A DNA stretch of 64,000 bases from Fragilaria crotonensis (Eukaryota > Bacillariophyta > Fragilariophyceae > Fragilariales > Fragilariaceae). Made by a program: the position numbers and the translations under genes. The DNA is taken from positions 25,149 through 89,148 of the forward strand of contig JAKSYS010000207.1 in NCBI GenBank assembly GCA_022925895.1, read 5' to 3'. Below the pieces are notes generated by a model. That model did no database searches and had not been told where the DNA came from. It saw only the letters and a list, made by a program, of their open reading frames with translations. Below, in pieces: positions 1 to 64,000 of this stretch (position 1 is its first letter; every line of letters begins with the position of its first letter).

Positions 1-1404
1 GACGTCTTGGATTGCTGTCGTGCAAGTTTGAACGTAGGGTTGAGGCCAGTTCAATAATACTAGTATGAGAGTGGTTACCCATGCTAATCGGCTGGCCCAC
101 CCGAGGAGTCATTCTGTCTCTTCCCCAGATGATACAGCCTCGGATGCCTGCTTCTCAATCCTTGCAACGTATGCTTTGGCGATCTTCAACTTCTTGGCGA
201 GAGTCTCTTTCTTATCGCCCTTATCGTTTGAGGTGTCGGTCGCTTCGCGTTTGCTGCCGGATGAAGCTTGCGCCCCTCCCTTGCATTCATTGGGCTTGTG
301 TGCCCTCCACTTCTCACACTTGCCGCCTGTGTCTTTTCCACACCAGTACCAGGTGAAGCCTTTGTGTTCAACTTCCTTCTTATCGCCTTGTTTGGGTTTA
401 GACCATGTCTTGGGGTGACCTTTCTGCTTGTTGTGTCCCTTTTTGTTCTTGGACTTATCGCTGGTCTTCTTTCCACTAGTCTTCTTTCCCAGTTCAAACG
501 ATACCTTCTTGTTTAAGTTCTTAACCGTAGTCTCGAGTTTTGCTTCAAGCGCGACTATTTTCTCTTCTGCAGTCGGCGCGTTCCACGTTCCCTTCTCGAC
601 CATTGAATCGTACTTGTTTTTCGCCGCTAACATCAGCTCATCCGGCGTCATCTCCTCGCCCTCTTCATGATCATCCTGTTTGCGTCCCAACCATGCTCGG
701 AAGACTTCGTCGCTTGCGGCTCCGTAGCCTTTAAACAGGTTGATTAGGAGATCGGAGGTCGATTGGTTTCGCGCCGTCAGGGATTGTAAGAGCAGCTTCA
801 CGTACTGGTTGAATCGTCCGATGTCGCTGTCGATAGTGGTGATGTACTGATCGAGACTGGACAATTTTGTACGGATTTGGTTGGTGGTAGCATTTGTGTC
901 GAGGTGGCTCTCCCTGATAATTACCTTGAGGAGTGCAACTCCACTGCATACGTTATTCTCACCAATTCGATACTGGCTCGACCAAATGGACACTTTCTTC
1001 TTTGCATCGGTTGTCAGGGAGGCCATGAGACACTTGTATAACATGTAAGTGTCCTGTGCTGGTCTCCCTTCTTCTTCGATGTATTGCAGTTCGGATATAA
1101 CGACTTGTTCCAAAGTCAACGTTCCATAGTTCTCGATGAGGTTTTCTTCTCTCTCATCTGGTTCGTCAGCATTCAACGTGATGTTCAGAATCCCTCCTGT
1201 CCAACCCATCTCGTCGGCTCTGTCTTGAACGTCCTTGAGGAATTGAAACAGGTTGTCCGCCTCACAGTTGAATAAGTCGTCCGATACTTGCCTGATACCC
1301 GCCTTGTAGATCTTCGCATGGTCGCTCCTCGTGTAATCGAGGGCACCGTCAATAGCCAGTGCCGGGGCGAGCGCGAAGATAACTGGGGGTTCTTCTTCTT
1401 CCAT
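1..1404 (-). mobile_element. Copia element I, 5' part (gag plus first bases of pol)
   Basis: This is the 5' portion of a minus-strand Ty1/copia element running off the left edge of the window. The gag gene is complete. The remaining 108 bases downstream of its stop stay open in at least one minus frame and could be the first codons of pol, but they are too short to assign. No LTR pair can be checked because the 3' end lies outside the window. Confidence 0.7.
109..1404 (-). CDS. Gag protein of copia-like retrotransposon I
   Basis: This is an uninterrupted 431-residue ORF that starts with ATG and ends with TGA. The N-terminal two thirds is a helical, acidic region like copia Gag capsid domains (UBN2/DUF4219 style). 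Residues 300-345 are strongly lysine-rich. A Cys/His cluster follows (C355, C363, H369, C374; CX7CX5HX4C), larger than the usual CCHC knuckle but placed where the nucleic-acid binding motif of Gag belongs. The tail is charged. The expected role is assembly of virus-like particles around element RNA in the cytoplasm. Seen: the ORF and the Cys/His cluster. Inferred: Gag function, from layout and resemblance to diatom copia Gag proteins. It is one of the few intact ORFs in the window. Confidence 0.75.
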   Translation of the reverse strand: MEEEEPPVIFALAPALAIDGALDYTRSDHAKIYKAGIRQVSDDLFNCEADNLFQFLKDVQDRADEMGWTGGILNITLNADEPDEREENLIENYGTLTLEQVVISELQYIEEEGRPAQDTYMLYKCLMASLTTDAKKKVSIWSSQYRIGENNVCSGVALLKVIIRESHLDTNATTNQIRTKLSSLDQYITTIDSDIGRFNQYVKLLLQSLTARNQSTSDLLINLFKGYGAASDEVFRAWLGRKQDDHEEGEEMTPDELMLAAKNKYDSMVEKGTWNAPTAEEKIVALEAKLETTVKNLNKKVSFELGKKTSGKKTSDKSKNKKGHNKQKGHPKTWSKPKQGDKKEVEHKGFTWYWCGKDTGGKCEKWRAHKPNECKGGAQASSGSKREATDTSNDKGDKKETLAKKLKIAKAYVARIEKQASEAVSSGEETE

Positions 1405-1715
1405 GTCCTTGTTCTTTACTTGCGCAGAGGAAGCGTGTGATTTTACTACCTATCGGTACTATCTAACCTGTGATAGACGAATAGGATGTAAAGGGCTTTT
1501 AGAAATTTATAAATCGGTGTTAGCCAATATTGTGAGTATTGATTGCAGATTATCATTTGATCCAGAATGTGGGGACATTAGTACCTTGACATAATGGTGA
1601 CGTGATTGCAAGTATAATTCCTACCACAATTGATACTGTACCAATGACCGAGTATTGTATCATGAGGTCATAATACGGTAAGTCGATTTGGGTAGCGTTG
1701 TCATACTGTGCCTAG
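1405..1715. other. Gene-free stretch between elements I and E
   Basis: No coding ORF is supported here. By position it should hold the leader, and perhaps the 5' LTR, of minus-strand element I, plus the truncation point of element E near 1.7 kb. I could not find a second copy of any LTR-like sequence to prove this. The plus frame used by element E is closed by a TAG at 1713-1715. Confidence 0.4.
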
Positions 1716-4715
1716 CCGCACTGCTGTCCGGCTGCACCGTCGTATCATCACACAGCAAGGCCTCAACCCCCAACCAAGTCCAAGCAATTTGCAACTCCCA
1801 TCAATGTTGCCAACCCTTTCTATGTCAAGCCACCTATCAATGCTGCAATCCCATTCACCATTTCAATTGATGATGATGAAACTGAGACCCCTTCAACTCC
1901 TTCAAGCAGAAACAGAACTCAATCATGTCAGGTCAATTATTTGAAAACCTTCAACACCTCTGGACCTAGGAATCTTGATGCACCACCATCTCCAGCAATC
2001 AGTCTCAATTCAGAACTTTTCAGTCCCTTGTTTTCCAATTTGAGCAGCAGCAATGACAGCACCTTTGATTGCCTTTCCACATCCACTGGAATCACAGCAT
2101 TTCTTGAACTATCTGATGATGATGAAACTTTGGAGCTTCCATACCGCCTTGACAAACTGCACATCCCTTGCCCTGAAGACAATGTCTTGGACCCAATCCA
2201 TCATGTCCCCTTTTTGCAACACCATTCTGATTTGGATTCCAGAACCAATCCCCATGCCTCACTTCTTTTCTATGCTGATGCAACTCTTCAAGATGATATC
2301 AATGGGCCAATCACCATGTGCAACCTTCCAACATGTGTTGATTCAAGTATCACAGCTGCAAGCTTCTGCCTACGTTATATCCAGTCTAATCCAGTCACCA
2401 AACAATGCATTCGCGACTTGACGACCGAACATCTTCGCCACCTGATGTGCAACCTTTATCCCATTCTCATTGCTGGATCTGACAAAGACCCCAATCAAGA
2501 GGAATTCATTCAATGCATCCAACACACTTTCAACAGAACTACCAATTTGGTCATGGACAATCTTTCTTCTGAGCACAGATCTCAACTCACCAATGGCACC
2601 CCATCATTATTTGTATCCCTTTTGAGTGACTATGAACCTGGATCCTTTGGACATGAATGCTCCCTATCCATCCTTTATGCCTTCAAGATGATGTATCTCA
2701 TCCACCTTTATATTCAGGGACAAACATCTTCATGCCCTCACCAACCTCCTGAACTTGCTGATATCATTCGCAATATCCCAACTTTTGCGACCGCTCTACG
2801 TCTTTTCCCGAACCGGAGTAACTTCAGAGATGTCCCGCGCTTCATTATCAAATTCTTCCAAGATCAGCAACTGCCTCCCAGTCCCTATGATATCACTTTG
2901 GACAGCACCAGGACTCGCCATATTCAAACTCCTACACATTTGGACTCTGCATCCCTCATTGCATTCACTCATTCACCGCTTGTCAACGGTTTTGGAGAAC
3001 CCACAACTGGAATATCTCCATCTTCTTCCCATGTTGCCCGTGTCTTAATCTCAGCAACACTCCGCCAACATGCAACTTTGACTTCCAAACTCACAACTGG
3101 AGATGACTTACATTTGCAATCCTCAAACATTTGCATTGGTTCCCTTCCTCCTGCTGATCTACTCATGAATCACAATTGCTCAGCCTTCCCAATGGCCACA
3201 TCCCCTACACCTGAACAGTTATCAATCATGCACTCAAAAGCCACTGCTATTGCCGTCAACTTTGTCATCTGCCGTCCGCTCACTTCCAATGACCTTCAGA
3301 ACTTCACCATTCCAATTGGAAACTGTGATTATGCAACCCTTAAGTCCAACTTTGACCCCATCAAGACAGATACCATCAACCATTCCATTGATTTCCTGCC
3401 AGATCATGAGTATACCATGTTCAGAGTTGTCTCAAACATCAATGTCACTGACCCTCAATGTGTCCTACCTCAGACACCCTTGCCAACCAAAGTCCTTATC
3501 TTCCAAGGCAACACCCAAGAGCATCAGTCAACTCCTTCCTACACTCCAGGATCCCCAACTGAGCTTCCTATTCCATTGCCAAGTGCTCACATTTTCCCTC
3601 TTATCTACAACAAGGAGAACAAACCAATCATTTTTCACCAACACAATGGGACCATCAAACCATACACAACAACAACAGTCCAACAGCTTTTCAATGACCA
3701 AGCCTGCATTCCAATGAACACCTGTTATGCTGCCAATCCCTGGACTTGCCCCAACAATCCTAGCCAACTTTGGCGCCAACCAAATCCTGTTTATCATGTT
3801 ATTGATGATCCCAAAACCATTCCCTTGTCTCTTGCAACTCGCCTCATCCAAGTGATTACTACAAAACGTGGATCCACCGATGTCTATGGATCCTGGGCTC
3901 TCCCACACCTTGAGAATGCCCTCAGCAACCCATTGTCTCAGATCACTCACAATCCTTTTTCATATTATTGGCAACAACACAATCATCCTGAATATCCTTT
4001 CATCAAAGCCTCTGAACCCAATATCTTGAGCAACCCCCCTGGTGAGTCTGGTGTGAACACTAGTCTCTTTAACAACCAGGTTACTACTTGCAACTTACCT
4101 GATCCTTCTTGCCTGTACAGACACATTGGTGTAAATGCTACAAGAATGGACAGCAGTAATTGTAATGTAGTAAGATTTCAATTGGACAAACAAGAATCAT
4201 CTTTTTGTGAACACACAGCCCTCATGGTTGTCCGCACCCGTAGATCGTCTCTTCAAGAAGAAAATCCCCCTGAAATTGAACCAGAAACTGCAGATCCAGA
4301 TACTTCTGACAATTCTTCCGAAACTGACATTTCCCGACACGAAACGCATAACATTGATGCAAATCAGCCATCTTCTGACGTCCAAGCTCAAGAAATTGAC
4401 ACACCTGCCGAAAATCCTTTGAAACGTCTCTCACGCACTGTCACACAAATTCTGTCTCCAAAATCTGTGCAACCAGACACCCAAATTGAAACATCCTCTT
4501 CACCAAAGACAGACACTCCATCCAAACCTGCAGCAAAGGACAAACCTGCAAAACATCCAACTTTGCCTATCCTCCAATTCATGAAACATTCTTTACTGAT
4601 GATGAAGATAATGAAGACCAACAGGATGACCCTCCTCAGATCCCTTTGCAATCCCCAGATGCACTTACTTCTTCAACCAGAACTGACTTCACTTATCCAC
4701 CCATTGAAGATTTAA
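1716..4715 (+). pseudogene. Long N-terminal coding region of element E, unknown protein running into gag start
   Basis: This is a 999-codon open frame with no stop from 1716 to 4713. The first in-frame ATG is only near 2316, so the true start lies upstream of the truncation. I do not recognise the first 800 or so residues. They look like a folded protein, with many Trp, Cys, Phe and Pro residues and mixed hydrophobic segments, and they do not resemble Gag. From about 4200 the sequence becomes acidic and Ser/Thr/Pro-rich and aligns with the region just upstream of gag in element D (shared PLKR motif). The frame is lost near 4.6 kb, and gag continues in another frame from 4646. The extension could be an element-specific accessory or capsid domain, or a captured host gene. 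Confidence 0.6.
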
Positions 4716-6831
4716 CTAAAACCCTTTTGAAATATGCCAAAAATGCCAATCTCCGGAAACTATCATACCCAACCGATCTTGTCGCCCGACGCCGACAATT
4801 CAATGCCTTCATGGATAACCTCCGCATCGTTTGTAACATCTCTCCCTGGACACGCCAAGTCTTTGATCTTTGGCCCAAACAGATTTCCTACTCCCATCCC
4901 TTCATTGGCACTGCAATTTACAATCTCATTTTACACATGTCTGTGATCCCTGCCAAAAACACATCATTGATGGCCCACCAGATGCCAGAACTGCAATCTT
5001 TACTCTCCGCCGACATTGTGCTCCGCTTACTCCAGATCATGTTGAACGCACAAGAGAAGCCTTTTATTCTATTAAACAAGGCCACAATGAAGTTGCAACC
5101 TCCTATTTGAATCGCATCCGAGTTTTGACGCGCGATTGCTACCACGCCGGCATTCCCAACACAGACGCAGATCTTATTAAAAGAGCCATTCGCGGTGGAA
5201 GTAATCACCATTTTTATGCTGCCTCTTACCAACGTTTTGATGCCGACCTCCGCAGAGCCGAACTTAACGATGAAGAATTGCCCGCTTTCTCCGAACTTGA
5301 AAGCCATCTTTTGAATATTGACGAATCCCTTGGCCTAACTTTGCCATCACAAAATCAACGCAATTATAACCAACATGCCAATGCTGCCCGTCAACAATCC
5401 CATCGCCCTGCCCATCGTCCGACTTTCCAAAAACAGTTCACCCCGCGACAACATCAAGCTCTCAGCTCAATTCTGCGACCTTATACCCAACAAAACAGCA
5501 GCAGCAATCGGCCACCAATCAGACCCCAAAGCAACCAAAATCAGCATTCAAACCGTCCGAACAATCACCAAAACAATCGTCGCAACGCTCCGCCACCTAG
5601 ATCGAATCATGGCAACCGACCGCCCTTGCGACCAACTTCATCAAACTCCAACAACCAACGTCGACCGCAGAGCAATTCCACCCCATTTCGGCCAAATCCT
5701 TCACCCAATAATGCCACCAACATAGTTTGTAACAATTGTGGAAGAACTGGTCACTATGCAAGACAATGCCCAACTGCAACTAACAGACCTCAGAACAACA
5801 ATAACAGAAATGGAGGAAACCCAAGGTCACCAACCAATAATGAGAACACTGCTCCCAGAAATCAAAGAGCTTATTTTGTCACTGATTCATCTTCACCTCA
5901 TGCTGAAACAACTCATTACCATCAAGCCTTCCTTGCCTCATTAAACAACAACCCTGCCTTCAACAATGGCCCACCAACAATCTGGCCTGACACCAACTTG
6001 CCTCAAATGGAAATCAACCCATCACTGACTGACAATGATTTTGTACCCTCCATGTCACACTCACCTCCCAGCACTGATGCAATTGAATACTTCCCAGATG
6101 ATCCCATGTCTGCATATCAGCGCTTTGGACCGCCAGATCTTGATAATTGGCTCCCTGACAGTGGTGCTACAAGCCACTACACTCCTGTCTTCAGTGATCT
6201 CCATGATGTTGAACCCTGCCATGTACCTGTTTCCCTTGCTGATGGAACCACCAAGATATCCACTTTCAAAGGCACAACTGACTGTTTCTTTACAACCACA
6301 GAAGGACAGAAAGCTATCCTTGGTCTTGCGGATGTTTACTACATTGAAGGTCTTAGCCACCGTCTTCTTTCCCTGACTGCCATCTCTGCCACCCAAAACT
6401 TCACAGTCATCATCCAAAACAGAGCAACCACAATCCGCTTTCCCAACAATTCAACATACACATGGCCAACCATCCTTCAAGAGCTACCCTCTGAACAAGC
6501 TTTCTCTATGACTTCCCAACCCAACACAACTTCTGATGACACTCCAAACCCACCTGCCATCACTTTTGAGCAACACTTGGACACTTCAACCAATTCAAAC
6601 CCAGACCAACCCACTGCAACCTTGCCACTTGAGATCACATCCCGTCGCCTTGCACATCGTAATTTCCGCAATCTTATGACTGGATCCCTTCACCATGTTT
6701 GGAATGATCACATTTTGTCACCAGCCACTGACACTCAAACTTGGCCAATCAGAATTTCAATCAGCCAAAAACGCCAGAAGCAAAGTCCCACTCCGCCAAG
6801 GTTCAGAACCATTCCATCAACTTCACCTTGA
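4646..6831 (+). pseudogene. Gag, zinc knuckle and protease of element E (frameshifted)
   Basis: Gag coding starts in the frame of 4646-5110 and switches to the frame of 4870-6831 near 4.93 kb, as the collinear element D protein shows. Domains in order are: capsid-like helical region; Asn/Arg/Pro-rich linker; CCHC knuckle CNNCGRTGHYARQC at 5728-5769; aspartic protease motif DSGATSHY at 6157-6180; and a GAG-pre-integrase-like stretch with LSHRLLSL near 6352. The frame then breaks at about 6.8 kb, inside the start of the integrase. The product would be capsid, nucleocapsid and protease of a copia polyprotein. Confidence 0.75.
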
Positions 6832-8530
6832 CCTTTTGAGAAACCCATTCCGTTTTGGCCTGACAACTAACACTAACTATTCTGCCTACCTTTTCATTGT
6901 GACAACCCCTGGCAAACTAACTGGTTGGATTGGACTACCCACTGAAAGTACTTTATCCATCCTCACTGCCCTGCAATCTTGGCTCACACAATCAGAACTT
7001 CTTGGACGCACCCAATCTGTCCGCTTTATCCGCACTGATGCTGGAACAGCATTTACTTCTGCCAAATTCATCTCAACTTGCACCAACCTTGGAATCAAAG
7101 TTGAAGCTGCAGCCCCTGAACATCAAGAAATGAATGGAATTTGTGAAGCCAAATGGAGAGAAGTCCACAACATTGCAAACACTCTGCTCAACACTGCCAG
7201 ACTTGGAGGTACCTTCTTTCACCATGCTCATGCCTATGCAGTCCAAATTGTCAATGCTTGCCCTGCAAAGAATGTTACTGATCAAGATGGAAATCCTACA
7301 ACTCCCTTCCACTATAGTTATGGCCGAAAACCCAGCCTCATCAACTTCCGCGTATTTGGATGCCCAGTCTATTTCAAACGTTACGAACCGACCTTTCGGA
7401 ACAAGTTAATCACTTATAAACAACAGCTCCAACGTGCATCCCGTGGAACTTTTATTGGATTCCCTGACAACTCTGCCGGCTGGCTTGTCTACTCTCCAGA
7501 CCATCCTCAACGAATTATCACAACCCGTGACGCTTATTTTGATGAAGATTTCAGCTCTGCCCTTGCTTTTGACTCCAAACCTTTTGCTGGAGCCATTCCT
7601 ATCCGCTCCCACATGGACCCTAATGGACTAGAAAATGTTAAGAATTCTGAACCCACCATCATTCACCAAACTGGATCTGTTGCCAACCTTGGAATCAACC
7701 CTTCCTCCTTCATTGAAGAACTCACAACAGAAGATCCTTCAAAAACACTAAACATAAGCACCAATAATGTTGATAATCACCCTCCTACTGAGAATGATGA
7801 TGACACTGATGATGATGATCTACAACCTGGTCCAACACCACCTGCACCTCAACTGCTTAATCTCACTCATCACCAGAAGAGACACACACCCCTTCAGAAA
7901 GAGATGACACTCTACTTCCAAGAATGTGCTGAATCACTACCATCCATTGATCCTATCCACACTGCTATGCTTGCCCTTGATGCCTCTGCTGAAACATCTA
8001 CAGAAAATGATGATCCTGTTGATAAATACTTGCCAGAACCCCAATCCTTTCAAGCTGTCCTCAAACTTGATGATGACATCCGCTCTGCCTGGCTTCATGC
8101 AATCAAAATGGAAATCAAGAACCTCATTGATCATGGTACCTTCATTCTTGGCCAGAAACCCCATGCAGATGAATTGATTATCCCAGTTAAACTTGTGCTC
8201 AAAGCAAAGCAAACAGCATCTGGCAAACTTGACAAACTCAAAGCCCGCCTTGTTGCCCGCGGCGACATGGAAAAGAGAAGAATTAAGAAAACAAAGCAAA
8301 GTACCAGCAGCAACTACTTAAGCAAAGAGAAGAGAACACCAAAAGTTAAGAAGTCTAACACTATCCCAATTGAGATCCCTCAACCTTTTGAAGACACATG
8401 GTCACCCTGTGCATCTTCAAGAGGGGTCAAGCTCTCATATCCAAAACCTGTGCTTTCCGCCGCATCCTTAAAGGTGCTGACTTCATTGGAGCCTATCTTC
8501 AAGCCAAAGTTATTGGACGTCACTTTGTGA
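6695..8530 (+). pseudogene. Integrase core, linker and start of RT of element E
   Basis: This segment carries the integrase DDE core: Asp in HLDL at 6830-6832, Asp in RTDAG at 7037-7039, and Glu in ICEAKW at 7145-7147. A copia-type integrase C-terminal region follows (FGCPVYFKRYEP), then an acidic, low-complexity linker containing runs of Asp. RT begins around VKLVLKAKQ (8190). The frame is lost near 8.45 kb, where the protein turns to nonsense; RT resumes in the next segment. The catalytic triad is intact, unlike in element D. Confidence 0.75.
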
Positions 8531-9855
8531 TCCTGCCACTTTACCTTGCCTACCACTTCCCAGAATATGCCAAATACTTTGGAGTCCCACTTCTTCTTGA
8601 CAAAGGAATCTATGGCCTTGTCTACTCAGGCAAATATTGGAACATTGAATTCTCTGAATGGCTATACTCTCAAGGATTCATCCAATCCCAAGCAGAACCA
8701 TCCTATTTTGCTTACTATGACAAACACAACCAATGGCTTCGCCTCCTATTCTTTGTCGATGACATGCTTTATGTTGGAAGCAATGATTCCATCGAGAAAT
8801 CTTTCGAAGATTCCGTCCGCAACCGCTTTGACGTGAAATTCCTTGGTCCTGCACAATGGTTCCTGCAAATGCGCATCCACCGCCACAAAGATTCCACTTA
8901 CACTCTAGACCAACACCGATATGTCTTGAACGCTCTCCAACGTTATGACCCGAATTCCGAATTCCCTGAACGCGAAACTCCCTTCCCACCCGATTACGTC
9001 TTCACCAAAGATAACCGCCCTGTCACTGATCATGACAAGTCTATAATTGAGAAAAGACATTCCCGCCTCCCGTTTCGCTCAGCCGTATGCACCCTACTTT
9101 ATCTAGCATATAACACACGTGCCGATATCCTTTTTGCAGTCTGCAAACTTGCAAAAGCCTGCATCTGCCCCGGTGAACTTGACTTCCGCGCCCTTATCTG
9201 GTTATTTGGCTATCTCAGACGCCGACCCAGCTATGCTTTGAAATTCTATCCTGATGGCACTTCTAACCCAATCTATAGTATCTGTGCCCAACACAGCATT
9301 CCATACTCTGACCTGACTGTCTTCTCTGATGCCAGCTGGCAAGATTGCCCTGACACTGGCAGATCAACTGTTGGATACATGATCTTTCACAATGGTGCCC
9401 TCATTGAAGCCAACTCAACAATGCCTACCCCAATTGCAATGTCAACCTCTGAAGCTGAATACATGGCTGCCTGTTCTGCAACTATGGCTACTGCCCACAT
9501 CAGAATGCTTTTATATGATATGACATACCTTGGCACTAAACAATGGCGCGAATCATCCCAACGTTTACCTACAATCCCATCTGTCCTTATGATTGACAAT
9601 GAAGCAACTGTTCAAATTGCCAAGAATGGCAAACTAACTCGCAAAACTCGCCACATTGAAAGACGCTTTCACTTTGTCCGCCAAGGCCAACAAGATGGTA
9701 CTCATCAACTCTATTGGATCCCTTGTGACTCTCAACTTGCTGACATCCTAACCAAGACTCAGACATCATCCAAGATTGATCCTCACCTTGACAAAATCTT
9801 TTGCACACTCCCTGATCACCTACTTTCTCCATCACCAATTTCTACGGAGATCTGA
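8398..9855 (+). pseudogene. Reverse transcriptase and RNase H of element E
   Basis: This segment continues RT with ADFIGAYLQAKV, the KGIYGLVYSGKYW block and the catalytic box FVDDMLYVG (8752-8778). RNase H follows, with Asp in SDASWQD, Glu in STSEAEYMAA and Asp in IDNEATVQ, and then the conserved LADILTK tail. Copia RT and RNase H copy the RNA and remove it from the hybrid inside virus-like particles. The first roughly 20 codons overlap the previous frame and are not real RT. Both catalytic centres look intact, but the segment is cut off from a start codon by upstream frameshifts. Confidence 0.8.
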
Positions 9856-9866
9856 TTCAAGAGGGG

Positions 9867-10770
9867 TGACAGACTTTTAGTACCGCTCCTACGTATTTTT
9901 ACTATCTACATTATCCAGTAGGACACTTCACATTAGGCTAGTAAACAGTATACGTCGTACCGTTACTGTCGCACGGGAATCATATCCCACTCCAAAATTG
10001 CAACGATCAAATTCATGTCGTTCGTTATAAAAACGATCGTTTTCTCGCCCGGCGCTTCACCTCGTTCGCTCTCTTCAGACGTACGAACTTTCAGACGTGC
10101 ACTCTTCAGACGTACACCGTTTCTTTTGTGATCCTGAGTGTTCCTGAAGAACACTCATCAAAAGAAGTTGATCATCATTTGATGATCAACAATTTCTCAC
10201 AAATTTGTCTACCACTGTAAATATATTTAGCCGGCCCCCGATTTTTAACAATGTACAATTTTCGTAGCAGCGTAACTGACCATGACGACTTTTTACCCGC
10301 CGTCGTCACGATTCAGTCCCCCTGTAGCGATAGCCAGTGTACTAGTACCCACTTGGCTACCGACGTCACCGTAGGACTCCACCCACGTCCACATACTGTA
10401 GTGTCACCTACGCGCAACGTAGCACCATCTACTTGCATCGTACCTACAGATACTAGCACAGTTGCTTCGCCTACTAGCACTGTGTCTACGTCTACATGTA
10501 CTGTAGTTACGCCTAGTCATACCGTAGCTCAGTATACCCGTCCAGTAGACTCCCACGCGTATACCGTCGCGTCTGCTACTAGCACTCCCGCTTCCTCTGC
10601 CGCTAGCGTAGCATCCAGTAGTCCTGAAACCGTAGCACCGGCCAACGTTCGTACTGTAGCGACCGATACCGTCACCGTGACGTCACCACCTGCCTGCGAC
10701 CCCGGTCTGGCGTGCGCCCGATTTAACCATGGTCTGGCCTCCACTCCGCGCTCGCACGCAGAATCTATCA
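9867..10770 (+). repeat. 3' LTR of element E (904 bp)
   Basis: It starts with TGACAG right after the polypurine tract AAGAGGGG and ends with CTATCA, so the termini are TG...CA. Most of it is repeated at 56386-57256 (element F), and that match ends at the same CTATCA, which fixes the 3' boundary. Two adjacent perfect hairpins lie at 10136-10156 (8-bp arms) and 10167-10190 (11-bp arms). An open reading frame begins inside the LTR at 10251. Confidence 0.85.
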
Positions 10771-10775
10771 GGTAG
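10251..10775 (+). CDS. LTR-internal ORF, putative start of the E-family polyprotein
   Basis: This ATG-initiated 174-codon ORF remains open from inside the LTR to its 3' end and stops five bases into flanking DNA. It begins MYNFRSSVTDHDDFLPAVV and continues as a Ser/Thr/Val-rich low-complexity stretch. The start and the DHDDFLPAVV-like peptide recur at 56733 (element F) and, more divergent, at 57801-58244 (LTR G). In a complete element the 5' LTR copy would read on into the internal region, which fits the absence of an early ATG in the 1716-4715 frame. In this solo 3' position it is probably not expressed as a useful protein. Function is unknown; the link to the internal ORF is inference. Confidence 0.45.
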   Translation: MYNFRSSVTDHDDFLPAVVTIQSPCSDSQCTSTHLATDVTVGLHPRPHTVVSPTRNVAPSTCIVPTDTSTVASPTSTVSTSTCTVVTPSHTVAQYTRPVDSHAYTVASATSTPASSAASVASSSPETVAPANVRTVATDTVTVTSPPACDPGLACARFNHGLASTPRSHAESIR

Positions 10776-10842
10776 TACGTGAAGCGGTCAGTATTGTGAC
10801 GTCACGCTTGACGTCATTTCTGTGCATTCTAATTGAAAGCAC

Positions 10843-10883
10843 GCATACGCACAAATGCATACGCACAAATGCATACGCACAAA
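10843..10883. repeat. 14-bp tandem repeat, about three copies
   Basis: The unit GCATACGCACAAAT is repeated 2.9 times without interruption. It is a minisatellite in non-coding DNA just beyond the E LTR. Confidence 0.9.
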
Positions 10884-11053
10884 CGCGGGATTCGTGCCAC
10901 TACAGACCATTAGAAAATTAATTGGGTGGCTCGATCCAGCCGGCCATGCGTTATTCGAACGTTCGACTCTTGAATTCAGAGTACTCCCCCCACTATTCTG
11001 CACAATAGAGTGATAACGGTAAAACCGATCCTTTGAACGATTGTAACTTGTCG

Positions 11054-11146
11054 AGAACTTCGAATTACTCAACAGGCGTGCACTATGTTGTCACTGGTGC
11101 ATCGAAGAATAGCATAGTGCACGCCTGTTGAGTAATTCGAAGTTCT
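11054..11146. repeat. Perfect 34-bp inverted repeat with 25-nt loop
   Basis: The left arm is 11054-11087, the right arm is 11113-11146 and the spacer is 11088-11112. The arms are exact reverse complements over 34 bp. It could be a fold-back or MITE remnant, or a large hairpin in a transcript. I see no ORF and no clear target duplication around it. Confidence 0.85.
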
Positions 11147-11590
11147 GACCGAGCCCCTTTTGTGTACTGGTAGTCGTGTAGATACCACGTACGAAATCGG
11201 TTTCTCGATTGTGTTTCATCGTTGCAGGTCATGTGGATCACTCAAGGGCCAAGGCAATACTTAAGGATAATTTTTTAAATTATTCATTACGTTGATGTAG
11301 TCTTCAATATCAGAAATGACGTTAAACATCGGCCGTGCCGCCTTGAAAATACGGCCCATAACCAAAAATCGATCCACCCAATTAAAGGTCGAATGGTCTC
11401 TAGTGCTAGCACTTGATTTAAAATCCGTGCGAAGTCAAGTGCTCGTACTTGGGAACCCGAGCAATACGTCTAGGCATACTGCTACGTATGGGTACCCTAT
11501 TTCAAGGTTTGGGACTAACGGTGCACTATCGACGTATTCACGGTAGTTCCTTAATTCACGCAATATATCCTACTATATTATAAATTAATT

Positions 11591-11806
11591 GTGTGCGTGC
11601 GTGTGTGCGTGCGTGCGTGCGTGCGTCTGTTACGGAGTATGACCACTCTGGGGTACTGGATCAAATGAATACTGTCTCATACTCGGAAGTATGTATGTCA
11701 TACATGCATACTGGAGTACTCCGTAAGCGATGTCGGTAAGATTTGCATATACGTAGTTGCGTCAGTGCGTGCGTCTGTTACGGAGTATGACCACTCTGGG
11801 GTACTG
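11591..11806. repeat. GTGC/GTGT microsatellite and a 42-bp direct repeat
   Basis: A GTGC-type microsatellite occupies about 11591-11627. A 42-bp segment starting GTGCGTGCGTCTG at 11617-11658 is repeated exactly at 11765-11806, and both copies contain GGAGTATGACCACTC. Short palindromic stretches around TACT/AGTA lie between them. The function is unknown. Confidence 0.75.
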
Positions 11807-12256
11807 CACTACTTGCGTATAGTACTGAACTGTACAAACAGTACACACAACCGTGCACAAACCATACCGTACACGTATTCCAAAAGTCCGACCAATTGGG
11901 AGGTACCCACTAGTATATTAAATAGACATGGGAAACTGAAGTTCTACTACTGTATCGTTACGAATAAAACACTGCAAGGATTCGAGGTCGAAGGAAAGGA
12001 AGCAACGCGAAGCTTAAGTGTAATCCAAATATTGTTCTTATTTTTTTACACTCTTTTAATAATCGTTTCAGCATCATCTTTCTTATTACCTTCATCTAAC
12101 CATTTCAGGTAAGATTATGCACAGTCACTCTGTTCCAATTTACACGAATGATGAGGGAAAAATACGGCTACGATCATAACCTTCCAAGTTCCAAGTGCAT
12201 ACTTTCACAAATCTCACTCCACACTGACCAGCATCGCTTTATAGCTTGATCTGATC

Positions 12257-13168
12257 ATGGTGATGGTAAGCCAATCAATGAAACCGGCTCGAAATGGTTG
12301 GTTGTTTGCATTTGCAATCTGTACCTCCTTCGGGATTGTGATGGTGAACTTGAAACTGACGACCCCACACGTGCGGTTAGCAACTACGACAAGAAAATCG
12401 CGACTGGGCGATGGCTGCTACCATGTCTATTTGGACGTGGGTGCAAATATTGGAGTTCATGGTCGATTTCTGTTCGAGCCTCACATGTATCCTAACTCGA
12501 AAAAATCTGTCCCATTGTTCAACAAGCAGTATGGCCAAGATCGTGCCAACGAGGACTATTGTGTTTTTGCTGTTGAAGCCAATCCCAACCACTGGCCAAG
12601 GTTAAAAAATGTCAGTGACGCGTATGCTGCATTGGGTTGGAGGTATCACTACGTTCAGGCTGCCGCCTGGGATCGGGATGGGGTCATGGTTTTTCATCAC
12701 CAGGGAGATACAGGCCATAATGAGTGGGGCTTCTCGGTCAAGAAGCGGACAGTCCAAGGTGTCAACGCTGTTGACGTTCCATCCATTTGTCTTTCTGAAT
12801 GGATTCAACGTGAAATTCTTGAGAGGGAAATTCCAGAGATTCCTCGCTCCCGAAGACAATACCCAAACCCAGTTGTTGGAATGAAAATGGATATTGAAGG
12901 ATCTGAATACATCGTTCTTCCTGACCTGATGCTTACTGGAGTTTTTTGTCAACTGACGTTCATGTTTGGAGAGGTACATCCGCATTTTGCACCGCTCAAT
13001 TTCACCGGTCAAGGAGTTGATCTCACCACGCGTAAAAGCGCCGAAGTGCTTCAAGATGCATTGACCACTGTCGTCAAGGCCTCTCGAAACTGTAAAGCGA
13101 AATACTTTCCGGACATTGATGATGAATCCTATTTGCACGATGGAGTGCCACTTCCTGACATCAAGTGA
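12257..13168 (+). CDS. FkbM-family SAM-dependent methyltransferase, membrane-anchored
   Basis: This is an intronless 303-residue ORF. Residues 15-31 form an uncleaved hydrophobic signal anchor after a short basic N-terminus, suggesting a type II membrane protein of the secretory pathway. The SAM-binding motif I, YLDVGANIGVHGRF, lies at 58-71 and is followed by the acidic motif FAVEANP at 104-110. The FkbM signature GMKMDIEGSEYIVLP lies at 208-222. FkbM-fold enzymes methylate hydroxyl groups of sugars, polyketides or other small molecules; the substrate here cannot be told. ATGs at 12257, 12263 and 12278 are all possible, and the first is chosen. It is the only gene in the window that is not recognisably part of a transposable element. 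Confidence 0.8.
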   Translation: MVMVSQSMKPARNGWLFAFAICTSFGIVMVNLKLTTPHVRLATTTRKSRLGDGCYHVYLDVGANIGVHGRFLFEPHMYPNSKKSVPLFNKQYGQDRANEDYCVFAVEANPNHWPRLKNVSDAYAALGWRYHYVQAAAWDRDGVMVFHHQGDTGHNEWGFSVKKRTVQGVNAVDVPSICLSEWIQREILEREIPEIPRSRRQYPNPVVGMKMDIEGSEYIVLPDLMLTGVFCQLTFMFGEVHPHFAPLNFTGQGVDLTTRKSAEVLQDALTTVVKASRNCKAKYFPDIDDESYLHDGVPLPDIK

Positions 13169-13498
13169 AAGGTAGACCCATACTGGAGACGTTGAGCACC
13201 TTGATGGCACACATCATGCATCAAGTATGTCATCAAGATGTGTGCCTGAAATCTTGAGTGTAAGGCGCAACCTACTAAATATCTGCATCAATACCATTCC
13301 ATCCACTCTCTCAATACATCAAGTGTCAGCACTCTCACTTCATACACGTAGCGAAACTACGGGGTAGCTAAGGGCTTAAAAGCAGGCTTTGGAAGAATAA
13401 TACAGTATGCATACTACATACTGGTATTGACTTCCTGACAGTGTTCGTGTGGTCGGTACACGAGTACTGGCCGACGGTAGACTTAAGGTTAGTAGGAC
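13169..13498. other. Gene-free stretch downstream of the methyltransferase
   Basis: I see no ORF of note. It should contain the 3' UTR of the methyltransferase gene. No convincing structural signal was found. Confidence 0.5.
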
Positions 13499-16271
13499 CT
13501 AGTGTCTAGCCTCCCGGAGCCTTGGGGTTAATTAACCCCGTCCCGATTTCCACTTCGTGTGTACAAAAAATACTCAAGTCTACTAAAAAGGGGTCGGGTC
13601 GACGATGACGGTCAAAACGATGATGATGCTACAAATGAATGATGATTGAAACGTTAACACATTGTTTAAATGTCATCTAAGTGTGTGTGGTTGCGAGTGC
13701 GAGCAATATGAGCAATATGGTCGAGGAAGCACCGTTTTCCATTTTTGGTTGCGCCAAGGAACACCGTTTTATTGCTATCATTGCAGTCACTACATTGCCA
13801 AGTTGTCTTCTTTTGACACTCCTTACATCGGCCTTGGTACCTAAATGATGTCTTTTCTCCATGGGCATTCTTAAGTCTCTTCACCGGAGTCAAGTGGGTG
13901 AGGACTCCAGCACGTGCACATCCACTTTCCACGGCCCTGATGCATGCCTCTTGGTAGGATGTCCCATTTGGGGACGACCTCGGTCGTCGCGTTCCTGTTC
14001 TCCGATTGTCGCAGCTATTGTCAATAAGTTCCTCCGCAAGGAGGGAGTAAAACTCCTTTTGTAGACACTTTCTTTGCTGCTGCGCAGAGGAAGTACCATT
14101 TTTGAATGCGTTGTACACGAGCCATGTATCGACGACGATCATGGCAAAAATAGAAAGGTTAACGCGAACCGACCAATCCTTCGTTTCGACCTTCTTCTCG
14201 ATCCGAAGGTCGTCTTGACGATACCGATTGTGCCTGTTGATGGCACCACACGTAGTATGGTAGACCTCCGCAATTTGAGGTTGCTTGATGGTCATGGTGA
14301 CCCGCTCCAGAGGAGCATTCCGATCTTGACTCACTTGCCGCCAACGGCAGTGAGTGTATGGCGTTCCTTCCGAGAGAGCCCCTGCTGTTGCAATACAGTA
14401 CCTTCGTTCCCGATCCATCCACACGAAAGCAACCATAGCAGGATCCAGTTCGTCTGCAGAATCCGAAGCAAGGGCGAAGAAATCACCACGTTGGTTCAGT
14501 TCCACCGAAGTGAGGAAGGCTCTTGGGAAACCTCTTGTTGCGGTCTTGACGACGCCGATGAAACGGAGGCCGTTCCGGAAGAGTTATTTTGCCGCTCCAA
14601 CAGAAGCAAAGTACGAGTCTGCACAAACAATGCGATTCAAACCAAACCAAGGTGAGACAACAGATTTCAACACTTGTGTACCATGCAACAAACTTGACTC
14701 ATTGTTTGGTTCATCATTGTCTTCCTCCTCACCGACGAGGTCAATACCTTTGACCAACTTCAAACGCAACATCACTCCGCTTCTACCACACGCAGCGTTC
14801 TGAATTTCGCAGCCGTTCTCCGGCTTTCGGTCAATCGCGACGTATTGTGGAAGGCCGTGGTTGATCCAGTGCCCTCACTGGCCGTACCAACGGCTCATGG
14901 ATTCGTCGACACAAATTGTGTCGGACGGAGTGAAATAATTTGCTCTGTGGTCGTTGAAGTTCGCGACAAAGTCATCCACCAACTTCCACCGATGTTGCTC
15001 AGTACTTTCGTTCTCAGCTTGTTCAGAAGGTTGCTTGCTCCATCGAATAGCGCGAAAGAGGTCGTCAAAGCGATGCTTTGACATACCGGTGAGTCCAAAG
15101 TGAGGTGCAGGTCGATACTTCATCGGCGCGACAGAACTCCAAAGACTCGCCCTGGATGTGAATTCAAAAGAAGTCATGAGTATTAACACACCAAAGAATT
15201 TCAGAAGCTCCGAGGTGTTAGTCGTATTGGCGTCCAGCTTCTCAAGCTCAACGTTAGTCAGATCAACCATCGCAACAAGCTGTTTTGGAGGGAACATCAG
15301 AAGAAAGAAGTCGATGGCACTCATACCATTTATTGCTGAATTCCGTTGTCCAGGGTAGAGGTCCTCACCAACTACATTCCTCACACTCCACATACGTGGA
15401 GCGCAATTACCATTCAATGAAGTCTCAGTGCTGAATGCCCTCCGCCACTCAACATGATGAGAAGTTGCAACAATGGAACGATCGTTCGCTGCAACAGTTG
15501 CTACAGCAACTGCTGGTGCGGCTGTCGTTGTCTCCAAACTCGCTCGTGCCTGCTGCTCCGGCTCCTCATCCGAACTTTGAATGGCATCAAGCATTTCTTG
15601 GGTGGTCATACCGGCAACAGAAGGTGCTCCGACGTTGATCGTTTCATTAACATCTTCGACGTTTTCATTCACGAGTGCAGTCACGGGTTCATTGCTCACA
15701 CCAGTGATCGATTCTGCGTCGGCCATCTTGATCCCTCTCAAATTCAACTGGCACCTCTTAATAGTGCCACCACCAAGCTCGTAATCTGCGGTGACTAGAG
15801 TTGTTGCCCTTCTCCCGCCGTTCGATGAAGCGGAATCAACCGAAACGACAGTCCCATTAACGAACTTCGTTTTCGCGTTGGCTCCATATCGTCGATGGCA
15901 CTCGGCCAGGACTGTCACGTGGTGAGCTTTCGCTTGCACCCGTGCCCGAACCACATGTCGAGGATCATTTCTGGGCATTGTGAGCTCAGTTGCTTATGAG
16001 CAGATGCAGGTGCAGCACCACAAAGTTCATGGGGCAGCGCCAAAACAAACGATTGAAATTCGGAAGCAAAAATTTTTAGCTGCTGAAAATTTTTAATAAC
16101 TCTACAACAAAGAAGATTGAGCATACCCCCGTTGACGGCATGCCATCTAGATGTGTTACGAAGGCATAGGCCAATCCTTAAAGCCAACGGACCTTGTCAC
16201 CGAATTGGCGGAGCATATCCAAGGTTGGCAAAAACGAGGTTAATTAACCCCATCGGGAGGCTAGACACTAG
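13499..16271 (-). mobile_element. piggyBac-like DNA transposon, defective
   Basis: Inverted copies of CTAGTGTCTAGCCTCCCG lie at 13499-13516 and 16254-16271. Just inside each is a TTAATTAACC-type block (13528-13537 and 16240-16249). TTAA is the obligatory piggyBac target, so the true ends may be at these TTAA sites, with the outer 18-bp repeats being either longer terminal inverted repeats or flank. The transposase gene between them reads on the minus strand and has two nonsense codons. Confidence 0.65.
13666..15978 (-). pseudogene. piggyBac-type transposase (DDE_Tnp_1_7) with two in-frame stops
   Basis: A single frame runs from ATG at 15978 to the stop at 13666 and is broken only by TGA at 14875-14877 and TAA at 14584-14586. 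The N-terminal 190 residues are variable. The DDE core then contains the block FFGVLILMTSFEF, the first Asp in CVDESMSRWYG just before the TGA, the second in CADSYFAS just before the TAA, and the third in VVDTWLVYN. The C-terminus has a cysteine-rich, zinc-binding type cluster (CKEC, CSDC, then Cys/His). The gene would encode cut-and-paste transposase acting at TTAA. All three catalytic Asp codons survive; the stops make it non-functional. Confidence 0.85.
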
Positions 16272-16449
16272 AAGTCTAGCGTTGGACTTGGGCGATGGTG
16301 TTTTGTACACATACACCATGGCGGTAGATTTGTTGGTACAAGGATGTAGAAATGTAGGAAACTTAGTAGTAAAGGCCTTTACTGTTTTTGGTTTGTGGAA
16401 ATTATAAGATGAATTAAGGATGAAAAGTGAAGGTGAGACTAGCAACATT

Positions 16450-16666
16450 CAAAAAAATCCCAGATCTGTTTTACATGCTGCCGCTGTGCTCATGATTAGG
16501 AGAACTCAACCCACACGGTACGATACTACCCTCTAGTGGATAGCGTCATACTGCAGGTTCATGAATCAATAGTTTTTTGACTTTTCTGCAGGACTTGAAC
16601 CCACAGCCTCACCCAAAAGGATACCTCTGCTTGAGATTTTAGCCAACTATACTATACACCAATCCC
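16450..16666 (-). mobile_element. tRNA-derived SINE, 217 bp, with perfect 16-bp target duplication
   Basis: The direct repeat TGAGACTAGCAACATT occurs at 16434-16449 and 16667-16682 and brackets the element exactly. Read on the minus strand, the 5' head (from 16666) holds an RNA polymerase III A-box-like sequence TAGTATAGTTGG (about 16643-16654) and a B box GGTTCAAGTCC (16591-16601) at tRNA spacing. An unrelated body follows, and the 3' tail ends in GGGATTTTTTTG, whose T run could terminate pol III. The tRNA stems are degenerate, so this is not a working tRNA gene. Confidence 0.75.
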
Positions 16667-16682
16667 TGAGACTAGCAACATT

Positions 16683-16991
16683 AGTTGGAGTCTCACAAAT
16701 GAAGTGTGGTCTTAGTCCCACTTCCTGAGTGGTGTTTGGGAAGTGTTGTCCATAGTAAAAAGGGTGTTGTTGAAGTTATCAACAACACTCATGATTTGAA
16801 TTACATAGGAAGTAATTCAAATCATTTTTGTGTTGCAGACCGGTACCAAGTTCTGATTCTCAGAATTCTACTGGAACGGGTCACGGACAGACTAGGAAAG
16901 ATAAAGGACTGTCTACTGTATTACCGTATGGTATTTAACCTTACAGTAAGTACAAGAGACAGTGTGACAGAGTGACGGTAGATTCCTAACA
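16683..16991 (-). repeat. Part of the 3' LTR of element D
   Basis: On the minus strand the LTR starts TGTTAGG at 16991, directly after the polypurine tract CCAAGAGGGG. Two perfect hairpins lie inside: arms 16791-16804/16812-16825 (14 bp) and 16764-16773/16779-16788 (10 bp). The LTR very likely continues past the SINE toward 16.3 kb, but its 3' end cannot be placed because no second copy is present. Confidence 0.6.
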
Positions 16992-17002
16992 CCCCTCTTG
17001 GA

Positions 17003-19306
17003 TCAGATCTCTGGTCCCGGTGATGAAAGCATGTGGTCGGGGAGAACACAGAAGATCTTGGTGAGGTGAGGATTGATTTTGCCGGAGTATTGAGTCTTGG
17101 TGAGGATATTGGCAAGTTGAGAGTCACAGGGGATCCAATGAAGTTGGTGAATGCCGTCTTGTTGGCCTTGATGGACAAAATGGAAACGGCGTTCGATGTG
17201 TCGCGTCTTGCGAGTGAGTTTTCCATTCTTGGCGATTTGGACAGTGGCTTCATTGTCAATCATGAGGATGGCAGGTATGGAAGGAAGACGTTGGGTTGAT
17301 TCACGCCATTGTTTGGTGCCAAGCTAGAGCATATTGTAGAGAAGCATTTGGATGTGAGCTGTGGCCATTGTGGCAGAACATGCGGCCATGTATTCAGCTT
17401 CAGAAGTAGACATTGCAACAGGTGTAGGCATGGTAGAATTGGCTTCAATGAGAGCACCATTGTAGAAAATCATGTATCCAACAGTGGAACGGCCAGTGTC
17501 AGGGCAGTCTTGCCAGCTGGCGTCGGAGAAAACGGTGAGATCGGAGTATGGGATACGATGGTGAAGGCAGATGTCATAGATGGGATTTGAAGTGCCATCG
17601 GGGTAGAATTTGAGAGCATAGTAGGGGCGGCGGCAAAGATAGCCAATGAGCCAAGATAGGGCTCAAAAATCAGGTATGCCAGGGGAGATGCATGCTTTAG
17701 CAAGTTTGCAGACATCATATAGGATGTCAGCTCTTGTGTTGTATGCAAGGTAGAGTAGAGTGCAGACAGCAGAGCGGAAGGGAAGGCATTGTTGCTTTTG
17801 TTCGACGAGAGTAATGTCAGAGGAGGTTACGGGGTGGTTATCCTTGCTGAAGGTGTAGTCAGGGGGGAAGGGGGTATCGCGTTCGGGGAATTCGGAGTTC
17901 GGGTCATAATGTTGGAGAGTATTCAAAACGTAGCAGTGTTGATCCAGAGTATAGCTTGAGTCAGAATGCTTGTGGATACGCATTTGGAGGAACCATTGCG
18001 CGGGGCCGAGGAATTTGACATCAAAGCGATTGCGGACGGAATCTTCAAATTGTTTTTCGATGGAATCGTTGCTTCCAGCGTAGAGCATATCGTCGACAAA
18101 AAATAGGAGACGGAGCCATTGATTGTGTTTGTCGTATTGGACAAAATAAGACGGTTCGGAAGGAGACTGGATGAATCCTTGGGAGTAGAGCCATTCCGAA
18201 AATTCAATGTTCCAATATTTGCCGGAGTAGACGAGACCGTAGATTCCTTTGTTCAGTAACATTGGGGAGCCAAAGAATTTAGCGTATTCAGGGAAGTGAT
18301 AGGCATATTCCAATGGTAGTTTCACGAAGTGGCGACCAATAACTTTAGCTTGGAGGTAGGCACCAATGAAGTCAGCACTCTTGACACTTCTTCTGGATGC
18401 ACAGATGGTTGCAATGAATAGTTTGACCCCTCTTGCAGATGCACAGGGTGACCAGGTGTCTTCATAGATGAGTGGTTCAACAGGTATGGGTTTTGGAGTG
18501 CCAGGTGAAGGGGTAGATTCAGCAATTTCTTGACGTTGTTCAAGGAGTCGTTGTTGGTTGATGGCTTTGACTCTTTTCAGGAGATGTTTCTCCAGGTTGC
18601 CACGGGCGACAAGGCAAGCTTTTAGTTTGTCAAGCTTGCCAGTTGCAGTTTGTTTTGCTTTGAGCACAAGAAGTTTGACTGGGATAATGAGTTCATCTTT
18701 GTGTGGAGTTTGTCCAAGGATGAAGGTTTCATGGTCAATGAGGTTCTTGATTTCAATTTTGATTGCATGTAGCCAAGCATTGCGTACATTGTCATCAAGT
18801 TTGAGGACAGCTTTGAGAGACTGAGGTTCTGGAGGATATTTGTCCACAGATTCCAGGGGGTTGGCTTGTGAATTGTTGGTGGGAGAGTGGTCAATTGTCA
18901 TCATGGCAGAGTGAATGGGATCAATACTTGGTAGATCTTCATTGCATTCTTGGAAGTATATTGTCATCATTTTATGGAGTTGAGAGTGATGTTGTTGATG
19001 GGTGACAAAGTTGACTTGGTGTGGTGTGGGTGGTGTTGGACCATGTTGAGGAGTTGTATGTTTGATTGCAGCAGGTGTAGAAGGTGGTGGATCGTCTTCA
19101 TGGGCATTGTCATCAGTTTCAGGGATGGCAGGGAGGGAAGAATGATGGTTGGAGGTATCAATGAAGGTAGGTGGAAGGTTCAGAGTTCTCTGGGGTGTTG
19201 CGAAGTCCATTCGGATTGAAGTGGGAGCGGATGGGTATGGCTCCAGCAAAAGGTTTGGAATCAAAACAGAGAGCGGAGTTGAAGTCTTCATCAAAGTAGG
19301 CATCAC
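17003..19306 (-). pseudogene. Integrase C-terminus, linker, RT and RNase H of element D
   Basis: One minus frame covers the end of integrase, the acidic/Pro-rich linker, RT and RNase H. The RT catalytic box FVDDMLYAG lies near 18075-18102. A TGA at 17663-17665 replaces an Arg codon of element E between RT and RNase H, and a TAG lies near 17328. RNase H resumes and ends at 17003 with IDNEATVQ and LANILTK. The order and sequence follow element E closely, showing that this is the same family with independent decay. Confidence 0.75.
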
Positions 19307-20207
19307 GGGTTATGATGAGGCTTTGGGGTTGATCTGGTGAGTAGATTAACCATCCTGCAGAGTTGTCGGGAAATCCAATGAAAATTCCGCGAGATGCACG
19401 TTGGAGTTGTTGCTTGTAGGTTATAAGTTTGTTGCGGAAAGTTGGTTCGTAGCGTTTGAAGAATGTTGGACATCCAAAGATGCAGAAGTTGGCGAGGGAA
19501 GGCTTGAGTTGGAAGCTGTATTGATAGGGAGTTGTTGGGTTGCCATCTTGGTCAATAACATTCTTGGCTGGGCAGACATTGAGGATTTGAACAGCATAAG
19601 CATGTGCATAATGGAAGAATGCACTTCCAAGTCTTGCATTGTTTAGAAGGATGTTGGCAGTGTTGTGGACTTCACGCCATTTGGCTTTGCAGATACCGTT
19701 CATTTCTTGATGTTCAGGTGCTGCAGCTTCAACTTTGATACCAAGTGAAGTGCATTCAGAAATGAATTTGGCTGAGGTGAAAGCAGATCCAGCATCAGTG
19801 CGGATAAAACGGACGGATTGGGTGCAGCCAAGGAGTTCTGTGTCAGTTAGCCATTGCTTTAGAGCAGTAATAATGGAAGCTGTGCTTTCAGTTGGTAGAC
19901 CAATCCAACCTGTTAGTTTGCCAGGTGTTGTGACAATAAACAAGTAGGCTGAAAAGTTGGTATTGGTTGTGAGACCATAGCGGAATGGGTTGCACATAAG
20001 GTCAAGATGAAGGCGATGGAAAGGTTCAGTGCCTTGGCGTTGAGGAGTTTTGTTGCGGGCACGTTTTTGGCTTATCGAAATGCGTAGAGGCCAGGAGTTG
20101 TGATCAACAGTAGGTGTCAAGACATGGTCATTCCATGTTTGGTGAAGGGATCCGACCATAAGATTGCGGAAATTGCGGAAAGGGAGGTGTCGGTAGATAA
20201 GTTCCAA
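19158..20207 (-). pseudogene. Integrase core of element D, catalytic Glu changed to Lys
   Basis: This holds the integrase catalytic domain: Asp in HLDLMCNP, Asp in IRTDAGSAF, then NGICKAKWREV. Element E has Glu (GAA) at the corresponding position; here it is AAA (Lys) at 19686-19688. Loss of the third DDE residue would abolish strand transfer. The frame differs from that of the downstream RT segment, so a frameshift separates them within 19158-19306. Confidence 0.75.
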
Positions 20208-20338
20208 AGGTAGAGCGGTGACTGAACGGCGTTGATCGGTGTCAACAGGAAGTGTAGTGTCATCAAATGTTGTTCATCAGGTTCAGAGCCAGGGTCAGGA
20301 GGTAGGTTAGAGTTGGAGATTGTTGAGAAGGCTTGTTG

Positions 20339-20827
20339 TCATGAAGGGAGTTCTCTGGTCAGTATTGGCCAAGTGTATGTGGAGCCATTTGGGAGTTGGA
20401 TTGTTGTGGCTCTGTTCTTGATCAGGACACTGAAGTTTTGAGTGCATGATAGAGCAGTTAAGGAGAGGAGTCTGTGGCTGAGGCCTTCAACATAGTAGAC
20501 ATCAGTGAGTCCTAGGATGGACTTGAGGCCATCATCAGTGGTGAAGTGGCATTCAGTTGATCCTTTGTGGGTGGACATCTTGGTGCTGCCATCAGCTAAG
20601 GAGATTGGGACACTGCAGGGTTTGACATTGTGGAGGTTGCTGAAGAGTGGAGTATAATGGCTGGTAGCACCACTGTCAGGTAGCCAGTTTTCAAGATGTG
20701 GGGGACCAAATCTTTGGTATGGTGATTGGGGATCATCATGGAAGTAATCTGTGGCTCCAGAGTTGGGAGGAGAATGATTGGCAGATGAGAGATAATCTCT
20801 GTCAAGGAGAGGTTGGTTGATGGTCAT
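20339..20827 (-). pseudogene. Protease region of element D
   Basis: The aspartic protease motif DSGATSHYTP follows WLP, as in element E, and the conserved LSHRLLSLTAL block follows it. Protease cleaves the copia polyprotein. The segment is out of frame with gag upstream and ends at a stop before the integrase. Confidence 0.7.
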
Positions 20828-22830
20828 CTGAGGTAGGTCAGGATTGGGCCAAGGGATGTTGGATGGGTGATCATCAGTATTGTCAAGGGATGAAGCTCTG
20901 AAAAGGCTTGATGGTGGTATCTTGATTGATCTGGTGAGTTTTGGTCAGAGTCAGTGATGGAGTAGGCACGTTGTTGGTTGCGTGGAGCAGCGTTTTCATT
21001 GTTGGATGGTCTTTGAGGGTTGGCGGAGCGATTGTTTTGGTTGGATCTGGGGTTTGTGCAGTTGCGCGCATAGTGGCCGAGGCGTCCACAGTTATTGCAG
21101 ACGATTGTAGCGGTATTGGAAGGGTTGTGCGAATGGTTGTTGTTGGATCCGTTGGGAGATGGACGTTGATTGGGGCTCAACGTCGGTCGGAAAGGTGGTC
21201 AATTGTTTTGTTGAGGCTGGTTGGATGGCCGCGGGGAGGGTAGTGGTGGTCGACGTTGATTCGAGTTGTTGAATGGTGGTCGTGAAGGATGTGTAGGGGG
21301 TCAGAACGGGCGCGAATGGTTTTGCGGTGGTCGCGGCGGTTGGTTTCGGTTTTGATTGTTGCTGTTGGGATTGGAATAAGGTCAAAGGATGGAACTGAAA
21401 GCTTGTTGTTGTCTTTGTGTGAAGACACGTTGGGTAGTTTGGTTGTGGCGCGGTTGAAAATGGTGGGATTGGTTAGCACGGGCAGCGTTGGCGTGTTGGT
21501 TGTAGTTGCGGTGGTTCTGGGACGGGAGTGTGAGGCCACGGGATTCGTCAATGTTGAGGAGATGGCTTTCGAGTTCGGCGAATGGTGGCAGAGCTTCGTA
21601 ATTGAGTTCTGTGCGACGTATGTCGGCGTCGAAACGTTGATAGGATGCGGCGTAGAAGGAGTGATTGCTTCCACCACGAACGGTGCGTTTGATAAGTTCG
21701 GCGTCGGTGTTGGGTATTCCAGCATGATAGCAGTTGCGCGTGAGAAGGCGAATGCGGTTGAGGTAGGAGGTTGCGACTTCATGATGTGGTTGTTTGATGG
21801 AGCAGAAAGCTTTGCGTGTTGGTTCAACATGATCAGGAGTTAGCGGAGCGCAGTGGCGGCGTAGAGTTAGACTTGCAGTGCGAGCGTCTGGTGGACCATC
21901 AATGATGTGTTTCTGGCAAGGGTCACAAACGTTTGTGAAGATCAAATTGTAGAGAGCAGTGCCAACAAAAGGGTGTGAATAGAACACTTGTTTTGGCCAA
22001 AGATCAAAGACTTGGCACGTCCACAGGGAAATGTTACAAACAATTCGAAGGTTGTCAATGAAGGTGTTAAAGTGTTGGCGGTGTGCTTGAAGGTCGGTTG
22101 GGTAGGACAATTTGCAATGGTTAGCACTTTTGGCGTACTTCAAAAGTGTTTTCGTGAGGTCTTCGATTGGTGGACAAGTGAAATCGGCTTGCGTTGATGA
22201 TGTGAGCGCATCAGGGGATGTGTGTTGAATGTGCTTGGGTTCTTGTTCTGAATCATGGTCTGTGTCCTCATCAAAGAAGGTTTCAACAGTGGGAGGGTAT
22301 GTGAAGGTTGCATGGGTCGCCTGGTGGCGCGGAGTTGGGCGTGTTGCAACGAATTTTGGTGCATTTTGGGGGTTTTGGTCGTCGTTTCCAGAATTGGGTG
22401 ATTTTTGCGTGTTTTTGGCAGATTTCGTACTGGGAGGTTGAATAATTTCGTTGTGTTGAGTTTGGGGTTGCAAAAGATTTTGCGACGGATTTGGTGGCTG
22501 GGGGTTCGAATTTTGGGGTGGGAACTTTTTGGTAGGTATAATTTTGGGTGTCGTTGAAAAAGTTGTCGAAATCGGAGGTTCTGGGTTCGAGTCGGTGGTG
22601 GCCGGATTGTGAGGTAATTTTACATTTTTTGGCGTGAGAATGCCTGAAAATGCGTCGGAGAAGCGTTTTAGAGGTCCAGTTGTTGATTTCGCAGTTGGAG
22701 ACGAGTTAGAGGGTGTTTCGGTGTGTGAACTGCTTGTTTCGGGCGAGTTTGGTGGTAAAAATGCGAGATTTGGTTGAGTTCCGGGCAGTTGTTGAGTTGA
22801 ATAAAACCTACCGTTACTACTGGAAATCCA
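20824..22830 (-). pseudogene. Gag and zinc knuckle of element D (frameshifted)
   Basis: The frame from 22830 to 21382 encodes a Ser/Thr/Pro-rich leader with the PLKR motif and then the capsid-like region (PPIEDLTKTLLKYAK, VFDLWPKQ, CDPCQKHIIDGPPDA) also seen in element E at 4.6-5.1 kb. After one or more frameshifts near 21.2-21.4 kb, the knuckle CNNCGRLGHYARNC appears in the frame of 20824-21180. No ATG precedes 22473, and the 5' end is cut off at the element C LTR. Confidence 0.7.
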
Positions 22831-22951
22831 TCATTGTGGGGCAGCATGGCATTAGTGATCAGGATAGAACAAAATTATAGGCTAAGCTCGGAGAAATCCC
22901 ATACGGTCTGGCCGTAGCCCAATATAACGCAGACACAGTAGAATTCGTGCA
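22821..22951 (-). repeat. Probable 3' LTR of element C (about 131 bp)
   Basis: On the minus strand it begins TGCACGAATTC after GCTCGCGGGGAC, the same polypurine-type tract that precedes the 3' LTRs of elements A and B. The 3' limit is placed at TTTCCA because element D coding sequence starts there. There is no second copy, so the exact end is uncertain. Confidence 0.5.
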
Positions 22952-23142
22952 GTCCCCGCGAGCAAAATACCGATCCATCGGTGATTCGCTCGTCCCCGGA
23001 TTCGCACTCCGCACAAAACACCTGAAATCACATAACACCAGAGGCCGTCCGGACATCCATCTCCAAATAGTATTAGCCCATCCACACCTACGCTCGTAGG
23101 CCAAGGCCAGCAACCTGCTTTGCAGGCCCAAGAGCCATCCCA

Positions 23143-24751
23143 TCACCATAGGATGCGTTGCGATAAATCCCGAAGCTTCGGCCCTGCCAAGAGTTTCGTA
23201 AAGATATCTGCCAGGTTAGTCTCACCATCTTCCTTAGCAATTCGCACCGTCCCCGCAGCCTGAGCCTCGCGAGTGCGATGGTACGCGATTGCCTGATGCT
23301 TCTTCTTCAAGGTCGACTCCGGCCTGGTGGAGTTCTTGACGACCGCTTCATTATCACAAAAAACATTGCAAGGATCCTCAATCGGAACACCCATCATCCT
23401 TAACTTGTACCGCAAACCCTCTATCAACTCAACTGCAATCTTTATGGCGATAAACTCCGAGCCAAACGTGGAAGATTCCACCGTGTTCTGCCGCTTGGAG
23501 TACCATATAATCGGTGCGCGATTGATATACAGGATCACGCCAGTGTGTGACCGACGCGTTAACTGACAACCTGCATGATCGGCATCAACAAAACAAGTCA
23601 TCATAACTGGCTTCCCTCGCGGTTCAGGCATGTTCTCCGGTATGGCTTCCTTCGCGTCAGGATAATACTTCGACCGATCTTGCGTGGCAAATCGTCGCGG
23701 GTCATAGCTTGGCTCCGTGTCGTCAAACACCATCGTCGATCGGTCGTACTGCTTCAAATAAGCAAACACATGGAACAATTGTTGAAGATGACCCTCTCTC
23801 GCCGACACGAGATAACGTGACATGAGAGAAACCGGCATCAGTATGTCCACTTGCCCGAGTTTGCAGATCCACCTCAGCACGCCGACCAACCCTTGGTAAT
23901 AATTGAGTCGCTGCGCATCCAACTCCGCCGTTTGATCCAGCTCCGGTCGATAACCCTGACTTAGTGGAGTCGTTGTGCGTTTCGGCAACCCCAACCCCAC
24001 GTTCTCCAACTCCGTCTCGACGTCCTTGACAGCCCTCGACACATACTTGGATGATGACATGGCCCACCTGATCTTCCCCGGCTCATCCGATTCGGGTATC
24101 TTGAATTGCTTCACTTCGGCCCCAAGATATACATCAGGTGCCTTAACGCTTCCATCATTCAGCTTGTAGACCTTTGACAAGGCGTCCATCACATTCTTCA
24201 GATTCGTATCGAGACATAGGATGTCAGCGACATACGCCAAGACATAACTGTAGAACTTCGTTCCGTCGGCCGTCATTGCGGCCTTCATCCAAACGTCCGG
24301 ATCCGCTTTGCAGCTGACATATCCCATGTCCCGAAGCGACGCGGCAAGATGGTCCCTGAATCGCGCTCCCGACGACTTCATTCCATAAAGTGCACTCACG
24401 ATCTTCACTGGTCGTCCTCTCAAATCGGGTGGGAACTCCAACCCGGCAACAACATATAGCCTCTCATCAGTCGGTGCCGAGAGATAAGCATTTTGGATGT
24501 CTGCCGCCAAGATATCAAGTCCGTTCAATGCTGCAAGAGTGAACGCGATCCGAACGCTATCACGTGACACGACACTCAAGAAGGTCATCTCCTTTGGTAC
24601 TTCGTGTTTCGCACCATTCAGGACGAGTCGCGCCTTCCTCGTTAGGTCAAATTTGATGTCAAATATCATGTGACATGTTGCCTTCGCGTACCCAACAGGC
24701 GGACTTGGATCGTCGCTGAACTCGAATGCCACCATCACGATCCTCATTTCC
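23143..24751 (-). pseudogene. RT and RNase H of element C (catalytic YVDD changed to YVAD)
   Basis: The RT blocks CHMIFDIKFDLTRKARL, VVSRDSVRIAFTLAALN, DIQNAYLSAP and SALYGMKSSGA are present. The catalytic box reads AYVADILCL: the first Asp codon is GCT (Ala) at 24226-24228. RNase H follows, with Asp in CFVDADHAG, Glu in TFGSEFIAIK and Asp in VFCDNEAVVK, and ends with TNLADIFTKLL. The reading frame is open from the LINE junction to the stop. One point mutation is enough to kill RT here. Confidence 0.8.
24735..24751. repeat. Left target site duplication of the LINE (17 bp)
   Basis: TCACGATCCTCATTTCC here is repeated exactly at 33817-33833. It encodes, on the minus strand, the EMRIV region of element C polyprotein on both sides of the insertion. 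Confidence 0.9.
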
Positions 24752-24846
24752 CACACAATATTTACTTCTGAAACTCGTAAACACGTTCTGTCCGTCGTCC
24801 GTTTTTTACGTAGGTTTTCTTGTACGTTTTGTTGCAACCAACCACC

Positions 24847-27615
24847 ATGACCGCAGGAAAGGAAGCTCCGCTATCCATCGCCCTAACAGGCCCTCACGAT
24901 CCTGACAACCCGACCTTTGGATTCCGCATCGAACACTGGGCCGACCAACCATCAGCAGAGAATTTGAACCCCAGCGAGCTCGAATCTCATTATCGGCGTC
25001 TTGCAAATGCCGATGCCTACCGTCAACATGGTGACAAGGTCACCTGGAATCGCTACCTGAACCTCGGCTACTACGCCTTTGATGACTGTAAGGAGTTTGT
25101 CCATCATTGGTCCAAGTTTGACGAAGACCCAATTGGCTGCCATCGGATGATCTGGTATAACTTTATGTTCCATGTCGATCGTAAGCTCGACATTTCTTCC
25201 ACTCTGCAGGCGTGGGCAACGGGTATCTCGCAGCCATATCTCCAGACCTTTGCTCCCCATCATCTTTCTATTGATACGAACGTCTACTCCTGGAAAGGCT
25301 TACTTGCAGACCAAAGCATGGACATCGAGTCTGCCACACCATGGCAACAAGTCACCAGAGTACGCCCAGCTCGCGAACGATCCCAATCTACGGAAAAGAA
25401 AATCGCCTCCAAGTTGACTAAGCTTACCAAACCAACAAAGAACCCTAAACCCGTCCCAAAGCCAACAACTGCACCACCCTCCAATGCAACCTCCATCACT
25501 CCCCAAGCGCAGCGCGTTATCCTCCAACTCTTCCAGCCCCAACACAACCCCTCTCCTCCCCTGCCGTCCCAGCTTCTATCATCACCTTGGAATAAAAATC
25601 AATCCGACAACAGCACATTCGCATCCGATAGGTCGGAGGATGCAAAACCTCCTGCCACAACGGCTTCGGTAACTGCACCAACCAACGACGGCACCCATCG
25701 ATTGACAATCCGCTGGACCCGCAAGGATGATTTCCATGTACTAAACCCAAACCCAATCGCCTGGTTAACCGAAGCCCTTACTCTTCTCCAGGGACTATTC
25801 AACAGAACAGACGGAGTGTTTTACAGATGGGAAAGCAAAGATTTAACACAATCCCGAACTATTGACCAAATGACAACAAATGATCTTCGAGATTTCATCT
25901 CTCCTACAATCACTTCGTTGGACACCACCTTTCAATTCGTCTTCGGTCTCCGCTTTGCCTTTCAGACCAACTCCCCATCTCAATGGCGCTCCTCAGCATC
26001 CACACACCGCGCTCTTGAGACACATGACGCTACGATCGGATTCTCAAATTCAACTTGTGCTAGCGGAAAAATGGTAATCGCAGGTTATATTTTACTTAAG
26101 GCGCCAAACAGCACCCATCGGATTCACTATATGAAAAGCCTGAGACAGCAACTTCCTCCTCACACTCCTTTCTTTGATATCATCCTCCACCGCAACACCC
26201 CCATGGAACAACGTATCGATCATCTAGCGGTTCGGTGCGGAGAGCACCACGTAGCTCCCCTAACTCAGATCCTATCGGCACATCTAACGAGCAGTCGCAC
26301 CACAGCACTATTTCTATCAAGATTGGCCTTCGCAAATTTGACACAAGAACAGATAAAGCGATATTTCCTCCACCACGAAGCCTACATTAAGTCCCTAAAA
26401 TCCATCCAACTTCCTATGTACTTGATGAACTTTGATCAGGTCCGAATCGAAACTTGGGGTACCGGGGAAACCACTTCGCGCACCACTCGCGAATGGGCAC
26501 AGTCCCTTCTATCATCGGACAACGTGCGCTGCGACGCTGTGAACGGAGGATATGACGAAAAACCATACCTCCTCGTTCAAGCTGAACAACTCGCCTTTGT
26601 TCAGAATGCTCTTCGGGCGTACAAGCTCCGTCTGAACCCGCTTGGACATCGAGAAGCTCGTTTCCGAGACAGTCTACCAGGTCTACCAAACGTTATCCTT
26701 ATTGACTCTTCCACTCAGCAGACACTTGACTTTCTGGAAGGTTTATCTTCTTCCGATATTTGGCAAAGCGCACCAGACTCAGTTCGACAGCCAGCAACTG
26801 ACATCCCACAACAGACAAATACCCAGAATTCGCAATCCCAGCAGACACCACGCACAGCCTCCCCCCACACAGGCCCTAAACTACCACCACCTCCCCGCCC
26901 AACACCACCACAGAAAAGCTCATTGCGGGCACGAAGTACCTACGGCACTAATAACAATTCAGATGACCAAACAGCCTCAACCCACTCCGCCATGACTCCT
27001 TCACAGTCAGGCACCGCACGAATTCATGACCTGGAATCCCAATTGAGGCAGCTCCACAGCGCAATCAAACTTGACTCCACGGCGACCAACTCCAGACTCT
27101 CCGAAATCGATACTCAACTCTCCAAATCAATGGACTGTCACCAAACGACGGTTCACTCCATTACCGATCTCCGTATCCAAATACAGCAACTCACCGGTAT
27201 CATTACCAACATGGCAGACCGCTTCGATAATTTTCCTCCTCTCATCCCGCCAGAATTCCTCGCCCTCGGAAGAGTACCTGACCAGGAGGAAGAGCCGCGT
27301 GCCGAAACATTCATGGATACAAGTGGGACGGGGATCCGTCCCCAGCTGCGGCGGCACCCACTCAAACATCCAACCTACCACCTCATAACTCTTCCATGTC
27401 CGTTCAATCTCGGTCCTCTACCTCCACAGGGACAGGATCTTCCAGCTCATCCCTCCCACCTCCACCACAACAAAAGAAACCGCGTACTCTGCACTCCAAC
27501 ATGGAACAACTTTCACTCGTTTCTGGCAATACAACCACAGCGGAAGCTCCATCGACGCCTAACATCACCGATATGGCCACAATGCTACCAACGCTACGCA
27601 CTCCTCCACTACTGA
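24847..27615 (+). CDS. LINE ORF1 protein, unrecognised, with C-terminal coiled coil
   Basis: The ATG at 24847 follows a 95-bp leader. The 922-residue frame has a conserved-looking N-terminal domain of about 110 residues rich in Trp, Tyr and His (RIEHWADQP, GYYAFDDCKEFVHHW), then basic Lys/Pro linkers. A long central globular region follows, then a Pro/Gln-rich stretch, and a predicted coiled coil around residues 750-800 (heptad-like Leu/Ile in DLESQLRQLHSAIKL). I see no CCHC knuckle. By position it should be the RNA-binding ORF1 protein of the LINE particle. The last 90 or so residues look out of frame: another frame holds a Ser/Pro-rich segment, and the original frame resumes to a TAA at 27790. 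Confidence 0.6.
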   Translation: MTAGKEAPLSIALTGPHDPDNPTFGFRIEHWADQPSAENLNPSELESHYRRLANADAYRQHGDKVTWNRYLNLGYYAFDDCKEFVHHWSKFDEDPIGCHRMIWYNFMFHVDRKLDISSTLQAWATGISQPYLQTFAPHHLSIDTNVYSWKGLLADQSMDIESATPWQQVTRVRPARERSQSTEKKIASKLTKLTKPTKNPKPVPKPTTAPPSNATSITPQAQRVILQLFQPQHNPSPPLPSQLLSSPWNKNQSDNSTFASDRSEDAKPPATTASVTAPTNDGTHRLTIRWTRKDDFHVLNPNPIAWLTEALTLLQGLFNRTDGVFYRWESKDLTQSRTIDQMTTNDLRDFISPTITSLDTTFQFVFGLRFAFQTNSPSQWRSSASTHRALETHDATIGFSNSTCASGKMVIAGYILLKAPNSTHRIHYMKSLRQQLPPHTPFFDIILHRNTPMEQRIDHLAVRCGEHHVAPLTQILSAHLTSSRTTALFLSRLAFANLTQEQIKRYFLHHEAYIKSLKSIQLPMYLMNFDQVRIETWGTGETTSRTTREWAQSLLSSDNVRCDAVNGGYDEKPYLLVQAEQLAFVQNALRAYKLRLNPLGHREARFRDSLPGLPNVILIDSSTQQTLDFLEGLSSSDIWQSAPDSVRQPATDIPQQTNTQNSQSQQTPRTASPHTGPKLPPPPRPTPPQKSSLRARSTYGTNNNSDDQTASTHSAMTPSQSGTARIHDLESQLRQLHSAIKLDSTATNSRLSEIDTQLSKSMDCHQTTVHSITDLRIQIQQLTGIITNMADRFDNFPPLIPPEFLALGRVPDQEEEPRAETFMDTSGTGIRPQLRRHPLKHPTYHLITLPCPFNLGPLPPQGQDLPAHPSHLHHNKRNRVLCTPTWNNFHSFLAIQPQRKLHRRLTSPIWPQCYQRYALLHY

Positions 27616-27789
27616 CACACCTACCGCTCCACCGTCCCAACCCCATTCTACCGATATCCCTCCTCACCTACGGGTTCTCTCGACTCATTTGACGATATCG
27701 AGGATGATATCCTCTACCCTCCCGCAGCACTCCCCGATCTGGATCAGCAATACAACTTAACCCCTGCTCCTGACGGTGGCGCCAAAGGG

Positions 27790-27794
27790 TAATG
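27790..27794 (+). promoter_or_regulatory. TAATG stop-start overlap between LINE ORF1 and ORF2
   Basis: In the ORF1 frame, TAA at 27790-27792 ends an acidic tail (DSFDDIEDDILYPP), and its last A is the first base of ATG at 27792-27794, which opens ORF2. Such overlaps serve as termination-reinitiation signals in some LINEs. Here the upstream frame is broken near 27.6 kb, so the arrangement is read as ancestral. Confidence 0.55.
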
Positions 27795-29432
27795 TCAATC
27801 CCAAGCTCTCCTCCCACTCATCCCGACTCCTCGGTGTATGAGACTCCCTACAAACCATCAAGCATCACTTCTCCAAGCAATTTACCAGCACAATCCAGCA
27901 GCTTCCTCGGCATAAACGATCCAAAGCCACCACACCATCAAAACAACTATCTCGCCCCAATTCCTTCTTTGTTACAGGCCGCCCGGGGCGCTCAATTCAC
28001 CACTCCACAGGACGCCGCGCCTAGAAAGTTCTACGGAGATGATGTATATCTTAAACATCCCGACGCGTTTCGAATTTTTTTCCAAAATGTGAAGGGCCTG
28101 ACATACTCTTCTGGGTGCGAGGATTACAAATACTGTCTCCACAACTTGTCAACACTCAGTGTCGACATTGCAGGCTTATCTGAAACCAATACACCATGGA
28201 ACCAACTAGCTCATTTACAATCTGATTTCCGCCGGTGTTTACGCAGGCAATTTTCCCAATGCAAAGTCGAGTTCGGATCACCCTCGACAGAAATCGATCC
28301 GGTGAAGGTCACGGATGTTTATCAGGCAGGCGGGAATCTATCTTTTGCTCATGGCTCTCTAGTTCCTATGCTCTCGGGCGACTCAAACCTCCAGGATCCG
28401 AGTGGACTCGGAAGGTGGAGCGGACTTACATTCCGTGGAAAGCAGAGCCAATACTTCACCGTATTAACGGGGTACAGGACATGTCGCGGCAGTATATCTT
28501 CCTCCTCCCTGGGCAGTACATATCATCGAGAGTACTCCTTTATGAAGGCAAACGGAAATAAGCAACCGGATCCCCGACAGGCATTCTTCACCGACATTAC
28601 AATTCTGATTACATCTCTTCAAGCACGCCAGCACTCCGTTCTCCTAATGCTGGATGCCAATTCTACCCTTTACGATGCGGGTTTCCTCGAAATGCAGACA
28701 ACCTGCCAACTGCAGGATCTCCAGGCAAGCAGTCCAGCAACATCAACATACATGGGTGCCCTCGATCGACGGATTGATTTCATGCTCGGCTGCTCGAAAG
28801 TGGTGTCGTCGATGAGACAACAGGGCACTCTATCGTACTATGATGGCCCCCTTTCCGACCACCGAGGACTTTACGTCGACCTCGATCTCCACTCCCTTCT
28901 TGGATATACTCCACAAACGTTCACCATTCCCCGATCGGACATGCGTTTATTGAAAGCCGGCAATCCCGAACTGGTCGAAGACTACGTGACAAGCATGCAT
29001 AAATACTATCATGACCACGACATGACGGCGCGCATCAACTGGCTCTATGATACCCACAAGACCATGACGCGACCTGCAATCCGCCGTATTCTGGAAAAAT
29101 GGGACTCGGACCAAGGAAAAGCGATGCAAATGTCCGAGCGTTCCCTTCAAAGAACCCCTCAACGACACCAATGGTCACCCGAACTCCGAAACGCAGGACT
29201 CCTCCGCAGTTACTGGCGATTGAGACTTCAGGACGCTCAGCAGCAGACCAATCACTCCTCAAAATCGATCGCCTCCAATCACAGATCCAACAACACAACC
29301 CAACATATGTATTTCCCTACGTCAGACCTTCCTCACATCGGACGAAATCCGGGTTCATCTCAATCAATCCTCCCGTCAACTACGAAAACTACAACGATCA
29401 TCGGACACAGTCCGAAGCCGCAATCTATATGA
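27792..29432 (+). pseudogene. LINE ORF2 N-terminus: apurinic/apyrimidinic endonuclease
   Basis: This ATG-initiated frame has the exonuclease-endonuclease-phosphatase fold motifs: FQNVKGL, Glu in GLSETN, the block TGYRTCRG, the Asp-x-Asn pair in LMLDANST, the RRIDFML block and the SDH motif in GPLSDHRG. The enzyme nicks target DNA to prime reverse transcription. The real frame is lost around 29.3 kb and continues in another one, so the gene is broken. The first 70 residues are Ser/Pro-rich and disordered. Confidence 0.8.
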
Positions 29433-30069
29433 TTTGCTTGCAAAGTACAGATCCGATTCAAACCCTAGCACAAGTGCTGACTCAACAAGACGAGCTCAGA
29501 TTGTACAACGCACGATAGCAAAAGAGGATAACCAAGCTATGCACGCTCACATTCGCACGCAGGTATCTCCCAAACTCCACTCGGGTCTCTCATACATCAA
29601 CGTTCCAGTGTCCACTACCGATCCATCACTTCCTCCTTCGATTGTCCTAGCTCAAGTACGTCAAGAGGACATCATTTGGGAGAAAGTCATTGACCGCACC
29701 GCCATCGAAGCTCAAATCCTGAAGTACAATAGCGCAGCATTCCGAACAGCGGCCGAATCACCCTGTGGGCACGGCATCATCCATGACGAACTCACCTTCA
29801 CAAGTCTATCATCCTCTGCTCAACACCTTCTCTCAGGATATGTCCCACCAGAATGGCACAATGATGATACACAACTCAAGCATTCTTCTCCTCATTTGCA
29901 GTACCGGATCATGTCCGCGCACACGAAGAAATCTCCTCTGATATATCCTCTTCCGACATCGAATGGGGCATCAAGAAGTGGCGGGAATCAACCGCGACGT
30001 CTCCTTCGGGCCGTCATCTCGGCCATTACAAGGCTCTCATCACTGATCCCGTCCTGCTCGATGGTTTGA
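29323..30069 (+). pseudogene. LINE ORF2 region between endonuclease and RT (frameshifted)
   Basis: The frame here gives a helical, Arg-rich stretch (LTSDEIRVHLNQ, RSRNLYDLLAKYRSD) and then the start of the RT thumb/finger region. It is connected to the endonuclease and to the RT only through frame changes at about 29.32 and 29.9-30.15 kb. Typical words of the RT N-terminus, such as SPSGRHLGHYK and WSNAVNVLIEK, are spread across frames between 29.99 and 30.16 kb. Confidence 0.6.
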
Positions 30070-30169
30070 CAAAATTTCTCAACATAGCTATTTCCAATGG
30101 GATATCCGTCAAGCGTTGGAGCAACGCGGTCAACGTCCTGATTGAAAAGATCCGGGCATTCCCAACATA

Positions 30170-32641
30170 AATCGGCTAAGAATCATTCACCTCTTCGAAG
30201 CCGACTACAACCTCTTTCTGAAGATTCAGTGGGGACACCGACTGGTCCGTCGGTCTGTTGAATTCGACTTACTCCATCCTGGTCAACATGGCTCAGTTCC
30301 ATCCCGATCAACCATGGACCCGATCATGTTAACGCAACTAACCACGGATCTGTGCCGTATTCTTAAACATAATTTGGCACGATTCGACAACGACGCCAGC
30401 GCCTGTTACGATCGGATAATCGTTAACCTTGGCATGCTGGCGGCCCGCCGATGCGGGATGCCTCTGAATGCAATCCAAACCCACGCTGAAGCACTCCAGT
30501 TCATGCAATATACCGTCAAAACTGTCCATGGTATTTCAGCCGACAACTACAGTGGCACTCCCTTTGCACCGTTGTTTGGAACCGGCCAAGGCAGCGGAGC
30601 CTCTCCCGCAGTCTGGTTATCTCTGGTGGTCATCCTCATGAACACGCTGGATCATCTTATACCCGAACGAATGGAGTTTCAGTCCCCAGATGCGTCCATC
30701 AAACATTCCCGTCTCATTGATGCATTCGTCGACGACACCTCTCTCGGCTTTACCGATCCGGGACTTCTAAGTCACACAGAAATGATTACTCGCATCAACC
30801 ATATTGCCCAGACATGGGAAAGGCTGCTGCACTTCTCAGGCGGCTCCTTGAATCTTTCCAAATGCTCGTGGTACATCATGTACTGGGATTGGACATCTGG
30901 CAGACCAGCACTTCGCCCCATATCACCTACCGATCCAAAGGTTCTACTCACCCGAGGGTCAGACCGCGAAACCACAACCCAGGTTAAATGCACAAGTGTC
31001 GACCAAGCGTCTCGACTTCTGGGAGTCTACCTATCACCTTCTGGCGATTTCTCGGAACAACTGAAGGTAATGAAGACAAAAGCCGACAACTATGCAACTC
31101 GGCTTCGTTCTCCACGACTCACGGCTCAAGACATCCGAGTCTTCCACAAAACTACGTATACACCAGCCATGCGATACTCACTTGCTGCATTGGCAGTCGA
31201 TGAGGAAGAACTTGGGTCAGTACAATCCAAAGTTTTAGCGGCAATGCTGCAAGGGATGGGAGTGTCCTCCAAATTGCCCACAGCAATAAGACACGCCCCA
31301 CTTGACATGGGAGGGATAGAGCTGCTTGATCTCCGAACCGAAATGGGGATAGCATCTCTGCGCCTAATCAGAAACTCAGTGTTCGCCAACTCAGAAGTCG
31401 GCAAGATGATCGTGATGAACGTCCAATACTCCCAACTCGAAGCTGGCACTGGATACAACATCCTTGAAAAACCATCCCAGCATGTTTCCTACTTAACTCC
31501 CACATGGATCACATCAGTCCGACAATTCATCAGCAACCACGCGATCACTATCACCTTCACTGAGCAACTCCTCCCTGCTCTACGCACCACACGCGACAAG
31601 TATATTATGGATCCCAACCATCTACACCGATACTCTCTTGCGCAACAGCACGACATAAACCTGGTACGGATATACCTGCAGGCCACGACACTCTCTGATA
31701 TGTCTGCCGGGACGGATGGACGAACGATATGTACCTCATACGCCAAAGGCATCCGACCCAGTGACTTCAAACATAGCTCGACATGGCCTCGTCAAGCAAC
31801 ACCAAGTTTAAAACAGCAGCGTCTCTGGACCTCATACATCACAACGTCGTACATCAGGTATCATCCCTACTGGGAGGAACCAATGGGGGCATTCCTTCCG
31901 AAGACCGGGACCACCCACAAGACATCAATCGATCCCCTTCATACCCCCAACGAGGCGACGTCATACTCTTCCCTTCGCAAGTTTCTGAAGGCGATTCCCC
32001 GATTCTACAGCCGTCTCCTGTCACATTACGAGCAAAAAGCAACTGATCTTCAGGTCTGGCAAGCATTCCGATCAAAAAAACGACTCGAAATCGTAACCGA
32101 TGGGAGTCTCGAGTCCCACACCACGGGAACCTTTGGGTGGAAATTGATGACTCCAAAGGACGTAACGCTGTACCAGGGAACCGGACCGGTGGATGGACCT
32201 CCCGAAATCTCCAGCTCCACGAGGAGCGAGCTCGGTGGCTTTGCTGCTCCCCTCTTGCTTATTGCAGCTGTTGCACGATTCTGGGGGTTGCGGCACCGTT
32301 GCCGATACCGATGGATCGTTGACAGCCAGTGTGCCATCACAAAAGTCAAGCTAGTGACATTTCGCGGTTCCAAACCACGTCGCCAACTCAATAACGTTGA
32401 TTACCTGTCTCTGATTGCATCTCTCCACAATGAACTTCGAGCTCCACGACCATCACCTGGGTCAAAGTCACCAGGACCAGACAACAAGTTACTCCAACCT
32501 TCCCGCGACGCCCGCAACAACGTCGATGTCGACGCTCTTGCTGCTACACATTCCAATATGAAACGCACCAAGCCCATTCAACATATTCCACACCTACCCA
32601 TACTCCGAGTAACAATGACAGCCGGGGCATACGACTCGTAG
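30170..32641 (+). pseudogene. LINE ORF2: reverse transcriptase and RNase H
   Basis: Coding is in frame from about 30170. The RT motifs are RLIHLFEADYN-like (RIIHLFEADYN), Asp in FDNDASACYDRI, GTGQGSGASPAVW and the catalytic FVDD in AFVDDTSLGF (30724-30738). RNase H follows, with Asp in VTDGSLES, Glu in RSELGGFAAP and Asp in WIVDSQCAI. The RT catalytic residues and these three RNase H residues are intact. A frame change near 30.15 kb removes the upstream part. LINE RT extends the cDNA at the nicked target; RNase H occurs in only some LINE clades. Confidence 0.8.
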
Positions 32642-32697
32642 GAAATTATGATGAATATCTTCGGTTCCACATCAACGGATCACAACTTCGAGTATAC

Positions 32698-33171
32698 ATG
32701 CAGGATCGGTTCAAATGGACCAACAGCACATGGGACATCATTGATCACGTGCATTTCGGAAAACACTTCCGATCTCTGAGCTCCCGTCAACAAGTCACCC
32801 ATATGAAATATGTGCACAACCAACAGCCTCTGGGATACAGACTCTTGCACCGCGCCGCCATTAAGTCTCCGACAATCGCTCTTTGTCCATGCTGTTCCAC
32901 TGAGGTTGAGACGCAAACACATTTTCTCCTCTGCCCTGATCACCCCTCACGCAAGCTCCTCCTCAAGACGTTCACAAAGTTCCTGCATGCTCTTGGCCCA
33001 CACTCCATATACTACGTGTTCACAGCAGCCATCAACCACTGGTTCACCGACAGCAATGTACCATTTGAGGCAGATCTTCGCGGACTCCCTGCGCATATGC
33101 ACGCTACGATACACAAAGCACTTCACGAACAATCCTCATCGGATGGGAACCAGCAGTTAAGGGTTTCTTAA
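32698..33171 (+). pseudogene. LINE ORF2 C-terminal region with CCHC finger
   Basis: The segment contains CPCCSTEVETQTHFLLC (CX2C...HX4C), the finger found after RT/RNase H in many LINE ORF2 proteins and needed for retrotransposition. Flanking text (HVHFGKHFRSL, HNQQPLGYR) fits the same region. It is out of frame with the RNase H segment. Confidence 0.65.
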
Positions 33172-33364
33172 GCTCAACATGGCACTCACTCGCATCTCTC
33201 CACATGGACAATCCGCTTTTAAATAACTGGGTACTCGGCACACAAACCATGCGAGATATCCTCAAGGCTCTTCACTCTTTGACAAGCGACCTCTGAAAGC
33301 GCGCAATTCGGTCATACACGACAAAGACCACCACGAAAAGGCCACGCGACGTACAGCCGAGCAA

Positions 33365-33697
33365 GTGGAAATCCAACATTACTACGACAACCGCCATCTC
33401 CTTCCTACCGTCGATCAACACTACTGCGACCGGCCCATCAACACCATATTAAATTCCACCCAGTCTGTTCGCCGTAGGTGGCTTCGACAAGTCCACCGTT
33501 CTCGAGCCACTAGACTACACGACAATGCTCTTCAACAGACGGTTACTCAATATTTCCCAAGACGAACTATCAGTACGACTAACCCGGTGCCAGGACAAGC
33601 CATAACACAGCCGGCAGCCATGCATCCTGATCCACTACCACCAGCGGCACCTCCCCCATCTCAGATGTCCATCCTTCGGTATTTCACTTTACGATAA
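33365..33697 (+). pseudogene. LINE ORF2 extreme C-terminus
   Basis: The last open frame is Arg-rich (RRRWLRQVHRSRATR), followed by VTQYFPRR and a Pro-rich tail. It ends at 33697, about 120 bases before the 3' end of the element. It is probably the end of ORF2 after another frame change. Function unknown; I assign it by position. Confidence 0.5.
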
Positions 33698-33816
33698 GTC
33701 AGATACTTCCAGCTCTACGCCAGTCTGAAATATGATCTGGCCAAGACAGGGTACAAAGTTAGTTGCTGCGAAAGCTTCTAGTATGTTGATAACCTTTATA
33801 ATTTGTTCTTTCTCTC

Positions 33817-33833
33817 TCACGATCCTCATTTCC
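33817..33833. repeat. Right target site duplication of the LINE (17 bp)
   Basis: This is the exact copy of 24735-24751. Element C coding resumes immediately to its right. Confidence 0.9.
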
Positions 33834-36175
33834 TTCTCAATGGCATCGCGCCAAAAGGTAGTCCCCGTTCTGCGATCGATCGTTAGCGCCTCCGCCACTG
33901 TCTTTGGCAGTTCGACGCCATACTTGTGTGACCGCAGCCAATACTTGGTTGACTTAACCTTCTTGATAACACGATCCCGCCGACGCAATACATCTTGCAC
34001 CCACCAAGCGAATGCAGGTTCTTCTGCAATCTTGTTGGCGACTGCGTACTCCGCCACGTCGACAGGATTCGCTTCTTTCAAGTCCTTTAACGGAATCCAA
34101 TCCGTACTGCCATCCTTCCAAGAGACCAAGAGTTTCCAACCCCTTGTCGTCAACTTGGGACGACGCTGCCCATGGCGGTTCACAATGAAACCGTCGTCCT
34201 TTGACAGTGCCGATCCATCTTTCTTGTGGTCGGTGATCTCTTGCAAAATGGCGAAGTGGCGACCCTCATCGTCCACCTGTGAATATAAGTTCTCGGCAAT
34301 CACATTCGCGGCATATGTCGCAGTCAACCCATCTGGAAACTCAACCTGGTACTCCCGGGTGTCCAAGATAGGATTCGAGTGCCGCATGCCAAGTGGATTA
34401 CCGTCCCTCCCGTGCATCCGACCAACAACCTTCGCGCGTACCACGTCTTCGCCACGTGGCAGGAGCACGCTTGCCGAAATAAACTCGTCCATCGACTCAG
34501 GCGTGTAGTCGTCTGCCTCCTTCCTGGTGGCTGACTCTGGTTCGAGCGGTTCGAGGTCGTCTTCCGCATCTCGTTCCGCCTCCTGAACTTCCTCGATCGA
34601 CGGGAACAACCCGTCGAAGTCGTCATCAACCTCCGATTGGCGTTTACTGTCGCCGATCTTTTCTTGCACATGTTCGTCGAAGCGTTCCTTTGCGTCGATC
34701 GTGTGCTGCATTCGCTCGATCTCGTCCCCGATCAGAAAGACCGTTGACCTTGCGATTGGGCGGCAGGAGATCGGCAATACCCAATGGCAGTTGCCACTCC
34801 CAATTCCTCTTGCTGGACCCAACCATCGACCAAGCTTCACCTCTCCGTCATGATCCATGTAATGTACCCATTGGTACCAACTGAACTGGACGTACATCGA
34901 GATGTCGGGCGTGTCTCCATCCACCCTCTCCGCCGGAACACGACCATTTAAAACCGGCGTATCGTGCGCCGTCAGTCGCCTCGTCCCAGCGTACCATTCG
35001 CCGCAGAAGCACCAAGTCCGCTTCGGCGATCCTCCAGACTGCATGAACCGTCGAATTCCACGTTTGATAGCGCGAATGGAACTCTCCGCCTTGTTCTGCC
35101 ACGGACTATAAGGCTCCGTCAGCGTCTGGCGGATCTGGTAGTCCCGGACGACGTCCTGCCAGTGCCTTGTTCTCTGCTCCAAGGCGCCATCCAAAATCAG
35201 CCAAGAACCCGGAACCCCAGACTCTTGGATGAAGCCGAGTAGTCCCCGTGAGGCGTCCGCCTTCGACTTCAAAGGGTAGAACTCGTCGTACCCGTACCCG
35301 TCCGTGAAAACTTGGGCACAGGTATATCCACGCAACGAAGTCGTCGGAGAGAACATCGTATCCGTATAAAACTTCCCCGACAATCTTGGATAACGTATCG
35401 CCTGCTGCCTTGTCTTGAATCGCCGCGACACTGGATGCACATACTTCCTCACTCCGACTTGCGTCGTAACCTCCAGCGTTCGCTTCGCGGTCTCCAATCC
35501 CAATCCCCAACGCTTCGCCAGAACCTCCTTCGTGATAACGGAATCCGGTGACGACGTCGCCACTGCATAAAGCTCATGCTCCGAACCGATCATGCAGATC
35601 CCATCTCCTCTCAAGTCGCCGCCTGAGACTTGCACCATTTCCTCGAGTCGCTCCGCCAATAAGCCGTCGTCTGCACTTGCGACAGCCAAAATTTCCCTCG
35701 GAGCCATCAAACTCATCACTTCGTGCAGGTTTCCCCGCGTTCCTGTCCCCGAAAGCTGCATCGTGGTGTTGACCATAGAAACATTGAAATCGCTTTGCTC
35801 GCGGAGTTGGTTCTCAGCCTGACGAAAGTGTGGTGATCTAGGATCCCACGCCGCATCAGACGTCATTTCCAGCCGCGTACAGTTGGCAATCTCATCGTCA
35901 GTTGGTCTTCTTGAAGTAAAATACGAGACCACGCCCTCCATCTCCAAGGGAATCCTCAGCTTCGAATCCGGGAAGGATATATCGTGCGGTGAGTCAGCAT
36001 CAAATTGCTGAGGAGTATCACAAACAGAAAGCCCAAAGACTCTTAGTTGATTGGGACAAAGGAGTGACACAGGTAACCATTCTCCTAAGAATAAACATTC
36101 GTTGAAGATCAACAAATATGTCTCCCCATCGGTCGGGCAATCATACGCCATTGCTGACGACACAAGTGGACATTG
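33834..36175 (-). pseudogene. Protease tail, integrase and chromo-like module of element C
   Basis: Minus-strand coding starts near 36175 (VSSAMAYDCPTDGET, equivalent to the region after the protease motif in A and B) and runs to the LINE junction. The integrase core has Asp in FYTDTMFS, Asp in LILDGALEQ and Glu in PWQNKAESSIR, all intact. A chromo-like segment, KLLVSWKDGSTDWIPL, follows, then the start of RT (TTFWRDAIEKEM). The open frame continues about 45 codons beyond 33834 into LINE 3' sequence read backwards; those codons are spurious. The start is lost at the junction with element H. Confidence 0.8.
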
Positions 36176-37677
36176 AAGATTGTCCTGTGGCAGATGTACC
36201 ACTCACAGAGATATATGACACCGGAAATGCGACATTAATTGATGACTACCTTTCTGTGTTGAAGAGATACGTTGTCCAGCAGATCGAAGACACCATTTGG
36301 TTGGATGACCAATCAACCACTCCGCTCTTTGATGCTGGCTTCCCAATTTTTCATCGGAAGGCAGATGGTGCGGTTCAGTCACTACGCAGGCCAGCACTAC
36401 AACGCCTGATCGATCAAACTATTCGGAATCGCCCAAATGTTACTGACCTCGTCCGCGTCGAGATCTTGATTCGTTTCCAGATTCCCATCTCAAAGCTCCC
36501 ACGTCAATCGCGTTCCCCACCCACTATTCCTTCCGTGGTCGGGGGTTTGAACGACGACGAAAGTGATCATCGAGAATCCCAGACGGGAGTCTCTGGACTT
36601 CAATCATCCGCTCCGCAAGACAACCCGGCGCCCACAGCAAACAGAAGTCCAAATGAAACCGATCTACAATTCATTGGACCTCCACTCCTCGACGACGCCA
36701 CGGGCCCCCCAGACGAGACTACGGAACGGACGAACACCGCAGGGTCCAACTTTCGAGGAATGCCCATCAACATTCCCGAACCTGCGAACAGGGCCCGGCC
36801 TCGCTTCGACGACGAGATGTCATATCACACCGGACAAGTTGGGCGCCCAGGGTATCGCGACACCACCGAACCTCGCGGACCACGTGGTCGACTAGCTTTC
36901 CAAGCGGAAGACGGCGGTACTCCTCGAACTCAGTTCACCCATGCTTCCGGACACACTGCAAATTCGCATGCGCCGATCACGCATGGGGCCGAGTCTTTTG
37001 AGGACTACATGCAACAGTTCATGTCCTCCGAAGTCAAGTACAAAGATTTTCGCAAAACTGTTGTTCAGAAATATGACTCTTCGCGCCAAGATTCTTTCGT
37101 CCACTGGTATAAACTATTCTGTGCAACTTGCCTGCAGTGGGGTCTATGGTGTCCGCCATACGAATCTGTGGAACCAGACAACATCCACGGTTGTTGGTGG
37201 TCCCTGCTCCCTGCATCAGTCCGAACCCAAGAAGCGTTCATGTCTGCATTGCTATACGGCGTCTTGTCTCAAGACACCGTCTTCCCAGTCGGCAGCCGAG
37301 AGCATAGCGCAGTTCAAGGTTGCACCGCAAACGCTGGATACGACGCCTTGTCGAACGAGATCGCCGCACTGGTCGAACAGAAGATGCCCTTCCGTTTCAT
37401 CTCACCATGTCGCAGCTTGCCACGACTTTCGTTCAATACTCCATTGAGATCGGACGCGACGTCACGGCACCACCTCCGTCCAACACAAGGGACCGTTATT
37501 CGTCATCGACCCCCATCATACGTCGCATCGAAGCCGCTCCTTTGTCCGCTGACGCCCTTTCAGGGACACCCAATTCGTTGGGCGAACAAGATATGGATCT
37601 TCTCGTCCGCGCCATGTCACACAATCAGGCCGCATCTGCTGCCTGTATCGGGTGTAATCAACCAGGGCACACGCTGA
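36175..37677 (+). pseudogene. Gag of element H
   Basis: Open coding from the junction encodes an N-terminal helical region (LIDDYLSVLKRYVVQQIED), a Pro-rich disordered middle, and the core FEDYMQQFMSSEVKYKDFR ... YDSSRQDSFVHWYKLF ... WCPPYESVEP, typical of Gag proteins of this copia lineage. The frame is lost around 37.37 kb, after NAGYDALSNEIAALVEQKMPF, and continues in the 37320-38531 frame. The first in-frame ATG at 36118 lies in sequence that belongs to element C, so the real start is missing. Confidence 0.7.
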
Positions 37678-38370
37678 CGGACTGTAATCGCTTTGTAGAT
37701 TACATTGTTGCCGAAAGTCTCGGACAACGACACCCGCAGTTGAAACATCAGGTCACCGCCGCCCACTCCCAGTTCCGGAGTCGCATCAACATGCGTAACG
37801 CCGATGGCCGCCCTCCTGCCGCACTCGCGCGTTCCGTTCGCAGCATTGTCACTCATGCGGCGTCCACCACGTTGGCAACCAATGACGATGCAGACGCATC
37901 TTCATATCCCAGCGGTACTGGCTCATCGCAACCCACTGACGTCGATGACGACAAGCCTCCCGACGGATATCAACTCAACGCTCTACGTGGTTCCTTCCCT
38001 GCTTCATCCGAGGACTTCGAGATGTGTTTCGTCGATGCCGACCCGAGATCATGTATCCTTCCTGATGTCTTGCTACCGTTCTTCAAGTCCGTCTGTAGCA
38101 ACGCACTCCCATTTCATACACCGGGAGACGTACTCGCGATTGACTCCACCAGCTTCCTGTTTCGCCGCCTCTCCGAAACATATGATCCCGAATCTCGCGC
38201 CGTCTTCGCACACGCCGATAATGGATCCATGGCCTGTACGACAAGCAATGCCTCCCTTCTCTTCTCGTACCGCCCCCTGTCCAGCACGAGCTCCAAGGTC
38301 CGCCTCTTTGATGCTGGAAGCCATTCGCATCATCCTGATGGTGTCGATTCCTCTGCCTTCCTGCTGCTCT
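37370..38370 (+). pseudogene. Gag zinc knuckle and protease of element H
   Basis: In the second frame a CCHC knuckle, CIGCNQPGHTLTDC, lies near 37647-37688. It is followed by a long linker and a protease-like motif HADNGSMACTT (about 38211-38243), with DNG in place of the usual DSG/DTG. The frame changes again near 38.35 kb, after GSHSHHPDGV. Gag RNA binding and polyprotein cleavage are the expected roles. The DNG form may be a family trait, but I cannot verify this. Confidence 0.6.
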
Positions 38371-38434
38371 TGTTCCGTCCCTCGCTGACAATGTCTCCTC
38401 GGATCTGGTCTCCACATCCACCACGCCATGCCGT

Positions 38435-39418
38435 GTGTTCGTACACACGTACCACACCGCCTCCATCCCTGGCGTCATCATCAGTCACTGCGCGATCGCC
38501 AAACAGTTCGCTTCCGATGGCTACAGCATGACCAGTTCTGAAGACCGCGTCGGTATGATCCGCTTCCCTCATCGAACTCCGTCCGCCGCTACAGAGGATA
38601 TATGCACCCGCCTCCAACCTACTCGTCTCCTTGGTGGTCTCACCTTCACCGATTCCTTGTCGCTCCCCTCGCCGGCTGATCGCCTTGCACCCTTGCCCGG
38701 CGGGTCCGACCGTTTCATTGTTCGATCGTTGCTCACCGCCACTCCTGAGGCCCCGACGCCGTGATACTTTCCGGCCCTGAACATGCAACCTGATCCACAT
38801 CCCATCTCCATGTATCCCGAGTTCCATGACGATACCTCCCCATCCATGCAGGTCTTTCTCGTCCATTCCCTCGGCCGGTCTGCCCTACGCATGCTTTGGC
38901 ACCAGCGTCTCGGCCATCTGAACTTTCGCCGGCTCTCTGAGTTACACAAGCACACCCGTGGCATGCCTGCTCTGTCCCTCCCCGATACCATCGATGAGTG
39001 CGCTGTCTGCATGGCTTCGAAGCTTTGCAAGACTCCAGGTGGACACTCCAACACCATGACCGCCACCGAGTGTCTCCAAGGTCTCGGCATCGATTTTGCT
39101 TTCATGGTACAAAAGAGCGCCGATTCCAAGCGTTTCGACAACTTGGTCGGACATAATGGAGAGACTTGCTATGTCCTCATTACCGACCACTTCAGTGGCC
39201 GTTTGATCGGTCGCGCATTCGCCACCAAAGCCCCGCATGTGGATTGGTTGAATCAGTGGCTCGCCAACAATGCCCCCGCATGTAACGGCAAATATGTCCG
39301 GATGGATGGTGGTGGAGAACTTGGGCGCTGCCGCGAAATCCTTGATACTTTCGCCAACTTTGGTTACCAAACCCAGCTCACAGGTCCCAACTCCTCCCAC
39401 CATAATGGGCCCGGCTAA
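38435..39418 (+). pseudogene. GAG-pre-integrase and integrase of element H, two stops
   Basis: One frame covers the pre-integrase region, is broken by TGA at 38762-38764, and continues in frame into the integrase zinc-binding domain: HQRLGHLNFRR with the paired cysteines in ECAVC. Asp in GIDFAFMV and Asp in VRMDGGGELG are the first two catalytic residues. The third should be the Glu in NGPGERPHQT; here the codon after NGPG is TAA (39416-39418). The catalytic Glu itself has therefore become a stop. Confidence 0.75.
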
Positions 39419-39880
39419 CGTCCCCATCAGACTATTGGTGATGCCCTGCGTGCCATGTTGACCGGCGCCAGTCTCCGTCCTGCTTTTTGGCCGTACGCGT
39501 TCTATCATTTCGTACGCCTGCACAATTTTATTCCACATGGCGCCCGAATGTCCAGTCCCCATGAGTTGTGCGGCGGCGAACTTCCCGATTTGTCCAAACT
39601 ACGCACCTTCGGTTGCCGTGTTCACGTGCGTCCCACTACGACACGCTATGGACGTGTCGTTCCAAAGTCGCGCCTCGGTGTTTTTCTTGGTTATTCTCGC
39701 ACTCTCAAAATCCTGTATTATTTTGATCTCGCGAGTTCTCTTGTCAAAACGGCCACACACGCTCGTTTCGACGAAGGAATGAACGATCTCGCGGATGCCC
39801 CCCCAATGTCCAGGCTCTCCGCCTCTTGGCTCCCAACGGTGTCGTCCCTGCCGACCGCCCTTCTTTGTCTCCCATGAACC
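39419..39880 (+). pseudogene. Integrase C-terminal region of element H
   Basis: The frame resumes with RPHQTIGDALRAML after the stop and continues with FWPYAFYHFVRLHN, LRTFGCRVHVRP and SRLGVFLGYS, which is the usual copia integrase C-terminal region. It drops out of frame near 39.8 kb, before the PDZ-like module. Confidence 0.65.
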
Positions 39881-39942
39881 TTGACGTCACCGACGATCCG
39901 TTTCATCGCCTCGACTCCATCACGCAGGCCATCAGATGTGAT

Positions 39943-40185
39943 CACCCGACCCTTGGTTTCGAGATCTCCGCTTGCCACATTCGCAAACGCGGTTATCTGT
40001 CCGGCATTGCCCCCAGTACCTCGGCCGCCCGCATCCGCAACGTGCGACGCAAATACATCGGTGCTTATATCGTGTCTGTTGATGGCACCTCCGTTTTCTC
40101 GTGCGAGTCCATTGTCCTCGCTTTGACGAGCGTCGCCGCCTCCGACGCTGCCTCATTCACCATTATCTTCGCGCCCGACCGCTAC
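39943..40185 (+). other. PDZ-like domain within the element H polyprotein
   Basis: About 80 residues in the 39826-40413 frame have the full PDZ layout. The carboxylate-binding loop TLGFEIS is followed by GYLSGIAPSTSAARI, YIGAYIVSVDGTSV, a helix CESIVLALTSV and the last strand SFTIIFAPDR. PDZ domains bind C-terminal peptides of partner proteins. Its location between integrase and RT is not part of the standard copia layout. The polyprotein continues NTTAFG, where element A is inserted. Confidence 0.65.
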
Positions 40186-40406
40186 ATCCCTGTCAACGCT
40201 CGCCCGAACGACAGCCCGCTTCATTTGTCTGTCGACCAGCTTCGCCTCATCGACACTCTTCGCGCTCCTACCTCCCCCGTCCCTGCGGCTCCTCCACTCC
40301 CAAACGCAGCAGCACCGGAGCCCCGTATCGCAATCATGATGCATGAGCCCCTTCCACACGACCAGCTCCTGCTCATGATGCGCAGTCTGAATACTACCGC
40401 TTTTGG

Positions 40407-40600
40407 TGTTTAATGCTGGTCGTACTGTCTACTGTACTATCGGTGGGTCATTATATCGATCCGGACTCGTGATTCAGTCATTATGTGAACGTAACGTGTA
40501 TCTTTATATATTATATTATAATATTGTTTTAACCTGTTGTTATTGATCTTCTTGCTTGTGTGGTAAGTGTTTCTTTGGACATGACGGCTTATCTTAAACA
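40407..40600 (+). repeat. 5' LTR of element A
   Basis: 194 bp, matching 46875-47068, with 7-bp terminal inverted repeat TGTTTAA/TTAAACA. Confidence 0.9.
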
Positions 40601-40949
40601 GTTTATCAGACCCAGTGAATTGAGAAAGATATGAGAACGAGGAGTTGCGTTTTGAAAAGACGACACCCATGTGTTGCCATCCCTCGGATAAACGGACGAG
40701 GTGATGCTATGACATGGCATTGTATGAGCGATTAAGGTAGGCCACCGTCATGGGGTCGCTCAGCCGGTCATAGAGCATTGGTCTGGGTTCCAGCCTTTGC
40801 GTTTGTACGTACAAGCCAGAGACGGATCATCTCTTGGCGCGATGTTGACTCCATGGTCACGGCGGTCACAATATGTTGTCCGAAATCGCTGGTATTCGCA
40901 CGCACGTAGGAGTGGTATTGACACCCTCTCGTAAATTGACACAGACATC
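40601..40949 (+). other. Leader of element A
   Basis: It begins with the primer-binding-like sequence GTTTATCAGACCC, also found after the 5' LTR of element B. No ORF is supported before the gag ATG at 40950. Confidence 0.6.
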
Positions 40950-42618
40950 ATGGCAGAAATTCCCATCGTCGTTGATCTTGAAGCGATGTTCCTGGGTTGG
41001 AACATCAGCCGATGCGTTTTATTCTTCACGTGTGTGGATTGAGGGATATCCTCCCAAACTCGACTTATTGAGTATGAAGGGTTGGAGTCTGTTGAGGAGC
41101 TAGCCAACTATACGGATTCTGAGTTGGACTCCATGGCGGACCGCAATTCTAAACGTTCCCCTGCGGCTACTAGAGTTTTGATGGGTTTAGCTCGCACAAA
41201 GAAGTTGAAGGCAGTCAAGTTCTGGGTTAACAAGAAACTCCGCGAGGATGCTCCATGTGATCTAACGGAGTTGAATGATGCCAAGATTGCCCAACTCATT
41301 CGTGAAATGTCCTTGGTTAAGGAAGGCAAGGAGTCTGACTCAAAGCTGTATTATCCTGACGCGTTTAACGCAAGTGATTATAAGAATTGGATAAAGAAAG
41401 TGACAAATTATCTTGACTCGAGGAAGGGTAAAGCTGGTGTGCCCTTGAGCTATGTTATTCGCCCTGCTGATGCCGATCCTAATGATGCGCCAGATGAGTA
41501 TACTCGCACGTTATGGGCGGTATCGTTCGACACCCCGCAATACATTGAAGACAATCGTGAGGTTTATCACTTGTTCAAAGACTTATTGACAAAGACAGAC
41601 GGTGCAACCTGGTTTGAAAAGGTAAGCGATGGTGATGGACGTGCCGCGCATTTGCTCTTACGCGAACATTATATTGGAGAGGCGCACGATATGAGGCGTG
41701 CAGCTTCGGCAAATGCGAAATTGGAAGCGCTTTTCTGGAAAAGTGAAGCTGCATTTCCATTCGAGAAATATTTAACCCGGATGAATGAGGCGTTCAAAGA
41801 ATTGGAAGATGCAGGGCAGCCCATGTATGAGCAACAAAGGTACAGTTCCTTCTTCGCAGCATACGTTGTGACGATATTCAGGTTCAGACGACTATGGGAA
41901 TTGTACGTGATAAGTACTTGGCTGATTTTGATGCCGCGTGTATCACACTTTCCCGAACGGTCTCGAGTCGATTCGCACTATCCGAACCAGGTAAGAACAA
42001 CAAACGATCGATTGGTGCCACAACGTCGACCAAGTCTCGTGGAGGCGGCAGTCGTGGGAGTGGACGCTCCGGTAATCGCGGTGGCGGCCGTGGCGGTGGG
42101 GACAAAAGTTGAAAGTTGTAATGAACGGAGTTGATGTATCCGATATCAATCGAAACTTTACAAGTGATGAGTGGGAGAAATTGAGAACATGTGGAGGCAT
42201 TGCTTATATTCATCAGCGTCGTGAATACCTAGCCAATCGCGGTGGTTCGGGTCGCTTCGACGGCCGTGGAGGTGGTTATGGACGCGGTGGCGGCCGAGGA
42301 TACGCGGACCGTGGCTCGTACGGCGGGCGCGGTGGCGGCCGATACACAAACGACAACCGTACAAGCGACCAGCCACGCGCGATTGCGGCGACCGCGGCAA
42401 ATTCGTCAACAGAGGTCGTTGAATATGACGCTGATGCTCGAATGCGCCGGCCCGTGCTCCGGCTGCTGGAGGTGATCGTGGTGGAAAAGCGGGTGCTCGA
42501 TTCGGGCCCCGACGTGAGTATTGACTTGTATCCCCAACACCTTGCAAATGTGAGGTGCTGGGGCGATCTGTGGCGACGATTAAGACGGGCAGCAGGACTC
42601 GATCGATCAATGCAGTGA
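40950..42618 (+). pseudogene. RGG-box Gag of element A (frameshifted)
   Basis: By alignment with the intact gag of element B, coding starts at the ATG at 40950 (frameshifted near 40.99 and 41.05 kb), runs through the 41082-42134 frame (KLYYPDAFNASDYKNWIKK, PLSYVIRPADADP), changes frame near 41.84 kb and near 42.11 kb (AAAA tract), and ends in a Gly/Arg-rich tail (GRGGGYGRGGGRGYADRG). There is no CCHC knuckle; the RGG-type tail probably binds RNA instead. Individual breaks are one-base indels. Confidence 0.7.
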
Positions 42619-44384
42619 ACCGTGGCGACGAGTTTAGAACGGAGGAAGGTTATAATGCGCGTTGTGAAATGGATTCCCATGCAGATACGTGCGTTGCTGG
42701 GCCGAATTTCAAAATACTAGAGTATACCGGAGAGCAATGTGACGTTTCGCCGTACACAAGTGATTATGATCCAATTACGAATGTTTCAGTGGTTAACGCA
42801 GCAACGGCCTTTACCGATGAGTCAAGTGGTGAGACTGTGATCTTGAGGTTTAATCAAGTGCTATGGTATGGAAGTCGAATGCGAATGAGCTTAATAAACC
42901 CAAACCAATTACGATATTATGGTGTGTCGGTCTCCGATGATCCAACTGACAGTACGCGACCCTTTGGGATCACGATTGCGAACGTTGTGCATGTTCCGTT
43001 TAAAATGGACGGTACGACGGTATATTTCGAGACACGAGTGCCAACGCAGTACGAGTTGGAGAACTGTAAGACAATCCAAATGACCGATGACACGGTTTGG
43101 GAGCCATCCAGTGTAAGTATTGCAAACGTATCGGTTATGTCATCGGATTTGCCTATTATCGAGATGTCAGAGCGCAGAAAGATTTCAGCAATGAGAATCC
43201 GAAACAATGACAATGTACTTCCGCCTGATGAATCATCCAATGACCTAATGCCCTATGATGATGCGACGTTCCTGAATCGGATGATAAGCAACGTCCGAGT
43301 GGCGACCTCGTATCGTGAGGCAAGTATTTCGTTTATTGGCAGCAAAGATCGACATTCGCGCGTCAACGCTGAAACGGTGGCGAGGAGGTTTAGATGTGGA
43401 ATTGAAACTGCGCAGAAAACGTTGAAGACGACAACCCAGCGTGGCGTTCGCTACGCCATTCACCCTTTACACAGACGTTACAGAGTTGATCACTTGAACT
43501 TGCACAGACGAAGACTCGCCGACACCTTTTACATGGATACCTTGTTTTCAAAAGTAAAGTCATTGAACGGGATGGAATGTGCTCAACTAATAACAAATGG
43601 ATCCTTTACTCGCGTTTACCCCATGGCGTCGAAGTCGAGTCACGATATCGCACAAGCACTAACTGAATTCATCGATGATGTGGGTGTTCCGGGGACTCTA
43701 ATTTGCGATTTTGCCACAGAACAAACCGGTAAGAATACGGAGGTTATGAAGGTAGTTCGACGCAACCAGATTCGGCTATTGCTCGCAGAAAAGGGCCGAG
43801 GAACGACACAGAACCATCGAGCTGAGACCGAAATTCGTGAGATCAAGACAAAATGGAAAACTCGAATGCGCGAGAATCAGGTTCCTTCGCGGCTATGGGA
43901 TTATGGTTTAGTATACATCTCCGAGATTCAATCGTTACTGGCACGTGGGCCAGATCAGCGACCGGGGATTGAGAAAATTCTTGGACAAACGGTTGATATC
44001 TCTGAATGGTTAGATTTTGATTTCTATGATCGCGTTTGGTATTGGGACCATCACAAAACTGACATGAATAATGAGCAAGCACGAATTGGACGTTGGCTCG
44101 GTATCGCTCATCGTGTAGGGAGTGACATGACGTACTGGATACTAACGCGAGCGGGCCACGTAATCGCAAGGTCAACTGTTCAACATATCACGGTAACTGA
44201 CATGGCGATTGATGCAATTCGCGACCAAGTATCTGCTTTCGACAACGATCTTGCGATACGCATGAACGATGAAAATTTCCAACTTGATCATCCTAACCCC
44301 GTGTTCTACTTGCAAGACGACGTTCCTTTGAGGCTGACGCCGCTGACGATGATATTCCGCCCGATGCAGAATACGGGGACATGA
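42609..44384 (+). pseudogene. Protease and integrase of element A
   Basis: The protease motif is EMDSHADTC, a DSHA variant seen also in element B. The next blocks are WYGSRMRMSLINPNQLR and an integrase with Asp in FYMDTLFS, Asp in LICDFATEQ and Glu in NHRAETEIREIK. The block DISEWLDFDFYDRVWYWD and the segment RIGRWLGIAHRVG lead to VIARSTVQHIT. Catalytic residues are all present. The frame is lost near 44.34 kb. Confidence 0.8.
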
Positions 44385-44550
44385 ATCAGCCGGCGAAGCG
44401 AGACGCGGACGATATCGAGTTCGATTCGTTTGACCAGTATTTGAATTCTGAATTCCTGGTTAATAATGACGGCGAGACAGCTATGGCTAGGGTCGTGAAG
44501 CGCGCGAGGATAACAACGGCAACCCGATTGGTAAGCGACATCCGAATCCA

Positions 44551-45306
44551 TTGCTTGACACACGTGAGTATGAATGTGAACTGGAGGACGGGTCGTTGAT
44601 GAGATACCATGCAAATGTGATTGCCGAAAATATTTTTGCGCAATGTGACGACGAAGGACGACGACATGCTGTACTTGCTGAAATTGTTGATCACAAAGCT
44701 GACAAGCGAGCGTTAAGAACCGATAATGGATATGTAACGACAAAACGAGGGAGACGCGTGCCGAAAAAGACAACAAAAGGTTGGAAAATCCTATGTCAAT
44801 GGAAAGACGGATCAACTGACTGGGTAGATATGAGGTATGTGAAAGATTCAAACCCAATTGAACTGGCCGAATATGCTGTCGCGAATCGTATTCAAGAGGA
44901 GCCTGCATTCAAATGGTGGGTTTCCGAGACGCTACGAATGAGGAACAGGATTATTGGCAAGGTTAAGAGTAGGTATTGGAAGACGAGTCATAAGTATGGA
45001 GTCCGATTACCACATTCGGTTCAGGAAGCTTTACAAATCGACAAAGAAACCGGAACAGACTTTTGGTGGAACGCAATTCAAAAGGAACTCAAGAAAGTAA
45101 TGGTGGCATTCGAGTATGACGAAAGCGTGACCCCAGAACAAATTCGTGAAGGGTTGGCCAAAGGCAAGTATGTCGGGTTTCAGGAGATTAAGTGCCATAT
45201 GATTTTTGACGAAAATGGACTTGACACGAAAAGCCCGCTTTGTCGCCGGAGGGCATATGACAGAACCACCGGCAAGTATTACGTACTCGAGTGTTGTCAG
45301 TCGTGA
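44551..45306 (+). pseudogene. Chromo-like module and start of RT of element A
   Basis: Residues 1-60 (DTREYECELEDGS, HANVIAENIF) precede a chromo-like segment, KILCQWKDGSTDWVDM, at 44779-44889, and then the helical EYAVANRIQEEPAFKWWV. RT begins at ETGTDFWWNAIQKELKKV. The frame breaks at about 45.21 kb (CHMIFDENGLD), where element B reads on as FDVKMDLTRKARF. Confidence 0.7.
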
Positions 45307-46258
45307 CAGTGTGCGAATTGCTTTCATGTTAGCAGCATTGAACGACCTTGACGTATTGGCATGTGACATCGGGAATGCTTATTTGAATGCGCCATGCCGA
45401 GAAAAGGTATGGTTTGTCGCTGGCCCTGAGTTTGGATCGAGACAAGGGACAGTGATCAGAATCGTAAGGGCTCTATACGGGCTCAAGTCGAGCGGGGCTT
45501 CTTGGAGAGCAATGTTTAACAATTCAATTCGAGATATGGGTTTCCAGCCTTCCATCGCGGATCCGGACGTGTATCTCAGAGCCTTCGCAAAGCCGAACGG
45601 ATACAAATATTATGAGTATATCCTTGTCTATGTTGATGATGTTTTGATTATTTCGCATGCACCGGAAGAACATTTAAAAATCATACAGGCAAATTATGAA
45701 TTGAATCCGGCAAGTATAGGACCTCCGAATCGGTATTTGGGTGCCGATGTGGAGAAGGTACAGAAGCCGGGTGATCCAACTGGTCGTGAGTACTGGTCGT
45801 TTTCTGCCAGAACATATGTCAAGAACGCGGTGAAGAATGTGAAATTATTGTTACAAGAAGAAGGACGAGGACTTAAGTCGACCGCTAAGACACCATTTCC
45901 GAGTTCGTCCTATCGGCCGGAGGTGGACACGACTGACGAATGCAATAGTGAGCAGGCAACCCGGTTCCAAAACTTGATTGGTGTTCTACGCTGGGCAGTC
46001 GAGTTGGGACGCCTTGATGTATACACTGAGGTGGCATTGTTGTCACAACATTTGGCCTTGCCGAGGGTTGGTCACCTCGAGGCTGTGTACCATGTGTTTG
46101 CATACTTGGCGAAACACGAGACATCGCGTATTATCTTCGACTCATCTGACCAGGTACCCTATGATCCGACATACCATCGTCCTGATTGGTCAGCGTTTTA
46201 CGAGAACCTTGAGGAAGAATTACCGCCGAAGATGCCGGAACCCTGGGTAAAGCGGTGA
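45206..46258 (+). pseudogene. Reverse transcriptase of element A
   Basis: RT blocks present are KMDLTRKARFVAGG, VVSRDSVRIAFMLAALN, CDIGNAYLNAP and ALYGLKSSGASW. The catalytic box LVYVDDVLIISH is intact. The connection domain includes NLIGVLRWAVELGRLDVY. The frame ends at 46258 because of one extra C in CCCTGGG near 46.24 kb; RNase H continues in the next frame. Confidence 0.8.
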
Positions 46259-46725
46259 CTATGCACGTGTTTGTCGACGCTAATCATGCTGGTAATGTCG
46301 TAACACGACGATCACATACAGGAATCCTAATGTTCATTCAAAACTCACCCATTTTATGGTTAAGTCGGAGACAGAATACAGTGGAGACGTCAACGTTTGG
46401 AAGTGAATTTGTTGCAATGCGAACGGCTAGGGATCTCTGTATTGCAATGAGGTATAAATTGAGAATGTTTGGAGTGCCAATTGATGGTCCGGCTCAAGTT
46501 TACTGCGATAATCAAGGAGTGGTCAAGAATACCAGTGTCCCAGAGTCGGTGCTATCAAAGAAACACAATGCGATAAATTACCATGCGGTACGAGAGGCAG
46601 TAGCAGCTGGAGTGTTACAAGTGCATAAAGAGGATACGCAGACAAACTTGGCGGATTTGTTTACGAAAGTACTTCATGCGGATCGACGAAAGGAGTTGAT
46701 AACTTCCATTTTGCACAATTTCTGA
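46255..46725 (+). pseudogene. RNase H of element A
   Basis: RNase H with Asp in VFVDANHAG, Glu in TFGSEFVAMR and Asp in YCDNQGVVK, ending with TNLADLFTKVL and a short tail. It is intact in itself but out of frame with RT by one base. It degrades the RNA strand during reverse transcription. Confidence 0.8.
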
Positions 46726-46874
46726 ATGCCCAAGGTTTCCACCGTTCGATTGTTTCGTTCGGTTCGGTACCTCCTGCGCGAGCATGACTCGTGGGCTACT
46801 ACATGCAGGTCGATGTTTTATTTTGTGAGGGTTCTTGCTATCATGCATACACACGACGTCCGGTTCGCGGGGAC

Positions 46875-47068
46875 TGTTTAATGCTGGTCGTACTGTCTAC
46901 TGTACTATCGGTGGGTCATTATATCGATCCGGACTCGTGATTCAGTCATTATGTGAACGTAACGTGTATCTTTATATATTATATTATAATATTGTTTTAA
47001 CCTGTTGTTATTGATCTTCTTGCTTGTGTGGTAAGTGTTTCTTTGGACATGACGGCTTATCTTAAACA
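46875..47068 (+). repeat. 3' LTR of element A
   Basis: I see no difference from 40407-40600 over 194 bp. GCGGGGAC immediately precedes it as polypurine-type tract. Confidence 0.9.
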
Positions 47069-47072
47069 TTGG

Positions 47073-47514
47073 GACCGAAGAAGAACAGGCCCTTGGCAGT
47101 TTCACACGCCAAAAGCTGCAACGTCTATCTATCTGGAACGACTGGCAACTTGCGGAGGCAAAACAACTTGACTCCATGGCAAAGCAAGAGATGTATGGAC
47201 CCGCCATCTACCCACCTGCTGGCGCCATCATCCTTCGACAGCATTGGAACTACTCCATCAAGGCCGACGGAACTCGGAAGGCACGCAATTGTTGTGATGG
47301 ATCCCCTCGCGCCGCCCCCGCCTTGAAACTCGCAAACACATACTCTTCATGCATCGAGCAACCCTGCATGCGGATGTTCATTGCCCTGTGTGCAAACGAG
47401 GGATACACTTGCATCAAGGTCAACGCGACAAACGCCTACGCCAACTCGCCACCTCCCGACCAGCCGACGTTCGTATACATCGACCAACAGTACGCCGACT
47501 GGTTTCTCATTTGC
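47073..47514 (+). pseudogene. RT N-terminus of element H, between insertions A and B
   Basis: In frame with the PDZ-containing segment once element A is removed, this encodes SFTRQKLQRLSIWNDW, AIILRQHWNYSIKADGTRK, ARNCCDGSPRAAP and TNAYANSPPPDQPTF, which are the first RT blocks of this copia lineage. It stops at CAAC (47514-47517), where element B is inserted. Codons after 47517 belong to the element B LTR. Confidence 0.8.
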
Positions 47515-47517
47515 AAC

Positions 47518-47711
47518 CGTAAGAGTTGGGTCGAACCTAACTTACCAACAACAGCAAAGGGGTACAAGGGCAAGAGAAAAGTCACAACAAGATAATATAA
47601 GTCCTAGCGTAGTTGCTTAACGTGGCATGAGAATTTGGATCGGATGTCACGTCTGGCGTGACGCCGCCATTTGTATCGTATTGTATAGTCATCCACGGTA
47701 GCATTAGAACA
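47518..47711 (-). repeat. 3' LTR of element B
   Basis: 194 bp; minus-strand start TGTTCTAATG follows the polypurine-type tract GCGGGGAC. Confidence 0.85.
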
Positions 47712-47811
47712 GTCCCCGCGAGCCAAAATCACATGACCTGCTTTGTGAGCCCACAACTCATAAAGTTGCGCAGGAGGTACCGAAATCAGGAACTGACTGG
47801 AAACCTGGGCA

Positions 47812-48909
47812 TTATAGATTGTATAAGATCGAACCAAGAAGCTCACGTCGTCGATCTGAGGGTAACACCTTTGTAAATAAATCAGCGAGATTGGTTTGCG
47901 TATCTTCCTTGTGTACTTCCATTACTCCAGCCGCAACTGCTTCCCGCACCGCATGGTAGTTAATAGCATTGTGTTTCTTACTGAGTACCGATTCGGGAAT
48001 ACTGGAATTCTTGACCACACCTTGGTTATCGCAATAAACTTGAGCCGGCCCATCCAAGGGAACACCGAACATTCGTAACTTGTATCGTAAAGCGATAATC
48101 ACATCACGTGCCGTTCTCAATGCCACAAACTCACTCCCAAAAGTTGACGTCTCAACCGTATTCTGCCTGCGACTTACCCAGAGTATGGGCGAATTCTGAA
48201 CAAAAATCAAGATACCTGTGTGCGATCGGCGTGTAACAACGTTACCAGCATGATTAGCATCGACAAAGACATGTACATTGACGGAGTTACCAAGTGGTTC
48301 TGGCATTCGCGGCGGCAATTCCTCTTCAAGGTCGTCATAAAATGAGGACCAATCTGGTTTCGCACGTGTAGGTGTCAATGGAACTGGGTCAGTCGGATCA
48401 AAGATGATACTCGATTTGTCGTGTTTACTCAAATATGCAAAGACATGATAAACTGCCTCCAGATGTCCAACTCGAGGCAAGGCAAGATGCTGAGAAAGCA
48501 ACGATACTTCGGTATAAATATCAATTCGCCCGAGCTCCACTGCCCATCTCAGGACACCAATTAATTGCGCGTACCGTGATGCCAAGTCAGGGTCACATTC
48601 GTCAGTAGTGTCAGTCTCCGGACGATAAGCTGTATTAGAAAATGGGGACTTTGCCGTCGTCTTCAAATTTCTCCCTTCAGCCTGTAATAATAATTTAACG
48701 TTCCGAACTGCATTCTTAACGTATGTGTTTGCTGAGAAGGCCCAATACTCACGTCCTGATGGGTCGCCTGGTCGTGTCAGCCGCTTCACATCTGCGCCTA
48801 GGTAACGAGTCGGAGGCCCAATGCTAGACGGGTTCAATTCATACTGCGCCTGTATCGATTCAAGGTGGAGATTTGGTTCATGCGATATGATCAACAAATA
48901 CTCATAATA
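47812..48909 (-). pseudogene. RT C-terminal part and RNase H of element B, RT catalytic box deleted
   Basis: After the stop at 48910-48912, the same frame continues YYEYLLIISHEP. Element A has ILVYVDD between the two Tyr/Leu parts (YYEY...VLIISH). Seven codons containing the YVDD catalytic box are therefore cleanly missing at 48897/48898. The rest of RT and RNase H is open to 47812, with Asp in VFVDANHAG, Glu in SEFVAL and Asp in YCDNQGVVK. RT cannot function without the YVDD box. Confidence 0.8.
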
Positions 48910-50226
48910 CTAAAACCCATTCTCTTTCGCATTGGCTCTTCGATAGACATCAGGGTCAGCAATGGTTGGGGTGAATCCCATCTCAAGCACCGTCGCATTG
49001 AACATTTCACGCCATGCCGCCCCGCTCGACTTGAGACCATAGAGTGCTCTCACGACTTTCACAACCGACCCCTGCCGCGATCCAAACTCCGGTCCTGCAA
49101 CGAACCAAACTTTCTCGCGACAGGGTGCATTTAAGTATGCATTTCCCACGTCACACGCGATAATTTCAAGATCATTCAATGCTGCAATCAGAAATGCAAT
49201 TCGAACGCTGTCACGGCTTACAACACTCGAGTAAGTGATACTCGCCGGTGCTTCAGTCATGTGTCCTCCTGCAACAAAGCGCGCCTTACGTGTCAAGTCC
49301 ATTTTCACGTCAAATATCATGTGGCACGCAATTTCTTGGAACGCAACATATGCTGACTTATCATTTCGCACTTGCTCGGGTGTTAGTCCATCCTCAAATT
49401 CAAATGCTATCATTGCCTTTTTCATTTCCTTTTGGATCGCCTTCCACCAAAAGTCTGTCCCCGTTTCTTTATCAATCTGTAATGCCTCTTGGACCGAGTG
49501 CGGTAACTTCACACCATATTTATGACTTGTTTTCCAGTATCTGCTTTTAACTTTCGCGATTATTCGATTGCGGGTGCGTAGTGTCTCCGGGACCCACCAT
49601 TTGAAAGCTGGTTCCTCCTGGATCCGATTGGCCACAGCATATTCCGCGACCTGTATCGGGTTAGAGTCCTTTAAGTGTTTAAGATCAATCCAATCAGACT
49701 GCCCGTCACGCCATTGACATAGAAGCTTCCACCCTCTTGTTGTCTTCTTTGGGATTTTTACCCCTCGTCTCGTTGTCGTATACCCGTTGGACATTTCAAT
49801 AGCCGTTCCATCTTTCTTGTGGTCAATAATCTCCTGTAACACCGCGTGTCTTCGCCCTTCCTCATCACACTGGGAATATATGTTGTCCGCTATGACGTTT
49901 GCATGATACCGATAGACCGATCCATCGTCCAATGTACACTCATACTCACGGGTATCCAACAAGGGGTTCGAATTTCGCTTACCGACTGCATTTCCTTCAT
50001 TGTCTTTCACGCGCTTCGACACCGTCGCCGTTTTCGTCTCACCGTTGAGATTAACGAAGAACTCAGCACCGAGGTACTGGTCGAAGGTATCAAATTCAAT
50101 ATCGTCATCGTCCGGCCTCGACTCCATTAACATGTCCCCGTAATCAGTATCCGGTGGGACATGATTCGAATCAGGTTGCGACGGTTCCCCATCCTCATCC
50201 TGCAGGTAAAGAATATGATTCGGCAA
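48910..50226 (-). pseudogene. Chromo-like module and RT N-terminal part of element B
   Basis: An acidic linker (DDDDIEFDTFDQYLG) is followed by DTREYECTLDDGS, the chromo-like KLLCQWRDGQSDWIDL and EYAVANRIQEEPAFKWWV. RT then runs through MDLTRKARFVAGG, VVSRDSVRIAFLIAALN, CDVGNAYLNAP and RALYGLKSSGAAW, and ends at a TAG (48910-48912) that interrupts the NGF-YYEY region. It is out of frame with the integrase segment by one base near 50.26 kb. Confidence 0.8.
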
Positions 50227-50240
50227 AGCAATTTGAAAGT

Positions 50241-51938
50241 TTTCGTCGTCCAGACGAGTGAGAACCCGATATCAGTCGTTGTAATGTGTTGCACAGTTGA
50301 CCTGGCGATGACCTTACCCGATTCGGTCAATATCCAATAGGTCATATCACTTCCAATTCGATGCGCAATACCAAGCCACCGACCGATCCTTGCTTGCTCG
50401 TCTGTCATGTCCATCTTTTTCTGGTCCCAAAACCAAACGCGATCATAAAAATCAAAGTCCAACCATTCAGATATGTCAATTGTCTCACCTGTTAGTTTCT
50501 CTAGTCCAGGACGCTTGTCAACTCCGCGGGCAAGTATTGATTGAATCTCTGCAATGTATACCAATCCAAAGTCCCATAATCGCGCTGGCACTTGGTTTGA
50601 ACGCATACGTGTTTTCCATTTAGTCTTGACCTCCCTGATTTCTGTCTCAGCCCGGTGGTTTTGTGTGATTCCCCTTCCTTTCTCCGCAACCCGCAGCTTG
50701 ATGTTGGCACTGCGTATGACTTTCATCACTTCTGTGTTCTTACCTGTCTGTTCTGACGCAAAATCGCAGACCAGGGTCTCGGGAATCCCGACGTCATCAA
50801 TAAATTCCTGTAAGGCCATCGCAATATTCGCACTCCCCTTTGACTCCATTGGATAAACTCGAGTAAAGCTCCCGTTAGTTATCAACTGGGCACACGTAGA
50901 GCCGGACAGTGATTTTACTTTCGAAAACAGCGTATCCATATAGAACACATCCCGTAATCTCCTACGGTGTAGGCATAAGTGGTCAACGCGGTAGCGACGG
51001 TGTAAGGGGTGCATTGCATGTCGCACTCCGCGCTGCGTAGTTGTTTTCAATGTACGCTGTGCAGTTTCCAACCCACATCGAAATTTTCGGGCAACTGTCT
51101 CTGCCGTTACCTGCGAATGGCGATCTTTTGCACCAACGAACGCCAGTTTCTGATCACAATTGTCGCGATTGGATGTTGTCACCCGGACGGTAGAAACCAT
51201 CCGCTGGATTAAAGATACCGTATCGAAAGCGGAAAGGTCGGATCCACACTGGCAATTCATTTCGTTAACGAGCTCCCCGCAAACGCACCGTGGAATTCGT
51301 TCCAGCGCACAAACATTCCGATACGTTACCTGTTCCATAGTCAATGTGCGTAAAGTTGCAGTTGTAGATGCGGTAGATATATTTACCTCCCCGGGATTCC
51401 ACGGGGTGTCACAAGTCAGGTCAATGATCCGACAGTTTTGGTATTCCCAGGATGTAGGCACACGTGTATCAAAATACACTGTGGTACCTTGAATCTGGAA
51501 GGGTATATGGAAGTCAACACCCGTGATACCAAAGGGACGGGCGTGATCGGTCGGATCGTCCGACACCGTGATACCGAAGTGTCGGATTTGATTAGGATTA
51601 ATCAAGCTCATGTGGAGGCGAGAGCCATACCAAAGGACTTGGTTGAAGCGAAGGAGGACAGTTTCTCCAGTGGAAGCGTTAGTGTATGCCGTGGAGGCGT
51701 TCACAATAGGAATATTAGTTAGTGGTTGATAGTCAGAAGAGTAAGGGGTCACATCACAAAATTCGCCGGTGTACTCATCCAATTGGAAATTAGGTCCGGC
51801 AACGCAAGTGTCGGCATGTGAGTCGAGCTCGCAACGAGCAACCGTTCCGGGTACGCCTAGGGGTGACGTTTCAACAGAATGGATAGATCGATATCGGTGA
51901 GTGGAGCGAATGGTCGCAATAGTGTGAGCGTGCCCCAA
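50241..51938 (-). pseudogene. Protease and integrase of element B
   Basis: The protease motif is CELDSHADTCVAG, and the pre-integrase region holds SRLHMSLINPNQIR. The integrase core has Asp in FYMDTLFS, Asp in LVCDFASEQ and Glu in NHRAETEIREVK, all intact, followed by DISEWLDFDFYDRVWFWD. Real coding stops making sense after VQHITTTD near 50.26 kb, where a one-base shift moves it into the next frame; the remaining codons to 50127 are spurious. Confidence 0.8.
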
Positions 51939-51974
51939 CGCCGGTTTAAGAAAGCCTGACGTTGAGGTTACCAG

Positions 51975-53504
51975 TCATTCGTTCCGCCGAGGTCCGAAAC
52001 GTCCACCGGTGCGTCCCCCACGGTCATTCGAAGATGACGACTGTGTTGCAATGGTTGAGGTGGATGCATCATATTCGACAATGTCAGTTACGTTGGTGGC
52101 AGCGACGTTACGATCGTCGGTTGAGACCGAGTGATCTTGACGGCCAGTGGATGTCCCTCTGCCACCGCGGCCTCCACGTCCGCCGCGGTCGTCACGACCG
52201 CCTCGGTTTCCACGGCCGCTTAGAAAATCACGTCTCTGATAAACATAAGTGTGACCACCGCATGCGCGTAGTTTGTCCCACTCATCAGTTGAGAAGTTGC
52301 GCGTTACATCAGTGACATCCACGCCATTCATTACCACTTTCATCTTTCCACCGCTAGAACTGCCACTACGATTCCCATGACGACCACGGCCGCGACCGCG
52401 ACCGCGGGTGCCACCTCGACCGGCATTGTTAGAATTTACAGCACCAATACTCCGTTTATGCTTACCAGGTTCAATGCTCGCGAATCGAGATGATATTGTC
52501 CTCGACAACGTGAGGCATGCGTCATCAAAGTTAGTGAGATAACGATCACGAATAATACCAATGGTGGTTTGCACCTGAATGTCATCATTCTTGATTCCCT
52601 TAATGAGCCACTGGACCTTCTGGGTAGGGTAAAGAGGCTGTTCAGCGTCCTCAAGCTCCATAAAGGCTTCGTTCAACCGGGTCAGGTATTTCTCAAATGG
52701 AAAGGACGACTCATTTTTCCAAAAGAGATTCTCCAACTTGGCTACAGCGGATGCTGCACGTCTCTGATCATGGGCTTCACCAACATAGTGCTCGCAAAGG
52801 AGTAAGTGCGCAGCTCGCCCGTCACCGTCTTTGACCTTTTCAAACCATGTCTGACCCTCCGTCTTTGTCAACAAATCTTTGAACAGGTGATATACTTCCC
52901 TATTGTCGTCATGGTACTGGCGCGTATGGAACGATGCCGCCCACAATGAGCGTGTATACTCATCCGGGGCAACCTCAGGGTCGGCATTCGCAGGTCGAAT
53001 AACATAAGAGAGTGGCACACCAGCCTTACCCATTCTGGAGTCAAGGTAATTCGTCACCTTCTTGATCCAGTTCTTGTAGTCGTTTGAAACAAACGCGTCC
53101 GGATAGTAAAGTTTCAAATCGGTCTTTTCCTTCTTTGTTTCCGCATTAAGTTCAACAATGAGACCAGCGATGAATTCCGGGGTCAACTCGCGAAGGTCAC
53201 AAGTGACACCCTCACGAGTTTTCTTGCGGACCCAATGCGCGATTGCCTTCAGTGTTTTGGTCCTGGCCAATCCGAATTGAATCCGGGTGTTCGCCGGGGT
53301 CCTATTCGAGTTACGGTCAGCCATTGACTCAATCTCCTTCTCATCGTAGATGGCCAGCTGCTCAATCTCTTCAATGCCCTCATATTCAATCAAACGCGTT
53401 TGAGCCTGCAAATCACGAATGCCGCACATATGCAAAATATAACGAATGCCATGGTGCTCAAGTCCAGGGAACATCCCCTCAAAGTCGATGTCAATAAGGT
53501 CCAT
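51975..53504 (-). CDS. RGG-box Gag of element B (intact)
   Basis: This is an uninterrupted 509-residue ORF. The N-terminus is MDLIDIDFEGMFPGLEH. The capsid-like core contains KLYYPDAFVSNDYKNWIKK, PLSYVIRPANADP and FPFEKYLTRLNEAFMEL. From about residue 365 the protein is Gly/Arg-rich (GRGGTRGRGRGRGRHGNRSG, later RGGRGGRGGRG). There is no CCHC knuckle, so RNA binding is probably through the RGG repeats. The core is shared with element A. It ends just before the protease ORF, in a different frame. Confidence 0.8.
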   Translation of the reverse strand: MDLIDIDFEGMFPGLEHHGIRYILHMCGIRDLQAQTRLIEYEGIEEIEQLAIYDEKEIESMADRNSNRTPANTRIQFGLARTKTLKAIAHWVRKKTREGVTCDLRELTPEFIAGLIVELNAETKKEKTDLKLYYPDAFVSNDYKNWIKKVTNYLDSRMGKAGVPLSYVIRPANADPEVAPDEYTRSLWAASFHTRQYHDDNREVYHLFKDLLTKTEGQTWFEKVKDGDGRAAHLLLCEHYVGEAHDQRRAASAVAKLENLFWKNESSFPFEKYLTRLNEAFMELEDAEQPLYPTQKVQWLIKGIKNDDIQVQTTIGIIRDRYLTNFDDACLTLSRTISSRFASIEPGKHKRSIGAVNSNNAGRGGTRGRGRGRGRHGNRSGSSSGGKMKVVMNGVDVTDVTRNFSTDEWDKLRACGGHTYVYQRRDFLSGRGNRGGRDDRGGRGGRGGRGTSTGRQDHSVSTDDRNVAATNVTDIVEYDASTSTIATQSSSSNDRGGRTGGRFGPRRNE

Positions 53505-53836
53505 TGCAACTACAGAAGTGAAGGGTGAGGTCCGAAGAACACTCTAGTAAACACAACCAACGACCGCAATTACTGCGGCTGCGCCCATGGGATGCGCTGT
53601 CGGATGACCGCTGATCAGACAGTCATGTCGCATCGATCACGTGACTGGATCCCAGATCACGCGATTCACACCCAGCGAGACGACCCCATGTTGGTGGCCA
53701 ACCTTAATCAGTCTCATATTGCTATGGTGTGACGCCTTAGTCCAATCTCACACATGGAGGCGGCAACGACAAATCGTTGTCTTATCCCCTACATACATCC
53801 TCATGGCGTTCACCACCAATAATGGGTCTGATGAAC
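53505..53836 (-). other. Leader of element B
   Basis: On the minus strand it starts with GTTCATCAGACCC, the presumed primer-binding site. No ORF is supported. Confidence 0.6.
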
Positions 53837-54030
53837 CGTAAGAGTTGGGTCGAACCTAACTTACCAACAACAGCAAAGGGGTACAAGGGCATGAGAAAAG
53901 TCACAACAAGATAATATAAGTCCTAGCGTAGTCGCTTAACGTGGCATGAGAATTTGGATCGGATGTCACGTCTGGCGTGACGCCGCCATTTGTATCGTAC
54001 TGTATAGTCATCCACGGTAGCATTAGAACA
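53837..54030 (-). repeat. 5' LTR of element B
   Basis: 194 bp; differs from 47518-47711 at three positions that I can see. Confidence 0.85.
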
Positions 54031-54034
54031 CAAC

Positions 54035-55336
54035 GGTTTTAACGTGCCTCGCGATCATGTGCTCCCAGTCCAACACGCGTTGCAAGGGCATCCAGAATCC
54101 GGTGCCTTATGGGAGCATTTCATAAACAAGGTCCTGCATCGGCATGGCTTCAAATCGACCACGCACGAACGCAGCTTGTACCACGGCACGTACGATGGAT
54201 GGAAGATGCTTATCTCTCGACAAGTGGATGATCTGGCCATCGGATGCCGCAACGTTGAATCAATTCGAAAATTGGTCGCAGTCATCTGTGCTGAAGACAA
54301 GATTGATCTACGCGATGAAGGGGTCCTCAACTCGTTCAATGGTGTTGACATCATTCAATCTCGCCACTATATCCAAGTGACCTGCGAATCGTATATCGAC
54401 AGATTCCTTGAACACTATGGATGGTCCTCGCCAGGCAACTGCGAATCCAGCGAGCGTCCAATCGAACCCATCGCCATGTCCACGATCCCGCAACTGTTCC
54501 TTGACTACGATAACGCCGCCTCCGCAACCGCAACCGCGCTCATGGAATATGAAGTCAGTGCCGGATTCTCCTATCGCAGCATTCTCGGTTGCGTGATCTA
54601 CGTCTACGTCGTTGCTCGTATCGATATTGGCTTCGCCGTCACGCTTCTCGCACGCTTCTCGGACCACCCTGTCAAGATTCACTTCGACTCATTGCGTCGT
54701 TTGGCACGCTACTTGCGTATGACCAAGGACTGGGGTTTGATCTACTGGCGCCCTGCTCCGATTGATACCTTCCCTGTTGGAGACTTCGTCGTTCTGATGT
54801 CCGACACATCGTTGCCCGACTTCCCTCAGCCGCAATCGCCCACCTCCCTTGCCGGTTATGTCGACGCTGCTCATGCCACGGCTCTCAGCACACGACGCTC
54901 GATCACCGGTCTCGCTTTCATGCTCTGCGGTGGTCCGATTGCGTACAAGTTGAAGGTCCAGTCCACTGTCTCCACGAGCTCAACCGAGGCCGAGTTTATC
55001 GCCGCTGTCCAAGCCGCCAAGATTGCCAAGTACCTGCGGTCCATCCTCCTTGAGTTGGACTACGAACAACCCGGGCCGACGATTTTGTATGAAGACAATC
55101 AAGCTGCGATTTTGATGATCAACTCGAGCCGACCAACACCACGCTCGCGACACATTGACATTCAACACTTCGCGATTCAAGAATGGAAAGCCAACGGCGA
55201 TATCATCCTTTGTCATATCCCGGGTATCATCAATCCGGCAGACGCTCTCACCAAAGCGCTCGGCACCACTCTGCACTTCCGACACGTTCGTCGTTTGATG
55301 GGTCACTATGGCGCGCCTTGGATGACACGCGACTAA
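54035..55336 (+). pseudogene. RT core and RNase H of element H
   Basis: Coding resumes in frame at the right edge of element B: NGFNVPRDHVLPVQ, then HALQGHPESGALWEHF, the catalytic box RQVDDLAIGC (54221-54250) and LARFSDHPVKIHF. RNase H has Asp in GYVDAAHAT, Glu in TSSTEAEFIA and Asp in YEDNQAAI, and ends with NPADALTKALG. The domain is intact; it is a pseudogene only because the rest of the gene is broken. The TAA stop is at 55334-55336. Confidence 0.8.
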
Positions 55337-55421
55337 ATGTCAATTGTTACCGTTCTTCCCGAATGCATTCCTGTGTACTGATTGTTTTGCTTTTATCTTC
55401 ATGACGCATACAATGGGGGAG

Positions 55422-55990
55422 TGTGTCACTGCATGTTTGTCACGACTTACAATATGTCCATGGTACGTGTATAGCACCGTGCTGTTTGGTACCGTATTCA
55501 CAATACAGTACTGCCCGGTGCGTATGCACTCCGACATACCTGTTACTAAGTCAGGTATGTAGATAGTCTAATTAGTGGAGTACCTCTCATATACTCCACT
55601 CACAACTTCTACTTTAAACCATATATTACTTCATTTGCACTCGTGCCGGTCTTCGATCGTAAGGGTATAGAGGTGAAAGGTTTATCAAAGAGTAAGCATT
55701 GCCACGACACTGTCCAACTCACACTCCGAACTACGTGCCGTATACTACAAACGCCGAACCGCCATTGCCAAGAGAATTGCTTACCGTTCTCCGGTATTCG
55801 TGTGTGTACTCCTGTGTGGACGATCGTGGACCACCCAATCTCCTATCATCACCCCCGAGCGTGAGCGCTCGCTACTTGGAAGGAGATCACAGAGTCAAGT
55901 CCATTCAACATTACTTCACGAGCACTAGGTAAGAGGATTTCTGTGTCGTATGCTAGCCGGTACCGCTACCCGCGGTAGTGTCTAGTCGTG
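55422..55990 (+). repeat. Probable 3' LTR of element H (3' end not defined)
   Basis: It starts TGTGTCACTG directly after the polypurine tract AATGGGGGAG (55412-55421). No second copy exists in the window, so its length is a guess bounded by the start of fragment F. I see no gene in 55337-56060. Confidence 0.45.
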
Positions 55991-56063
55991 TGGGTCGAGT
56001 GTTTTTAGTTCAAACACTGCGGCAGCACATTAAATTAGAAATGGGGTTTTGTTTTGTTTTGTT

Positions 56064-57256
56064 TTGAAAATGTTGAGAATTCAGAACCCACCATCATTCA
56101 TCAAACTGGATTTGTTGCCAACCTTGGAATCAATCCATCCTCCTTCATTGAAGAATCCACAACAGAAGATCCAGCAGAAACATCAGACATCAGCACCAAC
56201 AATGATGAACATCCTCTTCCTATTGAGACTATTGACAATGATGATGACACTGATGATGATGATCTTCAACCTGGTCCAACACCACCTGCACCTCAACTGC
56301 TCAACCTCACTCACCATCAGAAGAGACACACACCCCTTCAAAAGGAGATGACACTTTATTTTGCTGAATCACCACCATCCATTGACGTATTTTTACTATC
56401 TAGATTATTCAGTATGACACTTCACATTATGCTAGTACACAGTATACGTCGTACCGTTACTGTCATATGGGAATCAAATCCCACTCAGAAATTGCAACGA
56501 TCGTTTTCATGTCGTTTGTCATGAAAACGATCGTTTTCTTCCCCAACGCTTCACCTCGTTCGCTCTCTTCAGATGTGCGAACTCTCAGACGTACACTTTC
56601 CAGACGTACGTCGTTTCTTTTGTGTTCCTGAAGAACACTCATCAAAAGAAGTTGATCATCCATTGATGATCAACAATTCTACTCACAATTTGTCAACTTA
56701 AATTTTTATTTAGCTCGGCGCCCAATTTAGCAATGAACAATTTTTGTAGCAGCGTAACTGACCATGACGACGTTTTACCCGCTGTCGTCAAGGTTCAGTC
56801 CCCTGTAGCGATAGCCTGTGTACTAGTACCCACTTGGCTACCGATGACGTCACCATAGGACACCACCAACGTCGACACACTGTAGTACCATCTACCCGCA
56901 ACGTAGTACTGTCTACTTGCACGGCACCTAACACATACTAGCACAGTAGCATGGGCTACTAGCACTGTGCCTTCGTCTTACATGCACTAGAGTTACACCT
57001 ACTCGCACCGTAGTTCAGTATACCTGTCCCGTAGGCACCCACGCTTATACCGTCGAGTCTGCTACTAGCACTCTTCTTTCCTCTGCAGCTAGCGTAGCAG
57101 CCAGTAGTACGGATTCGGTAGCACCGGCACCCGTTTGTACTGTAGCGACCGATACCGTCAGTGTGACGTCACCGCCTGCCTGCGACCCCGGTCTGGCATG
57201 CGCCCGATTTAACCATGGTCTGGCCTCCACTCCGCGCTCGCACGCAGAATCTATCA
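56064..57256 (+). mobile_element. Element F: internally deleted E-family copy with LTR
   Basis: 56064-56384 matches the integrase-RT linker of element E (ENSEPTIIHQTG, PGPTPPAPQLLNLTHH). At about 56385 it jumps into the LTR at the position equivalent to 9890, so the rest of pol, RNase H and the first two dozen LTR bases are gone. The LTR part ends CTATCA at 57256. It contains the LTR ORF start (ATG at 56733, MNNFCSSVTDHDD) and the hairpin 56651-56674. Confidence 0.75.
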
Positions 57257-57406
57257 CATCCCGCATCCCGCCGGTACGTCGAGCATTCGCACGATGAAAT
57301 GCGGATGTTGTGGTCATCCGCATTTTCTGTCGCTATGCGGGGTACGAAGTATGAATGCAACATGCATATCGGAAGTCACAAATCGACGACTAAGAGTGAG
57401 TTCAAG

Positions 57407-58250
57407 TGACAGACTTCCAGTATCGCCCTACATATTTTTACACGTATCCCTATCCCTAACTGTCGCCCGTGTGCACAGTAAAAACGTTACATCCGTGCTC
57501 CAGTAACCAGTGCGACACTGCACGACTGGAATCAAAACTCTCGTCGATTTGAATTTCATGTTCATCTCATCCCATGAGATTGAACACTCATTTTCAAACG
57601 AGACTCAACGCCTCGTATACGGACGACCACGCCGTGACACGAAACGACGTCTCCGCGAAACGAGGAGTGTTCCTTATTGTTCCAAAGGAACACTCCCTTC
57701 ATTCAGACCTCTCATCTGTTGCCCCTCCTCACTCTTCTCACAATTGTCGAAATAATTCATTTTTAGTGCCACTCACCTTTTCTGCACATACTGCACATAT
57801 TTGCACATGATGAATGAATTTGACCATGACGAATTTTTACCGCCGGTCGTCAAATTGTCAACCTCACCATACTGTACATATATCAGTAGTCAGTACAACG
57901 GTACTCACTATAACGACAGCACACAACACGGCAATCAGTACAGCAGTACTTTTTGCACATCACTTCCTCTGCCCGGCCATAGACCGTGCACGTCTGAGTT
58001 TACCGTTACCGTACATAACGATAAACTATTAGACAGTGCCCACTATGACCAAAGCAATATTCTTACTAGTCAGTCCCTCGCACATTTATGTAGCGATAGA
58101 CCGACAGATAGTATACGTATCGTTGTCTGTAGCGGTAGACAGCATTGTATTGCTGTACCGTTTATAGACACACTAAGCAGTAGTCAGTGTCGTACTAGAC
58201 ACTTACCTACTGGGGGCGTACCCCGTAACGGCGGGATTCGCTAGCTCTCC
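57407..58250 (+). repeat. LTR G, divergent relative of the E-family LTR (3' end approximate)
   Basis: It starts TGACAGACTTCCAGTA after GTTCAAG, closely resembling the start of the E LTR and its preceding bases. It has a 12-bp perfect hairpin at 57664-57675/57685-57696 at the place equivalent to the E LTR hairpins. An ORF with a peptide resembling the E LTR ORF start follows. The right boundary is set only by the end of that ORF. Confidence 0.55.
57801..58244 (+). CDS. LTR-internal ORF of LTR G
   Basis: This is a 147-codon open frame. The segment MNEFDHDEFLPPVVKLSTSP resembles the start of the E LTR ORF (DHDDFLPAVV), although the surrounding nucleotide sequence has diverged; the remainder is Ser/Thr/Asn/His-rich. 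The ATG at 57810 (Met before NEF) is the likelier start. Its preservation in two diverged LTRs suggests selection on the encoded N-terminus. In its present solo context it leads nowhere. Function unknown. Confidence 0.35.
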   Translation: MHMMNEFDHDEFLPPVVKLSTSPYCTYISSQYNGTHYNDSTQHGNQYSSTFCTSLPLPGHRPCTSEFTVTVHNDKLLDSAHYDQSNILTSQSLAHLCSDRPTDSIRIVVCSGRQHCIAVPFIDTLSSSQCRTRHLPTGGVPRNGGIR

Positions 58251-58418
58251 CGCCTCAGCGGCTGCTTGACGTCACGTTCGTCCCCGAGCGTGGATTGCAG
58301 TGATCTAGTGGTACTAGTGAGTTTTGGTGGGGGGTTGTGACATCCTACTAGGAGTTACCGTACCCTCCATCCACACGGACGGTAGCGTGCTTGCCGTTTC
58401 GTGCGGTGGGCGGGTGGG
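58251..58418. other. Short gene-free stretch before the DIRS-like element
   Basis: I see no gene or recognisable repeat. Confidence 0.5.
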
Positions 58419-58515
58419 TTTAACGTAAATTCGTACTCGGTACGTAGTCCTTGCCTACACTGATCGAGGGACCTGGTTCGTGGCAGGTCTGTCGACGCGT
58501 CGTGCGGGTAGTCCG
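58419..58515. repeat. Left 97-bp direct repeat of the DIRS-like element
   Basis: It matches 63759-63855 except for C at 58465 (T at 63805). The last 20 or so codons of the recombinase ORF are encoded by it. Confidence 0.9.
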
Positions 58516-60293
58516 GCGCGGGTGGAGCGTATAGAGACGTCGGAAGGGGCGTATGCGGGATCGGGGTGCAGGGAGAGCGCGGCGCGGAGGCGAGTGGTCA
58601 GGTCGGAAGGGAGCACGTAGGACCAGGGGGAAGTGGCTGTGGGGCGAACTGCGTTCAGGGGCGTGGACAGTCCGGCCCCGGAGGTGCGGAGGGCGAGAAC
58701 GCGGGTGGCCAGGGCGTGTACCGGGCAGAGATGGGCATGGCCAGAGCGGCCATGACCGACGGTTTCGTTGCGGACGCCGTTTTTCTGACGGTTGAAAGTA
58801 AGTGTGACGAAAGTGGCGGCAACGAGGTCCGCCGCGGGGCACGTGGTATGGTCAAGAGCCCGCGAACCAATCCAAAACCGAACATCGCCAAAACGGAATT
58901 GGGTAGGTCGGGGCGTCCCCAAGTATTCGCCTGGGCGCAATAAAAAATAGAAGCCGATGACCAAGCAGCAGGAGGCCGCGAGGGCATGCGGGGTGGCGGC
59001 GAGGGCGGCGTGGTGCCAGACGTGGGCAACCAGCGGCAAGGGAAGGGGTTTGACGCGGGACGGGGGGTCGTCAGCGGTGGCCCACGCATGAAACAAGGCG
59101 CGGAGGCGAGAATCGAGCTGACCATGCGCGTTTAAGCGAGGGTCAGCGGCCCCCATCCCAGTGTACGCCTGGCCCACCGCTCGGACGGCATCCTCCACCG
59201 TGCGAGCCCGCACCGATCGACGGCCGGGGGCGAGGGCGCCGGTGCGGTAACGCTGGGCGAACAACAGGAGGAGAGGGACGGGGTCGAGGGGGGGGGAGGT
59301 TGTGTGCATCGATACCGACACCGGTACAGAAGGCCTTCCAGAGGTGCCATGCGGTGGCTGCGTTGGCACCTCGCTGAGCAGAGCCGCGCAGGGCTGTGGA
59401 ATGTTGGAGAGTGCGCCAATCACGATAGCACTGGTCGCGGGTGGTAGGGTCCGCATGCACCAGGAGACTGCCTGTGGATAGACCGTGTCAAAATGGGTGA
59501 GAAGGGCCGCGTCAGACAAGTGCCACAATCGACTGGCATCGTCGGCCATTACATTAACTGGGCCTGGGATGTAATGGTTACGGGTGACGTAGCGGTGGCG
59601 CCGTTGATGGAGAGCCGTATACCGCAACAGATGAGCGCGCGCGGCGAGAGACGTTGCGGACCCTTTGTTGGACCAAGCCACAGCGGCGCGGTTGTCGCTT
59701 GCGAGCCAGACAGTGCGCTCGGCAACATCCCGCATGGACGCGAGGACGGCCTTGTGTGCCACCACGCCGGCAAGCTCGAGGTCAGAGATGGACAACGAGC
59801 CACGCGGGTGATCGGCGGTGATGAGGGAGTCGGCAATGTTCGCAGGAAAACGGTGGCGCCAAAGCACAGGGGCGGACGAAGGGTCAACCGCGTCGAACCA
59901 GACGCCACCCATACCAGTGCGACAGGCGTCGCAGGCGCCGATGTCCGACGGGGCTGTCGGCACAAGTTCTCGCAACCGCGTGGGGCGGGTTGCGACCGAG
60001 TCAACAAGGGCCCGAAAATCGGAGGCGGTATTGTAAACGTGCTGGTTCAATCGCACCCGGTGGCGGTCGCCACGGCTGAGTGTAGCTTGGAGGACAGAGA
60101 AAAGTCCTCTGGTGCCGGGCAACGCAGGTGACATGGAGCGCAGCTCGCCCAGAATTTGGTGCCAACGCGTGGTCAGCATGCGCTTGCGCGGTGGTTGGAG
60201 TTCCGTGAGGATGGCATACAGACGGGCGACACGGTGTGGGGGGAGGTGCATGGTCTCGGCGTGAGTGTCAAAGTCCCATCCCAATATCCGTTT
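58455..60293 (-). pseudogene. RNase H and tyrosine recombinase of the DIRS-like element
   Basis: The frame continues from RT across a TAG (60294-60296). RNase H shows DACRTGMGGVW, ISDLELAGVV, WLASDNRAAVAW and NVMADDASR. A phage-integrase domain follows: the first catalytic Arg in FLLRPGEYL, the Lys in RQKNGVRNE and the block PSDVSIRSTRAG. The usual next part, with HxxR and the catalytic Tyr, is absent. From RAG the frame runs into the 97-bp repeat and stops at 58455. Tyrosine recombinase would integrate the circular cDNA; this copy lacks the nucleophile. Confidence 0.75.
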
Positions 60294-61440
60294 CTAGGTG
60301 GCCCAGTGAGCGTCACCCTTGAGCATCTTCTTCACGGACGCAGGCTCTTTCCGATGGGCCGGATCCGTCGCGTCGAGCGGGCGGAACACGGCGTCAACGG
60401 CCTGGAGAGTGGCACGGAGAACCTTGCGTTGCTGGTGTGCAGTCTGCGCCATCAGCAAGAAATCGTCGACATACACGTCGACAGCCGCCACGGGGGGGGC
60501 GACCTGTGTTGTGGACGTCGTTGCAGGGTCGGCCGAACTGCGTCGTGGGCTCAGGTGTGGTGTCGGGTGGGGGTGTGGCTGCCACTGCCTCCAACCGGTG
60601 GACCTGTGTGAGGCGAGACAGTGTGGGGCGTACCCGGAGAGCGGCGTTCGCGAGGTCGCAGGCCGTTTCGGTGAGTGCGGTGAAGTAGGGTGGTGACTCC
60701 ACCCACCCCATAGGTAAAGCCAGGGGAAAGGCTACAAGTGGGTGGCATTCAGATGCGAGTGGCAACGCGACGCCTAACTTAGGAATGTCTGTTATTTGTA
60801 GCCATACGCGATAAAAACCATCCGCAATGTCAATTTTCGAGAGATGCACGGGTCCAAAGCAACGGTCGGCCTGCACGATAGTCGAGATCACTCGCTGGAG
60901 CGCACGGCCGAACTGCATGGCCTCCTTAGGCGCGAGTGAGAGAGTGTCCGCGTTCACGTCCGAGAAGGAGTAGTCAACGATGAGGCGAGGGCGCCTGTCC
61001 TGCTGTGGGACCACGCCCAGGGGAGAGATGCGCAAATTGGGCCACGCTTCCACTGCGGCCAACGGTAAGACTATCCAATACCCCTGGCGACAGAAGTCCA
61101 GCATTTCTTCGGCAACGAACGCGCGTTCGCTCTGCGAGGATTTGTGTGGTCCTCGTCGAATCGCCGCTGACTTGCGGTCCGCGGACCACGGAGGTGTCAT
61201 CATGGGGACGCTCGCACCGCGCTTCCGGAGGTGACTCAAGAGACGGGCGGCCGTGTGCGGTAACCGTCCAACCGTCGCGGAGATGTTCGATGTTCCTCGG
61301 GCTTCAGTTACCATTTGCTGCCAACCCTGAGATCGCAACTGGGATGCATATGTTTCCGCTAACTTACCAAGCATTTGTTCTGCACTCGTGAGTTCCATGA
61401 ATTTTCGTTTCTTGTCGTGTGTCGTCGCGCTCGTCTTCAC
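60294..61440 (-). pseudogene. Reverse transcriptase of the DIRS-like element (frameshifted)
   Basis: The first frame (61440 down to about 60.5 kb) has RISPLGVVPQQDRRPRLIVD, KIDIADGFYRVWL and LPMGWVESPPYFTALTE. The catalytic box DVYVDDFLLMAQ (near 60463-60474) is in another frame (60294-60491), so a frame change lies in or near the G8 tract at 60492-60499. A TAG at 60294-60296 then separates RT from RNase H. The RT words match the DIRS lineage rather than copia or LINE. Confidence 0.8.
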
Positions 61441-61521
61441 GTGCGCGGTCGGGTCCGGGGGCCAGGGAGGTGGTCGCTGAGGTGACTCGGCGCCGGCAGC
61501 GATTACCCCCTGGCCTACGAG

Positions 61522-63720
61522 TCAAGCCGTGGAAGACGCAGGTGCCACAAGGTGCTGGCGGACGTATGCAAGGAGCCGGGCGCGTTCGGCGGCCGAAGCG
61601 AATGGCTGGTGCGTGTTGCGGCGGCCACAGTTGGGGTAGCAGCCGCTGCGCGTCCACCAGGCCACGCAGAACTCGTGACCCGCGTCGTTGGTCGGTGGGC
61701 GATGCGCGCGGAGAATGGCTCGTGTGCCTCCGGCCCGAAGAGTTAAGGAGGTAAACTCACTGTCGCCGTTTGGGTTCTCTACCCGAGCAACGCTGTCGCG
61801 CGTGGTGTCGTGGGTGATTGAGGAGACTCCAGTGCTTACCGACGCTCCCGTGACCACCGTGAGCGGTCCTCCTGACACGCGGCTTCCGCCTGCGGTTGGC
61901 AGTGATGTCGTTCCCGCCATGTAGTCGTCGGGTATGGCAATCCAGTTGGTGGACTGGTGGAATGTCCCCCGCTTGAGGTCCTGTAACATCAAGGCGAAGC
62001 TGGGGAGCTCCACTCCGAACACACTCTCGGCTACGTTGACCGCCACTTGCTGAAAATAGTCATGTACTCCTAGCTGCACAGCACGGACGATGCGTGCAAA
62101 GTAGGTCTGCGCCACTCCTGGTGTGCGCGAGAGGGATTGGTAGCGTTCTGTGATTGAGGGGGCGAGGTTCTGCAGGCCCACAGCCGTGGCCCACATTGCC
62201 TCCACGAACGGATGCCGGGCTCCGGTGCCCTGGAAGAGGACTTGGGTCAACACCGCGTAGCGACACAACGTGATCGCTGTTTCGGTTGCGTCGCGCGGGA
62301 ATTTGACCTTCTCCTTCTCTCGAATCACTCTGTAGTCGGCCAGATTTGCATTCTGGTCGCCACGTGCCAGTTGGTTACCTTCGTCCGCGGCTGCGACGGC
62401 TTGGTAGTGATTGGTTGTCCCGGAGTACGAAACCAAAAACGGTTGGCACCCGGACGACAGGTCGTCTGGGCCATGCCCAATGAACTGGAGGCCGACCACC
62501 ATTTGCTTCAGTGAAGTGGTCACAATTGGAGAGTAATATTCGGTCGACAGGCCTCGCGACATGCAGACCTTGTGGAATTCTTGCGTCAGCACCACATGCT
62601 GCTCGCTCTTGTGACAGTTTGCAAGCCGGTGCCAGACTGGCGCTAGCTCATTGACGTTGTCCACATTTCCGAAACGTAGGAGTGTCCGGTACGTCTCACG
62701 ATATGTATCGGCAACGCTCTTAGGCTCGCGAGCACCAGGGTCTCCTTCTGCTTCGTCCGCCGCCCGTCCCCGCGGTGCCGACAGTGCTCGGATGGCTCCA
62801 AGGAGAGCTTCGGTAGTGCCCCCTGTATCTGCACGGGTTGCTAAGGCCGGCAGGTCGCCTTGTACCTTGGCTGCCATGTATCCGTACACCTCCGGCGGAA
62901 GGTGCACAATTGGTGCGAACGCGTGCATGACACTGGGGACGGTGTTTTGCGCACCGCCGCCACCTCTCGCAGTGCACGCGGCGCGCAACCAAGCAAGGAC
63001 ATCAGCGTACGCGTCCAGTCCTCCTTCGGCTTGTATGACGCCGTAGAGCTCCTGGTACGCCTGCTTAGCGCGAACGCGCCGGCGGTGGACAAGAATGGCC
63101 GCTAGTCGCCCGGGGACTAGTTGCAAGTGGCGGGGACGGACCACTTCCGTCTCCGGGTCTTGCTCCACATAGGGACCAAGAGCTTGCAGTGGGTCCTCCC
63201 ACGTTGGTAGCAAAGCGGTCATCGCTTCCACAGTAGGGACTCGTACAGGGGTGCCCACCAGGTGGAACGAAGTGTTTGGAACTTCGACGACGGGATACTG
63301 ATACGGGAGAAGGTCCCCGAGTAGTCCGAATACTCGGTCGTTGAAACCAGTCGGGTCATCTCCCAAGTTATCCATATAGCGGACAAATCGATGGATTATG
63401 GACACTTCCCCCAACCCATCGACACCTGGGATCAGGCACAGGAAGGCCATCGACTGTCGGTCACTGAGGGTAACCGTCAAGTCACGAAGTGCTATGGGTG
63501 CCGGTACACCGGCCCCTCCGACATCGGTGAAACGGTACCCGGCCAGGTAAGCCGCGACTCTTTCCGGTGGCGGGACATTGCCTCGCTCGAGGTAGTACTC
63601 CTGGTAGGTGCGGGCTTCCAAACCGTGCCCAGCAGCCGGTAATGGTAGCCCCGGTCCAAGGGGCACACCTCCGCCGGGGCCGAGCTGGATACCAGCAGCA
63701 CCTAGGTTCAGTTGGGCCAT
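61522..63720 (-). CDS. Gag-like ORF1 of the DIRS-like element (intact)
   Basis: This is an uninterrupted 732-residue ORF. The N-terminus is Gly/Leu/Pro-rich, and the middle is a helical, probably structural region (LSDRQSMAFLCLIPGVDG, FIGHGPDDLSSGCQPFLVSY). The C-terminus holds a Cys/His cluster, CVAWWTRSGCYPNCGRRNTH (CX8CX3CX5H), a CCCH-type finger that would bind nucleic acid. It ends 81 bases before the RT ATG. The size and finger suit the Gag protein of PAT-like elements. It is one of the few undamaged ORFs in the window. Confidence 0.75.
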   Translation of the reverse strand: MAQLNLGAAGIQLGPGGGVPLGPGLPLPAAGHGLEARTYQEYYLERGNVPPPERVAAYLAGYRFTDVGGAGVPAPIALRDLTVTLSDRQSMAFLCLIPGVDGLGEVSIIHRFVRYMDNLGDDPTGFNDRVFGLLGDLLPYQYPVVEVPNTSFHLVGTPVRVPTVEAMTALLPTWEDPLQALGPYVEQDPETEVVRPRHLQLVPGRLAAILVHRRRVRAKQAYQELYGVIQAEGGLDAYADVLAWLRAACTARGGGGAQNTVPSVMHAFAPIVHLPPEVYGYMAAKVQGDLPALATRADTGGTTEALLGAIRALSAPRGRAADEAEGDPGAREPKSVADTYRETYRTLLRFGNVDNVNELAPVWHRLANCHKSEQHVVLTQEFHKVCMSRGLSTEYYSPIVTTSLKQMVVGLQFIGHGPDDLSSGCQPFLVSYSGTTNHYQAVAAADEGNQLARGDQNANLADYRVIREKEKVKFPRDATETAITLCRYAVLTQVLFQGTGARHPFVEAMWATAVGLQNLAPSITERYQSLSRTPGVAQTYFARIVRAVQLGVHDYFQQVAVNVAESVFGVELPSFALMLQDLKRGTFHQSTNWIAIPDDYMAGTTSLPTAGGSRVSGGPLTVVTGASVSTGVSSITHDTTRDSVARVENPNGDSEFTSLTLRAGGTRAILRAHRPPTNDAGHEFCVAWWTRSGCYPNCGRRNTHQPFASAAERARLLAYVRQHLVAPASSTA

Positions 63721-63758
63721 GTTGAATGCTCAGCCTTCGTCTTGTGCCCACTGTCTCC

Positions 63759-63855
63759 TTTAACGTAAATTCGTACTCGGTACGTAGTCCTTGCCTACAC
63801 TGATTGAGGGACCTGGTTCGTGGCAGGTCTGTCGACGCGTCGTGCGGGTAGTCCG
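63759..63855. repeat. Right 97-bp direct repeat of the DIRS-like element
   Basis: Partner of 58419-58515. It sits 38 bp upstream of the gag start on the minus strand. Similarity ends at GTCCG, so 63856 onwards is flank. Confidence 0.9.
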
Positions 63856-64000
63856 TTGTTGCCTACTGGTTCGCTCGTTCGACCTGGTTGGAAACAATGA
63901 GTGCGAGGCCGTTCTCTGTTCAAGTGCCTGATTCATTCTGCGGGACGGGTTCACGTGAGTTCTAGTACTCGCGAGGAATTTCTTCACTCGCGCCAATGTG

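Follow-up and report, generated by a model that had tools for sequence, protein, structure and literature searches.

A long open reading frame in the LTR of a copia-type element of Fragilaria crotonensis as a candidate polyprotein start

Described LTR-internal starts and the Fragilaria element

The LTR of the Ty1 element of Saccharomyces cerevisiae is 334 bp long. According to the parts of PMC5454406 drawn on here, Ty1 GAG starts inside the 5' LTR and its coding passes the primer-binding site; the DNA from position 241 corresponds to R and U5, the RNA has a 53-nt 5' UTR, and changes of the primer-binding site at 335-347 keep the GAG protein. The figures of that source, combined with the above LTR length, place about 14 Ty1 codons in the LTR, as against 173 low-complexity codons in the frame opening at position 10251 of the locus described here. 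A GAG start internal to the LTR is already known from Ty1, and the present element, which we call E, would be a variant of such starts. The CoDi Ty1/copia elements of diatoms (Maumus et al. 2009, PMC2806351), compared by description, have a copia domain order like that of E, LTRs of 153-844 bp and TG/CA ends in 23 of 26 families; unlike what is considered for E, the excerpts of that account make no mention of an ORF started in the LTR. The barley copia element BARE resembles E in its long LTR and has a mapped leader and start site, but, according to PMC3735527, an untranslated leader separates its LTR from the gag start codon, in contrast to a start at 10251. A literature search of partial coverage, on a subject for which wording varies, found no copia element described as beginning its polyprotein with a long LTR-encoded part.

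The window, i.e. the whole stretch of 64 kb that was analysed, contains eukaryotic mobile elements in a nested arrangement. The internal coding sequence of E (1748..9855, forward strand) consists of five overlapping ORFs with 4 frame changes, and its 5' end is missing. It encodes, in order, an N-terminal region, a gag with a CCHC knuckle, an integrase part and an RVT_2 reverse transcriptase. The ORF at 6680-8530 matches SH3_retrovirus (E-value 5e-13) and, weakly and below the cut-off, rve (E-value 0.03), while the ORF at 8392-9855 matches RVT_2 (E-value 2e-16); an integrase ahead of an RVT_2-type reverse transcriptase is the Ty1/copia domain order. The 3' LTR of E (9867..10770, forward strand) is 904 bp long, has TG...CA ends and is preceded by the purine-rich tract AAGAGGGG. 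Its start was set by the TG after this tract and by the TGACAGAC that begins the related LTR G, and its end at 10770, where the similarity between E and the copy F stops and the TG...CA ends. No 5' LTR of E or of any E-family copy was found in the 64-kb window, in which E is represented by its 3' LTR only. Searches for relatives of E returned none, either in viral contigs (queried with the reverse transcriptase, the LTR-end pattern and an alignment of four reverse transcriptase sequences) or in genome contigs and phages (queried with a piece of the reverse transcriptase).

Openness, codon composition and constraint of the LTR frame

The open frame of the E LTR (10251..10775, forward strand) begins with an ATG at 10251 and has 173 codons before the LTR is over; its stop, TAG at 10773-10775, lies 3-5 bases beyond the LTR end, and the stop-free stretch leading back from that end in this frame measures 183 codons. 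It has no Pfam match at an E-value of 0.1. Near its start it encodes the motif DHD(D/E)FLP(A/P)VV (10278..10307, forward strand), which alignment and BLASTN identify as common to E and G and whose DNA in both is GAC CAT GAC GAC/GAA TTT TTA CC... Further downstream lies a degenerate array of 21-bp (7-codon) repeats (10398..10628, forward strand) with 11 register-keeping units, which, if translated, would be rich in V, T, S, P and A; the identity at lag 21 in the E frame is 0.387, with a shuffle 95% level of 0.323.

The first-pass annotation had described a similar ORF start in the three LTRs E, F and G, with a frame that in E and G has no stop as far as the LTR end or close to it. This holds in full for E. 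G (57407..58250, forward strand) starts with TGACAGAC at 57407 and has a nominal end; its frame (57807..58244, forward strand) opens with ATGs at 57807 and 57810 and comprises 145 codons plus a TAG (58242) in the same register as E relative to the motif, and may extend as far as the LTR end or its vicinity. It is a more distant LTR than F, alignable with E mainly at the leader and hairpin, the start and the motif, the BLASTN match being between E 10128-10308 and G 57667-57852 (63%, E-value 9e-6). Copy F (56066..57256, forward strand) is a deletion derivative in which 320 bp of pol (56066-56385) are fused by the deletion to an LTR (56385-57256) without its first 24 bp, at 84-85% identity to E. 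It retains the start and a motif version DHDDVLPAVV, but not the frame: relative to E it carries indels of 1, 3, 1 and 1 bases within it, and the three 1-base ones break the frame.

The likelihood of such openness was assessed in dinucleotide shuffles of each whole LTR, on both strands. An ATG frame equally long or longer arose in 11 of 2000 shuffles for E, 23 of 2000 for G and 921 of 2000 for F, where the frames of E and G had been picked for their length before chance was computed. When the motif sets the register, the chance of an open frame is 0.00245 for E, rising to 0.025 if the 21-bp array is left intact and placed in random phase, and 0.0007 for G under a null that leaves out G's own weak periodicity at 15 and 45 bp (identity 0.333 and 0.338, shuffle 95% level 0.321). 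Composition alone is unlikely to account for E and G being open together, and the array explains part of the openness of E. The lack of stops in F's aligned columns was rejected as a decisive sign, having a probability of 0.33 under random substitution.

Base use differs by codon position in both frames, with a chi2 of 55.7 in E and 21.9 in G, whereas the upstream parts of the LTRs give 5.7 and 6.1; the array region (10365-10679) contributes most of the E signal, with a value of 61.1, as compared with 16.5 in the first 114 bp and 3.0 in the last 90 bp. Purines occupy codon position 1 at frequencies of 0.61 (E) and 0.56 (G), compared with 0.58-0.68 in four gene controls and 0.42 and 0.41 in the upstream LTR. 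When codon composition was scored in frame 0 after training on the ORFs of E and of a related element, H, the score was reached by none of 600 shuffles for E, with or without its array, by 1/600 for G and by 3/600 for the first 49 codons of E. The corresponding figures are 322/600 and 549/600 for the upstream LTR stretches, 61/600 for the F LTR taken as a plain frame with its indels unmended, and, among the gene controls, 5/600, 18/600 and 22/600 for the gags of elements C, D and B and 76/600 for an FkbM gene. Training on C and D instead lets E pass (4/600), leaves E without its array weak (44/600) and makes G fail (552/600). A stricter training, which also left out the N-terminal region of E, gave z-scores of 2.6 (E) and 2.7 (G), with frame 2 of E also at 2.7; under it, 62 of the 1672 stop-closed 480-bp frames, 9 of the 330 frames from ORF-free windows and 57 of the 158 stop-free frames had a z of at least 2.9. 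A score confined to synonymous choice gave P values of 0.007 (E) and 0.012 (G), with frame 2 of E slightly above frame 0 and with a training set that included one H stretch with 3 stops, removed from the other codon tests. The codon composition of the E and G frames is thus modestly gag-pol-like. As two diverged LTRs are open in one register and have gag-pol-like codons, chance explains the frames poorly, and a purely accidental origin of the 173-codon frame of E is unlikely.

There is no clear sign of protein-level selection. The comparison of synonymous and nonsynonymous change between copies, which the first-pass annotation had suggested for the LTR ORF, did not clearly bear out a constrained protein: the 62 E/F substitutions in the frame are split 20/20/22 over the codon positions (pN/pS 0.73), and dN/dS is 0.70 (bootstrap 0.42-1.25), while the pol of the same pair, with substitutions of 7/8/18 and two indels of 9 bp each, gives 0.22 (0.09-0.48). 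By bootstrap, constraint on the LTR frame matches that on pol with a probability of 0.008. The range for the LTR frame takes in 1 as well as 0.496, the gag dN/dS given for two Ty1 lineages in the consulted part of PMC7055915, and a gag-like level of constraint is compatible with it. The share of third-position substitutions in the LTR ORF versus pol (Fisher P = 0.085) and a greater third-position variability among the repeat units (P = 0.067) were each tried as decisive signs and rejected.

Where the polyprotein may begin

Our leading but tentative reading, held at less than even confidence, is that translation starts at the LTR ATG at 10251 and that the LTR frame is the N-terminus of the polyprotein. 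Ribosomes would start at or near this ATG, downstream of a structured leader, and then read the V/T/S/P-rich repeat; in a complete element, they would meet no stop at the LTR end or in the primer-binding site before entering gag, the LTR product forming a low-complexity N-terminal part of the polyprotein. The frame would be translated now or have been so recently, and would be fast-evolving. This supposes that the transcript begins upstream of the ATG, that the LTR frame and the internal ORF share a phase and that the product is made.

Two consecutive RNA hairpins with exact stems of 9-bp and 10-bp are predicted in the E LTR upstream of the ORF (10135..10190, forward strand). Hairpins occur in a similar place before the start region in F (56651-56674), G (57664-57696) and H (16825-16764, reverse strand), two each in E, F and H and one in G, with stem sequences that differ between families; RNA folding z-scores are -4.9 (E), -3.2 (F), -1.8 (G) and -6.6 (H). 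No exact stems of at least 8 bp (loop 3-14) were found in the LTRs of B, C and D. If these hairpins act as RNA elements, the transcript would start upstream of the ATG. On sequence grounds, the TATA-like bases at 10218-10229, some 20-30 bp ahead of the ATG, could instead point to an RNA start at or after 10251.

Close behind, and only marginally less probable in our judgement, is the possibility that the frame is incidental: the LTR would be regulatory and partly made of 21-bp repeats, and the polyprotein would start in the missing internal 5' part. As the period of 21 bp is divisible by three, one frame through the array stays open, and an 11-unit array with its own column composition is open in frame 0 at a probability of 0.68. 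In keeping with this, the E/F comparison shows no clear constraint on the protein, F has three frameshifting indels, and the long gag-side frames of B, D and C reach their first Met 66, 329 and 532 nt into the internal region. Against it, G lacks the 21-bp period and is still open in register, and the codon composition signal is present in both E and G.

The lack of an internal ATG, which the first-pass annotation had taken as support for initiation in the LTR, is literally correct, since the first Met of the E ORF at 1716-4715 is at residue 201, but it loses its force if the front of E has been cut away. The stretch at 1471..1747 (reverse strand) adjoining the E coding sequence is a putative 5' LTR of element B, 277 bp long, with TG...CA ends and the imperfect inverted ends TGATACGACG / CGTCTATCA; the gag-like minus-strand ORF of B (109-1449) directly follows it. 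We infer that B inserted into E and cut it at about 1747, the paired LTR and the target duplication lying beyond the window. The internal ORF of E would then have no early ATG because its 5' part was removed by this insertion, the TAG at 1713-1715 that opens the E frame would belong to B, and the absent ATG would therefore be uninformative on LTR initiation, as the incidental origin of the frame also allows. A remnant of the E 5' LTR near 1716 was considered and rejected: a sensitive search of 1440-1800 matched nothing else in the window, the E LTR included, and the stretch reads better as the B LTR.

A start within the LTR at a second ATG (10729..10770, forward strand), with the 10251 frame serving as a leader or upstream ORF, appears improbable. 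This ATG, which lies in another frame than that at 10251 and is present in F too, has the context AACCATGG and exactly 14 codons to the LTR end in phase 0, in a frame open for 30 codons when counted back from that end. Its geometry is that of Ty1, in which the GAG frame begins in the LTR and crosses the primer-binding site (PMC5454406). It falls where the E and F LTRs are most conserved, the last 90 bp having 2 substitutions, the 429 aligned columns before them 60, and the final 45 of 45 bases being identical, but conservation at an LTR end may serve integration or priming instead, and inspection by eye of G 58220-58418, near its presumed end, revealed no ATG.

Some retroviruses have LTR-borne accessory genes, which are a positional analogue of the least probable reading, a separate small protein unjoined to gag, which the register and codon signals would fit equally and for which the G stop at 58242 possibly lies within the LTR, but against which stand the stop-free E frame inside the LTR, its low constraint and the absence of a family match. 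By our judgement, the start at 10251 and the incidental frame are nearly even, followed by the start at 10729 and then by the separate protein.

Returning to the start at 10251, a broader proposal, which we regard as rather unlikely, is a copia family whose polyprotein opens in about 170 LTR-encoded residues, with a hypervariable repeat domain present in both LTRs. With each round of replication the 3' LTR would receive a copy of the coding start, and every solo LTR would retain a promoter, a start codon and a frame able to tag downstream host genes. If so, the LTR would have to accommodate a large coding domain alongside its promoter, transcript-end and priming signals, and solo LTRs would amount to first exons ready for use. 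Otherwise, the locus would illustrate how a repeat period divisible by three and a nested insertion hiding the ORF start can mimic an LTR-initiated polyprotein.

Element H and other elements of the window

The related element H (16990..22830, reverse strand) has a reverse transcriptase 83% identical in protein to that of E; its 3' LTR starts at 16992 and did not match that of E. The gag ORF of H, from 22830, lacks a Met, and the sequence at 22934-22967 resembles the start of the D LTR with its upstream tract (82% over 34 bp), such that the front of the H gag seems to adjoin the end of another element. An E-like start motif noticed by eye near 22840 was set aside, as it is in another frame than the H gag and close to this apparent end. 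When the 3' LTR region of H was roughly rejoined across its putative insertions, no E-like frame was seen in it, the longest stop-free run being about 85 codons by hand count, without an early ATG.

These insertions are of two kinds. A transposon between TTAA sites at 13483 and 16414 (13483-16417), which we take to be piggyBac-like, apparently lies within the H LTR region and contains a transposase part at 14878-15993 (reverse strand; Pfam DDE_Tnp_1_7). The segment at 16435-16682 has 15-bp direct repeats GAGACTAGCAACATT around about 220 bp and, by eye, a B-box-like GGTTCAAGTCC on the minus strand; it looks like a tRNA-derived SINE with its target duplication in the H LTR, although ARAGORN detected no tRNA in it.

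Elsewhere in the window, the segment at 58419-63855 is bounded by 97-bp direct repeats (99% identical) around three large minus-strand ORFs, two of which were scanned and gave no Pfam match at an E-value of 0.1. The segment at 24814-32641 has large plus-strand ORFs of 933, 552 and 831 aa, with no Pfam match at an E-value of 0.01. The FkbM-type methyltransferase ORF at 12245-13168, used above as a gene control, extends over 307 codons from stop to stop amid the mobile elements. Element C (40407-47068) has two identical 194-bp LTRs and is therefore a recent insertion.
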